Origin: a virus | DNA: 64,000 nt | Reading direction: 5' to 3' (one strand) | Virus record (IMG/VR): IMGVR_UViG_3300031957_002411 | Location: 62,001-126,000 of that record | Shown: in pieces, positions 1 to 64,000 of the stretch | How the letters are laid out: each line of letters opens with the position of its first letter | Position numbering within the stretch: position 1 is the first letter of the stretch | The notes under the pieces: generated by a model | What the model saw: the letters and a program-made list of their open reading frames with translations, nothing else | Told to the model about the DNA's origin: nothing | The model's database searches: none | Made by a program: the position numbers and the translations under genes

Positions 1-2
1 GC

Positions 3-1301
3 AAGTTTTTTAAATGGTGTATCATGCCAACAGTTGATGCAAGACCACAGGCTAGACAGTGGATTGCAACATACTCTTCAGCAGACGCTTGTTTAACATA
101 TTCCGATTGGGCTGGGGATGTACTTAAACAACAAGCTGGAGATCATATCAATTATTTAGGTTCAGCCCCACCTTCTGCACATCCAGCATATGAACCTAAA
201 GACAAAATTGCACTACGGAAAGCTTTTGGTATAAATGAAAATGCTAAAATCATTGGCACAGTTATGCGCAATCAACGTAGAAAATTATACCCAGATTTAT
301 TTAAAGCATTTAGATTACTATTAGACAGTGTAGATAATCCAGAAGAATATTTCTTATATTGTCATACAAGCTATCCAGATCTTGGGTGGGAACTACCAGA
401 ATTGATACAAGAAAACAACATCGCCTCTCACGTTTTATTTACATATGTTTGTAGAGAAACGCAACAGCCTTTTGCATCTTTGTTTAGAGGTGCTTCTGCT
501 CAATCTCCCTATACTGGTAAATGGGGATCAACACTATCTAATGTGAGACAAGGCTTAAGTTATGAACATTTAGCAAGTGTAATTAATTTATTTGATTTAT
601 ATGTTCAGTATGCAAATTGTGAAGGTTTTGGATTACCGCAAGTAGAAGCAGCAGCATGTGCAGTGCCAGTAATGGGTACTGATTACTCTGCTATGGAAAG
701 TGTTCTCAGGCAACTGGATGGTACGCCCATTAAACCCAAAGCGCTCTATAAAGAGCTAGAAACTGGTTGTCTGAGAGCCGTTCCAGATAATGAACTGGCA
801 GCAAAATTGTTTAAAGAATTTTTTGAATTACCAAAAACTGTTAGATCTAAAAAAGGTTTTGATACTAGACAGAAATTTTTAGATCTTTTTCAATGGGATA
901 AATCTGGCAAAGTGTGGGAAAGCTATTTTGATAGTGTAGAAATTAGACCTGATACTGAGACTTGGCTATCGCCAGTTGACATACAAAATCCAGAACCAAA
1001 ACCAACTATATCACCAGAAACTAAGCACAATGATTTAGCACAATGGCTAATTGTAAATGTTCTAAAAGAACCAGATAAAATTGGAAAGTATTTAGAATCT
1101 AGATTAACAAGAGATTTAATGTATGAATGTATGTCTGCATCAACAGCTGGTATGTACTTTAATGAATTTTCTGCTGCTTTTGACGGAAAGAATCAAAGAC
1201 ATCCATTTAATTTTGACATTGCTTATAATGAGATGGCTAACATACGTTTAAGAAAAAACAAATGGGAACAAAAAAGAGCGGAGGTATTTGGGATAGAATG
1301 A
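3..1301 (+). CDS. GT-B glycosyltransferase, 5' end cut by the window edge
   Basis: The reading frame is open to the left edge, because the codons before the first ATG at 24 encode KFFKWCI, so the true start is probably outside the window. The C-terminal half carries the family 1/4 retaining glycosyltransferase signature EGFGLPQVEAAACAVPV (about nt 620-670), where the two glutamates of the E-x7-E motif contact the nucleotide-sugar donor. About 110 further residues after the catalytic fold are not recognised. Such enzymes move a sugar from a nucleotide donor to a glycan, protein or modified base; the acceptor here is unknown. The stop overlaps the next start by 4 bp (ATGA), so the two are probably translationally coupled. 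It heads a cluster of three glycosyltransferases. The family call is firm; the role, such as virion or host surface glycan decoration, is inference. Confidence 0.85.
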   Translation, partial: KFFKWCIMPTVDARPQARQWIATYSSADACLTYSDWAGDVLKQQAGDHINYLGSAPPSAHPAYEPKDKIALRKAFGINENAKIIGTVMRNQRRKLYPDLFKAFRLLLDSVDNPEEYFLYCHTSYPDLGWELPELIQENNIASHVLFTYVCRETQQPFASLFRGASAQSPYTGKWGSTLSNVRQGLSYEHLASVINLFDLYVQYANCEGFGLPQVEAAACAVPVMGTDYSAMESVLRQLDGTPIKPKALYKELETGCLRAVPDNELAAKLFKEFFELPKTVRSKKGFDTRQKFLDLFQWDKSGKVWESYFDSVEIRPDTETWLSPVDIQNPEPKPTISPETKHNDLAQWLIVNVLKEPDKIGKYLESRLTRDLMYECMSASTAGMYFNEFSAAFDGKNQRHPFNFDIAYNEMANIRLRKNKWEQKRAEVFGIE

Positions 1302-2410
1302 AAGTTTTATACATAGGACATTTTAGAGAGGCTGGTGGTTGGTCTAATGCTGCTATAGATTTTGCATTAGCGTTAGATAAAGTTGGTGTTGACGTTGTTT
1401 GTAGAGATATAAAATTAACTGACAAACAATCTGAACTACCAGATAGAATAAAAGAATTAGAACAAAAAACATTAGACAATGTAGATTATTGTATTCAAAA
1501 TGTTTTACCACACCATCTTGTAGCAACGGACAAATTTAAAAAGAATATTGCGTATTTTTTTAGTGAGACAGCATCCATAACTAGCTCTTGGATAGACAAT
1601 CTAAATTTGATGGACGCAGTGTGGGTTCCTAATGAAACTAATCGTGATGCATTACTTGACAGTAAAATTGAAACTAATGTAGATGTCATACCTGTGCCAT
1701 GTGATCTATCTAAATTTGCAAAACAATATGATAAATTAGACATGTTAGAGGTAAATGATCAATTTAAATTTTATACAATGTGTGATTTAAATAGTCGCAA
1801 AAATATAGAATCTATCATAAAGTGTTTTCACAGTGAGTTTTGCAATGGAGAACAAGTAGCATTAGTTTTAAAGATTAATAAATATGGATTGTCTCCAGAT
1901 CAAGTAGGATTAGAATTTGAAAATATATCAAAAAATATAAAGGAACGAATGAGAATCGGCCCTGTTTCAAGTCTTGCAAAAGAAGTTATCATACCTACTT
2001 ATCTATCAAATGATCAAATGGCGCAGTTGCATAAAACTTGCGATTGCTACATCAATCTTTCTCATGGAGAAGCTTGGTCTATACCAGCTTTTGACGCGAT
2101 GGCCTTTGGTAATACACCTATATGTGGCAAAGAAGGTGGACCAAGACAATTTATAAATAAGGGCGATAAAAATACAGGATGTCTCGTAAATGGTGTGTAC
2201 GATGTATGTTTCCATATGGACCCAGCTTTTGATTTTCTCTTTACAGGTAGAGAAGAATGGTTTCACCCAAGTGAATCAGAAGCAAAAAAAGCAATGAGAT
2301 ACTACTACGAAAACAGAGACAAAATTGACAAATCAACTGGCTTGAAACAAGCAGAAAAATTTAATTATGAAGTTATTGGAAATAAGATAAAAGAGGTATT
2401 ACAGTTTTGA
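1298..2410 (+). CDS. GT-B glycosyltransferase
   Basis: This 370-residue protein begins MKVLYIGHF, a typical first beta strand of a GT-B fold. The start at 1298 was chosen over an in-frame ATG at 1262 because GGAGGT lies 11 bases upstream and ATGA overlaps the stop of the previous gene. Near residue 250 the donor-site motif reads GEAWSIPAFDAMAFGNTPI. The usual second glutamate of E-x7-E is Asp here, a conservative change. The following GGP-R segment resembles the sugar-phosphate loop. It probably acts in the cytoplasm on the same glycan as its neighbours. The acceptor and sugar cannot be deduced. It overlaps the next gene by 4 bp. Confidence 0.82.
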   Translation: MKVLYIGHFREAGGWSNAAIDFALALDKVGVDVVCRDIKLTDKQSELPDRIKELEQKTLDNVDYCIQNVLPHHLVATDKFKKNIAYFFSETASITSSWIDNLNLMDAVWVPNETNRDALLDSKIETNVDVIPVPCDLSKFAKQYDKLDMLEVNDQFKFYTMCDLNSRKNIESIIKCFHSEFCNGEQVALVLKINKYGLSPDQVGLEFENISKNIKERMRIGPVSSLAKEVIIPTYLSNDQMAQLHKTCDCYINLSHGEAWSIPAFDAMAFGNTPICGKEGGPRQFINKGDKNTGCLVNGVYDVCFHMDPAFDFLFTGREEWFHPSESEAKKAMRYYYENRDKIDKSTGLKQAEKFNYEVIGNKIKEVLQF

Positions 2411-3411
2411 GTAATCACAAAATTAAAAAAATAATACAAGCATGTAATTCTCCTAAAAAGGAAAAGTATAACATTCTTACATTTCCTACGCATGAAAGAT
2501 ATGAAACTCAACTGTGTAAAACAGGTCATAACTTTTATTCGTTTAGCATGGATGGTCAAAAAGAGTGGAACGCCGAACAAACTAAACCTCCAGCAAACTA
2601 CTACATACTGCCTAAAAATGAATTACCAGCATTCACAGAAATAGATATGGTATTAGTGCAGAGCAAGTTCTGGCAGTTTCAAATTGCTGCTCAAATATTA
2701 GAAACTTTGCCGGTTCCAATGATTGTTCTTGAACATACTTTACCAACACCACGAACCCATAATCCTGAACAAATTGATCAAATGAGACAAATGACAGGTC
2801 ACGTAAATATATTCATATCTAAATTCTCTCAACAACAGTGGAATATAAATTCTATCAACAATTATGTTCTTCATCATGGTATTGACTCAGAAACTTTTAA
2901 ACCTTTAGATATACCAAAAGAGAATCACATCCTTACAGTTGCTAACGATTTTAAGAACAGAGATTTTTGTTTAAATTACGCAGGTTGGGAAAGAATTACT
3001 AATGGTATGAACGTAAGATTAGTGGGATCAAAGAATGGTGAGGGATCAATAGTGTGCGACAGCGCAGAAGATATGGTTAAAGAATACAATAAATGCAAAA
3101 TATACTTAAATACAACTACGCTTAGTCCAATACCAATGTCTTTGTTGGAAGCAATGGCTTGCGGTTGCGCCGTAGTGTCAACAGCAACATGTATGATTCC
3201 AGAGATTATTAAGAATGGTGAAAATGGATTCATATCGAATGACGAGTCAGAAATAAAAAACATGATAGATACTCTACAAAATAATGATGAACTAAGAAAA
3301 ACTATGGGAGAAAATGCTAGAAGCACCATCACAAAGCACTTTTCTGAAACAGCATTTATAAATAATTGGAATGAAGTATTCAAACAAGTTTATGAGGTTA
3401 GTCAAATATGA
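2407..3411 (+). CDS. GT-B glycosyltransferase (group 1 type), TTG start
   Basis: A 334-residue protein starting at TTG, which overlaps the stop of the upstream gene (TTGA); an AGAGGT sequence precedes it by about ten bases. The C-terminal domain is a textbook group 1 glycosyltransferase: SPIPMSLLEAMACGCAVV, then IPEIIKNGENGFIS, and a final helix with GENARSTITKHFS. The N-terminal half is more divergent, as expected for the acceptor-binding domain. Third consecutive glycosyltransferase of the operon, it presumably adds a different sugar in the same pathway. It overlaps the methyltransferase-like gene by 4 bp. The family is firm; substrate unknown. Confidence 0.87.
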   Translation: MSNHKIKKIIQACNSPKKEKYNILTFPTHERYETQLCKTGHNFYSFSMDGQKEWNAEQTKPPANYYILPKNELPAFTEIDMVLVQSKFWQFQIAAQILETLPVPMIVLEHTLPTPRTHNPEQIDQMRQMTGHVNIFISKFSQQQWNINSINNYVLHHGIDSETFKPLDIPKENHILTVANDFKNRDFCLNYAGWERITNGMNVRLVGSKNGEGSIVCDSAEDMVKEYNKCKIYLNTTTLSPIPMSLLEAMACGCAVVSTATCMIPEIIKNGENGFISNDESEIKNMIDTLQNNDELRKTMGENARSTITKHFSETAFINNWNEVFKQVYEVSQI

Positions 3412-3830
3412 AAATACAAATTACGGAAGGTCAGGGCAAGAATGTAGAAGGTTATAATAATATACATATAACACATTCTGCTGGATCATTACCACAAATA
3501 GTTGATCATTCTTGTGAGGAAGTAGTTTTAAATAACTCTCTAAGCAAACTTGCTAGACAAGAAAGTCTAGAGGTGCTACAGCTAGCCTGTAGCAGATTAA
3601 GACTAGGTGGTAAAATAGCCATATACGATGTAGATGTTAAGTCTCTTTGCAGAAAGTACGTTAACAAAGAAATTGATCAAACTGAAATGAGTAAAGAATT
3701 GCTTGATCTAACAAACTGTATAGAAATCAATGAAGTAAGAAATATACTAAAGCAACACGGAATTGTTCTAGAATCTTGTGGTATCAAAGGTTATCAATAC
3801 GAAATCATAGGTCATAGAAAAAATACTTGA
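3408..3830 (+). CDS. Methyltransferase-like remnant lacking the SAM-binding motif
   Basis: The 140-residue protein looks like the second half of a class I SAM-dependent methyltransferase. It has a hydrophobic strand followed by a helix, then LRLGGKIAIYDVD, which matches the post-motif III 'LxPGGxLxI' strand of type 11 methyltransferases, and a C-terminal strand pair ending YEIIGHRK. The glycine-rich SAM-binding motif I is absent, so it may be inactive or may work as a subunit or structural scaffold. Such short proteins often sit beside phage glycosyltransferases. The start is coupled by ATGA overlap to the upstream gene. The call rests on weak similarity; 'unknown protein with a Rossmann-like C-terminal half' is the safe reading. 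Confidence 0.45.
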   Translation: MKIQITEGQGKNVEGYNNIHITHSAGSLPQIVDHSCEEVVLNNSLSKLARQESLEVLQLACSRLRLGGKIAIYDVDVKSLCRKYVNKEIDQTEMSKELLDLTNCIEINEVRNILKQHGIVLESCGIKGYQYEIIGHRKNT

Positions 3831-3831
3831 T

Positions 3832-4575
3832 ATGAATAAACAAAAGTGTATTACCTCTACACGACACACTGATGAGTCCATATCCAAAGAAATGGTGTCC
3901 ATCATTTTCCTGTGTGATACTCCGGGTTATAGAATGAAGTCCTATGGCCCTATGCCTTTGATACCAATGCAAAAAAATAAATTAATAGATTTACAAGTTA
4001 GCAATATTAAGAAGGCATTTCAAAACTTCGAGATAATTCTGTGTGTAGGATATGATGCAGATAAAGTTTGTAAATATGTCAGGGGTAGATTTAAGAATGC
4101 GAATCTAAGAATTGTAGAAAATCAAAACTATCATAAATCAAATTCTTGCGAAGGAGTAAGACTTTGTTTAAATAATATAGTTAATGACAAAATTATAATA
4201 GTTGATGGTAGCTTGCTAGTGCATCCAGACACATTGAGATCAATACACAGTAAAAAATCTTGCATCATGACTGAACAAAAGTTTTATGAAAATTTAGAGA
4301 TAGGCGTGAATGTGGGTGAAGAAGGCATTATAGAGCATTTTGGATTTGGTGCGCATCGCCCTTGGTCTGAAATAGTATATTTAAATAATAACGACATAAT
4401 TGAAAATCTTAGAAGAATTATATCTGGTATAAATTACAAACAAAAATTTTTATTTGAAGGATTAAATGAACTAATAAAAACTAAAAAACATATGATACAA
4501 GTGATTGAAAACACACACCCCATCAAAAAAATAAACAATATAAAAACATACCATAAGCTAAGGGAAATAATATGA
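3832..4575 (+). CDS. Nucleotidyltransferase-like protein (sugar-phosphate NTP transferase fold)
   Basis: Around residues 21-60 the sequence follows the pattern of sugar-phosphate nucleotidyltransferases: hydrophobic strand, G-x-R-M, GPMPLIPM, then KLIDLQVSNI. Further on, EIILCVGYDADKV and IIIVDGSLLVHP match the next strands and the metal-binding Asp strand of the fold. In active enzymes the first motif contains PK, with the Lys contacting the NTP phosphates. Here that position reads PM, so catalysis is uncertain. If active it would make an NDP-sugar or NDP-polyol donor for the neighbouring glycosyltransferases. The start at 3832 has no clear ribosome binding site; an internal ATG at 3892, just before the first strand, is an alternative. 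It overlaps the next gene by 4 bp. Confidence 0.55.
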   Translation: MNKQKCITSTRHTDESISKEMVSIIFLCDTPGYRMKSYGPMPLIPMQKNKLIDLQVSNIKKAFQNFEIILCVGYDADKVCKYVRGRFKNANLRIVENQNYHKSNSCEGVRLCLNNIVNDKIIIVDGSLLVHPDTLRSIHSKKSCIMTEQKFYENLEIGVNVGEEGIIEHFGFGAHRPWSEIVYLNNNDIIENLRRIISGINYKQKFLFEGLNELIKTKKHMIQVIENTHPIKKINNIKTYHKLREII

Positions 4576-5423
4576 GAATTATCATAGATAATTATAGCGA
4601 TGCGTATACTACCCAACCAATGCAATTTCATAGACAGTTTTTAGAACAAGGGATTGAAAGTAGTATGCTTGACATGTCTAGTGTTAGTGTTTATGACGCT
4701 ATGGATACTTTGAAGCCAGATATATTAATTACGTCTGGAACGAAACTAACTAACTCTATAGTTCAATATCTTAGCGAAGATAAGGGTAAAAAATTAGTAT
4801 TAAACATAGACAATCTACAGAAAGACCAAGTTCAGCAAATTGCCGATCTTTTAAAACAAAACAGCATATCAACAATATGTTTTATAACTTCAGACTACTC
4901 ACTTCCACAAAAGATAGATAAAATAAATGTGGTAAAACTGTTGCCATCTGTGGACACATACATGATTCAAGGATTAGACTTTGATTACAATATAGAGATT
5001 GGATTAGTCATAGACAATTTGATAGATGATATTGGCTATCCCAATACTTTTCATGTTATATCTGCAAATCCAGACCTAGTTAACAAAACTGATATTAGCC
5101 TGAACTGCTTGGGTTTACGTTCTATATACAGTAAGTATAACAACATTGTCATAAAAGATCTAAAAAATGTAAACCAAATACTATTTGACGCTTTAGCTTT
5201 TGGCAATAAGGTATACTACGACAATAAAGAAGACAATGGACTAGGCGAAAAACTAAAATCTATTTTTAAGATTGACTTAGAACTAAATTACAACAATGAA
5301 AACAAAACGCAAGATTTTAGTGAAATTAAAAAGATTATCATGGAAAAGCATACTGATAGTAGAAGAACTAAAAGTCTTCTGTCACAGATAACAGGAAACT
5401 TTAAAGAGGCAAATAATGATTAA
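4572..5423 (+). CDS. Divergent GT-B-like protein of the glycan operon
   Basis: A 283-residue protein with alternating strands and helices (MRIIIDNY, DILITSG, KLVLNID, TICFITSDYSLP), compatible with a two-Rossmann-domain architecture. Near residue 205 the segment ILFDALAFGNKVYYD resembles the donor-site helix of GT-B enzymes, compare FDAMAFGNTPI in the second gene of this operon, but the catalytic glutamates are not evident. It could be a very divergent glycosyltransferase or an inactive paralogue. ATGA overlap with the upstream stop shows coupling. It ends inside the first codons of the next gene (8-base overlap). Confidence 0.4.
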   Translation: MRIIIDNYSDAYTTQPMQFHRQFLEQGIESSMLDMSSVSVYDAMDTLKPDILITSGTKLTNSIVQYLSEDKGKKLVLNIDNLQKDQVQQIADLLKQNSISTICFITSDYSLPQKIDKINVVKLLPSVDTYMIQGLDFDYNIEIGLVIDNLIDDIGYPNTFHVISANPDLVNKTDISLNCLGLRSIYSKYNNIVIKDLKNVNQILFDALAFGNKVYYDNKEDNGLGEKLKSIFKIDLELNYNNENKTQDFSEIKKIIMEKHTDSRRTKSLLSQITGNFKEANND

Positions 5424-5862
5424 TTTAGGAATATATATTAAAGACTTGTCTAACACACCTTTGCTACAGGCTGTACAGTCAGAAATAGCAAAAGCTAAGA
5501 GTGACGGTGACGTATCCGATGTAAGTATCTTTTTTGATGACATAGGACCAATTAACTTTAAAATAGACGCAGGTATTTTTAATTCAACAGATTTGTGGCA
5601 TTTCAACGGACACTTAATAACAACTTGTTTAGAAACATTAATTAAATCTACAAGCATTGTGAATAATATGAATCTGTATTACTGTTTTGATTTACGATCT
5701 GCCTATGATACTTTATCTATGATTAGAGCAGTAAATAAACATGATATATCTACAATAGCATTTGATAATGATAGTGCTATGAATTTTTACAGACTAACTG
5801 GAAGAAAACCTAAAGCTATATGTGATAAGTTTTCTGGAGTTGTCAAAACAATTATGGGTTAG
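5416..5862 (+). CDS. Unknown protein of the glycan operon
   Basis: I do not recognise this 148-residue protein. It appears alpha/beta (strands LGIYIKDL, VSIFFDDI, NLYYCFDL, STIAFDND alternating with helices) with no signal peptide or membrane segment. It overlaps the upstream gene by 8 bases and stops four bases before the endonuclease start, so it is translated as part of the operon. The spacing of short hydrophobic strands would suit a small Rossmann-like or flavodoxin-like domain, but no catalytic motif was found. Confidence 0.7.
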   Translation: MINLGIYIKDLSNTPLLQAVQSEIAKAKSDGDVSDVSIFFDDIGPINFKIDAGIFNSTDLWHFNGHLITTCLETLIKSTSIVNNMNLYYCFDLRSAYDTLSMIRAVNKHDISTIAFDNDSAMNFYRLTGRKPKAICDKFSGVVKTIMG

Positions 5863-5866
5863 AATT

Positions 5867-6631
5867 ATGGAAGAAAATAAAATAGTCAAAGAATATAATG
5901 CTGGTAAGAGTACATACGAAATAGCTAAAGAATATAATACTTACGCAAATAAAGTAAGGCGTATATTAATAAAGCATGGCGTGGCGATAAAGTCAAAAAG
6001 TGATGCTCAAAAGAATGCGCTTAAAAATGGAACTGCAAAAATTCCAACACAGGGTCAAAAGAGGACAAAAGAAGAAAGACTAAAAATCAGCAAAGGATTG
6101 CAGGAGAGATGGACGAATATTAGTGATGAAGAATACGAAAAACATGTAGAACAAGCAAAGAAAAGATGGTCTAAGCTTACAGCGTTAGAAAAGAAAAATA
6201 TGGCTAGTGCAGCATCGTCCGCTATACGCAAAGCAGGTAAAGAAGGGTCTAAATTAGAAAAATTCCTGAAAGAAGAACTGACTAGGAGTGGTCACAAGGT
6301 AGAGGCTCATAAGAAAAATTTGATTCCTAATGAAAGACTAGAAATTGATCTATACTTTTCAAAGCTAAAAACGGTAATAGAAATAGATGGACCATCGCAC
6401 TTCCTACCCGTTTGGGGGGAAGAAAAGCTACAGAAACAGATAAAATCTGATAAAATTAAAACAGGGTTGATTTTAAGCAAAGGCTTTGCTATAATTAGAG
6501 TGAAGCACTTATCTGATTCACTATCCCTGTCAAAGCAGGAGGATTTGAAAAACAGGCTATTGTCAATACTTGAAGACATTGAAACAAGATTTCCGATAAA
6601 ATCTAAGAGGTATATTGAAATTGAAACGTGA
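5867..6631 (+). CDS. HTH plus Vsr/DUF559-like endonuclease, probable free-standing homing nuclease
   Basis: The 254-residue protein starts at 5867 (MEENKIVKEYNAG); an earlier in-frame ATG at 5822 lies inside the previous gene and adds nothing conserved. Residues 1-35 form a helix-turn-helix (STYEIAKEYNTYANKVRRIL) like those of phage homing nucleases. The middle is basic and helical. Residues 145-235 fit a PD-(D/E)xK nuclease of the Vsr/DUF559 type: RLEIDLYF, then VIEIDGPSHF, then a Lys-rich helix ending LSKGFAIIRVKH. The Asp and Glu of these strands would bind the metal. It follows the preceding gene after four bases and is unlike its neighbours in role, which suits a mobile nuclease gene inserted in the operon. 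A non-mobile repair or restriction role cannot be excluded. Confidence 0.72.
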   Translation: MEENKIVKEYNAGKSTYEIAKEYNTYANKVRRILIKHGVAIKSKSDAQKNALKNGTAKIPTQGQKRTKEERLKISKGLQERWTNISDEEYEKHVEQAKKRWSKLTALEKKNMASAASSAIRKAGKEGSKLEKFLKEELTRSGHKVEAHKKNLIPNERLEIDLYFSKLKTVIEIDGPSHFLPVWGEEKLQKQIKSDKIKTGLILSKGFAIIRVKHLSDSLSLSKQEDLKNRLLSILEDIETRFPIKSKRYIEIET

Positions 6632-6641
6632 AAGGACTAAA

Positions 6642-7406
6642 ATGTTAGAAACAGAAGAAAACCTTTTTGAAGGAGTAGAAGAATTGAGTACACCATCAAA
6701 CACAGATACGTCTGTAAAAAATGTAGTTTTAGAAGATGCTCCATCTATGCTCTCACCAGAGTGGCATGATTACGCCATGACGCTATTTCAGGAGGATGAG
6801 CTAATGAACGGGCATCCTCTCGTAACGGGCCTTAGAAGGGTATCTGAGCTTGTTTTAGGGCCAATGACGTTTAGTGGTCCAACTTGGGTAAAACCTACAG
6901 ATCGTGACGACCATCATGGAAGGGCCACAGTCATATTTACAATAGAATTTGCCAATGGTTTAAGATGCTCAGAGGTAGCAGATTCTTGGGAAGGCAATAC
7001 AGACGACATGTTTTGCGCATTCGCTGTAGCTATTGCTAGCACAAGAGCAGAAGCTAGGGCGTTGCGTAAAGTCCTTAAGATCAAGGGCGTTGCAGCAGAA
7101 GAACTTACAAAGAAAGATACAGCAAAAATTGTGCGAGATCTATCAAAACAAAACAGCAGTAGTGCTGGAGAATTTGATGATTCTAGCAGAATGAGTGATG
7201 CACAATACAATTTTATTGATGTAAAGTGCAAACAGCTGAATGTGGATGGAGGAAAGTTATTCAAGGATGTGTTTAAGGTAGATCAAAATCGCAAGATTTC
7301 TAAGAAAGTGGCAAGTGATATTATTGGAGTTCTCAATAATTATCAACAAGATAAAAGTACTATACCCAGCGAATTAGTGGGTTATAACCAAGAGTGGAGA
7401 AATTAA
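6642..7406 (+). CDS. Rad52/ERF-like single-strand annealing protein candidate
   Basis: The 254-residue protein starts at ATG 6642, preceded by AAAGGA at 6630; an in-frame TTG at 6615 is unlikely. Residues 70-145 contain a beta-rich segment (ATVIFTIEFANGLRCSEVADS) followed by the helix FAVAIASTRAEARALRKVLKI. The 'A-x-T-R-A-x-x-R-A-L-R' pattern is typical of Rad52, ERF and related phage annealing proteins. The C-terminal 60 residues (SDAQYNFIDVKCKQLNV and onward) resemble the small helical tail found on such proteins. If correct, it binds single-stranded DNA and promotes annealing during phage recombination. No recombination partner other than the nucleases at the right end is visible. The assignment rests on this helix only. 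Confidence 0.5.
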   Translation: MLETEENLFEGVEELSTPSNTDTSVKNVVLEDAPSMLSPEWHDYAMTLFQEDELMNGHPLVTGLRRVSELVLGPMTFSGPTWVKPTDRDDHHGRATVIFTIEFANGLRCSEVADSWEGNTDDMFCAFAVAIASTRAEARALRKVLKIKGVAAEELTKKDTAKIVRDLSKQNSSSAGEFDDSSRMSDAQYNFIDVKCKQLNVDGGKLFKDVFKVDQNRKISKKVASDIIGVLNNYQQDKSTIPSELVGYNQEWRN

Positions 7407-7739
7407 ATGAAGCTTACATATACAACAGGAAATAAGAGGATCACAGCAGAATTTGAGGCAGATACTCACAGAGAGTTGTTTACTCAAATTTCTAAGTTTC
7501 AAGAAGTGTTTGAGGAAACTAAGTGTGGCAAATGTGGTTCTGAAAATCTTAGATTTGTAGTAAGGACTGTAGACGACAATGAATATTACGAACTAAGATG
7601 CACTGACTGTGGAGCTAAACTTGCATTTGGCTCAATGAAGAAGGGTGGAGGTCTATTCCCTAAACGTAAGGATGGAGACACTTGGCTACCTGATGGTGGT
7701 TGGCAGAAGTGGAATCCAAAGAAAAAGGCTATGGAGTAA
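7407..7739 (+). CDS. Small zinc-ribbon protein
   Basis: A 110-residue protein directly abutting the previous stop (TAA then ATG). It has a four-cysteine zinc ribbon: CGKCG near residue 40 and CTDCG near residue 68, separated by two strands. The C-terminus is basic and rich in Gly and Trp (GGGLFPKRKDGDTWLPDGGW). Its position after the annealing-protein candidate suggests a nucleic-acid role, but this is inference. It is the last gene of the plus-strand operon and runs into the two-way terminator. Confidence 0.75.
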   Translation: MKLTYTTGNKRITAEFEADTHRELFTQISKFQEVFEETKCGKCGSENLRFVVRTVDDNEYYELRCTDCGAKLAFGSMKKGGGLFPKRKDGDTWLPDGGWQKWNPKKKAME

Positions 7740-7773
7740 AAAGAAGGGGGTAGCGAAAGCTACCCCTTTTTTT
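7737..7773. terminator. Two-way intrinsic terminator between convergent operons
   Basis: A perfect 8-bp stem GGGGTAGC/GCTACCCC (7747-7754 and 7759-7766) is closed by a GAAA tetraloop and followed by seven T on the plus strand. On the minus strand the same stem is followed by TTCTTTTT. It therefore serves both the plus-strand operon ending at 7739 and the minus-strand gene ending at 7772. Confidence 0.93.
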
Positions 7774-8470
7774 ATGTCAAATACTCTACTGTAAAATAGA
7801 GTCCATATTGAGTCTTACTTCCAACAATATCTGGCTCAGAACTTAGAGCCACATACCAATCATGAAAAGTAGAAGAATGTGTGCTAGATTGATTTGTTGT
7901 ATATCCAAGACCTGTATCCGTGTCATTTGCACTAGTATTTTTACCGCTAGGTCCGGGTGAATTAGTGAACGTCATATCTGTCATTGCGATACCAGAACCA
8001 AAAGTTTGCCAAGTATTTTCTGTTCTCCCTCTAAAATCGAGTTGATTTTTAGTTTGGTCTGTAGCAGGATGTCTAGCTTCGTAAACATATGTGGTTACGC
8101 CGTATGCATTATTATCTATATCAGATCTATCAAAAATACGTAATTTACAATTTTGTACTTTATAAGATGTATCTGACTCAAATCTAATATTTAGTGGGCA
8201 TAGGTAATTAGGTAGATTATTAAGATTAATTGCTGTAGCACCATTTACTGATACTGTCGATCCACCGTCTTGATACGCTGTATTGTTGAGCTGTGCGGCC
8301 TCTGTCGTGCCATCAGCGCTAGTAACAAACGTTGTAGTTTGTACATTATCAACAGGAACGGAAGCACCAAAAGAGCTACCATAGAAGCCTATACCGCTAC
8401 CCGCTGTATGATCAATCAAAGTCTCTGTATCTGTGCCTTTTATATTGGCATAAAATTTAATATCTGGCAT
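7772..8470 (-). CDS. Putative virion structural protein, last gene of the late arm
   Basis: The 232-residue protein is beta-rich and Gly/Ser/Thr/Asn-rich with no membrane segment, like phage tail-tip or fibre proteins, but I recognise no domain. A good ribosome site (TAGGAG) precedes the ATG, and a promoter-like GTGTATAATA motif lies 36 bases further upstream, so it may be made from its own short transcript ending at the two-way terminator. Separate expression would suit an abundant virion component, which is inference. Confidence 0.72.
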   Translation of the reverse strand: MPDIKFYANIKGTDTETLIDHTAGSGIGFYGSSFGASVPVDNVQTTTFVTSADGTTEAAQLNNTAYQDGGSTVSVNGATAINLNNLPNYLCPLNIRFESDTSYKVQNCKLRIFDRSDIDNNAYGVTTYVYEARHPATDQTKNQLDFRGRTENTWQTFGSGIAMTDMTFTNSPGPSGKNTSANDTDTGLGYTTNQSSTHSSTFHDWYVALSSEPDIVGSKTQYGLYFTVEYLT

Positions 8471-8492
8471 GGAAAAACTCCTATAAAATGGT

Positions 8493-8543
8493 GTCTACGT
8501 ATTATTATACACGAAAATTAGCTAACAGTAAGGTCTACGTATT
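8493..8543. repeat. 11-bp direct repeat flanking a promoter-like motif
   Basis: GTCTACGTATT occurs at 8493-8503 and again at 8533-8543, 40 bases apart. The second copy lies in the 3' end of the 1140-residue structural gene and the first in the leader of the following gene. The promoter-like motif lies between them. It may reflect a local duplication or a protein-binding pair. Confidence 0.5.
8503..8517 (-). promoter_or_regulatory. Promoter-like motif, T-run plus GTGTATAATA
   Basis: On the minus strand the sequence reads TTTTCGTGTATAATA, which contains a -10-like TATAAT, 36 bases upstream of the start codon at 8470. No TTGACA-like -35 is visible. Related copies occur upstream of four other late genes (start codons at 38786, 44866, 55522 and 58630), which supports a phage promoter. 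Confidence 0.6.
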
Positions 8544-11500
8544 GAACTCTATCATAGCCCTGTATGCCATCCTCCTCGAAAGTTGTATGGGTAATGTCAT
8601 TTCTAAAGAAATAGAAGCAATCATATGCTCCGTCAGAATTTGGTGTAACTTCTACCTGAGTTTGTTTAATTGTTTGTACAGCTTCTGTCCCCGGCCCATT
8701 TGCGTTGGTGCTAGGCCCATCTGTTAGCCTGTAAAAGCCATGATATCTGGGTGCGTATAAGATATCGACTTTTTCATAAACAATACCTTGTTTGGCGACT
8801 ATTGTGGCAGAACTGCCATTCTCGTTGGTAATTGAAAACTCAAATCCCGGTTGAAACTTGGTTCCTCCTCTAAAATCTTCTGGCATAAATCCCTCGCCTC
8901 TCATTTCATTTTGTGTTCCATCTGGAGCTGGTTCTAGGGCAAACCTTGGTTTGGTAGCCGCTCCGTTTGCACCCGGAGTTACTGTAACCTTAACGCCATT
9001 TGGTCCTTGAAATACTTCATCACCAGCGAAAGATTCGCCAGCAATAGGATCTCCTCTTATTTCTATGCCTTCATCAGAGATAAACGTATTATCAAGAATT
9101 TCTAGAGAATCAAGTCCAATTACACGTTTTTTAGAAACAAAACCACCTCTTGTATTAATCCCGTCAGTATCAAGAAACTCACCACCAGTGAGTAACTGAC
9201 CTCTAGCAACAGTGTCTACATTCCAGTATTCCACTGGACGAACTAATTCAATACCGCTTCCTATCACAGCACCCGCACTAAGATCTCTTCCGCTGCTGTA
9301 TCCTGTTGGAACTCGAAAATCAGTATTGTAAGCTGCTTCATCTATGAGTACTATTCTTCCTTCTACATCTTCAGCTGTTGTTTGTTGAGCGTAATTTATT
9401 GCACCCGCACTTGCTTGACCAGCTTCGACTGAACCATCGTCTGATTGAAATACTTTAAAATATAATTCAGTGGTTGTAGCAACAGTGCCTTTAGTTCCAC
9501 CTGCAAAATGTAAAACAGCGAAAAAAGGAGCAATAAAAACTGTCTGTTCGCGTGGGTGATAGTCAAAAACCCTAACGTACAAAGCCGTATCACCAAATTG
9601 ACTTAAATCTGGATCTGAAGTTCCAACACCCCAAGATGAAGATCTTTGACCAAGCCTATTCCCACCGCTTGAAAAGAGACCAACCACTGATCTCATAAAT
9701 GACTGAACTGCACTTTGAGCAACATTAGTGTCAGCAGCTGAGAATGCACCAAAAAATCCACCAGCAGAAAAATTAATAGTCCCACCACTACTTCTACCCA
9801 CTGTATTTTTAGCTGTGATGATTCCATAAACTTCAGCCCCATCACCGTCATCACCATATCCAGCTGTTGATGAAAAAGCACCTATGGCATGAGCGGTTTG
9901 CTTGATTGCACCCGGATGATGATTATAAAGATCATAAGCAACAGTTGTGTAACCTCCACCTGTCGGCTCTCCGACATATGGATTACCTCTGGTTAGAGCA
10001 TCCCCTAATCCCATGTTTGCCGGAATTGGAACCACGGGTGGAAAAGGTATGATAATCTCTGTCCTGCCTGCATATTCATTTCTCATCCTACGAAATTGTC
10101 TTGGTCCGTAAGTAAGATTAGGTGCGCCTTCATATGGCTTTTGCGAGTCCGGCCCTTCAGTTGATAAGTCATCCATAGCAGCCATCGCACTTGTCAAGGC
10201 TGTAAATTGAACTTTAGAAGGGTTCAACGGCGGTAGACTATTTGTCGCTCCGTTTTCAAAATATCTATAATTATAATGCCCACCATTAAGTACATTAGTA
10301 AAGTCATTATTATTTACAGCTAGAGCAATATCATAATAACTTTCAACTGGTGATTCAAAAGAATTAACAGCTATTTCAGCAGGAATTTGTCTTCTATCAC
10401 GTACATCATTTAGATTAGAAGCAGCTACACCCACAGCCGTTTCTACAGCAGCAGTTGCAGATGTAACTTGTTTTATAGCTCCAGCATCATCTGCTACAAA
10501 AGTTTTTCTATGACCGTTAGGAAACACCGGCCCCCAAAAGAATGGATATTCACTGTTAAGGTAAAATCCCTCAAATTGACCCGTACTGACCTGTATGTTA
10601 GGTGGAGGTAATGACAAATTAATAGCTATATAATCAGCACCCAATTTATATTGATCAAAAATACTACTTTGAATTATTCTACTGTTAATAGTAAAGTTGC
10701 TTGCATCAATATATGTTGGAGCCTCTGAAAAATTTGGATTACCTTTCTGATAATATCTACTTCTTACAGTCTCTTCAATGTCTAAAAATCCCAAAGGTCC
10801 AAAAGCTCGGTGTTGAGCATTCTCTTCATAGTCATTCATAAAATACGTTGCGGCACTAGCTATGAACTTAGCAAACTGCCAATTGGATCTAATAACATTT
10901 TCTTCAGGAACTGGCTCTGGCTTTTCTCCCATATCGCCAACAATCCATTCGCCACCAATCCAATGACAAAAAACTCTTTCCCCAGCGGCATATTCTCTTG
11001 GACCTCTATTTATAACTCTAATTTTTTCTGGTGTTACATTTCCATCACAGTCAACCATATTAGGTCCAAACATATGTGGATTTCCTTGCTCAATAGAAAG
11101 AGGCATGGCTAAAGCACTAGTATATCCTGATTCATTTTTAGAATTACTCGTATCATAATAACTACTAGAACTAATCGAATCAGCTTGATCACTAGTCAGC
11201 TCATTAGCATTAATGTCAGCAGAGTCTAGAGCTTCTAATAACTTAGCTATCAGGCTGGATGGATACTCCCAAGTACCAGTGGTTTGATCATAGTAAAATC
11301 TAGTTGGAGCAACAACAGCATCGCCGGGACGAACATCATCGCTAGGCTTACTTTGTTTGTAGTTTCCCATGCCAGCATTTCTAGTAGCCGACAAGGAATA
11401 AGGAGTGCCAGCTGGAGTTTTTGGAACATCAGCAAAAACAGGTACACCTTGGTTTGCAATTACTCTCTCTCTTTTTAATTGTCCAGCATCTCCAATTCTT

Positions 11501-11940
11501 ACTGTAAATGTGCCAGTGGTTGCACTTTCCTCTAAAGAATTTTGTATCTGTCTTATCTTTCTTAGTTGCGCTGGTGGCTGATCTGTGTCTGTGTCATCAA
11601 TATTATCTTCATACCATAGAAGAATATTTTCTAATTCACTAATACTTATACTGGCATCTTCATATTTTTTAGTTGAATTATTAAATCTTTGATATTCAAA
11701 ATTACCAACTCCACCGACTGCACTCATAATACCTTCTAAAGTAAAATCTGATATAGCTTCATAGCCATTATCTGTTAAGCCAGTATTTATGTTTTGTTGA
11801 TGAAATGTATTTCCTTGTATCGTGTCTAAATCAAACAAAGTAAATGATGCAAGACCACCCCAAGTAAGTGCTTCATTATCAGTCGTAAAAACGTGTTGTG
11901 CTTTTTTGTTAGCTTGAAATTGTCCTCTAAACAGCGCCAT
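8518..11940 (-). CDS. Large virion structural protein, tail-tip region
   Basis: A protein of 1140 residues. I chose the ATG at 11940 (MALFRGQFQANKK) because GGAGG lies five bases upstream; the ATG immediately before would leave only two, and a farther in-frame ATG at 12000 lies deep inside the upstream gene. It overlaps the upstream gene by 14 bases. The sequence is rich in Gly, Asn, Thr and aromatic residues without signal peptide or coiled coil. No enzyme motif was found. Gene order (after tape measure and hub-like genes) suggests a tail-tip or receptor-binding component. Its N-terminal ALFRGQ resembles SLFRGS of the upstream 1385-residue protein, so the two may share a short attachment motif. 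Confidence 0.75.
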   Translation of the reverse strand: MALFRGQFQANKKAQHVFTTDNEALTWGGLASFTLFDLDTIQGNTFHQQNINTGLTDNGYEAISDFTLEGIMSAVGGVGNFEYQRFNNSTKKYEDASISISELENILLWYEDNIDDTDTDQPPAQLRKIRQIQNSLEESATTGTFTVRIGDAGQLKRERVIANQGVPVFADVPKTPAGTPYSLSATRNAGMGNYKQSKPSDDVRPGDAVVAPTRFYYDQTTGTWEYPSSLIAKLLEALDSADINANELTSDQADSISSSSYYDTSNSKNESGYTSALAMPLSIEQGNPHMFGPNMVDCDGNVTPEKIRVINRGPREYAAGERVFCHWIGGEWIVGDMGEKPEPVPEENVIRSNWQFAKFIASAATYFMNDYEENAQHRAFGPLGFLDIEETVRSRYYQKGNPNFSEAPTYIDASNFTINSRIIQSSIFDQYKLGADYIAINLSLPPPNIQVSTGQFEGFYLNSEYPFFWGPVFPNGHRKTFVADDAGAIKQVTSATAAVETAVGVAASNLNDVRDRRQIPAEIAVNSFESPVESYYDIALAVNNNDFTNVLNGGHYNYRYFENGATNSLPPLNPSKVQFTALTSAMAAMDDLSTEGPDSQKPYEGAPNLTYGPRQFRRMRNEYAGRTEIIIPFPPVVPIPANMGLGDALTRGNPYVGEPTGGGYTTVAYDLYNHHPGAIKQTAHAIGAFSSTAGYGDDGDGAEVYGIITAKNTVGRSSGGTINFSAGGFFGAFSAADTNVAQSAVQSFMRSVVGLFSSGGNRLGQRSSSWGVGTSDPDLSQFGDTALYVRVFDYHPREQTVFIAPFFAVLHFAGGTKGTVATTTELYFKVFQSDDGSVEAGQASAGAINYAQQTTAEDVEGRIVLIDEAAYNTDFRVPTGYSSGRDLSAGAVIGSGIELVRPVEYWNVDTVARGQLLTGGEFLDTDGINTRGGFVSKKRVIGLDSLEILDNTFISDEGIEIRGDPIAGESFAGDEVFQGPNGVKVTVTPGANGAATKPRFALEPAPDGTQNEMRGEGFMPEDFRGGTKFQPGFEFSITNENGSSATIVAKQGIVYEKVDILYAPRYHGFYRLTDGPSTNANGPGTEAVQTIKQTQVEVTPNSDGAYDCFYFFRNDITHTTFEEDGIQGYDRVQYVDLTVS

Positions 11941-14900
11941 CATTTCCTCCTTTATTTTGAGATTGTCCCCAAGTTGCAATTTTTGAACTTGGTATACCAT
12001 CTTCTTTAAAATATAAATCCCTAGATGCTCTTTGACTTGGCATCTCTTGTGATGTCATATTGGGATGTCCCGGTTCTAAAGATGTGGGAACTCTACCTTG
12101 CCCCACTGTGTTTGAAGCAGTATTGTATCCTGCCTGATTCATAAGCCCAAAATTTCCTTGAAATTCCTGAGCTGCGTCATTTAGCTGCTCATCTGAAAGT
12201 ATTGATCCTTTAACTTCAACATTCGTTGAATTAACAATATTACTACTATTTCCAAAATTATCTGGACCGGCCTGAAAACCTCCCGGCCTGTAGTTCTCTA
12301 ATTGTGGCATGATAGTAATTATTTCATGTCTTGGTGCATTTCTAGAAGATTGGTCTCCCCCACCAGCAGAATTAATTGACCTTAAAGCACCTCCTAGAGA
12401 ATTATAAAGAGCGGTTATGTTTACGTTGCCAGACTGTCCTTTACCAAAGCCTTTTCTCAGCTGTGCATTTCTCTCGTCTTGAATTCTTTGCTGCTGCCTT
12501 GTTATTCTTGCAATATTTCCTTCTCTTTGTTTTTGTAATTTTCCAAACTTCATTGTGTATAAAGAAAGTTGATATTCTGTATTAATTCCATTTGCTCCAA
12601 CATTAACAGTAATATTAGATACCAAAGGACCATTTGCAGAAATAGCTCTACCTAGAAAAACACCACCGAAAGGAACACCAGCAACCTGAAATGCACCGCG
12701 ACCAGATGTTAATAAAGCTCCAGTTGTTAATCCAGCTTTAATGTTTCCAGCTGCATTCATGCCAGCGTATCCATTAAAGTTCCAAGGCGCTAAATTTTCG
12801 TCCTGACTAAATTCTATTTTTCCTCCACCATTTTGAGTTGCCCAAGGTCCATAAGTCCTGTCTCTGGATAAGAATGGGATAGCCACAACGTCTGGATAAA
12901 CCGGAGAACCGGGAACGAATTGCTTACTTACTTCAGTGAAACCTTGATTTTCTCTTACCTTATTTATAGCTTGAATAAGACCTTCGCCCAAAGGTGGAGT
13001 TGCGTATTCTCTTGTTAAATTAGTTGGTGTGCCTCTAAGGGCTGGTCTATTAAAACCACATAAACCTCTCACAACATCTGCTCCAAGAAAATGCTTTATA
13101 AGTAAAGTATTACCAGCTTGCAGTGGGCCATCTCTAAGTCTAGAATCTATAGATGGTTCTGCCCTATTAGGCAAAGTTATCAAACAGTAAATATGATTTG
13201 TATCTGGGAAAAATACAGTAATACCATTTTCAGTAGTAGCGTCATAGTGAACGACATCACATGCAGCACCAGCTCTCTGCAATGGGATTGGCTGTGCATA
13301 TGAATATCCAATTGCATTCTCATATTCACAAGTATCAGGATTAAATATTTTCTTTTCAGGAGATATGGTCCAATTAAAATTAACATGTTGCCCATAAACT
13401 TTAAGTTTTTGCTGTGAAGTTTGGGGAGCCATATAAAATTCTTCATCCACAGTGGCTTTTACAAAAGCTACTTGTGCTGCTAAATTACTACCCGGAGCTA
13501 GAGCCTCTTGCCCATCACTTAAATTATCCAAACTATAGCTAAGATCAGGAACTGAAAAGCCAGCCTGATTAACTTGAAGACTAATTGTATCTGGACTAAA
13601 TGATTTAAATAACAAATGTTGAGAATGATCAAATCTAACGTATGCAGATGTTCTGTTGTTTCCAAGATCAAATAATGTAAAATCTGCTGGAGCCAAACCT
13701 TGGAAGATATGCAAAGCTTGATCTCCATCTCCACCATTATTGTTTAATAAGTCAGACTCATAATAACCACCTTGAGTCGATGGAGTATAGTTAAATTCAA
13801 ACTGCTTAGTAAGTGGGTTAAAATTATGTTCCAATGCTCCTACATAATCACCCGCATCTCCTAAAATTGCATCTTGCACATCAGGTCTTTGATATCCACC
13901 TGTAGTAATGTTTCTAGGTGGAAAACCAAAAGGTCCATTTGCAATATTTCCTCTATTATCTCTCGTTATAGTTTTATCATAGTATAGATTAACTTTTTGA
14001 GGAACTTTAACCAAAAACTTTTTACCTAAACACTCTTCAGCTACGCCTTTAACAAAATCAAAAACTTTTTTAGCATTTTCAAATCCTTGTTTTTCTAATG
14101 TTTGTGACACGCGAATGACATTTGCTAGTCTTCCTCTCTTATTTTGATTTACACGTTTCAATCCTTTTATCAAACGTTCCTTTTCTATAGTTGACAAGTC
14201 AGTTCCGAGTTGGTCTTCTAAAGTGCCATCTTTAATATCTTCAATAATCATTCCCATAGTTTCTGCTTCTTGTTCAACAGCTTGAACAGCAGCATTACCA
14301 ATAGATAGTGCAGAAGATGATGGCAAACCTATTGCCGTAGCTCTACCATAATATAGAGGATATCCATAATTAGGATTACAACCTACATTGCTTCCGTCGT
14401 TGGGCCAAACAGATCTGGGAACAGTAACTGCATAATTATTAGAAATTCTAGGATGATGTTGAACTGCTAGGCCAATTGGAGGTGTTGCCTGAAGCGCTGC
14501 TCCTTCTTCTACATCATTTGCTTCAGTACTTTCCATATAAACATTATCATAATCAATTAAAAATTCTGACCACCTTTTAAAACCAGCTAAAGCAGATCTA
14601 AGCTCTAACTCAGTTGTCACATAGAAATTTCCAACGCCTATAGCATTTAAAGAAGTGGCATCTAACATAATCTGTTGATATGCTCCAATACCCTTCGGTA
14701 AAGCAACAATTTTTGAATTTTTAGAATCAGCACCTACTTTTCTAGGAAGTGTTCCAAAGTAAGGTAGGATCTGATACGATAGCGATTCTTCTAAAGTGTA
14801 CCTTTTTGCCCAAGCTGGATTTCTATCAGAATAACCATGAAAATAATACATCTCTACTTCATTAGCGCCAACGACAAATTTATCGGTAGTAACAGTAGTT

Positions 14901-16084
14901 AATTCTTTTCCAAGACTTTTTGACGTTATATTGGTTCCTGTTGGAAGTGCATCTAGGTAATCTTGAAGTGCGTTAGCGCTTTGAGCTTGTGATCTATCTA
15001 TTCCATCAACCCTTATTATGCCATGTAAAGCACCATCGCCAGTTTGATTAGCGAATCTTTGTTCTAAAAAGTTAGATGCAGGGTGATTAGTTATGGGCAA
15101 CAGGGTAACAAACAGTTCTGTATTTGAAACCTCACAAACTTCTAAACATAAATCAAGCAAAGTCATTTGATCATAATCAATAAAATATAAATCATCTAAT
15201 GCTGGCAGTCCAGAAAGGTCTACCATGTAATTATAGCCTCTAAACTTTATAAATCCCCCAAAACCAGCTTCATCATAAAGTGCAGGAATATCTCCAAAAA
15301 AACCTGTAAGAGCATTGATTGCCTGAACAACTCTGAAGAATGGTATACCTTGTGGGCATCTCCTAGAAAAACCAGTGCCTGTTATTGGAAAACCTTTAAC
15401 TCCACCTCCAAATTCTAGAGATTGTTGGACATTAAGAGCTAGTTCTCCGAACATATCACTTCCACCCGGAAAAAGACTCTTTGTGAAAAGACCAAATGGT
15501 AGAAAATCGTCAGGCGTATTAAACTCTAAAAATCCGTATATATTAAGTAAATTATCGTTATTAAATGTAGAGCCAGCATAACTATTTAAAATAAGAGAAA
15601 CATTCGATAAAACTTCTCTGGGGTCTGTTAACTGACAAGAAATACTTGGATTACCACCAATGTCTCTCGACTCGTTAATAGCCTGTAGAATACCGCCAAA
15701 ACAAAAATGATTGTTACCACCAGCAACTTCATTTCCATAGATATTATTAAATACATTTATGTATGAAGTTGGTATATCGCTTTGCTTGTCACCAAATAAG
15801 AAGAAAAGAGGAGCGCCCGGACTTGGTGGATCAAAATTATCACCTACTAACACTTCGCCAGTAACTGGATCTTCATGTTCAAAATATTCATCAGGAGTTA
15901 AGTTTACACTAAGAGTAGATGGACTATCACCAAAGCCTGCTGTGCAAGTAAAATCCTTAATCGTTGTGTTTAAAAAAGTTTGTTGTTCATAAGCTGGCAC
16001 GAGCGTGGTAGATGGTTGAAAATACTTTTTAAGTTTTTCACCATTTCCAGTGTTACCATCACTTCCTCTAAATAAACTAGACAT
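11927..16084 (-). CDS. Large tail-tip or hub-like virion protein
   Basis: A 1385-residue protein with a strong ribosome site (TAAGGAGC). Near residues 40-130 it has the order TCTAGFGDSPSTLSVNL, then HFCFGGILQAINESRD, then a Cys-x-Leu-x-Asp-Pro segment. This recalls phage tail hub and baseplate proteins, in which a beta domain with an 'F-x-GxL' strand is followed by a membrane- or tube-facing domain; the similarity is loose. Around residue 300 the stretch YDQMTLLDLCLEVCEVS looks like the helix of such hub domains. The C-terminal 200 residues contain a basic helix with QKQREGNIARITRQQQRIQ. It probably closes the tail tube below the tape measure. It overlaps genes on both sides. Confidence 0.68.
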   Translation of the reverse strand: MSSLFRGSDGNTGNGEKLKKYFQPSTTLVPAYEQQTFLNTTIKDFTCTAGFGDSPSTLSVNLTPDEYFEHEDPVTGEVLVGDNFDPPSPGAPLFFLFGDKQSDIPTSYINVFNNIYGNEVAGGNNHFCFGGILQAINESRDIGGNPSISCQLTDPREVLSNVSLILNSYAGSTFNNDNLLNIYGFLEFNTPDDFLPFGLFTKSLFPGGSDMFGELALNVQQSLEFGGGVKGFPITGTGFSRRCPQGIPFFRVVQAINALTGFFGDIPALYDEAGFGGFIKFRGYNYMVDLSGLPALDDLYFIDYDQMTLLDLCLEVCEVSNTELFVTLLPITNHPASNFLEQRFANQTGDGALHGIIRVDGIDRSQAQSANALQDYLDALPTGTNITSKSLGKELTTVTTDKFVVGANEVEMYYFHGYSDRNPAWAKRYTLEESLSYQILPYFGTLPRKVGADSKNSKIVALPKGIGAYQQIMLDATSLNAIGVGNFYVTTELELRSALAGFKRWSEFLIDYDNVYMESTEANDVEEGAALQATPPIGLAVQHHPRISNNYAVTVPRSVWPNDGSNVGCNPNYGYPLYYGRATAIGLPSSSALSIGNAAVQAVEQEAETMGMIIEDIKDGTLEDQLGTDLSTIEKERLIKGLKRVNQNKRGRLANVIRVSQTLEKQGFENAKKVFDFVKGVAEECLGKKFLVKVPQKVNLYYDKTITRDNRGNIANGPFGFPPRNITTGGYQRPDVQDAILGDAGDYVGALEHNFNPLTKQFEFNYTPSTQGGYYESDLLNNNGGDGDQALHIFQGLAPADFTLFDLGNNRTSAYVRFDHSQHLLFKSFSPDTISLQVNQAGFSVPDLSYSLDNLSDGQEALAPGSNLAAQVAFVKATVDEEFYMAPQTSQQKLKVYGQHVNFNWTISPEKKIFNPDTCEYENAIGYSYAQPIPLQRAGAACDVVHYDATTENGITVFFPDTNHIYCLITLPNRAEPSIDSRLRDGPLQAGNTLLIKHFLGADVVRGLCGFNRPALRGTPTNLTREYATPPLGEGLIQAINKVRENQGFTEVSKQFVPGSPVYPDVVAIPFLSRDRTYGPWATQNGGGKIEFSQDENLAPWNFNGYAGMNAAGNIKAGLTTGALLTSGRGAFQVAGVPFGGVFLGRAISANGPLVSNITVNVGANGINTEYQLSLYTMKFGKLQKQREGNIARITRQQQRIQDERNAQLRKGFGKGQSGNVNITALYNSLGGALRSINSAGGGDQSSRNAPRHEIITIMPQLENYRPGGFQAGPDNFGNSSNIVNSTNVEVKGSILSDEQLNDAAQEFQGNFGLMNQAGYNTASNTVGQGRVPTSLEPGHPNMTSQEMPSQRASRDLYFKEDGIPSSKIATWGQSQNKGGNDGAV

Positions 16085-16418
16085 TTTTATCGCTCCTTAA
16101 TTTATATCCTACAGTTCCTTCGTTTGTAGGAAAAATACCAAGTACAGCATTTGACGTTGCTGAAGCTGGCCCACGATTGGTTGATATTGCGCTAACTTCA
16201 GTAACTACACCACCAATTACTTCGTGAGCAGCAAGTAATCCGTAATACGAGCTGTTTGCTTCACCAGAACTAACTATACCATCATCAAAAATATTAGTGC
16301 CTTTAAAACCACCGTTTAAACCTCTGTTGTATCTGCTATTTACACTGTGTGCAGGATCATCAAAATAATTACCTTTTGATGGATAAGCTAAAAGACCGCT
16401 TGGGCTAGGTAATGACAT
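16077..16418 (-). CDS. Small virion-associated protein of unknown function
   Basis: A 113-residue Gly/Ser/Asn-rich protein without recognisable domain, lying between two large tail proteins and overlapping the 1385-residue gene by 8 bases. The ribosome site is AAGGTG, ending seven bases before the ATG. Neutral, soluble and short, it could be a minor tail-tip component or assembly factor. Confidence 0.65.
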   Translation of the reverse strand: MSLPSPSGLLAYPSKGNYFDDPAHSVNSRYNRGLNGGFKGTNIFDDGIVSSGEANSSYYGLLAAHEVIGGVVTEVSAISTNRGPASATSNAVLGIFPTNEGTVGYKLRSDKNV

Positions 16419-16429
16419 AATTATACACC

Positions 16430-17896
16430 TTAATCAGATAATTCATAAGTCCAACTACAGTTCAAGCTATAAGCGCCTGTTTTTGGATTCCAAGTTTCTT
16501 GAGGAGCATTCACAAAGTATTTCCTTACATTACTTTCTTGTGATGGAGATAAATCATTTACTATTCTTGATATTTCAGTAGCAAAAGGCGCAACTAAACT
16601 GGGCTTGGTTAGAAGTAAGTCAGATCTACTATCACCATAACCAAGTCTGCTAGGATCAACTACGAACTCGATACTTAAACTTCTAGTAAATTCAGTTCTA
16701 GTTCCCATGCCCTGAAGTATAGGTCCAGTACCTCTACCTATAATTGGTATCACACTAAATACATCTCCGGGGTACGTATCATTGATAGTAATATTTTCAG
16801 TTAATACTCCATCAAAAATATTAACTGGTCTATTGTCAAAACTTATGTTATAACTAACAGTACCCTCATCAGGATTAAATGCTGCACTAACTGATTTTGG
16901 TTGACTATTCATGCTGTGTTCTGTAGCACCGTTCGCCCTTGTGTACAAATGAGAAGCAGTGCCAAAATCGCCATTATTAGACAAACTTAGCCATTCAGTT
17001 CTAGCATTATCATCTGCATTACTACCTGTGCCATCAGTTGTTGTGTCAAATCCACGTATGTTTCCATCTATAGAAACTTCAGTAAATCCTCCTGTACTAG
17101 AAGATGTATTTACAGTAAAGGACTCATGATGCTTGTTGCCAGAAGGTCCAATAAGCCAAGTATCTGAAATAGTATAACTACCAGCAGCTACATCAATACT
17201 TTGTGACCTTCTATGTTTATAAGAAGCATAGCCTTCTAGTTCTAGTAGACCAGCTTCTAAACCACCGTCTGGATAAGCAGCAGCAGAAGTAGCATCATAA
17301 CCCGCATTGGTAAGATATGTTTTAGCGTTGTACCATGCCGCACATGAACCAGCAGGATCACCAGTAGTAGAATCATCTACATCAGCATTTTCTCTGCCAA
17401 CCGCAGTAACGTTTCTCGTCACTGTGTAATACTTTATATTTTCCCCATAAGTATTATCTTGTTCTACACTGTAATCTTCGCCAAAAGATTCTATTTTACC
17501 TGCACCACCATCACCACAAGCTTCAGCGGTAGCGTCTCTACTATAAGCTATTAGATTTACTGTGTAGGGTGCGTGGTTAATGTATACACCCTCTCCAAAA
17601 CTTATATCCAAAAGTCTACATTGAAATTCTTGATTTCCAACTTCTAGCTTTACCCACTCTTTATCAACAAAGTGACTTTCAATACCCTGCTGCGAACTAA
17701 GTATAACATTTAATCTAGAAGAAGGGACTTCTGCTTCATCTGAGCCTCCACCAGATATATCAACAACAAAACCAGTTAATGTTATATTATATACTTTAGT
17801 AAACCTAGCCGTTTTATTTCTGTCTTGGGATACAGATATGCTGACAAACGGTGCTGGTATTATGTCGCTACCTTCAACTTTTACTACTGATGCCAT
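16430..17896 (-). CDS. Virion structural protein, tail-tip region
   Basis: A 488-residue, beta-rich protein with AAAGGAAA upstream of the ATG. The N-terminal 130 residues (VYNITLTGFVVDI, then CRLLDISFGEGVYINHAPY and a YTVNLIAY-type strand) resemble the beta-sandwich of tail-tip adaptor proteins such as distal tail proteins, but only loosely. The C-terminal part has further strands (GTVSYNISFDNRPVNIFDG) that look like a second sandwich. It follows the 3961-residue gene by 21 bases. Role in the tail tip is inferred from gene order. Confidence 0.68.
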   Translation of the reverse strand: MASVVKVEGSDIIPAPFVSISVSQDRNKTARFTKVYNITLTGFVVDISGGGSDEAEVPSSRLNVILSSQQGIESHFVDKEWVKLEVGNQEFQCRLLDISFGEGVYINHAPYTVNLIAYSRDATAEACGDGGAGKIESFGEDYSVEQDNTYGENIKYYTVTRNVTAVGRENADVDDSTTGDPAGSCAAWYNAKTYLTNAGYDATSAAAYPDGGLEAGLLELEGYASYKHRRSQSIDVAAGSYTISDTWLIGPSGNKHHESFTVNTSSSTGGFTEVSIDGNIRGFDTTTDGTGSNADDNARTEWLSLSNNGDFGTASHLYTRANGATEHSMNSQPKSVSAAFNPDEGTVSYNISFDNRPVNIFDGVLTENITINDTYPGDVFSVIPIIGRGTGPILQGMGTRTEFTRSLSIEFVVDPSRLGYGDSRSDLLLTKPSLVAPFATEISRIVNDLSPSQESNVRKYFVNAPQETWNPKTGAYSLNCSWTYELSD

Positions 17897-17917
17897 GATT
17901 ATTTCCTTTGTATGCTA

Positions 17918-20900
17918 TTATGGACTTGGCGTTGTCGTAACACCACTAGAATATAAATTAAAACCAGATCCAGAGAATACTCCAGAAACCATATCTGGAA
18001 TGTTGCTAGCATATAGTCCCAATCCACTACTTAATACACGCCCTTCAGCTACTTCTGCGAATAAATTCATGGAACCACTAGCTACTGGAGGTCTTCCACT
18101 GGTGTATAGAGTGAAGTTTCTATTATCAATTGGAACTCCTCTGAACCTTTGTCCTGTTATTTCTTTTATAAATGGTCTGTGGACAACAAAGCCTCTTTGT
18201 GAAGGATCTTGACCAGATACTTCTAAGAATATCTCTCCCTCATTATTTGTATACAAAACTCCACTTGTTTCATGCTCTGTATTTAATCCACCGCTATTGT
18301 GAACTTCAAGATATATAAAATCACTAACGTTAGATGTTTGAGATCTATCTATGCCAGAATCACTATATATTCTAGCTTGTAAGAATATTCCGGTGTTGGC
18401 AGTTGTCTGGTCTGGGACTCTCAATATACCATCACTAACATACGCAGCGCCAGCGTCTAGCCCCATCGTAAATGTTGTATGATTACCACTAGTCGCAAAC
18501 TTATGATGAGGAGATCCTACAGCAAATATGTAATCACTATCTGATGTCTTATCTCTAGAGACAGACAAAGCTTTACCAAAGTAATCATTTTCAGATCCAG
18601 ATGCAGATACTGTCTTTTGCAATCTAGAATTGTAACCCTGTGGTACGAGTTTCTGTACCAGCTGCCAATCTTTAGTTCTGCTATCCCAATCACTTACTGC
18701 GTCTTCATAGACAAAAACTGCTCCATTATTAAGAACAGCTGTTACTCCACTGCCACCTAGAGCATACTCATGCCTTACGCCCGACTCACCCATGTCATAT
18801 ATATTTCTTTCAGGTATATCAATAGAAGCAGAGAACGCTTTATGATTAAATGCTCCACTTGCTTCACCTCCCCTAGAGAATATCATTTCCTCAAAATTAG
18901 GGAAGTCATGCCCCGGCGCTCCAACAGCAAGTACATCATCACGGAAATCAACTGAATAACCAAATTGATCAGTTACTCTAGTAAGATGATCTAGCTCTCC
19001 AGAAGTGTAAGCGTGATTACCCAAATGCAAAGAACCAGATGCAAGCTCTACATCAAATATATCTTGACCAACATTAATACTCGTAGGTCTAAACTTACGA
19101 ACTACGTTCCAACTCTTACTACTTCCACCAACTACACCGTAATCACTCAAGGTTCTAGTTCCACGCTCGTACAAGAATGCAGAACCAGCACCACCTCCAT
19201 AGCTAGTAATCGTTCCAGATATTGCTTCGTATCTAGGCGTGTTACCAGAAACAGCAGTCCAAGTAGTTGGAGTTTCTGAAGAGAAAGCAGCAAAAGGTGA
19301 ACCAACAACAAGTTTATTATCACGTATAGCTACAGAGTATCCAAACAAATCACCCGGATATCCAGAAGGTAATTTGTCAAAATCAAGATAATCATAACCT
19401 TTATCTTTGAGTAGTTGTGGCATCTGCCCATAGAATGCATCAGCATACATAGTGCCATCTATAATTCCACTAAACTTAGCAGTTCCCCCGTAGATATATT
19501 GTTCTTGATCAAATGATGCAATTTGTGCTTTTTTAAGAGCAGGTACTTGTTCGGGGCGAGGAGGAAGATCTGTTGGCAATATATACAATGGACTTTCACC
19601 AATATCAATATCTAAAATAGTAATAACATTTCCATTTCTTTCTGCTGCTGGATCAACATCATCCATGAAATTATTCATCTGTAATCCTGAAGTTGGAGTA
19701 GTTCCATCTCCAGCGAACCTAATCATTAACCCAGAATTACCAGTGGAGTTAAAGAGTTTTTGAGGACTAGATTGAACAGGGGCTTTGATTCTTGATATCA
19801 CATTGTAGGAATTGCCCTGATTTTCATCTGGGAAAACAGTGTCTGGATATAAACTATTTAGAAAATCAGCAACAGTGTCATGTATAACTCCATTTTCATT
19901 AGCAATCCTACTACCCTGAATTAGACTAGCATCAGTCAAAACAGTAATCCTAGACTTATCAACGCCAACATCAAAAGGTCTTTGGTGATATACTTCTTGG
20001 GCTGCTACAACTGGACCGTCATCAATTAAACCATCAGGATTTCTTTCAATAAATATTCCAGAACACTCAGTAGATGGACAGTATTTCATGCTATTTGTGC
20101 TGACAGGTCTTGATTCAGTGACTGTCGTAACTACTTCTGGAGTTCCCGGTATAATAATTTCTCTTTCACCAACCTTAACTGGAACTGGTGTAAGTTTTAC
20201 ATCAGAAGGTAGTAAAGCTCCAGAAATTCCAACAATACGTGTTGTAGATGGATTGAAGCTTAATGATTGAGCCTGTTCTAAAGTATAGTTAATCTTATTT
20301 GCATCCATGTAAATGGTAATTTCATTAACATCAATAGCAGTAGTACCATCTCCACTTGGGATATAAATATTTATTGATTCATGATTTACTGACCCATCAA
20401 ACTGAAACTCTCTTTGTCTTGGAGTAAATGCGTTAATATCATACTTTTGCTGCTCAGATCTAGTCTTATGTATACGAGCGCCAATAAAGTCATTAGCAAC
20501 AGTTCTAAATTCATTGTGTTGAGGATTGCCCGGAATATGAATAACGTCTTTTATTTCTACATTTGAACCACTTGCTTGTGCGCCATATCTTCTATCGCAA
20601 TTACTAATTAAGAAATTGGTTTGTAATTTTTCATTAAAGTTTGCAGATATAGTATCAACGAATACTCTATAACCAGAACCAGCTAGAACAGGGAATGTTA
20701 CGGAGGCAACACCTGTCTTCAAATATGGCACATCAATTATTTCAATGAAGTCATCAGTTATATTATGTATATCATTACTGTTTCTACTTTGTGAACTAAG
20801 TAAAGCAGTGCCTCCAGATCTTATATCAACGCAAACTAAAGAACCTAAAGGAATATCTCGAATCTCAGCAATAGTATTATTGCTAATCCTTCCATATGCA

Positions 20901-23900
20901 TTTTTTAATTCAATAGAACCTTTCAAATCTGAGTATGCAAACATTTCAGTAGACGGAGTGGTGCTTCCCTGTAGCGTAACTCCATTTGGAAGTCTAAAGT
21001 CTGTTACATCTGCGTACTTACCTCTAGCTTCTAATAATAAAGGTTTAATATTTATACCTAAACTATTTGCAATTTTCTCAACAGCTCGTATCCTATCAAT
21101 ACTAACTGATGATTCATTGCTACTACTACGACCTAAAGTAATATATAATTTTTTATTATTTGTTGAAAGCCATTCTTTAATAAATCCCATCTCTCTGTTA
21201 AACACTGTATCACTTATGGGATCACCATTATCGTCTAGCAGTGTCGGATTAGCAATCCAAGCAGCTTGATAATGATCGTTGTCTACATAAAATTTAAATG
21301 TTGTAATAGTATCTAATTTTCCGTCAGAAGGTATAGAGGCTTCAAGTAAAGCATCTAAGATAGACTCTTCTCTAGCTTCAAAGAATGAGTCAGTTCCTGT
21401 CCAATCAGCAATGAAAGCGAAGTCTTTTAGTCTCTCTGTTTCACTTCCAACCTCGTAAAGAAGATTGTCATAGAATAAAACATGTCTATCGTCACGACCA
21501 CTAAATATAAATGATCTTAGCTCTGTCTCAGTAGTGCCAATTAATATTACCTCTGACGAGCTTTCTGCATATTTTTCTTTAGCAGTTATTACCAAAGGCT
21601 GGATATTAACAGATGACCTCTTCTGTTCTTTTTCTGGATTGGATTCCCCTCTTAGAATATTAGTTTTATTAAACGATTGATCTGGAGTAGTTATAAATTT
21701 ACTAGGACTTGAAGTAGGCTGTATATTTAAATTAATACGCTTGTAATTATTTGAGTCAGCTGACCAGTAAAAAGCAGCCTCTTCAAAGGGATCATCTCCA
21801 AACACATCTTCAGATATAATTTCAGTACCCATTATATCTTCAATAATTATTTCATCTGGTGTAGCTGGTGTCACCTTCTCAAAACTAACATGTTCTGAAG
21901 CCACCATCAGAGGAATTGGCTCATAATTTATTAAAGTAGGAAATACTGGACAATCACCTTCACCAAGGCAACATCCATAATCAAGTTCATTAACAGTTCC
22001 AAACGCAAAAGCTAGATTAACTGGATATATGATAACTCCAAGACCTCTTGGGTCTTCACAAAAGTCATTCCATTCTGCTCTAAGGTCTCCACCGTGTTGA
22101 GGTATCATATTACATCTACTGTTTAGATCTGCATAACTTGGAAAATCTCCTATTTCTGGAATGCCAAGAATATTCTTTCTTTCTTCACAAGTATATGCTT
22201 CGTATATACCGGGGTAATTTAGTTTTATATCACCCACGCCTGATGCGTAAAGATCAGTACTAAGAACATAAGTTGATGTAGTATTTCTAGGAACAAAGGA
22301 TGGTATTACATTTGGTTCATTTTCATTGAATTCTTGGTCATCAAGTCTATTCGACCCAATCATAGATTCAAACGAATTTCTAGCAGGAACAATCGTCATT
22401 CTAGAATCTAATCGTTGAAGAATCTTATTTATTATTGCAGTGCCTTCTGCGTAAATCCCATTACCTTCAAATCTAGGATCATCAGCGACAAGAACTAAAT
22501 GTCTATCACCAAGACCCAACCAATCTTGTATGTTGTCTAAAACTTCATCACTTAGTGCATCTATTTCTGGAGTTATTATAAATGCTAATCCTGCGTCATT
22601 AGGAATGTCAACTTCACTCTCTGGCAGTCTAGTAAATGTTTTGGAATTTGAAGCAAAAATCTGCGACATGTGATCAAACAGATTAGCACCTTGTGATTCA
22701 ATATTTACAGATCTATGTTTGTTACCAAACAAAGTAAACTCTACAGCTTTATTGTTGTGCGGATAGTATCTTCTAGATTCAAAAACAGTTACAGAACCAG
22801 CATTAACACTATTGTACCATTGACTTTTAATATGTGTTACGTGATTGTAGTTAGTTTGTGGCCTCCACCATAGATCAATTAATCTAAGTGGATCGCCAGT
22901 ACCTATGTCGTCATGTAAAACGCTATCAGTTGGCGCACCAGCTGCTACTATACTACCATCCTCGTTAACTGCAACACTGTAGCCTAGCCTTGGAGTAGGA
23001 GCAAACTTATTAAACAACCAGCTCCATTCACCTCCCGGTTTTATTTCTGAATACTTATATTCTTTTATTAAATCATAACAATGTATATTATTATCTCTAC
23101 GTAACTGCAATTTACCACTTGGTGTTAATTCATCATACACAGCATTGTCAGCAACACTATTACTACCTGCCTCGCTTTGAAGACTTTGCCACCTTCTAAG
23201 CATGGTTCTCAAGTATCCCGTTGGATTGTCATTAGACCCAACATCAGAAAGCCAACTACCCACATAAGGTCTTGGATCTACGTAATTTTTTTGCCATATT
23301 TGAACTGCTTCATTAATATAAGGAGAGCCAATAGCAATAACATTTGCATCATCACTAATTGCAACAGCGTGTCCAAATCTATCTACCGTATTATTATTTA
23401 ATGTTGTTGGAGAATAAATCTCATCTATGATATTCCATCCAGAAACTCCATCATTATTTTCTTCTTCAAAAACAACAACTACACCACCACTAGGTGGAGC
23501 TACATTGAATGTAGCAGCATCAACGTCGAAGTTACCTATAAAGTTAGCAAACAATTCAAAATCTCTAGAATTTTTCATTCTATCTAAATCTAAAGTTTGA
23601 CGCAACAATTCATTGGAAAGATCTATCCACCTTTCTCCTCCAAGCTCTCTATTTGTAAACTCAGTTGTAGCTCCAGATCTAGGAGTTCCACCTATGTCTG
23701 TCACACCACTAGCAAGAGAGTATTCTGCATACCAATCTTTAAATCTATCGAATGAAGCACCTAGTTTTCCTGCTCCCATAGAAAAGCTATCATCAATAAT
23801 AGCAGAAACAATTACAGGTATATTATTGTTTGGTTTTGTTGCATCATACTTGAATACGCCACTCTCTGCACCGTGGAAGATTTGTTTTAGTTGTTCAAGC

Positions 23901-26900
23901 ATTTTGTCATCTGTAGCTTGCCATCCACCAGTTTGATTGTTATCAGTTCGTTTGTGATTATTAATCTCAAACTTGAACACTGTTCCATCTGCTTCTGGAT
24001 CTATAAATTCGTTAGGATCTGCATTAGCGTCATCCAAAACAGGCTCAACTACAATAATCTTAGGATCTATTTTAACAGCAGGATCACAATAGAACTTATA
24101 TAGTAAATCATGTTCTTCAATGACAGATAGAACATCACGCCATGTTTGCGTAATAGGATGTCCACCCGGACCACGGAATGTGCGCTCTTGCACAAATGGA
24201 GATGTAAAGACAAACAGGGCTACTTGTAAAGAATCTGGAACTGGGTCATCAAATCTTCTAGACCACTTACCGTTTGGCGCACCTGCAACAATAATAGGAC
24301 TGTTTCCAGAGCTAGACATGTCTAATGAATATCCTAGATTTCTACCTTCTTGGTTAAGCGTCCAGTTAGTCTGTATAGCAGCGAATGGAAGATCCCTCTG
24401 ATTGGCTGTCCCTTCATTCAATCTAGTAATGACGGATCTTGTCTTGCTATCTCTTCTCATTCCCTCTGGATAAGCCAGTTCTGTTACTAGAGAGAATCCA
24501 GATTTATCATCTTGCTCAGACCAATCAAAGCCGGTAGGTGCAGGATTTCTTTTGTACACAAATACTGAACCAGCTTCTCCAAGAGAATACGATCCAGTGA
24601 AATCGTGTACTTCACGATATGGCGCACCCACAAGTAAGTAGTTGCCCTTTGCTTTAACGGATGCTCCATATTCGTCACTGTAATCTCGACCAGAAGCTTC
24701 AGGAGTACTAACAACGCCAGAAGCTCCAGATATACCATCAGCAATTAACTTGATACCAGAGAAATTAACTTCATCATTAAACCCATACTCTATGCTCATT
24801 GATGCTGGAACACTTTTTCTGTCAGTGCCTCCAGACTTACCAAATATAGTCATTTCATAAGGAGAGTCAGGCACAAGTCCAGTATATTTTCTGATTCCAT
24901 AGAAGTGACCACTGTATCCTACATCTGTTTTAAAGCCACTAGTAGCTAGATTAGTATACAATCGTTTAGGTCTAAATATTCCAGCTTCTACACAATCATC
25001 ACCAAATGTTTCTCCGTGGATAGTAATTGGAGTCTCAGTTGCTCTTTCAAAATTGAAGTCACAGCTGCCAAATGCTGTCAAATCAACACCACGTATTTCA
25101 TCATTGGCTTCTAAATATGAATAATCAGTTTCATTTGCTAGAATACCTGTTCCAACATTTTCATTAGTCCAGTTGATGAAGTTGGAAGCATTGTCTGTAT
25201 TCGCCAAGAATGCGTAACTCATAGTTACAAGGTTTAGATTAGAAACTCCAGAAGGCACAACTCTAGAACCAATTACAAACAGAGGCATTTGATCTATATT
25301 TGTATCTTGTACTGGCTGTACTGTATTCTCAGTATACAGATTCATTAACTGTGTATCTGTAGTAGGATCTGGAATTGTACCATGTACGAATAAAGATTGT
25401 TGTTGATCTGTTTCGATCACGCCATCAGAGAATGAAAATAAACCTATACTACCAGATGGTGGCAGTGGTGTGATGTCCGTAGTGACAAATAAATTCATCT
25501 CAGAACGAGCATCCAACTCTATCTTACCACCAACAAAAAGACTAATAGCAGGATTATGAGTTTGTATATGTGGCTCATGACCAAATAATTCACCAATAGA
25601 ACCAAAAGAATTTAGACTTGGATCAAATGTTATACTTCCCTCGATGGTGCTAGTCACTAATGTCAAAGGTGGAATACTACCATTTATAGGATCGAGCGAT
25701 ACAATATTTGTACCAGAAGTGTAAAGATTAGCACTTCCACTAGCTACAGGAACAGCTTCACCGCTTGTGTATAGATTAAAGTTTCCAGAGTCTATGACAT
25801 GACTATTTACAAAGAACTCTATAGCTTGATTACGAATAGTGCGACCGTCAACATAGAAAGTAAATCCAGATTCAGGGATTATTATTCCAGAAGCCAAAGC
25901 CTCTTCAGCTCTAAGATTTACAGCATGTAATTTAAGATTAGATCTAAATGATGTGCCAGATGGATATGCTAAGTCATACTGAACAAACATTTCATCTAAA
26001 TCAAAATTGTAATATGCTTCAGTCTTTTCTCTATCAATTACATCGCTGTTGAAGTCAGCCCAAGGTTCTGAGTTGTCAATAAAATCTTCATAAGTGAAAG
26101 TACTGCTCAACTTTTGCCAGCAACCACTCTGCTCTAAGTAGTGTGCCTTACGATTTACTAAGCCATAATTACTTCTTTCAAGCTCACTGGTGTCGTTATA
26201 TTGTGGCGCATAAAGGCTAACAATTAACTTAGGACCAGTTGTTCCATCTGACCATGTAACATTATTATCAATGTCATGTTCCATTATGGTGTCAACAACT
26301 AATCCTCTTTGTGTAAAATCGTAACCTCTCGGTAAAGATTTAGATATTCTAGGTGTGACTGCGTAAAATCTATCACTATTGTCATCTCTTGGCACACTAA
26401 GATTAAATCTTAACATGTCATTTTCTATCTGAGAATGATAAGCTAAACCTGATACATTTATAGAGCCACTTGGTAAAGCAGTATCAGTCCTTTGAGTATA
26501 ACCACTACCATCATGAGATAGGTTAAAGATAACAAAATCCTTGCCTACTCTTGTTGTAAATCTATCAAACTCATGATTAAATTGACAAATCTTAAAGTCA
26601 CCCAAGTGCCACTTTTCAGTTTCATCGTTTACATATTCCCAGAAATTGTATTGTCGTTTATCGTAAGTAAGACTGCCACTATCAAATGGTACTTTAAGAG
26701 TCCTGAAGTAACCAGAGGCAGAGGTTTGCTGCATTACTCTAGATTGCTCAGACGGAATCAATCCTTGAACAATATTAGCACCACTAGCATTAAATCCACC
26801 TAAACCTATGTCTGTTATAAATGCGTTAATACCTATACCAGAACCATAAGAGTGACCAGCAATGATGTCGCTATTGCCTGATTGCATGACAAAGGTATTA

Positions 26901-29803
26901 GATCTTGCTCTAAATATATTATCTCTAGAGGAATCATCATCAGTATATAATTTAAGATAACGACTATCATTATCATTATAAGTTAGTAGTACGCTAAGTG
27001 GATAACTATACTTACTATACAATTTTGTATCAAAGACAGAGTTAATACTACCATCAGTGGCTCTAGCATATCCAGCAAGATATCCACCACTGTAACCAAG
27101 AGCAAATTCAAGTTCTTCTCCACTATCCCATTTGGATAACAGCACCCCAGAATCCCAAAGGTTGTAAGAGCTTCCACTAATACTTATGTCAGGAGAAAAT
27201 CTAACATAGGCCGAGAAACCTCCAGAAACTGGGATGCCGCTTCCAAAATTAATATTACCATCTACTCCAGATACTCTAATAGCTTTATTGAATGAATCAG
27301 AGATTCTACCTTTAAGTTCATGGTCTGATTGCACCCAATCAAGAGTTTTATATGATCGTTGCGAAGTATCAAAAATGCCACTACTGTTAAATCTAAGACC
27401 AATGTTTTCTACTATGCTGGCGTTTGCGTCAGAGTTAAAGAAACCACTAGCTGCCGCAGCAGCAAAAGCACCTATTGGGTTAGACAAAACAAAATTATCT
27501 TGAACGCGAGTGAAATCATAGAAGCCACTCATGAACGGAGTTTCTAGTTCTGGATTATAAAATCCATAGCCAAACTGAACTGGGTTGAATGGACCATTTA
27601 CAATCTCACCATCAACGCCTCTCCATCTTCTTGAATAATTTGTTTTAAGTGTTGATTCTTTATCTAATTCTTTATATCCATGAGGTATATTTTCTATCAA
27701 AGATGAATCTACAACTGTGATGTCTGAATTAATGTTTGTTGGAAAATCAGAAGAACCTGAAGGTAGAGCAAAGAACTCTGATCTGTGGAATGGCCTATTG
27801 TTATCTTGATGACCAACAACATGGAGAGGGAAAGCGTTGGAAGGCTTATAAGTAAATGATAAATATGCATGTGCAATTGCAGCGCCGCTGGGGAATGGGA
27901 ATATATCAAGATATAAATGTTCAAAGTAACTACTATCATTGTATGTAGTACTAGCACCTAGATCAACATCATCTTCATATATTTTTAGAGGTATTGTATA
28001 CTCTGCAAATTCTGTGCTATTTATAACAGGGCTTGTTGGAAGAGAATAATGATCACCACCTTCATTGTTAGTTCCAGATGTTGCGAAGTAACTAAACTTA
28101 TCAGAGAAAGTTTCTGTAGATATTCCAAGATCGTCAATCCCACCAAACCCAGACTCAACTGGCATTACACCAATGCCAGAAGGATGCTCACCAGAAGCAT
28201 TCTGTAGGAATCCACCTATCTTTGGAGTTATGTGGAAAAGTTTGTCATCGCTATATCCCACAACGTCTACAACAAAATCTCTAGTTCCAATTGCTTTTTT
28301 AGCTATTATCTTAAGTTCTATATCTTCTATTTGGAAGAAAGAATCTACTTCAGCAAAGTTTTTGCTTTGAGCTGTTTTCAACCCAAATCCAAACTGTCTG
28401 TCAAATTCACCATCTCTCAAGCCAAAGACAGAAGTTGGTGGTTCATGACCAAACTTTAATTTAAGTTTACCTGAGTCAGCAACGTCAGATGTCGATACTA
28501 ACTCAATAAATCTACCTTGATCGCTTGACCTTAAGGATTGAGTAATTTCATTCTCAACCTCATAATTAAATACATTACTATCATTCTTCCAAACTGAATT
28601 TTCACCAGATGGGTAAATAGTAGTATCATAATTGTAAGCTAATACTTGAGATGGTAATATCTCTCTTACTGAACGTAATCCTGTTTCTTGTGATTTTATG
28701 TATACTCCAAGATCGCCATTATCTATAATTCCAGACACACCTAAAGCACCACCGCTTGCCATGATTTCTATGGCTGCTATATTCAAAGTATCATGAACAT
28801 TTACGCCAGTTGGAATGCAGCTCTGGTCGTAGCCAATACTAAAGCCTTCAGTGAATGAGTCGTCATCTGGTCTGCATTGTACATCTATATCTAAATTTAA
28901 TGTATAACCATTACTCATATTGAGTATGGGATAATTAGCGTTAGATGTTAGCAACTTTGCATTATTAGTTTCAGCTTCAGATATATATGTTACATAATTT
29001 TTGTAATCACTATTGTCAGTATCAGCGTCACCTATGATATCAAAATCTTTATACTTAGTAATGAGATTGCCAGAGGGATCTTCTAATCTAAGATTTGAAA
29101 GTGTGTACTTTGGTGGCACATTAGAAGAAGATGAATTGAGTGGCGCTATAGCTCTAATAATTAAGAAGCTATCACGCATAGCAGGATATGGAGGATCTAC
29201 AAAACATTTGAATTTAAATGTTGTTTGTTCAGAAAGATCTCCACTTATAGCGATATTTTGGTTTTCATTTGCTACCAAGAAACTTTGTTTGAAATTGCCG
29301 GTAAATACACCTTCGTCAATATAATCTATTTTACTATCAGTATCTGTAATATCGGTGTGATTAAGAGTTTTAATAATAGTATTATTACCACTATCAAGAA
29401 TTAAATCACCACTGGGATATATCTTTTTAGTAGATATAAAATCATCTAAGCTTAATAGAGAACTATAATTACCTGCAAGTTTATCGACCGTGCCAGTTTT
29501 AATACTACCTGTACCAATAGTACGAGCTATAATGTTTCCTTCAATTAAATCAATAGTAGCATTAACAAATGCGTTTTTAGATGTATTGTCTGTTGGTTGT
29601 GCGCTTATTGATAGAGATGGCTTTTTTATACTTGATATGCTTTCAAATCTATGTATAAAACTATGAAAAGTTGTAGAACCTAATAAGGATGTTTCTGTAT
29701 TCAAATTTGTTAGCGCATTACCTTGAACAGATATCCCAGACAATAGCTTACTAGAGCCAGAAGGTCTACCTGTCATTTTAGCGCTGCAAAAAAAATCACT
29801 CAT
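17918..29803 (-). CDS. Giant virion protein with LamG-like domain, seven FG-GAP blades and a DxSxS insertion
   Basis: At 3961 residues this is the longest gene in the window. Residues 1-830 are beta-rich and unrecognised. Residues about 835-1000 resemble a laminin-G/concanavalin lectin domain. Residues 1338-1525 and the last 65 residues carry a repeated 'LYxSG/LFVxG' strand. Seven FG-GAP motifs of integrin-alpha beta-propellers, pattern FGxSV..D....VGAP, centre near residues 1726, 1841, 2159, 2289, 3501, 3628 and 3762. The insertion between motifs 2 and 3 contains a hydrophobic strand leading to D2004-x-S2006-x-S2008, the metal-site (MIDAS) signature of von Willebrand A domains. The insertion of about 1,100 extra residues between motifs 4 and 5 holds two Rossmann-like segments near residues 2400-2470 and 2870-2930. 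It lies two bases after the tape-measure gene, so a tail-tip adhesin is likely. Domain calls are by eye. Confidence 0.72.
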   Translation of the reverse strand: MSDFFCSAKMTGRPSGSSKLLSGISVQGNALTNLNTETSLLGSTTFHSFIHRFESISSIKKPSLSISAQPTDNTSKNAFVNATIDLIEGNIIARTIGTGSIKTGTVDKLAGNYSSLLSLDDFISTKKIYPSGDLILDSGNNTIIKTLNHTDITDTDSKIDYIDEGVFTGNFKQSFLVANENQNIAISGDLSEQTTFKFKCFVDPPYPAMRDSFLIIRAIAPLNSSSSNVPPKYTLSNLRLEDPSGNLITKYKDFDIIGDADTDNSDYKNYVTYISEAETNNAKLLTSNANYPILNMSNGYTLNLDIDVQCRPDDDSFTEGFSIGYDQSCIPTGVNVHDTLNIAAIEIMASGGALGVSGIIDNGDLGVYIKSQETGLRSVREILPSQVLAYNYDTTIYPSGENSVWKNDSNVFNYEVENEITQSLRSSDQGRFIELVSTSDVADSGKLKLKFGHEPPTSVFGLRDGEFDRQFGFGLKTAQSKNFAEVDSFFQIEDIELKIIAKKAIGTRDFVVDVVGYSDDKLFHITPKIGGFLQNASGEHPSGIGVMPVESGFGGIDDLGISTETFSDKFSYFATSGTNNEGGDHYSLPTSPVINSTEFAEYTIPLKIYEDDVDLGASTTYNDSSYFEHLYLDIFPFPSGAAIAHAYLSFTYKPSNAFPLHVVGHQDNNRPFHRSEFFALPSGSSDFPTNINSDITVVDSSLIENIPHGYKELDKESTLKTNYSRRWRGVDGEIVNGPFNPVQFGYGFYNPELETPFMSGFYDFTRVQDNFVLSNPIGAFAAAAASGFFNSDANASIVENIGLRFNSSGIFDTSQRSYKTLDWVQSDHELKGRISDSFNKAIRVSGVDGNINFGSGIPVSGGFSAYVRFSPDISISGSSYNLWDSGVLLSKWDSGEELEFALGYSGGYLAGYARATDGSINSVFDTKLYSKYSYPLSVLLTYNDNDSRYLKLYTDDDSSRDNIFRARSNTFVMQSGNSDIIAGHSYGSGIGINAFITDIGLGGFNASGANIVQGLIPSEQSRVMQQTSASGYFRTLKVPFDSGSLTYDKRQYNFWEYVNDETEKWHLGDFKICQFNHEFDRFTTRVGKDFVIFNLSHDGSGYTQRTDTALPSGSINVSGLAYHSQIENDMLRFNLSVPRDDNSDRFYAVTPRISKSLPRGYDFTQRGLVVDTIMEHDIDNNVTWSDGTTGPKLIVSLYAPQYNDTSELERSNYGLVNRKAHYLEQSGCWQKLSSTFTYEDFIDNSEPWADFNSDVIDREKTEAYYNFDLDEMFVQYDLAYPSGTSFRSNLKLHAVNLRAEEALASGIIIPESGFTFYVDGRTIRNQAIEFFVNSHVIDSGNFNLYTSGEAVPVASGSANLYTSGTNIVSLDPINGSIPPLTLVTSTIEGSITFDPSLNSFGSIGELFGHEPHIQTHNPAISLFVGGKIELDARSEMNLFVTTDITPLPPSGSIGLFSFSDGVIETDQQQSLFVHGTIPDPTTDTQLMNLYTENTVQPVQDTNIDQMPLFVIGSRVVPSGVSNLNLVTMSYAFLANTDNASNFINWTNENVGTGILANETDYSYLEANDEIRGVDLTAFGSCDFNFERATETPITIHGETFGDDCVEAGIFRPKRLYTNLATSGFKTDVGYSGHFYGIRKYTGLVPDSPYEMTIFGKSGGTDRKSVPASMSIEYGFNDEVNFSGIKLIADGISGASGVVSTPEASGRDYSDEYGASVKAKGNYLLVGAPYREVHDFTGSYSLGEAGSVFVYKRNPAPTGFDWSEQDDKSGFSLVTELAYPEGMRRDSKTRSVITRLNEGTANQRDLPFAAIQTNWTLNQEGRNLGYSLDMSSSGNSPIIVAGAPNGKWSRRFDDPVPDSLQVALFVFTSPFVQERTFRGPGGHPITQTWRDVLSVIEEHDLLYKFYCDPAVKIDPKIIVVEPVLDDANADPNEFIDPEADGTVFKFEINNHKRTDNNQTGGWQATDDKMLEQLKQIFHGAESGVFKYDATKPNNNIPVIVSAIIDDSFSMGAGKLGASFDRFKDWYAEYSLASGVTDIGGTPRSGATTEFTNRELGGERWIDLSNELLRQTLDLDRMKNSRDFELFANFIGNFDVDAATFNVAPPSGGVVVVFEEENNDGVSGWNIIDEIYSPTTLNNNTVDRFGHAVAISDDANVIAIGSPYINEAVQIWQKNYVDPRPYVGSWLSDVGSNDNPTGYLRTMLRRWQSLQSEAGSNSVADNAVYDELTPSGKLQLRRDNNIHCYDLIKEYKYSEIKPGGEWSWLFNKFAPTPRLGYSVAVNEDGSIVAAGAPTDSVLHDDIGTGDPLRLIDLWWRPQTNYNHVTHIKSQWYNSVNAGSVTVFESRRYYPHNNKAVEFTLFGNKHRSVNIESQGANLFDHMSQIFASNSKTFTRLPESEVDIPNDAGLAFIITPEIDALSDEVLDNIQDWLGLGDRHLVLVADDPRFEGNGIYAEGTAIINKILQRLDSRMTIVPARNSFESMIGSNRLDDQEFNENEPNVIPSFVPRNTTSTYVLSTDLYASGVGDIKLNYPGIYEAYTCEERKNILGIPEIGDFPSYADLNSRCNMIPQHGGDLRAEWNDFCEDPRGLGVIIYPVNLAFAFGTVNELDYGCCLGEGDCPVFPTLINYEPIPLMVASEHVSFEKVTPATPDEIIIEDIMGTEIISEDVFGDDPFEEAAFYWSADSNNYKRINLNIQPTSSPSKFITTPDQSFNKTNILRGESNPEKEQKRSSVNIQPLVITAKEKYAESSSEVILIGTTETELRSFIFSGRDDRHVLFYDNLLYEVGSETERLKDFAFIADWTGTDSFFEAREESILDALLEASIPSDGKLDTITTFKFYVDNDHYQAAWIANPTLLDDNGDPISDTVFNREMGFIKEWLSTNNKKLYITLGRSSSNESSVSIDRIRAVEKIANSLGINIKPLLLEARGKYADVTDFRLPNGVTLQGSTTPSTEMFAYSDLKGSIELKNAYGRISNNTIAEIRDIPLGSLVCVDIRSGGTALLSSQSRNSNDIHNITDDFIEIIDVPYLKTGVASVTFPVLAGSGYRVFVDTISANFNEKLQTNFLISNCDRRYGAQASGSNVEIKDVIHIPGNPQHNEFRTVANDFIGARIHKTRSEQQKYDINAFTPRQREFQFDGSVNHESINIYIPSGDGTTAIDVNEITIYMDANKINYTLEQAQSLSFNPSTTRIVGISGALLPSDVKLTPVPVKVGEREIIIPGTPEVVTTVTESRPVSTNSMKYCPSTECSGIFIERNPDGLIDDGPVVAAQEVYHQRPFDVGVDKSRITVLTDASLIQGSRIANENGVIHDTVADFLNSLYPDTVFPDENQGNSYNVISRIKAPVQSSPQKLFNSTGNSGLMIRFAGDGTTPTSGLQMNNFMDDVDPAAERNGNVITILDIDIGESPLYILPTDLPPRPEQVPALKKAQIASFDQEQYIYGGTAKFSGIIDGTMYADAFYGQMPQLLKDKGYDYLDFDKLPSGYPGDLFGYSVAIRDNKLVVGSPFAAFSSETPTTWTAVSGNTPRYEAISGTITSYGGGAGSAFLYERGTRTLSDYGVVGGSSKSWNVVRKFRPTSINVGQDIFDVELASGSLHLGNHAYTSGELDHLTRVTDQFGYSVDFRDDVLAVGAPGHDFPNFEEMIFSRGGEASGAFNHKAFSASIDIPERNIYDMGESGVRHEYALGGSGVTAVLNNGAVFVYEDAVSDWDSRTKDWQLVQKLVPQGYNSRLQKTVSASGSENDYFGKALSVSRDKTSDSDYIFAVGSPHHKFATSGNHTTFTMGLDAGAAYVSDGILRVPDQTTANTGIFLQARIYSDSGIDRSQTSNVSDFIYLEVHNSGGLNTEHETSGVLYTNNEGEIFLEVSGQDPSQRGFVVHRPFIKEITGQRFRGVPIDNRNFTLYTSGRPPVASGSMNLFAEVAEGRVLSSGLGLYASNIPDMVSGVFSGSGFNLYSSGVTTTPSP

Positions 29804-29805
29804 TT

Positions 29806-32800
29806 TTATACTACCATACCGTCCCGTGTTAGTGATCCATCAGGACCAACGCTGTATTCACCAATAGCGTCTGAAACGTATTGCATAATATCGTTCTTAA
29901 GATTAGCAGTTAGATTATTTATAAATGAAGTGCCAGTTAGATTGACATTAATATTAGTTGTATCTAGTTTAATTTGGAATTGTGTATTTTGTAGGTTAGA
30001 AATATTATTAGCAAGTTGTGTGTTAAAATCTCTAAGTGAAGCGCTGAATGAATTTAGGACTTCTGGGCTTACGCCCATTCCACCACCTCCACCAGCTACT
30101 GGATTTTTACTGCCCTCATGTAGATATTGAACTTGTCCTCCTCTAGACATACCCTTGGCTGTGCTTCCTCCGCTATTCATAGATTGTAATATTGAAAGGT
30201 TATTACCACGTTGCACAGCAGATCTACGAACAACAAACTCGCCCGGAGTCAACATGGCAGGAACAGTATCAGTACCCTTTGGTACAAACATTCCTTTGCT
30301 AGCATAAACCATTCCACCTTTTGCAAAACCTGCTGCTGCTAATCTTTCTTTAACAGCTTCTAATTGTGTTTCAGCTGCTTGCATTTGAAGGTTGGCAGCA
30401 TCAAGCATCCTTGCCGCAGAATCAGCTTCAAGTTGAGCTGTTTCTGGTAGAGTTTGAGCTAATGCAATAATTTCTTGATTTATTGCATTTTCTTCGTCTG
30501 TTGTTCCAGCTATGACTCCAGCTTGATCAGCCATTCCAAAGCGAGATAAAGCACCAGCAGCAGCATTTTCAAGCACTCCACCACTACCGCCGATCTGTTG
30601 ACCAAATACAGTCTGTACTCCAGCATTCTGCATGTTTTGTAAGTTTTGCACAGCGCCACCCATGCCAGCCATTCCGAAAGATGACATCAAATTTTGATCA
30701 CCAAGGGCAGCTGCGGCAGTAGCTCCTTGAGTTGCACGACTCTTAAAGAATTCTTCAAAATCACCAGATATTAAAGATTCTAGACCTTTCTTTTCTTCAG
30801 CATTTCTAGCTTTAATTAATTCAAGTTCTCTCTGTTTTTCACTAATAAGTGCGCGGGTAAGATCAGCCTGTTCTTTTATAGCTGCGTTGAGACGATCTTG
30901 TTCGCCTTGCATCGCAGTGCCTTCCATTCTACCAATATCACCACCGCCAGCAACATTAAGTCTTGTTCCTTGTATTCTATTTGCTCTTGCTGTAATTTCA
31001 TTATTTCTTTGACGTATTTCACCGGCACTACCAGTTCTCAACTGAGTTAAACCAAGGTTGGAAGTACGGGCATTAGATTGTGCTATCAAACTTTGTTGAC
31101 GCTGTTGTGAGGTTACAGCTGGCCCACCAGCTTTAGCAATAATTTCAGCAGCTTCCAATTGTACCGCAATAACCTTAGCATTAGCATCAGCTAACTGATT
31201 CTCCAAAGCAATTCTCTTCTTGAGAATGCTAGCCATCTTTTGTTCAATTTCAGCAGATTTTTTTATAGCCTCTTGAAATTCTTTTAAAGACTCTTCTCCA
31301 AATTGATCAACAAGTTTCTGTAAAACACTGAAATCACCCCTATTCAATGCGTCTATATCACCTTGCTCTAGGTCAGCAGTAGATATCAAGGATTTTAGAT
31401 TGTCAATCTGTGTATCAGACATTATACCTTGCATCTGCTGTCCTATTTGATCAGCAAAGGCTTGTTTTAATTCTTGTGGATTCAGAGGGCCGTCTTTTGC
31501 AGGATCAAAACTTTTCTTTAAGTTTTCAATCACACTCGGAACTGCTGCTTGTGCTGCGTTAATTCCTGTAGTAGATTCTTTAAACTTATCAATTTGATCA
31601 GCACTAGCTCCAAGATTTTCTAAGGCTCTAGCACCTGTCTGGACAGCGCCAGCAAAAACGGCAGGGTCTAAGGCTGCACCCGCAGCAGTTAGACCAGCTT
31701 GTAAAGTACCCAAAGCATTCTCAATACTACTATTATCACCTAAATCTTCAAAATTACCTAAATTGTTTAGTGCGACGATAGAAGCGTCAGCAGCGGCATT
31801 TACATTTGTAAGTCCAAGATTTAATAATTCAAATTGTTTTCTAGCTCTTTCTACATCTTTTTGTATACTATCAAAAATATCTTCTAAACTAACGCCAGCT
31901 CTATCAAACGCTGCACGTAATGCTGGATCTAAACTAGCAAAAAATCCTTGAAAGTCACCACCAGAAGCTGCCATAGCTCTTGCTTGAGCTTGAACAGCAG
32001 GCATTGCTATCTTAGTTACATCTTGATCTCTAGCTTCTTGAGCTTTTCTCTCTTCTCTTCTGACTGTGGCGGTGGTTTTTTCCATTCCAAGCATCTGTCT
32101 TATTTGACCCGGAACACCACCAAGAAAACCAAACATAGAGTCACCACCACTTGAACTTCTCTCTGATGCCGTTACTGCCTCTTTTCCTCTTCTATTAGCT
32201 TCACTAGCAGATTCAGCAGCTGCGATGGCTGGTTCCAAAAATTCTGCTATAGAAATATTACCTTTGGTATATTCTTGGGCTGCTTTAGCTGCGTCTTCAT
32301 GAGCCTGAGCTAGTGCTTTTGCAGTAGCAGCTGCCTGTGCCTGAGCAGCAGCTTGAGTTTTAGCAACTTCAATACTAGGCTTTAAGACTTGAGCTATCAA
32401 TAATCCAAAAGCAGCGCCTATAGCAGCGCCAATTGGACCACCAAGTAAAAAGCCAAGAACAGCGCCGCCGCCTGCACCAGCTGCCTGAATACCCACTGAA
32501 TCAAATCCAGCACCCTCCACAGCGGCTCGCTCTGCCGCTGCAACATTACCGTCTTCTATGGCATATGTTAGCCTTTCAGTGACTCCATTTAATTTTTTCA
32601 ATAATCCAACAAAAAGATACATACCAGCGGCAGCAATCGCTGCTGCGCCAAATGCTTGTGTAACACTGCCAACAGCTGCACCAAGCTTTCCAAACTTGTC
32701 GCCTAATACGGTAAAACCTTGTCCCTGCTTCAATGGACCCATTCTTTCCTGAATGCCAGCCATTTTTCCGAATTTAGATGTGCCTAATCTATCACCAAAA

Positions 32801-35181
32801 TTTATACCCATTTGTTGACCGATATTAGTAAATGCCGATTTGCCTTCTCCCCCAAACAAGGCAAACATGCTGGAAACATTTGCTGCCTTAGCAAGTTCAG
32901 TAAGTCCTGTAGCAGCTGCTGTAATTGTAGTTCCAAATTCTAGAATCGAACTAGTATTTCTCATGAAAGCGCTGGTATTCTCATCAATAACTGGCATCAA
33001 AGCTTGTATAGAACCCAAAGCTAGAGTAAGACCTAAAGCACCGCTGATTCCTCCTTCTGCTTCACCACCATTCTTAAATCTTTGTACCTTACCGCCTGTA
33101 GCATATCTATTGATTTTTTTAAGATTACCATAACCAAAAGCTTCAGCAGATTTTCTATTTACAACAAATTCACCGGGAGTAAGAAGTGCTGGAACTGTGT
33201 CCGTACCAGCGCCACTAATGCCTCCACCTTTATTTCTTCTTGCGTATCTACCAGTAACGTTTGAGGGGCTAAGAGGAGATTTACCATGATCAATTAGATA
33301 TCTACCAAAACCCCCAGATGTACCAGTAATTTGATCTAACAACATCTCTTCTGTTGTTTTGTTAGATGTAAGATATTGCTTATACTGATACGTACCCCTA
33401 TTAGCAGCGTTACGAGCTGTTTTAGACGATGTTACTAGCGTGCTAGAAGGAATCTTAACTCCTCTACCAGCACCAGAACCTTTAGCCTTGGGAAATTCTT
33501 GTTCAGGGTTCAATGACTGTAATGCTGATAGTCTGGACTCAGCTACCCGACTAGGCTTTCCTTTGGTTTCATAAGCGTCATAACCTGCGGGTCTAAATGT
33601 TGCTCTGAATTTTTTCCCAGTAGGCGCGACCATTGCGCTAAACGTATCTCCATCATCCATTTTTATGCTTCGTTTATCTAGGCTAGCTAATTCTGCCATG
33701 CCGCCTGCTTTATATTTATTAATACTAGATAAATTTTTAGCACCAAAAGCTTGTACAGCGCTTTTACGAATTACAAACTCTCCCGGCGTAAGCATAGCTG
33801 GCACAGTATCAGAGTTTCCAGTACCGGGAACTGTACCTCCTCTATTCATACCTAAAGCTCCCTTAATACCACCAAATGCGCCTCCAAGACCCTTAGCGAT
33901 CTTAATAGTAGCGAAAGCTGCGATAAGTGGAATTAATGGCTTGATAGCATCAGCGACTTTCAAAAATGCACTAGCAATGTTTAAAGCAGAATTAGCTATA
34001 AATTGAAAGCTTTTAGTTCCAGTTATTTCTCTTATTAGAGCAACAAATTCTTCTTTAGTTCTAGAAATTCTTACAGCTAAAGATAGTTGCGCAGTGGCAG
34101 CATCGTTAGCCAATGAATCAGATCCAGCAATAGCAACATTCAAAGCGTCTTGCGCTGTAGAAAACTGTTGAATTAATGGAATGACTTTACCAATTTGTCT
34201 AAACCCACCAAGTTCTTCAGCAATTTTTATAAAACTTAAATCACCAGCCTCAAGCCCAGAAAGAGCTTGACTTAATCTTTTAATAGCTTCAAAAGGTCCA
34301 ACAAATTTACCATCTAAATCAGTAAGTTCAACACCAAATTGTTTTAAAAATTCTATAGTTTTTGGTCTTTGTATTCTCGTAAAGATAGTACGTAAACCAG
34401 TAGCAATACTTTCTGCTGACTCTCGGGTTGTAGCCCTAACACTAGTGAACAGCGCTATAAGTTCATTTAAATCACCACCAGCAGCTTTAAACACACCTCC
34501 AGTACGACGAATAACAGCAATCAAGTCACCTGCTTCAACAGCGAACTGACCAGCAACAGCATTTATAGCACCAAGCTGCGCTTCTAACGCTGCTGCTCCT
34601 TGCTTAAACTGATTGAAGATAGCAATAGCACCTTCAGCAGTTTGAGCAATATCGTCAAACGTAGGAGCTAAAGTGGTACGAGCTAAAGAATCTAAAGCAA
34701 CTTTTGTTTCTCTTGCGTCAAGACCTGCCTGAGAAAGAATTCTAGATACATTAATTAAAGAAGTCGAAGATGCACCAAAAGCAGTGGAAAGACGAGTGAT
34801 CTCACTTGTCAGACCCCTTAGCTCAGTAACAGTCTTTCCAGTAACCTGTACAACTTTAATTAATTCTCTTTCAAAATCAATTGCTTCTTTTATAGCGTTA
34901 CTAAGAGTACTAGTAAATAACGTGACAGCGCGAGTGGCAATAGCTAATCCAGCATACCTTCTTATGGAGGTCTGCAATGTTTTGCCAAGACCACTAGCAG
35001 CTTGAGATGCTTGATTAGTGGCCTTAGTTATATTTTGGATTTGTTTCTGTGTTTGACTGCCACCCTGAACGTTTACATTAACATTCACACCTTTAAGTTG
35101 TTGTTGTATTTGATTAACAACTTGTCTGGCGTTTTTTGGCGCTTGTAGTTGTACTTGTGCAGTTAATACAAATTTAGACAT
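29806..35181 (-). CDS. Tail tape measure protein with a nuclease-like insertion
   Basis: This 1791-residue protein has the features of a tape measure: a Gln/Asn-rich amphipathic N-terminus, a conserved core (RELIKVVQVTGKTVTELRGL, residues 100-400) typical of TP901-type tape measures, Ala-rich coiled coils, and hydrophobic stretches near residues 835 and 925 that could enter the host membrane. Three copies of a 'DTVPAxLTPGEFVxxxSA' module occur near residues 455, 660 and 1640. Between the first two, residues 505-632 read DGDTF, then RPAGYDAYETKGK, then GFGRYLIDHG, a pattern matching staphylococcal nuclease (DGDT, R-x-x-G-x-D-x-x-E, YGR-x-L) though degenerate. Tape measures set tail length and are ejected with DNA. 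It follows two tail-chaperone-position genes. Function is firm; the nuclease likeness is tentative. Confidence 0.93.
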   Translation of the reverse strand: MSKFVLTAQVQLQAPKNARQVVNQIQQQLKGVNVNVNVQGGSQTQKQIQNITKATNQASQAASGLGKTLQTSIRRYAGLAIATRAVTLFTSTLSNAIKEAIDFERELIKVVQVTGKTVTELRGLTSEITRLSTAFGASSTSLINVSRILSQAGLDARETKVALDSLARTTLAPTFDDIAQTAEGAIAIFNQFKQGAAALEAQLGAINAVAGQFAVEAGDLIAVIRRTGGVFKAAGGDLNELIALFTSVRATTRESAESIATGLRTIFTRIQRPKTIEFLKQFGVELTDLDGKFVGPFEAIKRLSQALSGLEAGDLSFIKIAEELGGFRQIGKVIPLIQQFSTAQDALNVAIAGSDSLANDAATAQLSLAVRISRTKEEFVALIREITGTKSFQFIANSALNIASAFLKVADAIKPLIPLIAAFATIKIAKGLGGAFGGIKGALGMNRGGTVPGTGNSDTVPAMLTPGEFVIRKSAVQAFGAKNLSSINKYKAGGMAELASLDKRSIKMDDGDTFSAMVAPTGKKFRATFRPAGYDAYETKGKPSRVAESRLSALQSLNPEQEFPKAKGSGAGRGVKIPSSTLVTSSKTARNAANRGTYQYKQYLTSNKTTEEMLLDQITGTSGGFGRYLIDHGKSPLSPSNVTGRYARRNKGGGISGAGTDTVPALLTPGEFVVNRKSAEAFGYGNLKKINRYATGGKVQRFKNGGEAEGGISGALGLTLALGSIQALMPVIDENTSAFMRNTSSILEFGTTITAAATGLTELAKAANVSSMFALFGGEGKSAFTNIGQQMGINFGDRLGTSKFGKMAGIQERMGPLKQGQGFTVLGDKFGKLGAAVGSVTQAFGAAAIAAAGMYLFVGLLKKLNGVTERLTYAIEDGNVAAAERAAVEGAGFDSVGIQAAGAGGGAVLGFLLGGPIGAAIGAAFGLLIAQVLKPSIEVAKTQAAAQAQAAATAKALAQAHEDAAKAAQEYTKGNISIAEFLEPAIAAAESASEANRRGKEAVTASERSSSGGDSMFGFLGGVPGQIRQMLGMEKTTATVRREERKAQEARDQDVTKIAMPAVQAQARAMAASGGDFQGFFASLDPALRAAFDRAGVSLEDIFDSIQKDVERARKQFELLNLGLTNVNAAADASIVALNNLGNFEDLGDNSSIENALGTLQAGLTAAGAALDPAVFAGAVQTGARALENLGASADQIDKFKESTTGINAAQAAVPSVIENLKKSFDPAKDGPLNPQELKQAFADQIGQQMQGIMSDTQIDNLKSLISTADLEQGDIDALNRGDFSVLQKLVDQFGEESLKEFQEAIKKSAEIEQKMASILKKRIALENQLADANAKVIAVQLEAAEIIAKAGGPAVTSQQRQQSLIAQSNARTSNLGLTQLRTGSAGEIRQRNNEITARANRIQGTRLNVAGGGDIGRMEGTAMQGEQDRLNAAIKEQADLTRALISEKQRELELIKARNAEEKKGLESLISGDFEEFFKSRATQGATAAAALGDQNLMSSFGMAGMGGAVQNLQNMQNAGVQTVFGQQIGGSGGVLENAAAGALSRFGMADQAGVIAGTTDEENAINQEIIALAQTLPETAQLEADSAARMLDAANLQMQAAETQLEAVKERLAAAGFAKGGMVYASKGMFVPKGTDTVPAMLTPGEFVVRRSAVQRGNNLSILQSMNSGGSTAKGMSRGGQVQYLHEGSKNPVAGGGGGMGVSPEVLNSFSASLRDFNTQLANNISNLQNTQFQIKLDTTNINVNLTGTSFINNLTANLKNDIMQYVSDAIGEYSVGPDGSLTRDGMVV

Positions 35182-35214
35182 ATTATCTCTCTATTTCTGC
35201 ACACTGTCCAAATA

Positions 35215-36057
35215 CTATCCGTCCGTTTTAGTCTTAGTTTTGGTTTTAGTAGAAGTTGTTTTAGGTTCTTCGTCTATATATTTTGCAACGGTAATATACC
35301 TACCATTTTCATCTAGTAAATTACCGTCAATATCAATCCTATCTCCATCTTCATTTATATAATAGCCATCAGAATTGATAAGCCTTCCTTGTAAATCTAC
35401 AGTCTGGCCTTTATCATTAATTAAAGCTCCATCTTCATTTGTAAAATGATGCTTATTTAAGAACTTGTTTTCTGGCAGCGCTTTCTCGAAATCATTGTCC
35501 AAAGAATACATCATTTCAGCCATTGCAGAAGCAGCAGCAAATGCAATCTCATCATCAGCTCTTTCCTCGTATTCTTCTAGTGTTTTATACACTTTTTCTC
35601 CATTTTCATAGTAAGTGCAACAAGCTACAAGATAGTCAAATCTAGCATTATCAGATAAAGCTTCAGCAGTATTTCCCTCTAGTCCTAACCTTTCAGAGAT
35701 CAAATCTCTAAGATCTATTCTTTTTTGTCTTATTTTTATGGCGAGATCTTTACCTTGACTAGCCCTGATTTTAGCTGTTTTACCATTTCCAAGGGCTAAT
35801 TCTTTTTCTAAATCTGCGATCTCTTGCTGAAGATCTGATTCTGTTTTATCTTTTTTGCTAGTCCAAATTCCACGTTTTTCCATGAAAGCTTTTAACTCTT
35901 TTTTGGTCATGATGCCATCTTCTATGCATTCTGTCCAAACTTTAGCAGCAACCCTTCCAGCCTTAGTGCTAACTGCTCCGCTGGGTCTTTTAACTAGAAC
36001 TTTGACTTTTTTACCGTCTACTTCTATCTCAACACTCTTTTCTTTAATTTGTCCCAT
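35215..36057 (-). CDS. Chaperone-position protein with C-terminal D/N-G repeats
   Basis: A 280-residue, charged protein directly upstream of the tape measure, where tail assembly chaperones are normally encoded. Residues 35-75 (AKVWTECIEDG, then KKELKAFMEKRGIW) resemble a segment of the 349-residue protein two genes upstream, so the two seem to be paralogues. Residues 80-130 are helical. Residues 205-262 form a run of short units 'DG-x-hydrophobic-x-(D/N)-x-x-G' (NSDGYYINEDGDRIDIDG). It ends in a Thr-Lys repeat. A strong AAGGAGGA site precedes the ATG, one base after the upstream stop. A role in binding the tape measure before tube assembly is inferred from position and charge. Confidence 0.62.
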   Translation of the reverse strand: MGQIKEKSVEIEVDGKKVKVLVKRPSGAVSTKAGRVAAKVWTECIEDGIMTKKELKAFMEKRGIWTSKKDKTESDLQQEIADLEKELALGNGKTAKIRASQGKDLAIKIRQKRIDLRDLISERLGLEGNTAEALSDNARFDYLVACCTYYENGEKVYKTLEEYEERADDEIAFAAASAMAEMMYSLDNDFEKALPENKFLNKHHFTNEDGALINDKGQTVDLQGRLINSDGYYINEDGDRIDIDGNLLDENGRYITVAKYIDEEPKTTSTKTKTKTKTDG

Positions 36058-36058
36058 T

Positions 36059-36418
36059 TTAATCCTCCTTTTTAGATTTTACCATTGGAATTTTAACAGA
36101 ATATCTAAGCCATTGAATGTCATACTGAGATAGTTCAGCATCAATGTTCCTAGCTTGATTATTACCCTTATCTAGTATTTCAGATCTAACTTTTTGATAT
36201 AGATTTTGCATAATCGCTTTATCGTTTTCTGAGACATCATCATTGTCCCACAAAAAACTAAAATTTTCCTCTATGCTGCTCAAAGCGCCAATCATAGTAG
36301 TTTGAATTTTTTTCTTTAATATTTTAGATAATCTATCTCTAGAATCTTCTTTGAACTTTTGTTCTCTAGCTGTTTTGTAGTTTATATTACCCTGTTGTAT
36401 TTTTTTAAAATCATCCAT
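36059..36418 (-). CDS. Small protein of the tail-chaperone block
   Basis: A 119-residue, helical, highly charged protein between the two paralogous chaperone-position genes. The start overlaps the upstream gene by 8 bases, and AAAGGAT in the end of that gene serves as ribosome site. No domain is recognised. It may take the place of the second tail assembly chaperone product. Confidence 0.6.
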   Translation of the reverse strand: MDDFKKIQQGNINYKTAREQKFKEDSRDRLSKILKKKIQTTMIGALSSIEENFSFLWDNDDVSENDKAIMQNLYQKVRSEILDKGNNQARNIDAELSQYDIQWLRYSVKIPMVKSKKED

Positions 36419-37460
36419 TTTTATTTTTTATCCTTTCCATTGCTTTCTTAGTAGCTTCTAGTTTTAAATCCTTTTGTACGTCAGGCAGGTTAATATGTTC
36501 TATCGGAGTACCTTTATCAACTTGAGATAGAGCATTAGATCTAGCCTTTCTTTTTATTACAGCTTCAGTATCATTATATTTTTCTATACTTTCTATTTGT
36601 TGTTTATCATTCTTGCCCATCAAAAATACTTCCTGCTTATTAGCATTATTTCCTAGCTTTTTATCAATATCTTCTTTTTCTTTATCGGCTTTAGCCTTTC
36701 TGTGTTGAACTATAAACCATCCATCCAATAGATCTTCATCTTCTATAACAAAACTAGGTGGACAATCTGGAGATTCATAAACACTATCATATGTTTGAGA
36801 CCACATGAGTAATGTTTTTTGGCATATGTTTAATTCATCATTGTAAAACAATTTAACATCACACTTCTTTGAAGAATTCCAAAGAGAAGACCAAGGCTCA
36901 TTCGTAGCCAGATCTCTAAGTTCTCTTGATGGAGTAGAAGCAGCTTGCCATAAAACCATAGCTCTGTCCAAAGACAAACCATTATCGTTGTCATACTTAT
37001 AAAGTTTATCATCTTTGTAAGAACAGTTTCTAATCATCCAAGAAACTTTCTCAGTTTGAGCTAAACCTTCACAGCTATTTTCGTAGTAAGAAGTTTTTTT
37101 TAGTATCAATTTTTGTGATTCCGATTCTGCTTTCCTTAAATATAATCTAATTTTATTATATTTCTTTTTTTCGTGACGATTCTCATACATCGCTACTTTA
37201 AACTTTTCTATTTCCTCAGTAAATAATTTTATTCTTCCCTCTTCCGTTCCAGACCATATATTTTTTTCTATCAACCATTCCATGATTTGATCGTGTGTTT
37301 TAAAACCATCTGTAACAGCTTCTTCGTAAGCTTTATTGTACACATAGCATGACTCAACGCATTGATCAATAGTAAGTGGATTAACAATTATGTTTTCTGG
37401 TAGAAATACTTTGCCAGTTCTAAGTTTATAAATTAAAAACTCCCGCTCATGGTGCTTCAT
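36411..37460 (-). CDS. Chaperone-position protein, translation start inside a hairpin
   Basis: A 349-residue, mainly helical protein. Residues 36-75 (YNKAYEEAVTDGFKTHD, then MEWLIEKNIW) align with residues 35-75 of the 280-residue protein downstream. Residues around 150-260 contain many aromatics and FVIEDEDLLDGWFIVQHRKA. The last 60 residues are basic and helical. Located between the tail tube and the tape measure, it is probably a tail assembly chaperone or adapter, though no standard chaperone family is recognised. Its ribosome site (GTGAGG) and ATG sit in the loop of an 8-bp hairpin, so its level may be held below that of the tail-tube genes. Confidence 0.62.
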   Translation of the reverse strand: MKHHEREFLIYKLRTGKVFLPENIIVNPLTIDQCVESCYVYNKAYEEAVTDGFKTHDQIMEWLIEKNIWSGTEEGRIKLFTEEIEKFKVAMYENRHEKKKYNKIRLYLRKAESESQKLILKKTSYYENSCEGLAQTEKVSWMIRNCSYKDDKLYKYDNDNGLSLDRAMVLWQAASTPSRELRDLATNEPWSSLWNSSKKCDVKLFYNDELNICQKTLLMWSQTYDSVYESPDCPPSFVIEDEDLLDGWFIVQHRKAKADKEKEDIDKKLGNNANKQEVFLMGKNDKQQIESIEKYNDTEAVIKRKARSNALSQVDKGTPIEHINLPDVQKDLKLEATKKAMERIKNKNG

Positions 37461-37484
37461 TACAAAACCTCACTTACGGGAGTT
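37438..37484 (-). promoter_or_regulatory. Hairpin enclosing the ribosome site and start codon
   Basis: On the minus strand AACTCCCG (37484-37477) pairs exactly with CGGGAGTT (37445-37438). The 31-base loop contains GTGAGG and the ATG at 37460. The 3' arm is codons 6-8 of the gene and is followed by more T residues (TTTAATTT). The element could act as an intrinsic terminator or attenuator and could also hide the start from ribosomes. Confidence 0.6.
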
Positions 37485-37508
37485 CATAGAGTTGTTTCCT
37501 TTATAATC

Positions 37509-37530
37509 CTGAATTAAACTGTTAATTCAG
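37509..37530 (-). other. Perfect 9-bp hairpin after the small tail gene
   Basis: CTGAATTAA and TTAATTCAG form a 9-bp stem with a four-base loop, beginning directly after the stop codon at 37531. No T-run follows, so it is not a normal intrinsic terminator. It may protect the 3' end of the tail-tube transcript or be a processing site. Confidence 0.5.
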
Positions 37531-37854
37531 TTATTCATTCTCAACGTCAAGGAGTCCGAGGTTGAGATTGAGGTCAAACGTAAATGTATACGTTCTGACC
37601 AATGTGCTACCACTTAGAGACTGAGTTTTAGCAGTTCTAACTTGAGTAGCATCACCACTATTAACCACTTGGTGAAAATGTTCACAAAGGTTGAACATTA
37701 CTTCTGAACCGTCTGCTCCACTAATGTCACCACTAGCCATGTTTCCACCGAAAGCAGCTCCACCAGCTACTAGGACATGAGCCAATTGGTGTCCAGAAGC
37801 AGCTGACTGAAACAAACCACTAGGGGCTGTAAAAAGATCTATTTTTCTACCCAT
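37531..37854 (-). CDS. Small tail-associated protein
   Basis: A 107-residue protein between the tail tube and the chaperone block, with ATAGGAG before the ATG. It is beta-rich with a Gly/Ala-rich N-terminus (GRKIDLFTAPSGLF, then LVAGGAAFGGNMASGD) and ends in strands with TYTFTFDLNL. It could be a second tube or tail-decoration protein. No family recognised. Two hairpins downstream separate it from the next gene, which suggests it shares the high expression of the tail tube. Confidence 0.62.
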   Translation of the reverse strand: MGRKIDLFTAPSGLFQSAASGHQLAHVLVAGGAAFGGNMASGDISGADGSEVMFNLCEHFHQVVNSGDATQVRTAKTQSLSGSTLVRTYTFTFDLNLNLGLLDVENE

Positions 37855-37883
37855 TGTAAAAATCTCCTATGTTTATATAAGTG

Positions 37884-38786
37884 TTATGTAGAGGATGCTG
37901 TGAAACTATTATAAGCAACCACATTGTAAGTAACAGTGGCATTGCCTCCACCGGCATCGCCCCCACCAAATTGGATTCCAGTAACTCTTGCGTCTGGTAT
38001 GCTATAGCTATGCGTTAGCAGTCCACCAGCGTTTGCGCTAACAGAATAAGTCGCTCCTGAAGTTACATCTGTTGCCGTTCCATCATTAAAGATAAGGCTA
38101 TCAGTTACTGTAGCGTCAGTAGCATTATAAACAAACTCAGCGGTTGACTCAACTGGGAAGCTTGCTGCTCTATAATAAGGTGTCTTTTGACCAAGCTGGA
38201 GCAAATCTTCTCTACCAAAGTCAATTGAGAATGTACAGCTTTGGAAATGATTTCCAGCGGGAGCCGCGCTTACGGTAACGTCTTTTCTTTGAACTACTGG
38301 TCCATCTGTATCAACAGTCATAGCGTGAGTAACTGGAGTACTCCAATCCTTTGCGTTACCAACTAGAGTAATCGACTCTGTACTTGGTCCCTCAAGATTG
38401 AAATTTACACTGTAATTACTCAAATACAGGCCGGTGCATTTTACAGAAGCTGTAGCGGAACCAGCTACGCCAATGCTACCACCAGCAGCTGGCTGGAATG
38501 CGTCATCATATACGCTGATTTCTGCTGTTTTTCTGGCAGCAGCGATTGTAGCCAAAGAAGAGCCAAACATAGAATACATGTTTCCTGTATTACCATCTAG
38601 CACTCTTTCGATTGAAATTTCTACATCTGGAATTCCTTCGAGATTTTCGTAGATCTCGATCTGTCCTAGCTGGAATACCTGATCAAAAGCAAAATTGGTG
38701 TTTAGTCCAACTGACTGTACGCCCGTCAGGACGTTACCACCTAAGCTTACAGATTGACAGGCATAGAATATTCTATTACTAGCCAT
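37884..38786 (-). CDS. Putative tail tube protein
   Basis: A 300-residue beta-rich protein. The N-terminus (IFYACQSVSLGG, then LTGVQSVGLNTNFAFDQVFQLGQIE) and the later LEGIPDVEISIERVLDG are of the kind seen in tail tube proteins, where a 'Gxxx-V-QSVG' loop is followed by long strands. Its separate promoter-like motif, an upstream terminator and a good TAGGAG site suit an abundant protein. It lies at the expected place, after tail completion genes and before the chaperone block and tape measure. A Gly-rich C-terminal part may be a surface domain. Confidence 0.7.
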   Translation of the reverse strand: MASNRIFYACQSVSLGGNVLTGVQSVGLNTNFAFDQVFQLGQIEIYENLEGIPDVEISIERVLDGNTGNMYSMFGSSLATIAAARKTAEISVYDDAFQPAAGGSIGVAGSATASVKCTGLYLSNYSVNFNLEGPSTESITLVGNAKDWSTPVTHAMTVDTDGPVVQRKDVTVSAAPAGNHFQSCTFSIDFGREDLLQLGQKTPYYRAASFPVESTAEFVYNATDATVTDSLIFNDGTATDVTSGATYSVSANAGGLLTHSYSIPDARVTGIQFGGGDAGGGNATVTYNVVAYNSFTASST

Positions 38787-38825
38787 GTTCGTTTACTCCT
38801 ATCATGATATAAAGGAAACTCTAAC

Positions 38826-38841
38826 TACATATACACAAAAA
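38826..38841 (-). promoter_or_regulatory. Promoter-like motif upstream of the tail tube gene
   Basis: The minus strand reads TTTTTGTGTATATGTA, 40 bases before the start at 38786. It matches the T-run plus GTGTATA pattern of the other late sites. Its T-run is also the T-tract of the adjoining terminator. Confidence 0.6.
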
Positions 38842-38873
38842 CGCTAGATATTCGTATTTATAGTCTCTAGCGT
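38837..38873 (-). terminator. Intrinsic terminator overlapping the end of the 320-residue gene
   Basis: On the minus strand ACGCTAGA and TCTAGCGT form an exact 8-bp stem with a 17-base loop, followed by TTTT. The stem contains the stop codon of the upstream gene, and the T-run merges into the promoter-like motif of the tail tube gene. Confidence 0.75.
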
Positions 38874-39806
38874 AGATCTTACAATTCCAGCATAAAACCT
38901 AGAATTTATCAATTCCATGCCCTGAACCACAGAATTTGTAAACATGGCATCTTTACCTGAATTATAATCATTAACTATGTCTGGATATCTTAAAGCTCCA
39001 GAAACTGGAACGCCCTTATAATCTAGGGGAAAAGCGCCACTTGAAGCTAAAGTATCATTATCAAATAATGCAAAAACCTTGTCATTTTGGAATGACACGA
39101 TATCCACTAATTTGTTTCTAGTCATCTCATCTTCTGCTATACAGTGAAATAGCACATCTGTTCTAACGTACTGACCTCCACCAAGCTGATATCCTCGAAA
39201 AGTCCTGCGTGGAACAACTTCTATTGCTATAGCTGGAAGTTGGACTTTGAGTTCAGCAGGCAACGTAAAATCGCTATTACTAGAGCTATTTACATCTAAC
39301 GACCTATATTGTATTTCTCTGAGCCAAGGTAAGGAATTAGCATATATAACATTAATATATTTATAACTATGTTCAACTTGTACATTGCTCGTCGTAGGTA
39401 TAGCGGAATCAAAAACTACTCTGCCATTGAAATAATCTATATAATGAGCGTAAGTACCTTCTCCGCTTGTGGGGTGAAAGGTGTCATCTACATATACTCC
39501 AGATATTCCGGGGTGAGCATGATCTGTTCCTACAATTGGGGCTGTCATGCCAGAAGGAGCAATTCCACTCTGCCAAACCCAGTTTTTTCTAAATCCTTCC
39601 CAAGCCCTACCAGATGCAAAACTTTGACTTTTTGAAAGAGTAAGTTTGCTGTAATCTGTGCCAGCGTTTGAAGTTTCACCCTTGGTTGTATTAAAATAAT
39701 TACCTTTTTCTAACAAGCCCCAATCAAAGAACTCAATTAGATTATCTTGTAATTCATTATTTAGTGTAGTTTCAAATACTGTGCTGAAACCTTTTAAATA
39801 GCTCAC
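38844..39806 (-). CDS. Neck or tail-terminator-like protein, GTG start
   Basis: A 320-residue protein starting at GTG, whose start overlaps the upstream stop (GTGA). Residues about 185-245 (LPAIAIEVVPRRTFRGYQLGG, then a strand and EMTRNKLVDIVSF helix) recall the alpha/beta fold of tail terminator proteins, where a 'YQLGxG' loop joins strands. The N-terminal 180 residues are additional and beta-rich. Position just before the tail tube gene agrees with a joining or terminating role at the top of the tail. A terminator hairpin covers its stop codon. Confidence 0.52.
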   Translation of the reverse strand: MSYLKGFSTVFETTLNNELQDNLIEFFDWGLLEKGNYFNTTKGETSNAGTDYSKLTLSKSQSFASGRAWEGFRKNWVWQSGIAPSGMTAPIVGTDHAHPGISGVYVDDTFHPTSGEGTYAHYIDYFNGRVVFDSAIPTTSNVQVEHSYKYINVIYANSLPWLREIQYRSLDVNSSSNSDFTLPAELKVQLPAIAIEVVPRRTFRGYQLGGGQYVRTDVLFHCIAEDEMTRNKLVDIVSFQNDKVFALFDNDTLASSGAFPLDYKGVPVSGALRYPDIVNDYNSGKDAMFTNSVVQGMELINSRFYAGIVRSTLETINTNI

Positions 39807-40420
39807 CGTAATATATCCTCTATTATCTTGGTTAGAAAAATATCTGTCTGACGAGTTACAATAGATCTAGTTATAAAATTGTCATCTGGAACTCCAGCAA
39901 ATGCTGGGGGAACTCTAAAAGATCCACCCTTCTCCATAGTCCCTAATCCAGTTCTACCGAGACCACTTTCTGGTGAATAATCGTAACCTACCACAATAAT
40001 TCTATCCCCAAACTCTAACAGCCATCTCAGCCAGTGTAAAACGCCACCATCTATAACCGTATTCCCAGTGGATAGAGAAAGAAGATTCGCAAAGTTAGAA
40101 GGTTGAACATATATTTCTATGTCGCCTTTTAATTTAGCATTGTATTTTGTTACATTAACTTTTACAGAACTTTCTACTGCGCTAACTATATCTTCTACAG
40201 CAGAAACAGGATCAAGTACACCTAAAGCTCCCTGAAGATATCCACCTCTTAATTCTATCATTTCATAACTATTATTTATTTGTATTCCTACATATTCCTT
40301 AATCTTCCTTTCTAATGTAGCTTTTGCGTTTGATAGCTTCTTATTTAAATGTTCTGCTATGGCAGCATTGATGTCTGCTTCTATATCTTTTACGCTGTCT
40401 ACTAACTTTAAAGTAATCAT
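39803..40420 (-). CDS. Tail completion or head-tail joining protein
   Basis: I start this 205-residue protein at ATG 40420, which shares one base with the upstream stop (TAATG). An in-frame GTG at 40435 would add five residues. Residues 1-50 are helical (IEADINAAIAEHLNKKLSNA), and the later part has VLHWLRWLLEFGDRIIVVGYDY and a Gly-rich loop before a C-terminal helix. Length, charge and place between head closure and tail terminator genes fit an HK97 gp10-like tail completion protein, but no motif proves it. Confidence 0.5.
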   Translation of the reverse strand: MITLKLVDSVKDIEADINAAIAEHLNKKLSNAKATLERKIKEYVGIQINNSYEMIELRGGYLQGALGVLDPVSAVEDIVSAVESSVKVNVTKYNAKLKGDIEIYVQPSNFANLLSLSTGNTVIDGGVLHWLRWLLEFGDRIIVVGYDYSPESGLGRTGLGTMEKGGSFRVPPAFAGVPDDNFITRSIVTRQTDIFLTKIIEDILR

Positions 40421-40902
40421 TATGCTCGTTTCCACATGATAGCAAAATAACGGTCTTGTTTAAGTCCCAAAGGTATGTGTTCGCCATTTCTGACAAACCT
40501 TTGTTCTTTGACATCTTTAATTCCTGAATGTACTATCAACTCTTTAGCTCTCAAAACATTTGCAAGATTTGACATTAAGCCTATGGTTTGAATTGATCCG
40601 TCAGGTATTTGTATGGCATCAGTAATTCCTGTCCATTGTTTTTTGTCCCAATAAACTTTTAGTTTTATATCGGTTAATACTTCAGTTTCTACAATTGTGA
40701 CAGTGCCTCTATCTCTGTCTCCACCGCCTCTTCTGTGATCATTGATAGTGTTCACATCGGGCAAGTTGTTATCTGGATTATATACTATTTTTTCTTTTTT
40801 CTCAATAGAAACTAATTGACATGTGACACCAAAGATGTCAAACGTAGAATCTATAACTTCAAAGTATTTATCAAATACAGATTGTGGTACATTAATTGCC
40901 AT
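40420..40902 (-). CDS. Head closure-like protein
   Basis: A 160-residue protein with strands FGVTCQLVSIEK, TDIKLKVYWDKK and an acidic/basic loop with RRGGGDRDRG. It sits in the head-tail connector block. Such small beta-barrel proteins close the portal channel after packaging. It is coupled to the next gene by a one-base overlap (TAATG). No clear Shine-Dalgarno precedes its own ATG. The assignment is from size and order. Confidence 0.48.
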   Translation of the reverse strand: MAINVPQSVFDKYFEVIDSTFDIFGVTCQLVSIEKKEKIVYNPDNNLPDVNTINDHRRGGGDRDRGTVTIVETEVLTDIKLKVYWDKKQWTGITDAIQIPDGSIQTIGLMSNLANVLRAKELIVHSGIKDVKEQRFVRNGEHIPLGLKQDRYFAIMWKRA

Positions 40903-40905
40903 AAA

Positions 40906-42942
40906 TCACCATACAGTTAGTGCCGCTCTTTTCCACATATATCCAGATGGTGCAGAGCCGCTAGGTACAAAAGCATAAATATAATTTGAGTCAAAGACAA
41001 GATCACCAGAGTTTCCGGGTGTGTAAGAACTAGTTGCTGGTGTTTTATTGTATGGAATTGTTTGAACTTGTATTTGACCAGACATTGCCGCATGATTCTG
41101 ACAGTTATACCATAAAACACTTGGTGCATTTTGAGGTACGGTAAATCTAAGTATACCATTACCTATACCATTATTATAGACACCGCTATCTTCAGTTAGT
41201 GCTACGCCAGAAACGCCTTCATAATCCCCAGCTTTAGGCTCTGTAGTAATGAAGAATGTATGAGTGCCTACATTTAAATTAAAATCATAAGTCATACCTC
41301 TATATAATTTTAATGCAGGATCGTCTACATTTTGAAAACCCATACCATTGAAACGGTAAGCTGAAGATCCATTGTTAGTAACGTTAAATGTATTGATAGC
41401 TGGAAGACCGCCACTTCCTAAAATTTCTACACCTTGTATAGTACCTGAAGAATTGAGATTTTGAGTATTCAACGTATCGCTAGTATTATCAAACACAAAA
41501 GAAAAATTTGTATCAATCCCAACTGCACCACTATCTGCAATACTAGCTACAAATGGAACACCACTTAGATTTGGTTCAAGATTAAATCCTTTAACGTCAG
41601 GACCGGCGATTTTATGCTTACCAAGTTGAACCAAGATAGAACCGTTGCTGGAATGTGACCGGATGACAAAACCAATCGGTACTCTGTAATCTGGAAGTGA
41701 TGGCATAGCATTTCCAGAACTTGTCACCAAAGCGCCAGAGGTTGATGGTGATAAAAATAGCTCATCAGCCGTATTAAAGTTTGAAGTGTCTAAATTTCTA
41801 ATTACGCCATCAGTATTAACATAACCGAAAGAATTATGTGAAATATCATGAGCTGTTAATCCAATAACATTTGAAAGAAATTCACCACTTCCTATTGCTT
41901 CGTCTATTTCAGGAGCCTCGTTATTATGAGAACCTATTATTCTTACTGCATTACCTTTAGATATAGTAAATCCAGTATTATTTCTAACTCTCATCAATAA
42001 ATCTCTACCAATGTGCTGCCTAATAGAAGACTCATCATTGTAGACAACTAGAGAGTGAAGATCTGCATCATACCATACTAAACCCTCACCATGAGAAGGA
42101 TAATCTGCTTCAGCTTTTAATGTCATGTGCATAACGTCAGGATCGCAAATGCCACTAACAACATTAATCTTATTATTCAGTATACCAGACGCTTGATCTA
42201 AGAACGGATAATCATCTTTAGCTAAGGCTCTAAAATTTGGATAATCAGTACAGTCTCCACAACCACTTGGTGGACCAGCAAAAACAGTTCCTTCGTTTTG
42301 TTGTTTTAGCCAGAAATATTGATTAACCACCCCACTAAGTTCTATGACCGCTTCAATGTTAGAGTCACCTAAAAGATTTTTATTAAAAGGATCTGTTTGA
42401 GAGCCACTAGGAAAGAGAACTCCAGAAGTTCCAACAATTATACCAGAGCTTCTAATTGAAGATTCAAACTCGCTACCTCCAACATCTATTGCATACTGAG
42501 GAGTTGATGTATTTATACCGAGTCTATTATTAGATCTATCCCATATAAAATTGCTATTGTAATCTAAAGTATGAGCAGATCCCCAAATAGCCACACCGCT
42601 GTCTTGCGCAACATTAAGATCATCTAACCCAGAACCGCTTAGTATAGCATGAGTAGCAGGATATGTGGAGTAAATTTCTTTTATTCCAGCGCTAAAGCTA
42701 ACTTTATTATCACTGTTTGAACTTCTTAACGGATGTCTGACGATGCCAGTATGGTAAGTGCCAGACCCAACCTCATAGTCAACACCATCGGTCACTGCAT
42801 AGAATAACCTATCTCCACTAGTGTAGATGGAGCTAAAACTAGAGAATCCATTAGGAGGCCCAGACAGAGTAAAGTCATTAGTACCTTCAGTATACGTAAG
42901 TTCCTTTACTCTATCATATAAATTAATACGAGAGTCTGGCAT
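40906..42942 (-). CDS. Fibre-like virion protein with C-terminal cupredoxin-like domain
   Basis: A 678-residue protein. Residues 130-170 (WDRSNNRLGINTSTPQYAID) match the recurrent fibre motif found before beta-helical or shaft domains. Residues 315-440 form a common fibre domain: NNTGFTISKGNAVRIIG, then VIGLTAHDISHNSFGYVN and the 'G-x-LxTSx' series. Residues 515-630 look like a cupredoxin: a strand with TYDFNLNVGTHTFFI gives H561, and LWYNCQNHAAMSG gives C614, H617 and M620, the four ligands of a type 1 copper site. Similar domains occur in marine phage structural proteins. It lies between adaptor and head-closure genes, so it may be a capsid or neck fibre. Whether copper is bound is unknown. 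Confidence 0.72.
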   Translation of the reverse strand: MPDSRINLYDRVKELTYTEGTNDFTLSGPPNGFSSFSSIYTSGDRLFYAVTDGVDYEVGSGTYHTGIVRHPLRSSNSDNKVSFSAGIKEIYSTYPATHAILSGSGLDDLNVAQDSGVAIWGSAHTLDYNSNFIWDRSNNRLGINTSTPQYAIDVGGSEFESSIRSSGIIVGTSGVLFPSGSQTDPFNKNLLGDSNIEAVIELSGVVNQYFWLKQQNEGTVFAGPPSGCGDCTDYPNFRALAKDDYPFLDQASGILNNKINVVSGICDPDVMHMTLKAEADYPSHGEGLVWYDADLHSLVVYNDESSIRQHIGRDLLMRVRNNTGFTISKGNAVRIIGSHNNEAPEIDEAIGSGEFLSNVIGLTAHDISHNSFGYVNTDGVIRNLDTSNFNTADELFLSPSTSGALVTSSGNAMPSLPDYRVPIGFVIRSHSSNGSILVQLGKHKIAGPDVKGFNLEPNLSGVPFVASIADSGAVGIDTNFSFVFDNTSDTLNTQNLNSSGTIQGVEILGSGGLPAINTFNVTNNGSSAYRFNGMGFQNVDDPALKLYRGMTYDFNLNVGTHTFFITTEPKAGDYEGVSGVALTEDSGVYNNGIGNGILRFTVPQNAPSVLWYNCQNHAAMSGQIQVQTIPYNKTPATSSYTPGNSGDLVFDSNYIYAFVPSGSAPSGYMWKRAALTVW

Positions 42943-42954
42943 GTTATACCCTTA

Positions 42955-44013
42955 TTATGTAAAGTTCGTAATAGTAACAGAAGCTTCTGGTACAACTCCA
43001 CTTTGATGTCCAAATATGACGACATCATTAACTCTTGAATTAACGAATTCACCATTGTCATTTCTAACAGCTAAAGTAAAGAAGTCAGAATTTCTAACGA
43101 CTACAGCTGGTGTAACCAAGTCCATACTTTGTGGTCCAGAATTAGAAGTAGTACCATTTGCATGAGCAACTACCGTGTAATCGGTAGATCCATCTGCTAC
43201 TAGTCCAGACTTAAAGTATATCTTATAAGTTCCAGCACCACTAGCCTCAATTGCTGACACATTGTAAGCACTATTAACAGTGATACCGCTAAGACCACTA
43301 TCACTCAAAGAACCATTGAGGTAAGCTGCTCCGTTGAAACTAATCCAAGCCAACGCAGTACTTTTAGCAGTGTGTAGAGTTGATTTGTCATAGTCAAACT
43401 CAAACTGAGAGTAAGTAGTATCAGTTCCACCGTAATTTCCACTACCAACATGAATTATTTCGCCATACTTGCCAGTGTCTGGGTTCGTTGTTTCAAAACC
43501 CAAACCGTGATTATTAAATGTGATTCCAAGATCTACTAAACCTTTGTTACCACTGCAATTAATCCAACCTTGATTATTACCAATCAAAGTATTGTCGATA
43601 TTATTATAGATATCACCTAGACCTATATTGCCAAGAAATGTTCTCACGCCGCTAGTTGGAACATAAGCGTCATGATCATCCCCAGTTAGACCAGCTAAAC
43701 CGCTATGCTGAATCTCTCCAACACCTCTAAACGGTATAGTTTGTATCTTGTTAGCTTCTGAATATCCAGATGTATCAGAGGTGTCAAATTTGACTCCACT
43801 TTCTGCGACTATTCGTGCAGCAAAGATAACAGATTGATTATTACCATTAATCTTATGAGTCTGGAAGTCTCCACTAGCTACTATTGGAACAATAGAGTCA
43901 ACTGTATCAACCATATTGTTTCTAATATCAGCAGCAGAGATTGATCCAGCGTTATTGTCAGCTATGTCAGTATTTATGCTACTAACTAGATCGCTAGCGT
44001 TTTGAATTGCCAT
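42955..44013 (-). CDS. Fibre-like virion protein sharing an N-terminal domain with the YadA-like fibre
   Basis: A 352-residue protein. Its first 50 residues (SINTDIADNNAGSISAADIR) match, position by position, the start of the 1143-residue fibre encoded at 54802 (INSEINDNITGQISPHDIR). This suggests a common attachment or trimerisation module. The rest is beta-rich with Gly/Ser loops. A good AAAGGGAG site precedes the ATG. It probably forms a short fibre or a collar element. No enzymatic motif. Confidence 0.68.
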   Translation of the reverse strand: MAIQNASDLVSSINTDIADNNAGSISAADIRNNMVDTVDSIVPIVASGDFQTHKINGNNQSVIFAARIVAESGVKFDTSDTSGYSEANKIQTIPFRGVGEIQHSGLAGLTGDDHDAYVPTSGVRTFLGNIGLGDIYNNIDNTLIGNNQGWINCSGNKGLVDLGITFNNHGLGFETTNPDTGKYGEIIHVGSGNYGGTDTTYSQFEFDYDKSTLHTAKSTALAWISFNGAAYLNGSLSDSGLSGITVNSAYNVSAIEASGAGTYKIYFKSGLVADGSTDYTVVAHANGTTSNSGPQSMDLVTPAVVVRNSDFFTLAVRNDNGEFVNSRVNDVVIFGHQSGVVPEASVTITNFT

Positions 44014-44027
44014 TTTCTATTCTCCCT

Positions 44028-44549
44028 TTAGTAACCGAAGTATCCACCTCTAAAATCGTAATTATTATGAGTCCTAGTAACGAAATCACTACCCGGACTG
44101 TAAGGACCAAGTATAGCTTGACCCGCTAGACTTCCACCAGCAACATAATCGTATGTGAGCTGATCGTATTTTTCGCACAAATCTTTGTATAATACATTTA
44201 ACGTATTTGCGACACCTCTCAAGTCTATTGCAGAAGGTCCGTCCTTAATTGATATCGCATTGGAAGCCTCTGATCTAACTTCACTGCCAATTATTACACA
44301 GGCAGTTTTTAGCGTAGTTAAATTTATAAAAGCATTATCTTTTGTGTCAGTATCTGTAGGATCAGGTGTCAATGTAGATTGTTCGACATTAACAACGTAA
44401 TCATTGTCAAAATCCATGTCTTGAGAAACAAGTTGTGCAGCCACTAGTATTGTTGTCTCTAATCTAGAAACAGAGTACTTATAATTAGTTTGGTCTACGT
44501 CATTTATCATATGACGAACCATAGTTGAAATTTGACCTTGCCAAGACAT
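44028..44549 (-). CDS. Head-tail adaptor-like connector protein
   Basis: A 173-residue protein with an N-terminal helical part (MVRHMINDVDQTNYKYSVSR), a helix around TTILVAAQLVSQD, then LTTLKTACVIIGSEVRSEA and a C-terminal Gly/Tyr-rich tail. This helical make-up and length, with 'Y-S-x-x-R-L' near the start, are typical of head-tail adaptor proteins (gp6/gp15 class) that bind the portal. It lies on the head side of the closure and completion genes, as expected. Confidence 0.6.
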   Translation of the reverse strand: MSWQGQISTMVRHMINDVDQTNYKYSVSRLETTILVAAQLVSQDMDFDNDYVVNVEQSTLTPDPTDTDTKDNAFINLTTLKTACVIIGSEVRSEASNAISIKDGPSAIDLRGVANTLNVLYKDLCEKYDQLTYDYVAGGSLAGQAILGPYSPGSDFVTRTHNNYDFRGGYFGY

Positions 44550-44557
44550 ATTTGCAC

Positions 44558-44866
44558 CTACAGATTATAGTTTGTTTTAAAATTGTAAATATCAGTATAG
44601 AAAGTTCCGCTAGTAGGGATTACTATTTTAGCTTGAAGTTTGTAGTGTCCAGCTTCGTCCAAATCTCCAGAAACAGTGTCGTAATACATTTTGCCATCAG
44701 TGCCATCTCCAGTGAGAACGCCACTACGAACGATAACTTCATCGTCTGGTTTTCTGAAAATAACGTCTTTTGTAGTAGCTCCAGATATATTGATACCACT
44801 ACCGCCCTCTTGTATGGTAATGGAAAATCTAGTGCCAATATTGCCAACATGTATTTCGCTAGGCAT
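44558..44866 (-). CDS. Small BppU-like or Ig-like virion protein
   Basis: A 102-residue beta-sandwich candidate. The series FSITIQEGGSGINISGATTK, FRKPDDEVIV, GDGTDGKMYYDT and LDEAGHYKLQAKI follows the pattern of the N-terminal domain of baseplate upper proteins (BppU), also seen in many short phage structural proteins. GAGGT precedes the ATG. Placed next to the adaptor gene, it may decorate the neck or capsid. Confidence 0.6.
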   Translation of the reverse strand: MPSEIHVGNIGTRFSITIQEGGSGINISGATTKDVIFRKPDDEVIVRSGVLTGDGTDGKMYYDTVSGDLDEAGHYKLQAKIVIPTSGTFYTDIYNFKTNYNL

Positions 44867-44945
44867 ATTTTACCTCAATAAAGTTACTTCTTGAGTCTTG
44901 ACTATTATTAATGTTATTTCTACAGTTTTCATGTAATTCTCTCAT
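44859..44945 (-). CDS. Possible 28-residue leader peptide
   Basis: An ATG-started frame of 28 codons (MRELHENC... ending VKYA) fills most of the gap between two genes, and its TAG overlaps the start region of the 102-residue gene. It has no clear ribosome site, so it may be chance. It is listed because its stop lies next to the downstream start, as in coupled leaders. Confidence 0.18.
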   Translation of the reverse strand: MRELHENCRNNINNSQDSRSNFIEVKYA

Positions 44946-44965
44946 TTTAAGGCATTTATACAATA

Positions 44966-44978
44966 ATATATACACCGA
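44966..44978 (-). promoter_or_regulatory. Promoter-like motif, CGGTGTATATATT
   Basis: The minus strand carries CGGTGTATATATT about 100 bases before the start at 44866. It shares GTGTATA with the other late sites but has a weaker T-run. A second TATAAATG lies 15 bases on. The 112-base gap holds nothing else except the possible leader peptide. Confidence 0.45.
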
Positions 44979-45272
44979 TTAATCGCAGGAACAAGGTCTA
45001 ACCGTGAAAGTGAAAAGTGCCGATGCTGCATCTTGTCTCCCGTACTTATCTTTTGCTAGCACTCTAGCGCGAATACGACCACCATTAGAAGGTAGCGACG
45101 AAAATCCATTATAGTAAATACCACTACCATCTAACACAAAACTTTGATTATTAGAATACGCTGGATCAAGCTCAAAAACTACATGGTCATCCCGAGTGCC
45201 TTCACAAAAAGTTGTTAAATCTACGTAAAGATAACCTAGAAGTTGTTGTTGACCATAATTAGGACAGCTCAT
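44979..45272 (-). CDS. Small beta-sandwich virion protein
   Basis: A 97-residue protein with strands LLGYLYVDLTTF, DHVVFEL, GGRIRARVLAKDKYG and SALFTFTVRP. This suggests an Ig-like or PKD-like sandwich, as used in decoration of phage particles. The C-terminus ends CSCD and the N-terminus SCPNYG, so disulfide or metal links are possible. GGAG lies five bases before the ATG. It follows the 198-residue gene after one base. Confidence 0.55.
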   Translation of the reverse strand: MSCPNYGQQQLLGYLYVDLTTFCEGTRDDHVVFELDPAYSNNQSFVLDGSGIYYNGFSSLPSNGGRIRARVLAKDKYGRQDAASALFTFTVRPCSCD

Positions 45273-45273
45273 A

Positions 45274-45870
45274 TTATACTCCTACTTTTTTAGCTCTGCT
45301 AATTGCTAACTTTAATATTTTTTTAGCTCCAAATCTTAAGAATGGTAAACGTCTTTTTTTAGCCTCTTCCTCAAGCCAATCTAGTATAATTTTTTGATTT
45401 TCTTCACACCACTCAATTCCCTTTTTATCCATAACTTTCGCTTTTTGATTACAACTGCAATTGGGAGTTGCCCTAATTCCTATGTAAGACAGTAGTTTTT
45501 TAAGCTCAGTCCCAACGCCGCTAGAAGACTCGTCTTCTTTAGGAAGATTTGGAGGTTTTGCTGGAAATTCTACATGAGAATCTTTTATTTTATTATCTAC
45601 ATCAGCATATTCTTGAGAATTCTCTCCATACTTATCAGCTATAAAATTTCTTTGGAAAATATTGACAGCTTCCTCATTTCCCACAATTGACATATCATTT
45701 GGTATACTATCATCTCCATCAAATAATTTTGGAGGATATACCGGATTCTCTGTATCCACTGTCCATACAGGACCGTCCATGTCAACAATACAAGCTGACG
45801 AGGACTCAATAGTTACAGCATATTTTCCACACAATTTACAAAATTCCATTCTATCCATTTTTCTATACAT
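45274..45870 (-). CDS. Cys-containing virion-associated protein with an MDxxGxxWCEEN domain
   Basis: I start this 198-residue protein at ATG 45870 (MYRKMDRMEFCKLCG), preceded by AAAGG; an in-frame TTG at 45903 overlaps the upstream gene and is less likely. The N-terminus has a CKLC pair. The C-terminal 70 residues contain PNCSCNQKAKVMDKKG, then WCEENQKIILDWLEEEAKKR and LPFLRFGAKKI. I recall this conserved small domain from phage structural loci, where it is of unknown function. It sits between the Cys-repeat protein and the small Ig-like gene, so it may assist folding or attachment of that protein. That is inference. Confidence 0.58.
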   Translation of the reverse strand: MYRKMDRMEFCKLCGKYAVTIESSSACIVDMDGPVWTVDTENPVYPPKLFDGDDSIPNDMSIVGNEEAVNIFQRNFIADKYGENSQEYADVDNKIKDSHVEFPAKPPNLPKEDESSSGVGTELKKLLSYIGIRATPNCSCNQKAKVMDKKGIEWCEENQKIILDWLEEEAKKRRLPFLRFGAKKILKLAISRAKKVGV

Positions 45871-45887
45871 GTTAATACCCTTTCTTT

Positions 45888-48800
45888 TTAAATTAATATC
45901 CAACCTTCACCAAACGCTTGTTCGCAATCATAATTACTCAAATACCCCGGTTCGTCTCCACATCCATCAAAATAACCCGGATCACCACTCCCATCGTAAT
46001 CTCCTTTCATACAACTTGGAGTGCTGCACTGACAACCATCATACGCTGGACCAATATTGTCATCACATGCTTCACACATGGTTTGTCCAGCATCCACTGC
46101 ATCTTTTACGGATTGAGGCCAGCAACATTCGCGCGGTCCATAATAATCATTGTGAACATCGGTAGCAGTCGTCCACCCCCCACAATCTCTTTCACAATCA
46201 AAATCATAATTATAGAAATGTCCCCCGAAGTTGGCATCACATGCTTCATCAGTATCGCCCCCAGAAGCGCTTCCGGGCTGACTGATTGATGGGCAGCCAC
46301 AATATTCATCACTTGTACTATAACTCAAAGTCCATAAAGGAGGACCAGAAGGGCAAGCTGATGTACTAATAACAGTTCCAAAACTTACGCTAGCGGCAGT
46401 GCAATTTGTGCAGTTTCCACCAATTTGCCAGCCATCACAAGCTACCCCATCATAAGATTGACCACCAGCCTTAGCGTTACATAAAAAGAATTTTTGATAA
46501 TATGGTGCATCAGGACCATTATTACCAACAACTTTAGTAGCACTCCAGCTACAAGTTTCACTTTCATAAGCCCATTGATGTCTTGCGCTATCAGCTGTAC
46601 AATTTGCAAAAGGACCAAAGAATCCACTCCCGTCCCAACTTCCCTGTTCGTTATCATCACAGCCACATGAAACACCACTACATTCATCATCAGGTGGATC
46701 GAAAGCTGTTGTGGTTGGTCCCGCTGTTGTTGCTGCTGCTGTTGTGGTTGTTGCTGCCGCTGTGGTTGATGTTGTTGGCGCTGCTGTTGTTGATGTTGTT
46801 GGTGCTGCTGTTGTTGATGTTGTTGGCGCTGCTGTTGTGGTTGTTGCTGCTCCTGTTGTGGTTGCTGCTCCTGTTGTTGATGTTGTTGGCGCTGCTGTGG
46901 TTGTTGTTGGTGTCGGTGTTGTTGATGTTTCTGTTGTTGATGTTCCTGTCGTTGACGTTGACGTTGATGTTGAAGTTGATGTTGAAGTTGATGTTGAAGT
47001 TGATGTTGAAGTTGATGTTGAAGTTGATGTTGGTGCTTCCGTTGTAGTTGGCGCTAATGTTGTTGTTGGTGCTTCTGTGCTTGTTGGTGGTGGTGTTCCC
47101 ATAGTTGAGCAGGGCTTATAACTAGTTAAGCAAGAAATATAAGCTAAAACACCAGTGTTTTCTCCCCTTCTTGTGATGGCAACTTCAATTACCTCATATA
47201 CAGGTGTAGGAGGATAACTTTCAAAATAGATACCATTCCATTTAAAACACATTCCGGGGAAAGCAGGTTGATCAGGACATTCTGGAGGTGCAGGGCATAA
47301 TGAACCTGCTGGACAAGACCAATCAATAATGCACCCATTGCTATCTCTTATGGGGTCAGGAGCTATTGCAGATCCAATAACTCCAGTTCTTGGATCGCAC
47401 TCTTCAAAACAACCGGGTTGATCAGGTACTGGAGGACATGGGGCGCGAGTTGTAACAGGTGGCGGGGTAGTAGGAGGAGAAGGATCAAGACAGGGATCAC
47501 CGTCTGGACATGTACAATTTTTTGGGCAACCTCTATTATCAAAAGTATATTCCCCTTCATTCCATCTATTTGCTGATTCATCATAACAATATTGCATTGG
47601 AACTAAACCGCATGGAACCGTAGGGTCTTGAGGAGGGCTACCATCTGGACAAGTATAACCTATTATACATCTACGTCCTTCATCACCAAAAACTGGACCA
47701 TATATAGGATCAGCTTGCACTATATCCCCATTTTCGTCAACACAAGTTTCCACTGGTATATCTCGGCAATGTGGAGGTTGTGGCCTTGGAGGTTCTGGAT
47801 CTTCACCAGTAGGGCAATCTTTAAATCCAATCACACATAGATTTTTATCAAGTATGGGGTCTGCTGGAGTCCATAGACCTGTTAAGGGATCGTAGCAATA
47901 CTCCCACTCATCTACATCGTCACTGCAAGGATTAGGTGCTGGGTCCGGTGGATCGCCATCTTCACATAGAAATCCAATAATACAGCCTGTCCCCTCATTT
48001 ATTACAGGTGTAGCTGGAGTCCAACTATTTGTAGTTGGGTCATAGCAATACTGCTGATCTATTGGTCTACATTCTGGAGGAGGTGGTACGGGATCGTTAT
48101 CTTCATCTATACAATTTTGATCAGTTATACATCCTGTAACTTGATCTATTTCTGGAGTAGCGGGAAAAATTTCACCTGTTTCGGGATCATAACAATACTC
48201 TTGCAATACATTGTCTTGACAACCTTCTGGTGGATCTACCGGAGGGCTTCCATCTGGGCATGTGTAACCAGTGACACATCCTTGTTCATCCAGTGTTGGT
48301 GTTGCAGGAGTCTTGAAACCATCTTCGTCCACACAGTACTTTGTCTCTATTTCGCAAGGCGATGGAGGCAATGGAGGAAACGGATCTTCTGGATCTCCAT
48401 CATCATCTCTGTCTTCGCAAATTTGATCAATTATACATCCGTTTGAATCCAAAACTGGAGTTGCAAAATATATCTCGTTTGTTGTTGAGTCCAAACAGTA
48501 ATGTTGTAAAACAGTAGGACAATCATCTGAAGGATCTCTAGGAGGGCCTCCATCTGTGCAGAAAAAGCCAGTAATACATCCTCTTTCGTCCACTCTCGGT
48601 GTTGCAGGAACTTCGTTTCCATTTTCATCTAAACATACTTTCATAGGAAAAGTAGGACATGGAGTAGGTGGAAATGGAGTATCTGGTTCACCATCGCCAT
48701 CCCTATCTTCACAAGTGGGATCAGTTGGACATCCATCCGGCCCTACTGCTGAATCTGGGATATATATTTCACCTGTTGTTGGGTCTTGGCAGTATGTCTG

Positions 48801-51359
48801 TAATATAATAGGACAATCACCATCTGGATCTCTAGGAGGGCTTGGTTCAGGACAAGTATATCCAGTAATACAACCTCTATAGTCTGTTATAGGTGTTGCA
48901 GGAATTTCTTTTCCATTTATGTCAAAGCATATTTTGACTTCAACATCTTCACACGGACTAGGTGGAAACGGGCCATCAGGATTGCCATCGCCATCCCTGT
49001 CTTCACAAGTTCCTTGAACTGGACATCCGTTTTCGTCCAACCTTGAAGTTGGTAGATATATTTCACCAGTTGTTTTGTCGTAACAATACTGCTGTGCCCA
49101 GCGCCCATCTGGAGACGGACAGGAATCTGGTGGGTCAATTGGAGTGCCTCCATCCACACATCTATAGTCTACAACACAGCCGGTAACAGAGTCTACTACG
49201 GGTAATGCAGGAACTTTAGTTCCATTGCTTAAGATGCATATTTGCTTCTGAATGTCCTGACACGGAATAGGTGGAAACGGGCCATCAGGATTGCCATCGC
49301 CATCCCTGTCTTCACAAGTTCCTTGAACTGGACATCCATCTGGACCGATTGCTAAATCTGGAATATATATCTGACCCGTTGTTGGGTCATAACAATATTG
49401 TTGTAAAATTACAGGACAGTTATCATCTGGATCTCTAGGAGGGCTTGCGTCTGGACAAAAGTAGCCAACAACGCATCCATTATCTATTATAGGTGTTGCT
49501 GGAATTTCATTGCCATCTACATCAAGACATATTTTTATTTCAATGTCATCACATGGAATGGGTGGAATCGGAATTTCTGGATCACCGTCACCGTCTCTAT
49601 CTTCGCAAATCCCTTCGGTGGGACATCCATCTGGGCCTATTTGTGGAGCAGCAAAATATAATTCACCTGTTACTGGGTCTAAGCAGTATTTTTGAAGAAT
49701 AATAGGACATTCATCTGGAGGATCTACAGGAGGACCAGCTGGACATGTATAACCAGTAACACAACCATTTGAATCTACTGTGGGTATTGCTGGAATTTCA
49801 TTTCCATTTTCATCCAAACATATTTTAATTTCAACGTCATCACATGGATGAGGTGGAAACGGATTATCAAGACGACATTCAAAATCAATAACACAACCAT
49901 CTTCATTAAGAACTGGAATGCCGGGGACTATATTGCCATCATCGTCAAAACAGTATTTAGTATCAATGTCATCACACTCTGGAGGCACAGGATCTGTAGG
50001 AGGTGGAAATGGACCAAAATCACCGTCATCACATTCAAAATCAATAGCACAACCAAAGTAAGGTGAGTTGGGATCTGTGTCTCTCACCGGCCTTGCATGA
50101 TAAAAACTTCCATCTGGACCTTTACAAAGAACATCTATAGGTATATCAGGACAATGTGGAGGTTGGACAGGGCCAGTAGTTCTTGTTGTTGTTGTAACTT
50201 CAGAAGTAGTAGTCACAACTGGTGGTTCTTCTGGATCTGGAGGTCTACATGGATCACCAACCAAAGGCACGCGACCAAATAACCTTAATGTATAAGAGTA
50301 ATCACTATATAGTGCAAAAGTGCGTCCATAAGCAGTTACATTTGCAAAGAAAGCTACTTTTATTATTTCTTCATTAAAATTACTTAATATAAATGTATCC
50401 AAATACGGATAGTTATTTAAAGGGGAGGTAGTAGGTATATTTATTGTTTTAAACGCTCGCCATGTACCTTGACCTCTGCCATCCAATCTGTAAAAAGTGA
50501 TTCCGTCAATCTTACAAGTATCGCAACCGCCGTAATTTGGATTAGTTATTCTTACCCTATTAGAATTACAGTAAGGTGGTACTGGAGTATAACTTAGGTC
50601 TTCTGCAATTAAGGGTGTTGAAGGTGGGTTTTTATCATTACAAACCACGCCGTTGCCAACTTTCTGAATCTTTATACTTTCAATCAAAGAAGGGCAACAA
50701 GCAAGATGATTATCGTCGCAAATGCTTTCTACTTTTAATATCACAAAAGAATTTTGCAAGTCTATGCTTTTATCTATTATATCACAAGACTGAAATTCTA
50801 TATTATCTAACCTTCCAAATTCACCATCATAAGAAAAACTCTTAGTGGCTATTACAGATTGATCTGGTGATAAAATACTAAATTGTAAGTTTTTAGCAAG
50901 AAGTAGTTTATCAGATACTTCAGTGTCAAATAATTCAGATGCTGTTAACTTAATGTTATTAGGCTTTAGTTCAGAGCCATGAGAAAAATCTACAGATGCA
51001 GAGGAGAACAGTTGATTTTTAGAATTAACAGATACTTCATTTTTATGTATGAAATTTCCAGAAGCAACATTATTTATAGTAACTGTTAAATCTGTTCCTG
51101 AAGGCAGGGCTATTTCACCACAAGTACATCTAGAGTCATCACTTCTAAGATTGTACCTTATGTTGTTATCTTTTAAAGAGAGATAACCACGATACATGCA
51201 TTGATCAACAAAATATCTTTCTGGATTTACAACATACTTTCTCTTGCTTGCGTGGGGATCTACAGTGGTTGTAGTTGTAGAAGTTGTTGTAACAGTTTGG
51301 TATTTAAGGAAAGGATCTGCTGGTGGATCGCACCTTTTCCGTTGTGGGTGAATTCCCAT
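45888..51359 (-). CDS. Giant Cys-repeat and mucin-like surface protein
   Basis: An 1823-residue protein. Residues 1-380 are beta-rich with Thr runs. Residues about 403-1370 contain about 19 four-cysteine modules of roughly 40-60 residues in two alternating forms. Type A reads like CDDVEIKICLDENGNEIPA with a later GC and a closing C. Type B reads like CPIILQ-YC-D-TGEIY with GPDGCP and a closing CEDRDGDG loop. The DRDGDGNPD loops resemble the calcium loops of thrombospondin type 3 repeats and dockerins. Residues about 1420-1551 are almost only Thr, Ser, Ala and Pro, like a mucin. The last 270 residues are again Cys-rich. The start has AAAGGAA upstream. I do not recognise the repeat family. It lies among fibre genes after the capsid genes, so a capsid or collar appendage is plausible. 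Confidence 0.72.
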   Translation of the reverse strand: MGIHPQRKRCDPPADPFLKYQTVTTTSTTTTTVDPHASKRKYVVNPERYFVDQCMYRGYLSLKDNNIRYNLRSDDSRCTCGEIALPSGTDLTVTINNVASGNFIHKNEVSVNSKNQLFSSASVDFSHGSELKPNNIKLTASELFDTEVSDKLLLAKNLQFSILSPDQSVIATKSFSYDGEFGRLDNIEFQSCDIIDKSIDLQNSFVILKVESICDDNHLACCPSLIESIKIQKVGNGVVCNDKNPPSTPLIAEDLSYTPVPPYCNSNRVRITNPNYGGCDTCKIDGITFYRLDGRGQGTWRAFKTINIPTTSPLNNYPYLDTFILSNFNEEIIKVAFFANVTAYGRTFALYSDYSYTLRLFGRVPLVGDPCRPPDPEEPPVVTTTSEVTTTTRTTGPVQPPHCPDIPIDVLCKGPDGSFYHARPVRDTDPNSPYFGCAIDFECDDGDFGPFPPPTDPVPPECDDIDTKYCFDDDGNIVPGIPVLNEDGCVIDFECRLDNPFPPHPCDDVEIKICLDENGNEIPAIPTVDSNGCVTGYTCPAGPPVDPPDECPIILQKYCLDPVTGELYFAAPQIGPDGCPTEGICEDRDGDGDPEIPIPPIPCDDIEIKICLDVDGNEIPATPIIDNGCVVGYFCPDASPPRDPDDNCPVILQQYCYDPTTGQIYIPDLAIGPDGCPVQGTCEDRDGDGNPDGPFPPIPCQDIQKQICILSNGTKVPALPVVDSVTGCVVDYRCVDGGTPIDPPDSCPSPDGRWAQQYCYDKTTGEIYLPTSRLDENGCPVQGTCEDRDGDGNPDGPFPPSPCEDVEVKICFDINGKEIPATPITDYRGCITGYTCPEPSPPRDPDGDCPIILQTYCQDPTTGEIYIPDSAVGPDGCPTDPTCEDRDGDGEPDTPFPPTPCPTFPMKVCLDENGNEVPATPRVDERGCITGFFCTDGGPPRDPSDDCPTVLQHYCLDSTTNEIYFATPVLDSNGCIIDQICEDRDDDGDPEDPFPPLPPSPCEIETKYCVDEDGFKTPATPTLDEQGCVTGYTCPDGSPPVDPPEGCQDNVLQEYCYDPETGEIFPATPEIDQVTGCITDQNCIDEDNDPVPPPPECRPIDQQYCYDPTTNSWTPATPVINEGTGCIIGFLCEDGDPPDPAPNPCSDDVDEWEYCYDPLTGLWTPADPILDKNLCVIGFKDCPTGEDPEPPRPQPPHCRDIPVETCVDENGDIVQADPIYGPVFGDEGRRCIIGYTCPDGSPPQDPTVPCGLVPMQYCYDESANRWNEGEYTFDNRGCPKNCTCPDGDPCLDPSPPTTPPPVTTRAPCPPVPDQPGCFEECDPRTGVIGSAIAPDPIRDSNGCIIDWSCPAGSLCPAPPECPDQPAFPGMCFKWNGIYFESYPPTPVYEVIEVAITRRGENTGVLAYISCLTSYKPCSTMGTPPPTSTEAPTTTLAPTTTEAPTSTSTSTSTSTSTSTSTSTSTSTSTSTTGTSTTETSTTPTPTTTTAAPTTSTTGAATTTGAATTTTAAPTTSTTAAPTTSTTAAPTTSTTAAATTTTAAATTAGPTTTAFDPPDDECSGVSCGCDDNEQGSWDGSGFFGPFANCTADSARHQWAYESETCSWSATKVVGNNGPDAPYYQKFFLCNAKAGGQSYDGVACDGWQIGGNCTNCTAASVSFGTVISTSACPSGPPLWTLSYSTSDEYCGCPSISQPGSASGGDTDEACDANFGGHFYNYDFDCERDCGGWTTATDVHNDYYGPRECCWPQSVKDAVDAGQTMCEACDDNIGPAYDGCQCSTPSCMKGDYDGSGDPGYFDGCGDEPGYLSNYDCEQAFGEGWILI
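46706..47096. repeat. Coding microsatellite for the Thr/Ser tract
   Basis: A low-complexity region inside the Cys-repeat gene. From 46963 to about 47032 a 12-base unit GTTGATGTTGAA is repeated nearly six times (Ser-Thr dipeptides on the minus strand). From about 46730 to 46900 a 24-base unit coding for AAPTTSTT occurs several times with small changes. Unit lengths are multiples of three, so copy-number change would keep the frame. Confidence 0.85.
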
Positions 51360-51370
51360 AAAATATTCCT

Positions 51371-54300
51371 TTACTTACAACAGCTACCGCAAGCTATATC
51401 TTCATTATTAATAAAAATAGGTCTATATTGTGAATTTATATTTAAGGCTACAACAAAGTCCCCAGATGATATGTGTAAATTTTTATCTCTATTGACAATG
51501 TATATTCTTTCATTGCTAGGTTCTATTTCTAAAATTCCACTTGTGGGTGAACCATAAGAACTAGGTGTAGCTATACCTGTCTTCATGAAACCTTCTACCG
51601 CAAAAGGAACCATTCCAGAAAGTGTTGGTAGAGCATTGGTTTCTACAGAAGTACCATCCCTGAACCTAACAGCACCAAGTAACTTAAGATCTCCAGATAG
51701 AGAAGCGAAAGGTCTAGCAATACTAGGAGCTTCAAAACTAGGAGCAAACTCAACCCCAGACATTTCTGGAGCAGAGTGATCAAAAGTCATAAGATCATGA
51801 GAGCCGTGAAGACCGCTACCAGTAAATCTAAGATGAAGATCATAAGGAACTCTATAAGAATCTTTAATTTCTGTTTCTATCATGTCATGCGTAAACTTTA
51901 GATACTCAGTCCTAGTAGGATCTTCAGCCATCAAAGTCGCACCCTTCGCAGTCATAGCATAGCTACCATGTAATCCACTAACGGTAATATCATTATTATT
52001 TCCAATTTGGAAACCATTATCACCTATGGCTGGAAGATTATTACCTATAGAAATTACATTCATGTTGGCAGCATTTGAACTAATATTACTACCAAGGAAT
52101 ATATTACCACTTCCAACTGACAAGGTATTTACATTGTTATTTCCAAGGATTGTATTGCCAGAAGCTAGAGTAAAACCGTTAGCAGAATTGTGTCCAACAA
52201 CAATATTGCCAGAACCTATTGCGCTAGACTTGGAGGAGCTGCTACCAATCACTGTGTTTCCAGAACCTGTAGCAATCCCTTCTGCTGACCTAAAGCCAAC
52301 AGCGACATTGTTAGAGCCAGTTAAAATACCACTCAAAGCTCCATAACCATAGGCAGTATTTCTAACACCAGAGATAGCAGATCTATTAAGAGGAGAAAGT
52401 ATACCAGCAAAGGTATTACCACTGTCCATAGTGTCTGTGAACACTAAGTTATCTTGTGAATCAAATCTACTTCTTGTTACAGTTGCTATGTTTCCACTAC
52501 TATCTAAGAACTGAAGCTTTTGAGATCTATTAGGTATAAAATCATATTTTACATAAAGTCTACCAAAACCACTATCGTATATTGGATTGATAGTAAGGTT
52601 ATCATCCATAACTTCATGCATCTTGATCACACCGCTTGGATGACCAGATCCACCAATAGTTAATAATTCACTAAGCTCTCCAACCCCACTAGAGCAAATG
52701 CCAACATAGCCACTTTCTGATATAGCTGTAGCCATTACACCGCTAGTAGTTTGATAGATTGTTATACTACCAAGCTTATCGACAGAATCATACTTTACTT
52801 CTAGCCCATCCGATACGCAATTGTTTCCTGTAAGTAATTGCAAAGCACTGCTAACGTCACCAGCGTTTTCAGCAGTAATTCTTGCTTCTGCATTAGTGTC
52901 AGATCTAACGTTAAATATTGTCGCTGGAGTAAGTGAAAATCCAGCACCCTCATGATCAAAATTATTTATACCAAAAACACCCTTATCACTAGCGCTATTC
53001 GGTTTTTTCATTAACATGAAATGATTAGTAGAATATGAATCATTGTCATATGAACTAAATACTAGTCTATCGGTATTCAAACCTTCAGAGTCAAGAGTTT
53101 GATCATCAACATAAGTTATTTCAAATCCCTGTAAGAAATCCTTAAGATTTTCTCCAGAATTTAAAACTTTGTTACCAGTTAAAAATCTTTGGATAACATT
53201 GATGTCCCCAGACTCTGGAGCGGCGATGGTAAAGATGTAGTCGTTATTAACACCAGAATTTGCTAATAAATTAAAATCACCAAGTCCAGCGTAATCACCA
53301 CTATTGTCTACAATGTTTTCTTTAGCTATGAATGCTCTGCCACTCTCCAAGAATAAACCTTTACATTCATTGAACAAAGGTCCATATCCATAATGTAATA
53401 AAGATACATTTCCGCTATCTAGAACTCTACCAGTTTTAACATGGCATCCACTGCCCATATGCAAGCTAATATTACTATTCCAACTAGACCTAGTATAAAG
53501 AGTGTCTTCGTCTAGGCAGTCTGCTAGAAGTGGATCTAAGCTAGTGCTTGGCTTGAAGATAAATTCATATTCTCTAAACTCAGCTGGAGAAGTACCACTT
53601 CCTCTAGCTATAAATCCAGCGCCTTCTAGTTCAGCATCTGTAAGATAGCCCTGTGGGTGATTTGTCTCAGGATCGAACAAAACATTAAAATTAATACCAC
53701 TGACTGTACCGCCATCAATCGTATCGAAAGTGCCACTAGAAGCTAAATGTATAGTTTTAGTGAGGTAATGGCTTTGCTGAGTTGCTACAAAGGATTCTAA
53801 CTCAGTAATACCGCTAACAGTAAGATTATTACCAATGTGTACATTTGAAGATATATTGGCGTTTTTAGTCCACAGGTCTTTCCATTCGTGATGACCATAT
53901 CCTAGATCGTATGTTTGAGATGTGCCAAACGGAACGAAGTCTCCAGAAGAAATTAAATATGGATCATAATCAAAAAACTGGGTGATTAAGGATTCGCTAG
54001 ATATAAGGGCAGAACCACTCATGACTACACCATGAGACAAATATAGTTTATCCCAATAGTAAGATGAGTGACCAAGATTAAAATCACGATCCATAGAAGG
54101 AGATATATTACCGCTTGTCTGTAATGTTCCTACTTCCTTGCTATGAAGACCTCTAGTTCCAACACCCAAAATTAAATTATTATTTGTTAGATCGCCATAA
54201 ACAAGCGGCGTTAAGCCTGTACCTTCAGGATTTGAACAAACGAAACTATGATCGACGGCGTGTGAGCCAATGTACAATTTATAGTCTGTACCTGTTGCAG

Positions 54301-54802
54301 CATAATATCCAGCTCCTTGCCCTATTGCTATGTTCCAATTGCCATTCTTGTTTCTGCTTAAAGAGTGAGAACCTACGCCTACATTGCCATAACCATTAAT
54401 ATTTCCAGTTAAAGCATGTCTACCAATCGCAGCATTCTCTACGCCATATATATTACAAGATAAAGCACTGGCTCCTAAAGCTGTATTACCACTACCTTGA
54501 TAACTAGAATACAAAGCTTGGTAGCCAACAGCTGTGTCGTCTGTAGTTGTGTAATTAGGAAGGTCTAGCTTATCTAAAGCCTCTAAGCCTATCTTTACAC
54601 TTCTTGTGCTAGGTGTAGAGAAATTATTAGAAATTAAATCAGCTATCGTTAAATTTAATTCAGGATCAAGTAGGTTATTGACAGAATCAATAATGTCTAT
54701 TAAATTATGACGAATATCGTGTGGAGAAATTTGACCAGTAATATTATCATTAATTTCAGAGTTTATATTCTCTGTTATCTGACTCTTGGACAGGTTAGCC
54801 AT
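51371..54802 (-). CDS. Fibre with YadA-head-like repeats
   Basis: An 1143-residue protein. Its first 45 residues match the N-terminal module of the 352-residue fibre-like protein encoded from 44013. Residues about 85-170 (GSGNTALGASALSCN, NAAIGRHALTGN, GNVGVGSHSLSRN, NIAIGQGAG) and 815-940 (NNVAVGFRSAEG, GNTVIGSSSSKS, GNIVVGHNSANG, GNTILGNNNV) are strings of 13-16 residue units with 'xAxGxxA/S'. This is the signature of the left-handed beta-roll of trimeric adhesins such as YadA. The middle part is beta-rich. It is probably a trimeric fibre used for attachment. It lies between capsid genes and connector genes, so it could project from the capsid rather than the tail tip. Confidence 0.8.
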   Translation of the reverse strand: MANLSKSQITENINSEINDNITGQISPHDIRHNLIDIIDSVNNLLDPELNLTIADLISNNFSTPSTRSVKIGLEALDKLDLPNYTTTDDTAVGYQALYSSYQGSGNTALGASALSCNIYGVENAAIGRHALTGNINGYGNVGVGSHSLSRNKNGNWNIAIGQGAGYYAATGTDYKLYIGSHAVDHSFVCSNPEGTGLTPLVYGDLTNNNLILGVGTRGLHSKEVGTLQTSGNISPSMDRDFNLGHSSYYWDKLYLSHGVVMSGSALISSESLITQFFDYDPYLISSGDFVPFGTSQTYDLGYGHHEWKDLWTKNANISSNVHIGNNLTVSGITELESFVATQQSHYLTKTIHLASSGTFDTIDGGTVSGINFNVLFDPETNHPQGYLTDAELEGAGFIARGSGTSPAEFREYEFIFKPSTSLDPLLADCLDEDTLYTRSSWNSNISLHMGSGCHVKTGRVLDSGNVSLLHYGYGPLFNECKGLFLESGRAFIAKENIVDNSGDYAGLGDFNLLANSGVNNDYIFTIAAPESGDINVIQRFLTGNKVLNSGENLKDFLQGFEITYVDDQTLDSEGLNTDRLVFSSYDNDSYSTNHFMLMKKPNSASDKGVFGINNFDHEGAGFSLTPATIFNVRSDTNAEARITAENAGDVSSALQLLTGNNCVSDGLEVKYDSVDKLGSITIYQTTSGVMATAISESGYVGICSSGVGELSELLTIGGSGHPSGVIKMHEVMDDNLTINPIYDSGFGRLYVKYDFIPNRSQKLQFLDSSGNIATVTRSRFDSQDNLVFTDTMDSGNTFAGILSPLNRSAISGVRNTAYGYGALSGILTGSNNVAVGFRSAEGIATGSGNTVIGSSSSKSSAIGSGNIVVGHNSANGFTLASGNTILGNNNVNTLSVGSGNIFLGSNISSNAANMNVISIGNNLPAIGDNGFQIGNNNDITVSGLHGSYAMTAKGATLMAEDPTRTEYLKFTHDMIETEIKDSYRVPYDLHLRFTGSGLHGSHDLMTFDHSAPEMSGVEFAPSFEAPSIARPFASLSGDLKLLGAVRFRDGTSVETNALPTLSGMVPFAVEGFMKTGIATPSSYGSPTSGILEIEPSNERIYIVNRDKNLHISSGDFVVALNINSQYRPIFINNEDIACGSCCK

Positions 54803-54829
54803 AGTTATTGGTCTCTCTGGTATATTATA

Positions 54830-55522
54830 TTATTTAAGGCTAATTTCTAAAGAATTTGAATCAAACTTTATTGTATCTCCAGTGTATACGAATCTTGGGT
54901 TTTCTAAAGTCGCAGACATGAGAATGTTCCCAGCGCCATATGTAGCACTATCCAGCACAGCTATGCCAGAAACCCATCCCCAATCTGTAACAGCAGACTG
55001 AAAAACGATTTGATTTTTATTTTTAATAAAACCATTTCCTTCATATTCTCTATAGCTAGGATCTGTTGAGCCATAATCACCAGAAACAACAACGCCATCT
55101 GGACCAAAAAACTGTACACCCGGAAAAATAGTTTCAAATGTAAAAGTACTGGCTGATGGTGAACCAGCTGTAGAAGCAGCAACAGCGGTTGGAGAATCTA
55201 GATATAATGGATAAAAGTATCCACTATGATTAGGAATATCGCTATTTACTTGGAATGCAGTACTGTTATCAGTACCTACCAAGTTCCATACGCCACTACC
55301 ACTAGAAGACGAACCAAGGTCTATTCTACTGTAATTGGTAGATACATGGTTTAGACCTCTCATAGCTCCCGAAGGAAGCTCATCAATCGTAGCCCCTGTG
55401 TCAGTGTCCTTTGGCGGTGCAGCAGTCAAAGCAACGGATAAAGAGGTGGGAGGGGTAAAAGTTTCTCCAAAAAATATGTGAGAAAGTATTCCTGATTCAA
55501 GGTAATCAGATAGTGCAGCCAT
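54830..55522 (-). CDS. Virion protein of the short 'YLE..IL' phage structural family
   Basis: A 230-residue protein that begins with SDYLESGILSHIFFGETF and PPTSLSVALTAAPP. This recalls a common phage structural family in which an N-terminal amphipathic helix and 'P-x-x-L-x-V-A-L' strand precede a beta-rich body. It is expressed after a terminator and its own promoter-like motif, with TAGGAG before the ATG, so it is probably abundant. A head fibre, decoration or tail-tip role are all possible; adjacency to the major capsid gene favours the head. Confidence 0.6.
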   Translation of the reverse strand: MAALSDYLESGILSHIFFGETFTPPTSLSVALTAAPPKDTDTGATIDELPSGAMRGLNHVSTNYSRIDLGSSSSGSGVWNLVGTDNSTAFQVNSDIPNHSGYFYPLYLDSPTAVAASTAGSPSASTFTFETIFPGVQFFGPDGVVVSGDYGSTDPSYREYEGNGFIKNKNQIVFQSAVTDWGWVSGIAVLDSATYGAGNILMSATLENPRFVYTGDTIKFDSNSLEISLK

Positions 55523-55565
55523 TTTATTCTCCTAAGAAAAAGAGTCCTGACAGTTCGATCTAATG

Positions 55566-55582
55566 GTATATACACGAAAAAA
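55566..55582 (-). promoter_or_regulatory. Promoter-like motif after the capsid terminator
   Basis: The minus strand reads TTTTTTCGTGTATATAC, 44 bases before the start at 55522. Its T-run is at the same time the T-tract of the major capsid terminator. It matches the late motif found near 8510, 38830 and 58650. Confidence 0.62.
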
Positions 55583-55611
55583 GCCACCCCCAGCGAATGA
55601 AGGTGGCTTTT
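55577..55611 (-). terminator. Strong intrinsic terminator after the major capsid gene
   Basis: On the minus strand AAAAGCCACC pairs with GGTGGCTTTT over ten base pairs with a 13-base loop, followed by two more T. It begins 22 bases after the capsid stop codon. It would separate the very strongly expressed capsid gene from the fibre block. Confidence 0.9.
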
Positions 55612-55632
55612 CTAGTTTATGGCTATAAACAA

Positions 55633-56640
55633 TTAGAATGAGCCAAGAATCACTCTACGATTGTCTAGAACGCCAAATCCAAGCTCTGCAAAGCCATAGT
55701 AGCCAGCTCTTTGCTGACGATGGAGAGTTGGGTCTTCAAAGACCTGCAACTGCTCCTTAACGGGCATTACGAAGCTGTCATTGCTAGACTGATCAAGACC
55801 AACAACCAATTCAAGGTCACTAGTCTGAACAGCGCCACTGAGTTCTCCAGTGAAGAATGTTTGATATTCTTGACCTTCACCAAGCTCGTCCAGATCTGTA
55901 AGGTTAACACCAAAGATTCTGGTAATTGGAGCGCCACCTTCTGGAGCGGTATAGATCTCACGACGAGTAACTTCGTCAACTTGATCCAATCCCCAGCTAC
56001 GGACATCTTCCAAAGCTTCTGGAGAGACATAGAGATCAGTAAGGCGACCACGCCCAGCTGAAGCACTATTTCCACCAGAGTTTCGACGCATAACAGTTTG
56101 CATGAGAGAAACAAGTCTCTTGCTGAATAGTCCAGCAGTTGCATCACCGTCAAAGACAAGGATGTTACGGTCAACGCCAGCGGCGAGGAGAGTGTGCCAT
56201 CCATCATCATTCATCTTCTTGGTAAAACCAGCTTCCATGACTTGCATGGCGCGACCAACAACGTCCCAACGAGCGTCACGGGCATATCGGAGAAGATAAT
56301 CAACCGATGATGCAATGGCGTAAGTTGGAATCATGACGTAATCGCCTTCTACTGAACGCTCTGGTATTCTACCATGACCGGGATTAGTGTAAGCTACATG
56401 CTCACCTTCAAGTCCGGGGCTGATAAGATCAAGAGGAAATTCAGTTGTTGAGCCAGCTTCTACATTAATGGTTTCAAAAATGTTACCAAGAATGTTTCCA
56501 ACAAGGACACCCTTGCGGAGTGGAAGCTCAAGTGCTTTAGCGAATTCTCGCTGTGCAGCTTGGGCTACGTTTACATCTGCATCTCCTGATTTCTTCAGAA
56601 GACCGATGAATTCATCACTAGGTCTTTCATTAATAGGCAT
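55633..56640 (-). CDS. Major capsid protein (HK97 fold)
   Basis: A 335-residue protein started at 56640 (MPINERPSDEFIG), with GGAG nine bases upstream; an earlier frame start is not supported. The order of elements fits HK97-fold capsid proteins: an N-terminal arm, then TEFPLDLISPG and the E-loop region HVAYTNPGHGRIP, a spine helix (WDVVGRAMQVMEAGFTKKM), then TDLYVSPEALEDVRSWGLDQ, characteristic of major capsid proteins, and a C-terminal P-domain strand series. It lies after portal, protease/scaffold and decoration genes and is followed by a strong terminator. It forms the icosahedral shell. No fused extra domain was seen. Confidence 0.92.
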   Translation of the reverse strand: MPINERPSDEFIGLLKKSGDADVNVAQAAQREFAKALELPLRKGVLVGNILGNIFETINVEAGSTTEFPLDLISPGLEGEHVAYTNPGHGRIPERSVEGDYVMIPTYAIASSVDYLLRYARDARWDVVGRAMQVMEAGFTKKMNDDGWHTLLAAGVDRNILVFDGDATAGLFSKRLVSLMQTVMRRNSGGNSASAGRGRLTDLYVSPEALEDVRSWGLDQVDEVTRREIYTAPEGGAPITRIFGVNLTDLDELGEGQEYQTFFTGELSGAVQTSDLELVVGLDQSSNDSFVMPVKEQLQVFEDPTLHRQQRAGYYGFAELGFGVLDNRRVILGSF

Positions 56641-56665
56641 GTGTTTTTCTCCTTTTTGTATTATA

Positions 56666-57154
56666 TTAGTTAGCGCCAAAGTTAGGCAAGTTGACTTCGA
56701 CCTTTACATATCCGTCTTCATCCTTACTTGAAAGGAATCGACCGATAGCAAGATTACCAGAAGCAGCAGCTGTTGCAGCGTCAGTTCTGATGTTACCAGC
56801 GGTAGCTGAGTCAGCGTAAGCAACCTTGCCAGCAACTGGAGTACCAGTGATGCTGTTGGTTACAACGTAACCCTTACGAAGAACAGTAACCTTACCACCC
56901 TTTTGCACTTCATCTTTGTGCTGATTCAAGTGGGTTCTTGTGAGATCCTTATTAACTACATCGTTAAGAAGGATACCAACAGGTACATCTGTAGCAGTTA
57001 CCTGCTTGTACTTCACAAGGTTAACACCTTGATCCATAGCAGCACCCGATCCAGCCGTATCATGTACAACAACACCACCGCGAGTTGCGGTTCCATCATT
57101 GTAGAAAAAACTGATATCTGTCTGGAGTTCTAATCTATCTGATTTTAGAGCCAT
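56666..57154 (-). CDS. Capsid decoration protein
   Basis: A 162-residue beta-rich protein between the protease/scaffold gene and the major capsid gene, with AAAAGGAG before the ATG. Segments RGGVVVHDTAGSG, VPVGILLNDVV, GGKVTVLRKGYVVTNSI and GTPVAGKVAYADSA follow the pattern of phage head decoration proteins, as in the gpD and DUF2190-like classes. It probably binds the outside of the expanded capsid and stabilises it. It is transcribed with the capsid gene. Confidence 0.75.
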   Translation of the reverse strand: MALKSDRLELQTDISFFYNDGTATRGGVVVHDTAGSGAAMDQGVNLVKYKQVTATDVPVGILLNDVVNKDLTRTHLNQHKDEVQKGGKVTVLRKGYVVTNSITGTPVAGKVAYADSATAGNIRTDAATAAASGNLAIGRFLSSKDEDGYVKVEVNLPNFGAN

Positions 57155-57172
57155 GTTAAATTCTCCTTTTAA

Positions 57173-58630
57173 TTATTTGCTAAGTACGTTGTTTTCAAGC
57201 CATTCAGCGACACTCGCTCTTGTGGCTTCAAGTTCGTCGGTTTCGTCAGAAGCATCGACAAGAGTAGCTTCAGAAGTTTCGACATCTTCCAATGCCTCTT
57301 CAGCTGCAACTTCAGCTTCAGCTTCTTCAACTTCAGCTTCTGCTTCTTCTGATCCCATTGAAGGTTTCTTAGGAACAGTAGCTTCTTCTTTATCTTCTGG
57401 TTTCACTGCGCCCTTCTTCTTCTTCATTTCCTCTACATCTTTTACAGCTGCGAGGATAGCTTCAAAAGCAGTATCGTCGAAATCTTCGTAAGAAGCGACA
57501 GCTTCATCAGCTGCTTCAGCGTCATATCCAATTTCGATGAGAGAAGCCTTTCGTTTTTCTGTGGCTTCCTTCTTCTTCATCTTGCGAAGTTCTTCCATCT
57601 TTTCCTTCATATCAGCTTCAACCTTTTCGGCTTCTGCTTGAAGTTCTGCGATGGTAGCATCCTTAGAAGCAATAGAATCTTCAAGAGCTTTAAGTTCTGC
57701 TCCTTGTTTTTCCATTCTCTTCTTCATTTCTGCTTCTTCTTCTTCTTTCTTCTTCTTTACTGTAGCCCTTTCAGTTTCAAGGGCTTCATTTGCAGATGCT
57801 AGCTCACTACGAACTTCAGCAAGCTGCTGTTCTAAAACACTGGTATCACTCATATCTGAGCCTCCTAAAGTTAATAAATCACTACTAATTGAACTAGCCC
57901 TGCTAGCGTCCAAAATTACACTTCTGGGATTAGCGGGTTTGGCAACCAAACCTTTACCCGAAAAAGAAATGTCTCGTAAAGAGCGTCCAACCTTTTTACC
58001 CTCATACTCTCCTGTACCACCATACGCTCTTAAATGTTTTGTAAGGAAGGCCGAACCTTCGTTTCTCTCTAGTATAGATGCGGTTCCTTTTGCCTCGTCA
58101 TAGAGGGAATAATCGAAACCAGCGAAAAGACATTCCATAGATACAAACCATTTGCCTTCTTCGATTTCAGCAATGATTTGATTCATGCGTTGTCTATTCT
58201 CTGCTTCAGTCCAACTATTATAAAGAACTGCCTCTGTAATAATGTCGAATTCTTTGGGAGCTTCATCAGCTTCTACCTTGTCACCGTCTCTATTAATAAC
58301 ATAACTACCAGTGATATGACCAATAATATCATTCTCATTATGCATCAAATTGAATTGTTTGTCTTCTGGCGTATTACGTGCTGCCCATGTTGCATCAGCT
58401 GTAAAGACATCATCGTTTTTGTTCCAGCCCGTGGACACCAAAACTGCCTTAATATAATATAAATCAACCTGCTTTGGATTAGCACTTTCTGCAAGAACTT
58501 TATCCGCAAAAGCTACAGCGTCTTCATCTCCCACTTTGCAGAGAGTTGCAGGCGCACAATAAGCCACACTTGCACTAGCTTGTACAAGATCGGCAATACC
58601 ATCAGATATTTCTTGTGGATATATTTTCAT
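57173..58630 (-). CDS. Prohead protease fused to a scaffolding domain
   Basis: A 485-residue protein started at ATG 58630, with GAGGAG five bases upstream; the GTG at 58636 is not needed. Residues 55-265 form a prohead-protease-like domain: VDLYYIKAVLVSTGWNKND, then FNLMHNENDIIGHITGSY (H97 and H105), and GKWFVSMECLFAGF (S164). The His and Ser fit a serine protease of the herpes/HK97 type. Residues 268-370 are a long coiled coil (LAEVRSELASANEALETE and Lys/Glu runs), and the acidic C-terminus has repeats of Glu, Ala and Val. Such fusions scaffold capsid assembly and are then digested. Gene order, just before the decoration and capsid genes, agrees. A second protease candidate is encoded by the terminase-side gene starting at 63331. 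Confidence 0.82.
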   Translation of the reverse strand: MKIYPQEISDGIADLVQASASVAYCAPATLCKVGDEDAVAFADKVLAESANPKQVDLYYIKAVLVSTGWNKNDDVFTADATWAARNTPEDKQFNLMHNENDIIGHITGSYVINRDGDKVEADEAPKEFDIITEAVLYNSWTEAENRQRMNQIIAEIEEGKWFVSMECLFAGFDYSLYDEAKGTASILERNEGSAFLTKHLRAYGGTGEYEGKKVGRSLRDISFSGKGLVAKPANPRSVILDASRASSISSDLLTLGGSDMSDTSVLEQQLAEVRSELASANEALETERATVKKKKEEEEAEMKKRMEKQGAELKALEDSIASKDATIAELQAEAEKVEADMKEKMEELRKMKKKEATEKRKASLIEIGYDAEAADEAVASYEDFDDTAFEAILAAVKDVEEMKKKKGAVKPEDKEEATVPKKPSMGSEEAEAEVEEAEAEVAAEEALEDVETSEATLVDASDETDELEATRASVAEWLENNVLSK

Positions 58631-58646
58631 TATCACTCCTCATCAA

Positions 58647-58661
58647 CATTATACACAAAAT
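58647..58661 (-). promoter_or_regulatory. Promoter-like motif before the protease/scaffold gene
   Basis: The minus strand reads ATTTTGTGTATAATG with a good TATAAT, 17 bases before the start at 58630. It would drive the protease/scaffold, decoration and capsid genes up to the terminator near 55590. Confidence 0.6.
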
Positions 58662-58693
58662 ACAAAAATTTCCGCTAATAGACCATTTTGTGT
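58653..58693 (-). repeat. 9-bp inverted repeat around the portal stop and the promoter motif
   Basis: ACACAAAAT and ATTTTGTGT form a 9-bp stem with a 23-base loop. One arm lies in the last codons of the portal gene and the other overlaps the promoter-like motif. The stem is AT-rich, so it is a weak terminator at best; it may be a protein-binding site. Confidence 0.45.
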
Positions 58694-60687
58694 TCAATAT
58701 AAGAACCTATCACATGTTTTCTGTAAGTATCTATGTTCATACTCTCAATGTTAATATTCTTATCTTTTAGGTCTTCTGCAAAAGTTTTTGGCATTTTTAC
58801 GTTAGAATTTAAGGAGTTAAATATAGTTGTTTCAGATACCTCATCCCCAATATTAAAATTGGTGAATACGTCTAGTTTTAGCTGTTCTAGATCATTAAAT
58901 TGACCTTTAGTTAATTGACGTAAATTTTTCTTTTTATTAACATTTAGAAAAGCCTTTGTAATCACATCAGAAACTTTGGCCCAAGATTCTTCAGCATACA
59001 CAAACGCTTCAGCAACAGAGGGTGTAGATTGTGGTTTTTGTGTTCGTTTTTTTCTAGGACCATCATCTTGTTTGAATAAAGGTCTTCCCCCGTCTACGTT
59101 GACATCAGTATTCTTGTCATCTGGAGAAGGCGGTAAATCTACAGGCTTAGATGGCTTATTATCCATTTCTGATGGTTTTGGAGGTGGATGGAAAGGACCA
59201 GCTTTTTCTGGACCAATAGTGTCTCTCTTACTAAGCTCTCGTTTGATCCTAATGTTTTCAACTTGAGGTATTTCTTTAAATCTTTGCAGAAGTGTCTCAT
59301 GACTGATAATGTCTCTATCTGCAAGCTGAATAAGCAAATTCTTTTCAGCAGCCTCGTCAGACAAAGACATTTGATCAAATTGTATGTGAGCTTTGTATCG
59401 AAAGCCCATAGCCTTTCTTACAATCTCAAGTTCTTTTTCCCAGAACCTTATGAGAATATCTCTACCGTATTGCAATCTTTCAACCAAAGTTTTTAGAGAG
59501 ATAAAATTATTTGTAAATCCACCACCATTATTAGCCATACCCGTCAGTGTAGGTGGAACGCCAAGACCCGCATATATACTGTTAAGAACAGAAGTATACT
59601 TTTCAGAACCAAGAAACTTATGGACATCAGTGCTAGACTCCATGAAAGATAATTCTGGACCCCAAACTAATTCCATTGTTCCACCGCCAACATTGCTAGA
59701 TAGTATATCTCGTAATTTATTAATTGCGGCTTTGTTGGGAAGTATCTTGTGATCTAAGCTACCTAAAGTCCACAATCTTATGTTTGATATAGCTCCATCG
59801 AGAGCAGACAAGTCAGCTAACCTCATCTTTTCTAGCATAATGATATCATCTAGTATGGCGTAAATCATAGGATTTGCCCATTGTCTCCAATCGTCTTTCT
59901 TGTAGTGGAACATACAGATACGATCTGGATCTAGAGGAATGTCTTTATCACCTCTTTTTAGGCTCTGCTTGACAGGAACTGGTAGAGTTTCAAGAACATT
60001 ATTTGGAATATCACCAGCGCTAAACTTATCAAAGAATGAATGTGTGGTAATTGTATAATTTTTAATACCCATAAATAAAGACAGATTTCCATCTTTATTT
60101 TTTACAGTCAATGGATTGAAAAAATTATATCTCCAAGGTATTTCATTTTTTTTAGGGTCTGGTACTTCGACTTTAATATCGGAAGACAGAGCTTTCATGT
60201 AATTGCTAAGTTGAGGAGTAACATTAGCGTAACTTCTATAAATGATAACATTTCCAGTTTTATAAAGATTATTTAAAAATCTTTCTGATCTTTCCTTACC
60301 GTTCACATTGCGAAACCATTGTTGATAGAACTTTTCAACACTCTTGTCTCTGTGAACTATATGAATGCCCTGACTTCCGAAATCTCCCATCAAATCAATG
60401 ATATTACGAATAATTCCAACTTTTTCATATGCGTCCATGCACATTTTAATAATCCTACGCTGCTGATTAGGCACAGCCTCATCTGGTCTAAATGCATAGT
60501 AATCGTTAGCGTTAAATCCGGGCCTAACTGAGCGATTGGGTTCAATATCTATAAAGTGTCTGTAATGACTGCCTTGAGATTTACCAAGACCAGCGTAAGA
60601 ATCAACAGTGTCTGAGAATTTAGAAAAAGCCTCCGCTTTACCAGCAGAGTCTCCTTCAGACCAAGTAAACATTTCACTATCACTCAT
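58675..60687 (-). CDS. Portal protein
   Basis: A 670-residue protein between the terminase and protease genes. Internal features fit portal proteins: an N-terminal helical region with GIIRNIIDLMGDFGSQGI, then NNLYKTGNVIIYRSYANV, a beta region with IPWRYNFFNPLTV, and the stem/crown pattern SIYAGLGVPPTLTGMANNG followed by the long helix containing FISLKTLVERLQYGRD. The C-terminal 150 residues hold Pro-rich and Lys-rich linkers, which is long for the family. It forms the dodecameric ring through which DNA is packaged and to which the adaptor binds. GAGGTT precedes the ATG. Confidence 0.9.
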   Translation of the reverse strand: MSDSEMFTWSEGDSAGKAEAFSKFSDTVDSYAGLGKSQGSHYRHFIDIEPNRSVRPGFNANDYYAFRPDEAVPNQQRRIIKMCMDAYEKVGIIRNIIDLMGDFGSQGIHIVHRDKSVEKFYQQWFRNVNGKERSERFLNNLYKTGNVIIYRSYANVTPQLSNYMKALSSDIKVEVPDPKKNEIPWRYNFFNPLTVKNKDGNLSLFMGIKNYTITTHSFFDKFSAGDIPNNVLETLPVPVKQSLKRGDKDIPLDPDRICMFHYKKDDWRQWANPMIYAILDDIIMLEKMRLADLSALDGAISNIRLWTLGSLDHKILPNKAAINKLRDILSSNVGGGTMELVWGPELSFMESSTDVHKFLGSEKYTSVLNSIYAGLGVPPTLTGMANNGGGFTNNFISLKTLVERLQYGRDILIRFWEKELEIVRKAMGFRYKAHIQFDQMSLSDEAAEKNLLIQLADRDIISHETLLQRFKEIPQVENIRIKRELSKRDTIGPEKAGPFHPPPKPSEMDNKPSKPVDLPPSPDDKNTDVNVDGGRPLFKQDDGPRKKRTQKPQSTPSVAEAFVYAEESWAKVSDVITKAFLNVNKKKNLRQLTKGQFNDLEQLKLDVFTNFNIGDEVSETTIFNSLNSNVKMPKTFAEDLKDKNINIESMNIDTYRKHVIGSYIEHKMVY

Positions 60688-60725
60688 AATTTAACCTCAA
60701 TCGGATTGTAATTGGATTATACTTA

Positions 60726-62702
60726 TCAATACACATTTTTCATGTTATCAGCGAACCAACTAGGTCCATTGTACAGCTTTTCATCGGTTTTTTGTTTATG
60801 ACCACCAGTTGCGAAACCACCATAAAATTCATATTCAGCTTGTGTAGGAGTTCTCTGTAAAACTCTAGCAGACATGTTAGCCATTAGAAGTGCAGAGTAT
60901 CTATCTTTACGCATTTTACTCTTTCTGCCAGTTCCCACAACGACCTGTGGGGTATCCCATCTATCTCTGCCTGAAGTTGTTTGTGTCATCTGTATCATAG
61001 AAAGTTCATCTTTCAACTCTTCTATGTCTAGAACGCACTCTTCTAGAGTATCAAACATTCTAGCCTTAGTATTATCCTCATGTTCTGATATTGTAAAAGT
61101 CAAAGGATCGAAAGCTGGAAACAGTAAAGCTTTATCTTCAAAGTCTTTTCTAAGACCGTGATTCGCTTCTGACAGCCAATCATACTTAGCGAACTGGCAC
61201 ATTTCCAATATGTGTAACCCTCTCTCTCCGTCTGTATCTTTTTCTTTATTGTCGTCTATGACAGGCCAGATTGGTATTTCACCGTCTTTAATTTTATCAT
61301 TATCATGAAGAGACTCCATTACAGCAACGCCACCACCTTGAGCATCCATAGCTATATGTATACATGGAAATAGTTTCATCAAGTCTCTAATTTTTCTAGC
61401 GCAGTAGGAGTAAAAATCAGATTCTGAAGAATAACCTTTCTTAACTTTTTCTTTATGTTCAGACCTAGTTGTAGTCCAGCAGTGAACAATTCTTCTATGG
61501 TTTGCATTTACCTCTAGTACTACAATGCTAAAATTATCTACTTCAGATGCTGGGTCAACTCCAAATATATATTTTTTATCTTTATCACCCATAAGCACTG
61601 CTTCAAAATTTATGACATCTCCATTAGAATTTTTTATTTCGTCCTCTTGACCAACAACACAAGATTCTATAAGTGATCGTTTAAAAAATCCTTGGCTATC
61701 CCGTGTAAAGCAAGCTCCATATTCCATTTGATAAATACCAGTGTGGACGGTTGCTTTTGATCTAGCAACTTGGTCTGCATCCATGAATCCTTTAGGTAAA
61801 AGTTCATACGGCACACGTATAATTGAATACTGAGTCCAATCAAAATTTTCTGGAGGGTCTTCGCCAAAAACCTCTCTTAACTTAGATAGCTCACCTCGAC
61901 TTTTTATAATAGATTTCCATTTTTTCCAATAAGTTGCAAAATGATTAAAATCATAATAAGCTGTTCCTGATAAAACAATCTGATTATCTTTTTTAACTTC
62001 TTGTATTTCGCTGTTCAGTTCAATTCCCAGTTCTTTAGCCTTTTCTTCAGCAGCCATACGTTTTACATTTTCTACTGGGTTAGAGCTAACAGCTGCAAAA
62101 CCAGCTACAACATTTTCAAATATTTCTCTAGGTATAGACGCAAATTCGTCAGCGATAATGTCATTAGCACGTTGACCTCTGATCTTTTGTCCATCACCAA
62201 GAGGTAGGCAAGTGACTGTACTATCATTTAATCGTAACGTACATCTATCAGTATCTCTTCTTGGTCCACTATCCCCATCGCATATATCTCTTAACATAGG
62301 AGAGTTTCGCCATATTGTTTCCATGTATTCAAACAAAACCTTAGACTGTCTGAATGCAGCACCAACAATTACAATCTTACGTTGTGGCAATATTAAAGCC
62401 CTTAATATAGCATATAAAGAAAGCATGAAAGACTTACCAAAACCTCGACTAGCAATTAACATTGGAAATTTACGTTCCCATACTTCTTTAAGAACAAGAC
62501 TTTGAGATGGCAATAATTGGATATTTAGTATGTGATGACAAAAGAATGATAAATATTCTGGCTTAGTCATCAACCAAGCTAAGTGTAGATTGAAATCATC
62601 GCTTTGAATATTTAACACGCTCATTGGATTAAATAAATCTGATTCTACAGAATCTAATCCTAGCCACGCTTCGTCAATTTTTTTTAGTTTAGCTTCTGCC
62701 AT
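60726..62702 (-). CDS. terL: Terminase large subunit
   Basis: A 658-residue packaging motor. The ATPase part has Walker A ASRGFGKSF (residues 84-92) and Walker B IIADE (182-186), with the adenine-binding VLKEVWERKFPML segment before it. The C-terminal nuclease part has IFGVDPASEVDNFSIVVLEV with the first metal-binding Asp, and HIAMDAQGGGVAVME with a later one. It cuts concatemers and pumps DNA into the prohead through the portal. The first codons overlap the ClpP-like gene by 19 bases. No small terminase gene is seen in this window; it may lie to the right of the window. Confidence 0.95.
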   Translation of the reverse strand: MAEAKLKKIDEAWLGLDSVESDLFNPMSVLNIQSDDFNLHLAWLMTKPEYLSFFCHHILNIQLLPSQSLVLKEVWERKFPMLIASRGFGKSFMLSLYAILRALILPQRKIVIVGAAFRQSKVLFEYMETIWRNSPMLRDICDGDSGPRRDTDRCTLRLNDSTVTCLPLGDGQKIRGQRANDIIADEFASIPREIFENVVAGFAAVSSNPVENVKRMAAEEKAKELGIELNSEIQEVKKDNQIVLSGTAYYDFNHFATYWKKWKSIIKSRGELSKLREVFGEDPPENFDWTQYSIIRVPYELLPKGFMDADQVARSKATVHTGIYQMEYGACFTRDSQGFFKRSLIESCVVGQEDEIKNSNGDVINFEAVLMGDKDKKYIFGVDPASEVDNFSIVVLEVNANHRRIVHCWTTTRSEHKEKVKKGYSSESDFYSYCARKIRDLMKLFPCIHIAMDAQGGGVAVMESLHDNDKIKDGEIPIWPVIDDNKEKDTDGERGLHILEMCQFAKYDWLSEANHGLRKDFEDKALLFPAFDPLTFTISEHEDNTKARMFDTLEECVLDIEELKDELSMIQMTQTTSGRDRWDTPQVVVGTGRKSKMRKDRYSALLMANMSARVLQRTPTQAEYEFYGGFATGGHKQKTDEKLYNGPSWFADNMKNVY

Positions 62703-63331
62703 GAGTCTATAATCCTATCTGCAAAACCATAGTGTACAGCGTCTTCTGCATTTAAATACCAATCTCCAGATTTTAATTTTCTTAACAAGAATGTTTTCAC
62801 TTTTTCCACATCTGGACTACTACCATATTTTTCTTTAAAGAATTTACCACCTATGCAACTTTGTGCATATATATCTATCATCATATCACATATATATTTT
62901 TCGTACTTAACCCAATTTTGAACACTTAGGTATTCTCCGCTAGCTCCTGTAGATCCATAATGAGACATAAAATAAGTGTTTGGTGTTATAAGTCGTCTGT
63001 CAGCTGCTTGAAATATTATACTACTCATAGACTCTGCTTGACCATAAGCTATAATTGTAACATGACATCTTGACATTTGTATAGCATCATAAATTGCCAT
63101 ACCATCCGACCATTCTCCACCAACACTCTGCATGTGTATCATTATTGGTTTGTCAGACTTTATTTCTAAAGCCCTAATGTTTTTAAGAAAATTGTTTGAC
63201 ATCTTATATTCTACACCCGGATTGTCTTCATCATTAGTTCCGTAGTAGTTGTGCAAGAATATCTCTCTTGTGTCTATATTTGCTCCGTAGTTATGAAGAT
63301 CATACAACAGGTCTTTATCTGCGTTGTTCAT
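62684..63331 (-). CDS. ClpP-like serine protease
   Basis: A 215-residue protein of the ClpP/crotonase fold. Motifs in order: TREIFL near the N-terminus, IMIHMQSVGGEWSDGMAIYD (compare the oxyanion 'NSPGG' loop), YGQAESMSSII with Ser101 as nucleophile, YFMSHYGS with His124, and LNAEDAVHYGFADRI at the end; D190 just before it probably aligns with the third catalytic residue. It starts with a strong GGAGGA site, coupled by ATGA to the nuclease gene. In many phages a ClpP-like enzyme matures the prohead, but here a separate protease/scaffold fusion exists, so this protein may process other virion or host proteins. Confidence 0.88.
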   Translation of the reverse strand: MNNADKDLLYDLHNYGANIDTREIFLHNYYGTNDEDNPGVEYKMSNNFLKNIRALEIKSDKPIMIHMQSVGGEWSDGMAIYDAIQMSRCHVTIIAYGQAESMSSIIFQAADRRLITPNTYFMSHYGSTGASGEYLSVQNWVKYEKYICDMMIDIYAQSCIGGKFFKEKYGSSPDVEKVKTFLLRKLKSGDWYLNAEDAVHYGFADRIIDSWQKLN

Positions 63332-63831
63332 GTCTTCCTCCCTATAGTATACATTTCATTAATCCTTTTGAAAATACTACTTACAGCTAAAAATGCTGTC
63401 CGTTTATCACCACAAAATAAAACATGTACATTATTATACAATTCAAATTCTACTAAACATTTTAACATATATCTTCCCGTTATTTTAACAGAAGCTTTGT
63501 TTTTAATTGGTATCCTTGTTTCTTCTGGAAACTTAAGTAAATCATCTAAAGAAAATTCTAACACCAAAAACTTAAATGGAAAACTTTCCATCCTAGCTAT
63601 CTCATTCATAAAGGTTCGTTTTTTAGAACCTAAGTTTATTGCTAACTCTTCTACACATCCTTTTCTTTCAACACATATCTTGTCTTCTAGTCCTTGAATA
63701 GAATAATCACCAGTATCTAGCTTTTGATCAACCATACCAGCGCAGGTATTAAACTTGCTAAAATAATATCCGTCTTGCTCACGGGTATCTTTAATAACTG
63801 TAAAGTCAGGAGCCTTTTTGTATTTTGCCAT
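63328..63831 (-). CDS. ERCC4-type nuclease
   Basis: A 167-residue protein with the complete XPF/ERCC4 nuclease pattern: DTREQ (residues 15-19), DTGDYSI (39-45), VERKG with E55, R56, K57, and the helix RTFMNEIARM (72-81). The D-(x)n-E-R-K residues bind the metal. The family cuts branched or flap DNA structures. There is no helicase or HhH domain, so it is the minimal nuclease, as in many phages. It may act in recombination or in trimming DNA before packaging. Its start lies within the HNH gene (26-base overlap). Confidence 0.87.
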   Translation of the reverse strand: MAKYKKAPDFTVIKDTREQDGYYFSKFNTCAGMVDQKLDTGDYSIQGLEDKICVERKGCVEELAINLGSKKRTFMNEIARMESFPFKFLVLEFSLDDLLKFPEETRIPIKNKASVKITGRYMLKCLVEFELYNNVHVLFCGDKRTAFLAVSSIFKRINEMYTIGRKT

Positions 63832-64000
63832 TATTTATTTCTCTGAATAATGTTTCGTAGTGGGTTTCTTTTCCTGTTATATTTTTATGACATTTCTTAC
63901 ACAGTGTTATTCCATTAGACGGTTCATACCTTAGAGAAGAAGCGCCAGCCCAAGTTTGTATATGATGTACGTTTAAGTTCTTTTTCGATTTGCAGTTTGG
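63806..64000 (-). CDS. HNH endonuclease, 5' end cut by the window edge
   Basis: Only the last 64 codons are visible, and no start codon is inside the window. The frame reads NLNVHHIQTWAGASSLRYEP, then SNGITLCKKCHKNITGKE. This gives the HH of the HNH motif, the Asn of the NG pair and a CxxCH zinc pair: a classic HNH nuclease. It ends at TGA 63806-63808. HNH enzymes next to the terminase are required for packaging in several HK97-like phages; this one is three genes away and could equally be a homing nuclease. Confidence 0.88.
   Translation of the reverse strand, partial: PNCKSKKNLNVHHIQTWAGASSLRYEPSNGITLCKKCHKNITGKETHYETLFREINNGKIQKGS

Follow-up and report, generated by a model that had tools for sequence, protein, structure and literature searches.

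A giant tail-region protein of uncultured phages with a probable seven-bladed FG-GAP_2 propeller and two large inserts

RESULTS AND DISCUSSION

According to our analysis, the gene that follows the tape measure in an uncultured tailed phage encodes a giant protein in which seven FG-GAP_2 blades are interrupted by two large inserts, a layout common to 49 non-redundant viral sequences. The explanation that best accounts for the whole, to which we give a probability of about 0.6, is that this is a giant, probable distal-tail fusion protein whose single closed propeller would present the two inserts to the host.

Gene neighbourhood and relatives of the giant gene

The window analyzed here, a stretch of 64,000 nucleotides, comprises bases 62001-126000 of the 135,790-base IMG/VR virus record IMGVR_UViG_3300031957_002411. 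It encodes a tailed phage, since a head maturation protease (62684-63331), a large terminase (60726-62702, minus strand) and a tape-measure gene (29806..35181, minus strand; PF10145, E 1.7e-22; phrog_28) are present, together with a head-protein match (54830-55522) and a second, weak one (55633-56679). The tape-measure gene stands directly upstream of the giant gene (17918..29803, minus strand; 3,961 aa), whose open reading frame (ORF) starts two bases past the tape-measure stop and is followed by a conserved downstream gene of 488 aa (16430..17896, minus strand; about 570-670 aa in relatives). In most relatives with known flanks the order is tape measure, giant gene, and then genes of ~600, ~1,600 and ~1,000 aa, so that the giant gene, right behind the tape measure in an order preserved among relatives, belongs to the tail module. 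From this position and from the domain types of the family, a role as a tail-tip or baseplate adhesin is deemed most likely.

The large terminase shares only about 24-33% identity with those of named phages, and the best 80 of its 599 matches in viral contigs are at least 78% identical to it; its relatives appear to be an abundant uncultured phage group. Searching the contigs of these terminase relatives yielded two full-length homologues of the giant protein, and scanning viral contigs with profiles brought 28 loci and later 52, with 49 non-redundant sequences including the window protein. None of the 49 comes from a named phage, and the giant protein is a candidate host-binding protein for this uncultured group. 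No relative of the propeller part was found among the named phages and plasmids searched, the PDB sequence search gave no credible relative, and the PHROGs search of the giant protein, the N-terminal parts and the downstream gene returned nothing useful. A first-pass annotation, made from the letters of the window, had stated that no described phage protein was known to have this layout; none turned up in the sequence collections searched, and the literature on phage FG-GAP proteins offered nothing that matches it.

Two loci from bacterial genome assemblies, L123 (SAR202 MAG) and L124 (Verrucomicrobiales MAG), were rejected as host evidence because they are near-copies of viral sequences. Their ORF lengths match those of L104 and L110, and their likeliest origin is phage contigs that were binned together with bacterial DNA. 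On the opposite strand of the window, a gene block occupies 3-7406 (plus strand), of which at least the first two genes encode glycosyltransferases (PF00534); a similar plus-strand ORF block adjoins the tail genes in the relative L094.

Fusion, split and the N-terminal part

The complete, unsplit versions of the protein are 3.6 to 5.4 thousand residues long. Two genes take its place in three relatives, L170 (9674-9680), L171 (9761-9797) and L174 (9764-9770), where the division falls at window residue 1581/1586, with an ATGA stop-start overlap at the split in L170 and L174. What corresponds to the N-terminal part of the window protein (residues 1-1581; 25061..29803, minus strand, as are all features of the giant gene given below) is there a gene of its own. 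The giant protein is therefore a natural fusion or, alternatively, the ancestral form from which the split versions derive. Standing alone, the propeller and its inserts make up a protein of ~2,200 aa, 2,199 aa long in L170, for which the split relatives offer ready-made constructs.

Within the N-terminal part, a lectin-like (LamG/ConA-type) domain is predicted at about residues 850-1010 (26774..27256), a position derived from the alignment with the relative L108, in which PF13385 (lectin-like) is matched with E 1.3e-7. Adhesion-type modules, namely RCC1, LamG, Big_9, Calx-beta and cadherin, occur in the N-terminal parts of some relatives, and the lectin-like, RCC1, Big_9, Calx-beta and cadherin-like modules suit a surface-binding role.

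Some relatives, such as L108 (581-10027, plus strand), have about 1,500 additional N-terminal residues. An RCC1-like propeller was recognised in 2 of the 17 N-terminal parts scanned (best E 5.8e-25), and those proteins would therefore hold two different propellers. At the opposite end of the window protein, C-terminal LYTSG-type repeats (residues 3849-3955; 17939..18259) resemble the repeats at 1263-1365 in the comparison of the profile with itself.

Seven FG-GAP_2 blades, most likely in one closed ring

The propeller with its inserts spans residues 1680-3792 (18428..24766). All seven blade motifs that the first-pass annotation had read are present where it placed them, and our blade profiles locate the FG..GAP segments at residues 1712-1728 (blade 1; 24620..24670), 1823-1843 (blade 2; 24275..24337), 2143-2161 (blade 3; 23321..23377), 2273-2291 (blade 4; 22931..22987), 3487-3503 (blade 5; 19295..19345), 3614-3630 (blade 6; 18914..18964) and 3742-3765 (blade 7; 18509..18580); each blade has four strands, the first marked by FG and the second by GAP (PMC3192720). 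The Pfam model FG-GAP_2 (PF14312) matches four stretches of the giant protein with E 5.8e-18 and 65.3 bits, against a cut-off of 23, and among relatives it is matched in all sequences scanned, 25 of 25 for the N half and 24 of 24 for the C half. A blade profile trained on blades 1-4 detects blades 5-7, and one trained on blades 5-7 detects blades 2-4 and not blade 1; a shuffled copy used as a control gave only noise. When the 25-sequence profile was compared with itself, blades paired with up to 97.9% probability. Since the two halves detect each other and the layout is shared by 49 sequences, one seven-bladed propeller is most likely.

In the same self comparison, residues 1645-1733 align with 3539-3635, which comprise the last two strands of blade 5 and the first two of blade 6 (probability 96.6%). 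The last strand of blade 7 is therefore predicted to be supplied from the N-terminal side, and residues 1680-1690 (24734..24766), N-terminal to blade 1, are the probable closing (velcro) strand. Integrin propellers are closed in this manner, by a last-blade strand from the N-terminal side. Judging from the profile evidence, the seven blades most likely form one closed ring with the closing strand before blade 1.

AF2 models were made separately for the two halves, residues 1650-2600 and 2640-3830, and are of moderate confidence (mean pLDDT 66 and 59, respectively). A Foldseek search of the PDB with the first-half model gave only three matches below E 1e-3, the integrin chains aL (5e6r, 5e6s) and aX (4neh), with E 1e-7 to 5e-6, whereas integrins without an I domain were matched over 150-190 columns only, with E 0.008 or worse. 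With the second-half model, all 50 matches listed were integrin alpha chains (best E 1.6e-5). This search of piecewise models was the check that the first-pass annotation had proposed, and integrin alpha matches do lead it; however, besides the moderate pLDDT, the models superpose on integrins with low TM-scores of about 0.05-0.3, denoting local and not global superposition, and the leading alignments have only 10-16% identity. PF14312, the blade profiles, the self comparison and the integrin alpha fold matches together support the seven-bladed, integrin-type propeller which that annotation had envisaged. The models suggest a resemblance of fold to integrins, which does not imply a shared function.

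Position and content of the two inserts

Secondary structure and alignments delimit insert 1, a predicted alpha/beta domain of ~260 aa, to residues 1845-2104 (23492..24271). It begins after the GAP of blade 2 (1843), and the stretch past it, GGVVVVFEEENN...WNIIDEIYSP (2105 on), corresponds to a pair of strands 3 and 4 that continues into the FG of blade 3; in the self profile comparison, residues 2105-2163 align with strands 3-4 of blade 5 together with the first two strands of blade 6. Since this following stretch constitutes strands 3-4 of blade 2, insert 1 lies inside blade 2, in the strand 2-3 loop. The unusually long gap noticed earlier between motifs 2 and 3 is thus real, but its placement exactly between blades 2 and 3 has to be corrected.

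Insert 2 (residues about 2350-3480, ~1,130 aa; 19364..22756) is placed by alignment after a complete blade 4, that is, between blades 4 and 5, where an insertion of about 1,100 residues had indeed been reported. Across 46 sequences, insert 1 measures 237-291 aa and insert 2 985-1208 aa, and because these lengths are kept, the propeller layout is a family trait and not a single-genome accident. Insert 2 contains a first alpha/beta domain, DUF4350-like (2375-2479; 22367..22681), and a second copy of it (2816-2931; 21011..21358), which pair in the self profile comparison with 95.5% probability and E about 1e-8. Its likeness to Pfam families is weak, with DUF4350 (PF14258) matched in 9 of 25 members (best E 0.003) and ABC_transp_aux (PF09822) in 3 of 24 (best E 0.078); unlike in these families, the phage domain is duplicated and carried by a propeller. 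Insert 1 was considered as a third copy of the insert 2 domain and rejected, as the self profile comparison shows no similarity between them. Residues 2401-2454 (22442-22603, minus strand) hold many positions that are invariant over the 49 sequences (TP, GDR, DP.(W/F/Y)E..G.Y), hinting at a predicted active or binding site.

Host-binding hub or structural scaffold

In the explanation that we prefer, the giant would be part of the virion, probably in the distal tail, and a protein in which a ~1,580-aa lectin-bearing protein is fused with a ~2,370-aa propeller protein. One FG-GAP_2 propeller of seven blades, closed into a ring by an N-terminal strand, would act as a rigid hub; going by the integrin fold, both insert loops would open on the same (top) face, and the hub would likely display both inserts to the host surface to allow attachment. 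The conserved [DE]x[ST]xS in insert 1 is a candidate binding site for a metal ion and a ligand, and the integrin-like plan would have come about by convergence, from bacterial-type FG-GAP_2 blades and an independent alpha/beta insert.

The main rival to a host-binding role is a purely structural one, in which the propeller is a baseplate or tail-tip scaffold that serves as a spacer or assembly hub, and the inserts touch neighbouring tail proteins. The position of the gene next to the tape measure in a constant gene order is consistent with such a scaffold, as is the ability of the two parts to be separate genes, and the many invariant positions in the first domain of insert 2 resemble an assembly interface more than a variable receptor-binding tip. 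However, lectin, RCC1, cadherin and Calx-beta modules, which relatives carry, are typical of surface adhesion, and we consider the purely structural role possible and on balance rather doubtful.

Insert 1 and the D-D-S-F-S motif

Another rival reading would make insert 1 a functional analogue of the alpha-I domain, with a VWA fold and a working metal site that mediates metal-dependent attachment; either the motifs of this site would have changed places between strands, with Asp on the first and [DE]x[ST]xS on the fourth, or the chain would be circularly permuted. The aL and aX integrins, as the sole matches of the first-half model below E 1e-3, point in this direction, and so does the predicted order of elements. 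In the AF2 model, at moderate confidence, insert 1 runs as strand 1857-1866, helix 1889-1905, strand 1910-1922, strand 1941-1947, helix 1960-1977, strand 1998-2004, helix 2015-2031, strand 2045-2051 and helices. VWA domains have the order strand, helix, hairpin, helix, strand, helix, strand, the beginning of which is fitted by insert 1, including the lack of a helix between strands 2 and 3. The top alpha-I integrin matches and the element order of the models thus favour, and do not prove, that insert 1 is VWA-like.

The VWA or alpha-I likeness put forward by the first-pass annotation is favoured by the fold matches but finds no counterpart in sequence profiles. The VWA profiles PF00092 and PF13519 gave no match on insert 1 at E up to 10 in 16 records, while the controls were detected; hhalign of insert 1 against a VWA profile returned a probability of 1%, and doubling or permuting the query did not help; the comparison with the VWA profile gave no signal apart from DxSxS. 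A large Foldseek column count was rejected as proof of an aligned I domain, because gaps are counted in the columns and alignments of about 670-770 gapped columns are likewise obtained with viral FG-GAP proteins that are only 411-650 aa long.

The motif itself, taken earlier for a MIDAS signature, is present as D-D-S-F-S at residues 2004-2008 (23780..23794), at the end of a strand. DxSxS occurs three times in the giant protein against 3.0 occurrences expected from composition, so that its bare occurrence is not significant. The copy at 2004-2008 is the only conserved one, with [DE]x[ST]xS in 48 of 49 sequences, and its positions belong to the best-conserved polar ones within insert 1; for these reasons it is probably functional. 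In VWA domains, the MIDAS consists of DxSxS on the first strand, a Thr in a loop and an Asp after the fourth strand. In the model of insert 1, by contrast, [DE]x[ST]xS is carried by the fourth strand, the place of the third metal motif (TDG) in VWA domains, and Glu replaces Asp at the first motif position in 13 of 49 sequences. The first strand of insert 1 ends in T-D-x-F, the Asp position of which (Asp in 43 of 49 sequences, Asn in five) is Ser 1868 (24200..24202) in the window protein, and a conserved partner Thr is missing where one would be expected between the two strands. Residues 2004-2008 are not a standard MIDAS; a swapped or permuted metal site in insert 1 is possible.

The conservation of the 1868 position and of [DE]x[ST]xS would agree with a functional alpha-I analogue, whereas the Glu variants, the Ser of the window protein, the lack of a conserved Thr, the VWA profile results and the gapped columns, which short viral proteins reach in similar counts, argue against it, and we think it unlikely. 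The fullest form of the idea, a phage-built, alpha-I-like attachment head in which a closed propeller carries a VWA-fold insert in blade 2 and a rearranged, metal-dependent site grips a host ligand, appears to us somewhat less likely still.

Integrin-like plan and comparison with known propellers

Returning to the host-binding hub as the preferred explanation, its propeller shares with the alpha-I integrins (aL, aX) the seven FG-GAP blades, the probable closing strand before blade 1 and the insertion of an alpha/beta domain at blade 2. The blade 2 strand 2-3 loop, used by the phage protein, and the loop between blades 2 and 3 both open on the same face of the fold. The integrin alpha-I domain sits between blades 2 and 3 (PMC3192720), unlike phage insert 1. 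The phage protein further differs from alpha-I integrins in carrying another very large insert, between blades 4 and 5, and in having no recognisable VWA sequence, and neither thigh/calf nor membrane parts of integrins were identified in it. In metazoan integrin alpha chains, blades 5-7 have calcium loops of the DxDxDG type (PMC3192720), whereas a D-x-[DN]-x-[DN]-G calcium loop is absent from the window protein and occurs only in scattered cases in relatives.

With the integrin-type FG-GAP model PF01839 no match was obtained at E up to 1, the only hits being PF14312 and one spurious hit. The phage blades belong, above the curated cut-off, to the same family as the Pfam FG-GAP_2 (PF14312) proteins, and bacterial FG-GAP_2 proteins appear to be nearer sequence kin than integrins, although these bacterial matches are ORFs of about 550 aa, too short for the two inserts of the phage protein. 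Prokaryotes also have seven-repeat, integrin-type FG-GAP propellers (Chouhan et al. 2011, PMC3192720), which in bacteria are regular and compact, with one Ca2+ site per repeat (PMC3192720), while the phage protein is without such Ca2+ sites and is interrupted twice.

Because its blades are of another family and without calcium loops, its insertion loop is a different one and VWA sequence is missing, the giant protein is integrin-like in plan and not an integrin. The first-pass annotation had left convergence or descent open; convergence is the better reading, with no indication of descent from integrins. An origin from animal integrin alpha chains through horizontal transfer, which the lead of these chains among the PDB fold matches might suggest, is hardly credible in view of the differences in blade model, DxDxDG loop and insertion loop, the low identity of the leading alignments, the over-representation of integrins in the PDB and the bacterial FG-GAP_2 proteins that make up the cellular sequence matches.

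If the ring and the insert are confirmed, the phage protein would represent a second, apparently independent adhesion-type propeller with an alpha/beta domain extending from the second blade, and the alpha-I-like architecture, which in integrins is reported to have appeared around the first chordates (PMC3192720), could also arise from bacterial-type FG-GAP_2 blades. Phage FG-GAP propellers are also found among the viral FG-GAP proteins of BFVD, such as A0A6J5S3H5 of an uncultured Caudovirales phage, which, compared by length, is much shorter than the giant protein (473 versus 3,961 aa).

Follow-up and report, generated by a model that had tools for sequence, protein, structure and literature searches.

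Among the appendages described at the head–tail junction of phages, those closest to the locus analyzed here are the lactococcal neck passage structures. In 936 phages, they combine a conserved N-terminal β-sandwich with variable carbohydrate-binding ends and are reported for 73 of 113 phages, and the collar of TP901-1 at the head–tail junction has been described as non-essential (PMC6669499). The neck passage proteins of both groups bear a trimeric coiled-coil spacer and BppA-type carbohydrate-binding modules (PMC6669499). P0001—the protein at the center of this analysis, known from genes alone—resembles these proteins in its predicted N-terminal sandwich, its interchangeable ends, and its optional occurrence. 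It differs from them by using Thr linkers and Cys modules as spacer, and no sequence relation between the two was found; we do not assign P0001 to the neck passage structures. The literature yielded nothing that bears directly on Thr linkers or on Cys modules as parts of a phage particle.

The analyzed stretch of DNA, hereafter the window, comprises 64,000 nucleotides of an IMG/VR virus record of 135,790 bases. P0001 is encoded by a single minus-strand ORF and contains 121 Cys in 1823 residues. It fills a slot between a structural gene and a conserved gene, and its layout and that of its surroundings are as follows (window positions).
51371..54802 (−), upstream slot flank, virion structural protein (PHROG 6002/4636)
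45888..51359 (−), P0001 ORF from the ORF call, 1823-residue mosaic protein with the module array
51252..51359 (−), N-terminal signature, residues 1–36, MGxxPxxxxCDxxxxPFLxY plus a TTT run, also present in slot proteins of relatives
50652..51134 (−), CPCG domain, residues 76–236, predicted β-sandwich and conserved core of the slot family (blastp, profile, and AF2)
residues 237–380, stretch between the CPCG domain and the Thr linker
50172..50219 (−), Thr-rich linker preceding the array, residues 381–396 (direct reading)
47298..50153 (−), 19 four-Cys modules with Pro-rich linkers between them, residues 403–1354
residues 1355–1417, short Cys-rich stretch after the array
46695..47102 (−), Ser/Thr-rich linker, residues 1420–1555, 64% S+T, with short tandem repeats in the DNA
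45891..46694 (−), C-terminal Cys-rich domain, residues 1556–1823, candidate tip domain
45274..45903 (−), partner gene g209, 209 residues, directly downstream of P0001, Cys-containing, travels with CPCG proteins
44028..44549 (−), downstream slot flank, conserved 173-residue gene, 49–85% identity across the lineage

P0001 sits within an unbroken run of structural genes on the minus strand. A ClpP-type protease, the terminase, head genes, and a 1143-residue structural protein precede it; the 209-residue gene follows, and further along come small genes, the conserved 173-residue gene—which we take to be probably a head–tail connector—tail-fibre genes, and a 1791-residue tape-measure-like protein (PhageMin_Tail). 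The nearby tail-fibre genes match cyanophage baseplate/tail-fibre connectors. The start of P0001 lies 11 bases past the upstream structural gene and the next gene overlaps it by 16 bases; hence, P0001 is probably co-transcribed with its neighbours.

The array of P0001 is a true, well-constrained run of an undescribed module. Its 19 copies follow the pattern C-x6..11-C-x17..24-C-x5..6-C and continue into a Pro/Asp-rich stretch, with extra Cys in modules 18 and 19. The strict four-Cys pattern is observed 17 times, compared with 0.24 expected and a maximum of 3 in 2000 composition shuffles. The earlier note on this DNA had described about 19 alternating four-cysteine modules in one protein: the 19 modules and the single ORF stand, but clear alternation is confined to modules 3–14, where identity amounts to 0.58 at offset 2 and 0.35 at offset 1. 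Identity is 0.55 within type A, 0.62 within type B, and 0.35 between the two, and modules 1, 2, and 15–19 fit either type poorly—divergence is greater toward both ends of the array. Type B was also said to end mostly in CEDRDGDGxPD. Such DxDxDG loops do exist, all of them in type B and five in number (0.2 expected), which corresponds to about one module in four.
49575..49601 (−), DxDxDG loop of module 4, DRDGDGDPE
49284..49310 (−), DxDxDG loop of module 6, DRDGDGNPD
48975..49001 (−), DxDxDG loop of module 8, DRDGDGNPD
48681..48707 (−), DxDxDG loop of module 10, DRDGDGEPD
48387..48413 (−), DxDxDG loop of module 12, DRDDDGDPE

Between module copies, mean pS (0.55) exceeds pN (0.24 for B, 0.29 for A), which indicates that the protein sequence is maintained. 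Two other IMG/VR contigs carry the same DNA with 3 mismatches in 11.4 kb and 0 in 17.5 kb, respectively, and thus exclude an assembly accident.

The module family could not be recognized in the earlier note, and our searches agree: whole P0001 and its modules gave nothing usable against Pfam, PHROGs, PDB sequences, or INPHARED by tblastn, and IMG/VR scans with the N-terminus, the C-terminus, and both module types returned near-identical contigs only. A module profile matched none of 20 related records at E ≤ 1 and, among 80 related loci, the window phage alone at E ≤ 0.01. The one match of a scan of genome contigs (L017) is a 343-residue ORF antisense to an 825-residue conjugation-type ATPase and was discarded as chance. 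Matches to 'Cake'/PQQ and Kelch come from a short common turn (YDPxTNxW or TGxxxxAxP) summed over repeats; the consecutive blade motifs of a β-propeller are not found over the domain, and blades lack the four-Cys frame. The proposed likeness to thrombospondin type 3 is restricted to the motif: both bear aspartate DxDxDG loops in Cys-containing tandem repeats, but P0001 has the loop in 5 of 19 modules and four Cys per module in a spacing of its own, and the TSP_3 profile (PF02412) matched neither the whole record at E ≤ 10 nor any single module. The structure of three consecutive modules, whose prediction the earlier note had suggested, was modeled for modules 4–6 with AlphaFold2, the other modules serving as alignment. 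The model is all-β with short strands only (mean pLDDT 78, pTM 0.57), and a PDB fold search with it yielded nothing significant.

With P0001 as query, only P0001 itself is found; the lineage was reached via the neighbouring genes. The terminase has at least 599 matching stretches in IMG/VR, with 78–100% identity among the best 80. The 173-residue gene has 142 matches, 80 of which were retrieved together with flanks of at most 10 kb per side. The window phage is one member of a large, uncultured lineage of tailed phages with no close INPHARED record; neither the CPCG domain nor the 173-residue gene has a match there. L-numbers below denote the loci or records compared, mostly of related phages.

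In this lineage, the slot is bordered by a head-side structural gene of 1000–1140 residues and the neck-type gene of 173 residues. In the 33 relatives with both borders placed, it contains at least one Thr/Ser-linker protein in 22, including 12 where such a protein bears the CPCG domain, and no gene in 8—counts that are not independent, as some records are near-duplicates. The slot proteins of relatives bear Thr runs and many Cys. Judged by gene content, the slot is an optional and rapidly exchanged one between head-side and neck/tail genes. The CPCG slot proteins (L065/L111, L119, L123, L132, L147, L155, and others) share with P0001 the CPCG domain, Thr/Ser linkers, Cys-rich pieces, and their place, and most share the partner gene. 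The 19-fold array is unique to P0001: relatives carry other domains, with a single module in L132. The array had been called unusual for a phage particle; Cys-rich, Thr-linked slot proteins are common in this lineage, and P0001 stands out by amplifying one module 19-fold.

The N-terminal signature connects P0001 to its relatives by phmmer (E 2.8e-5 for L065, 0.003 for L087) and was recognized by eye in L041, L085, L086, and L089. For the CPCG domain, blastp gives E 1.6e-9 for L065 and 1.5e-6 for L134, and a profile matches 19 relatives, several of them absent from its own input. Identity among relatives is 16–28%, with C3, C5, G6, P11, H30, C139, and CC146-147 conserved in the alignment. For aa 237–402 and the C-terminal domain of P0001, no relatives were found. 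The AF2 model of the CPCG domain from 21 sequences is a β-sandwich (pLDDT 79, pTM 0.75). In a fold search, its best Z was 5.5, which is below significance, and unrelated sandwiches were listed alongside CBM6, CBM32, and TNF-like lectins; BppU is not among the matches listed. Carbohydrate binding by the predicted sandwich would be compatible with these weak neighbours. L109, L158, L147, and L160 have their CPCG domain at an internal position; a role as N-terminal anchor is hence not general. The partner gene, 199–209 residues long, is present at 15 of 19 loci with a CPCG protein and at 2 of the 60 other loci (Fisher p 9e-11, relatedness ignored), and g209 is a possible chaperone or assembly partner. 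We define the CPCG slot family by domain, position, Thr/Ser linkers, and a downstream g209, all of which are found for P0001.

As to the origin of the array, the CPCG protein of L132 contains a single unit of this kind, CPKEPDQPAGPCYDQNNDVIPPDKIMNFYGTCIADWIC. The unit was chosen by pattern among about 2000 ORFs; for a stricter form of the pattern, shuffling of Cys-rich ORFs gives an expectation of 0.015. Compared with modules 17 and 19, it scored higher than all of 1000 Cys-fixed shuffles (z 5.2 and 7.7). By itself, the profile search had missed this unit, and hence homology rests on the pattern expectation and the Cys-fixed shuffles. We read it as the single-copy form of the module type that was amplified in the window phage. 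L159 bears a further repeat protein in the same slot (1232–6604; 1790 residues, 158 Cys), whose own tandem repeat CVDCxWLYECxxxGCVRTxDGTYxTKxxC is another, independent Cys-repeat expansion. In tail-fibre homologues (L115 11493–14783, L164 7954–11223, and L174 11494–14796), Thr linkers flank a four-Cys piece that is followed by RCC1-like sequence—seven RCC1 repeats behind the Thr linker in L115 according to Pfam. These GCPxYSxC pieces resemble the modules but do not outscore Cys-fixed shuffles, and we do not count them as homologues.

The slot proteins of relatives are mosaics. A Pfam scan identified FN3 and F5/8 type C in L103, Gly_rich_2 in L102, and the C-type-lectin-like FGE-sulfatase in L127 (5699–9328) and L104 (1798–5028), and Cys-knots are also among the parts. 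These Pfam classes are common in adhesion and binding proteins, and the mosaic particle proteins of the slot probably help the phage to grip its host. The FGE-sulfatase class is often diversified by retroelements. A diversity-generating retroelement as source of tip variation was rejected: no reverse transcriptase scored above the cut-off in 32 records, nor in the records of L127 and L104. With adhesion-type domains visibly swapped in one slot, the evolution of host range becomes readable from sequence.

The position in the structural cluster, the homologues in the same slot, and the domains of these homologues favor the appendage on the phage particle that the earlier note had considered, as far as gene comparison can tell. 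We read P0001 as an adhesion appendage of the neck/collar or head side, whose array forms a rigid, acidic, disulfide-stabilized spacer, and give this reading a probability of roughly 0.62. We infer its presence in the particle, its neck or collar position, the disulfides, calcium loading of the five DxDxDG loops, and host binding. The CPCG β-sandwich would probably be the shared part, perhaps the anchor or base in the particle. From there, the 19 modules and their Pro-rich linkers would form an extended spacer—the array has a net charge of −144 over 952 residues and 17% Pro—kept extended by Pro-rich linkers and negative charge. With this charge and the invariant Cys, calcium and disulfides in the modules are plausible: Ca2+ would occupy the DxDxDG loops provided that the habitat supplies it, and disulfides would close each module once the particle is outside the cell. 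Several points weigh against our reading: the cytoplasm in which phage proteins fold is reducing, no relatives were found for the C-terminal domain and aa 237–402, the fold matches of the CPCG domain lie below significance, and this domain is not always N-terminal. If the disulfides indeed close only after release, the modules would exemplify a phage particle that matures outside the cell. The Ser/Thr-rich linker might act as flexible hinge bearing the C-terminal Cys-rich tip domain, the likeliest contact to the host surface or its glycans. Such an architecture points to an undescribed appendage design that uses Thr linkers and small Cys modules and not coiled coils or β-helices.

Many genes for sugar nucleotides, glycosyltransferases, epimerases, and methyltransferases are found in window positions 1–5423 and in the record outside the window; with them, the phage may be remodeling glycans or decorating its particle. 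Glycosylation of the Ser/Thr linker is a speculative idea prompted by the sugar-nucleotide and glycosyltransferase genes. A fully specified version—a particle rod of 19 undescribed four-Cys modules, stabilized by disulfides and calcium and tunable in length by gain and loss of repeats, between an anchoring β-sandwich and a flexible Ser/Thr linker that bears a binding tip and may be glycosylated by the phage—is a tentative proposal and rather doubtful as a whole.

The modules could instead be the binding units themselves, lectin-like or matrix-binding, with 19 weak sites adding up to avidity for a polymer of the host surface. The Cys and some Gly and Pro are constant across the modules whereas many of the other positions differ, as would suit a binding array, and binding-type domains occur in slot relatives; still, neither sequence nor fold comparison matched the modules to a known binding module, and a strongly acidic, Pro-rich array suits a spacer better, which makes this reading rather unlikely. 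Less probable again is a product that is no part of the virion; synthesized late, it would be exported or released, for example to act on the surface of the infected cell or on its neighbours. An optional slot and Cys-rich modules, which are usual in exported proteins, would fit such a product, but P0001 has no signal-like N-terminus (no hydrophobic stretch was found there), slot proteins of relatives are embedded among structural genes, and the Thr-linker style recurs in a tail-fibre homologue. Very improbable are modules akin to small protease inhibitors (antistasin or similar) that shield particles from proteases—the units are compact, with four Cys and GCxxxxxC, yet the antistasin profile (PF02822) is blank on the whole record at E ≤ 10 and no Pfam inhibitor matches—and, to the same degree, metal or redox units for zinc or thiol buffering in place of disulfides, as the four Cys are invariant in each module but the standard module lacks CxxC pairs and its 7-19-5 spacing is unlike known zinc motifs.

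At the left end of the record, outside the window, a PSCyt1-PSCyt2-PSD1 protein and a DUF1501 protein are encoded (G000:C1:964-4570; L012 964-4570)—signature genes of Planctomycetota/Verrucomicrobiota. PSCyt2 is absent from 36 related records and has no match in INPHARED, and a near-identical 108-kb contig matches neither PSCyt2 nor the adjoining DNA; these planctomycete-type genes are either viral cargo or an assembly chimera. Within the window, the tail region also encodes a protein of 3961 residues with FG-GAP repeats (17918–29803).
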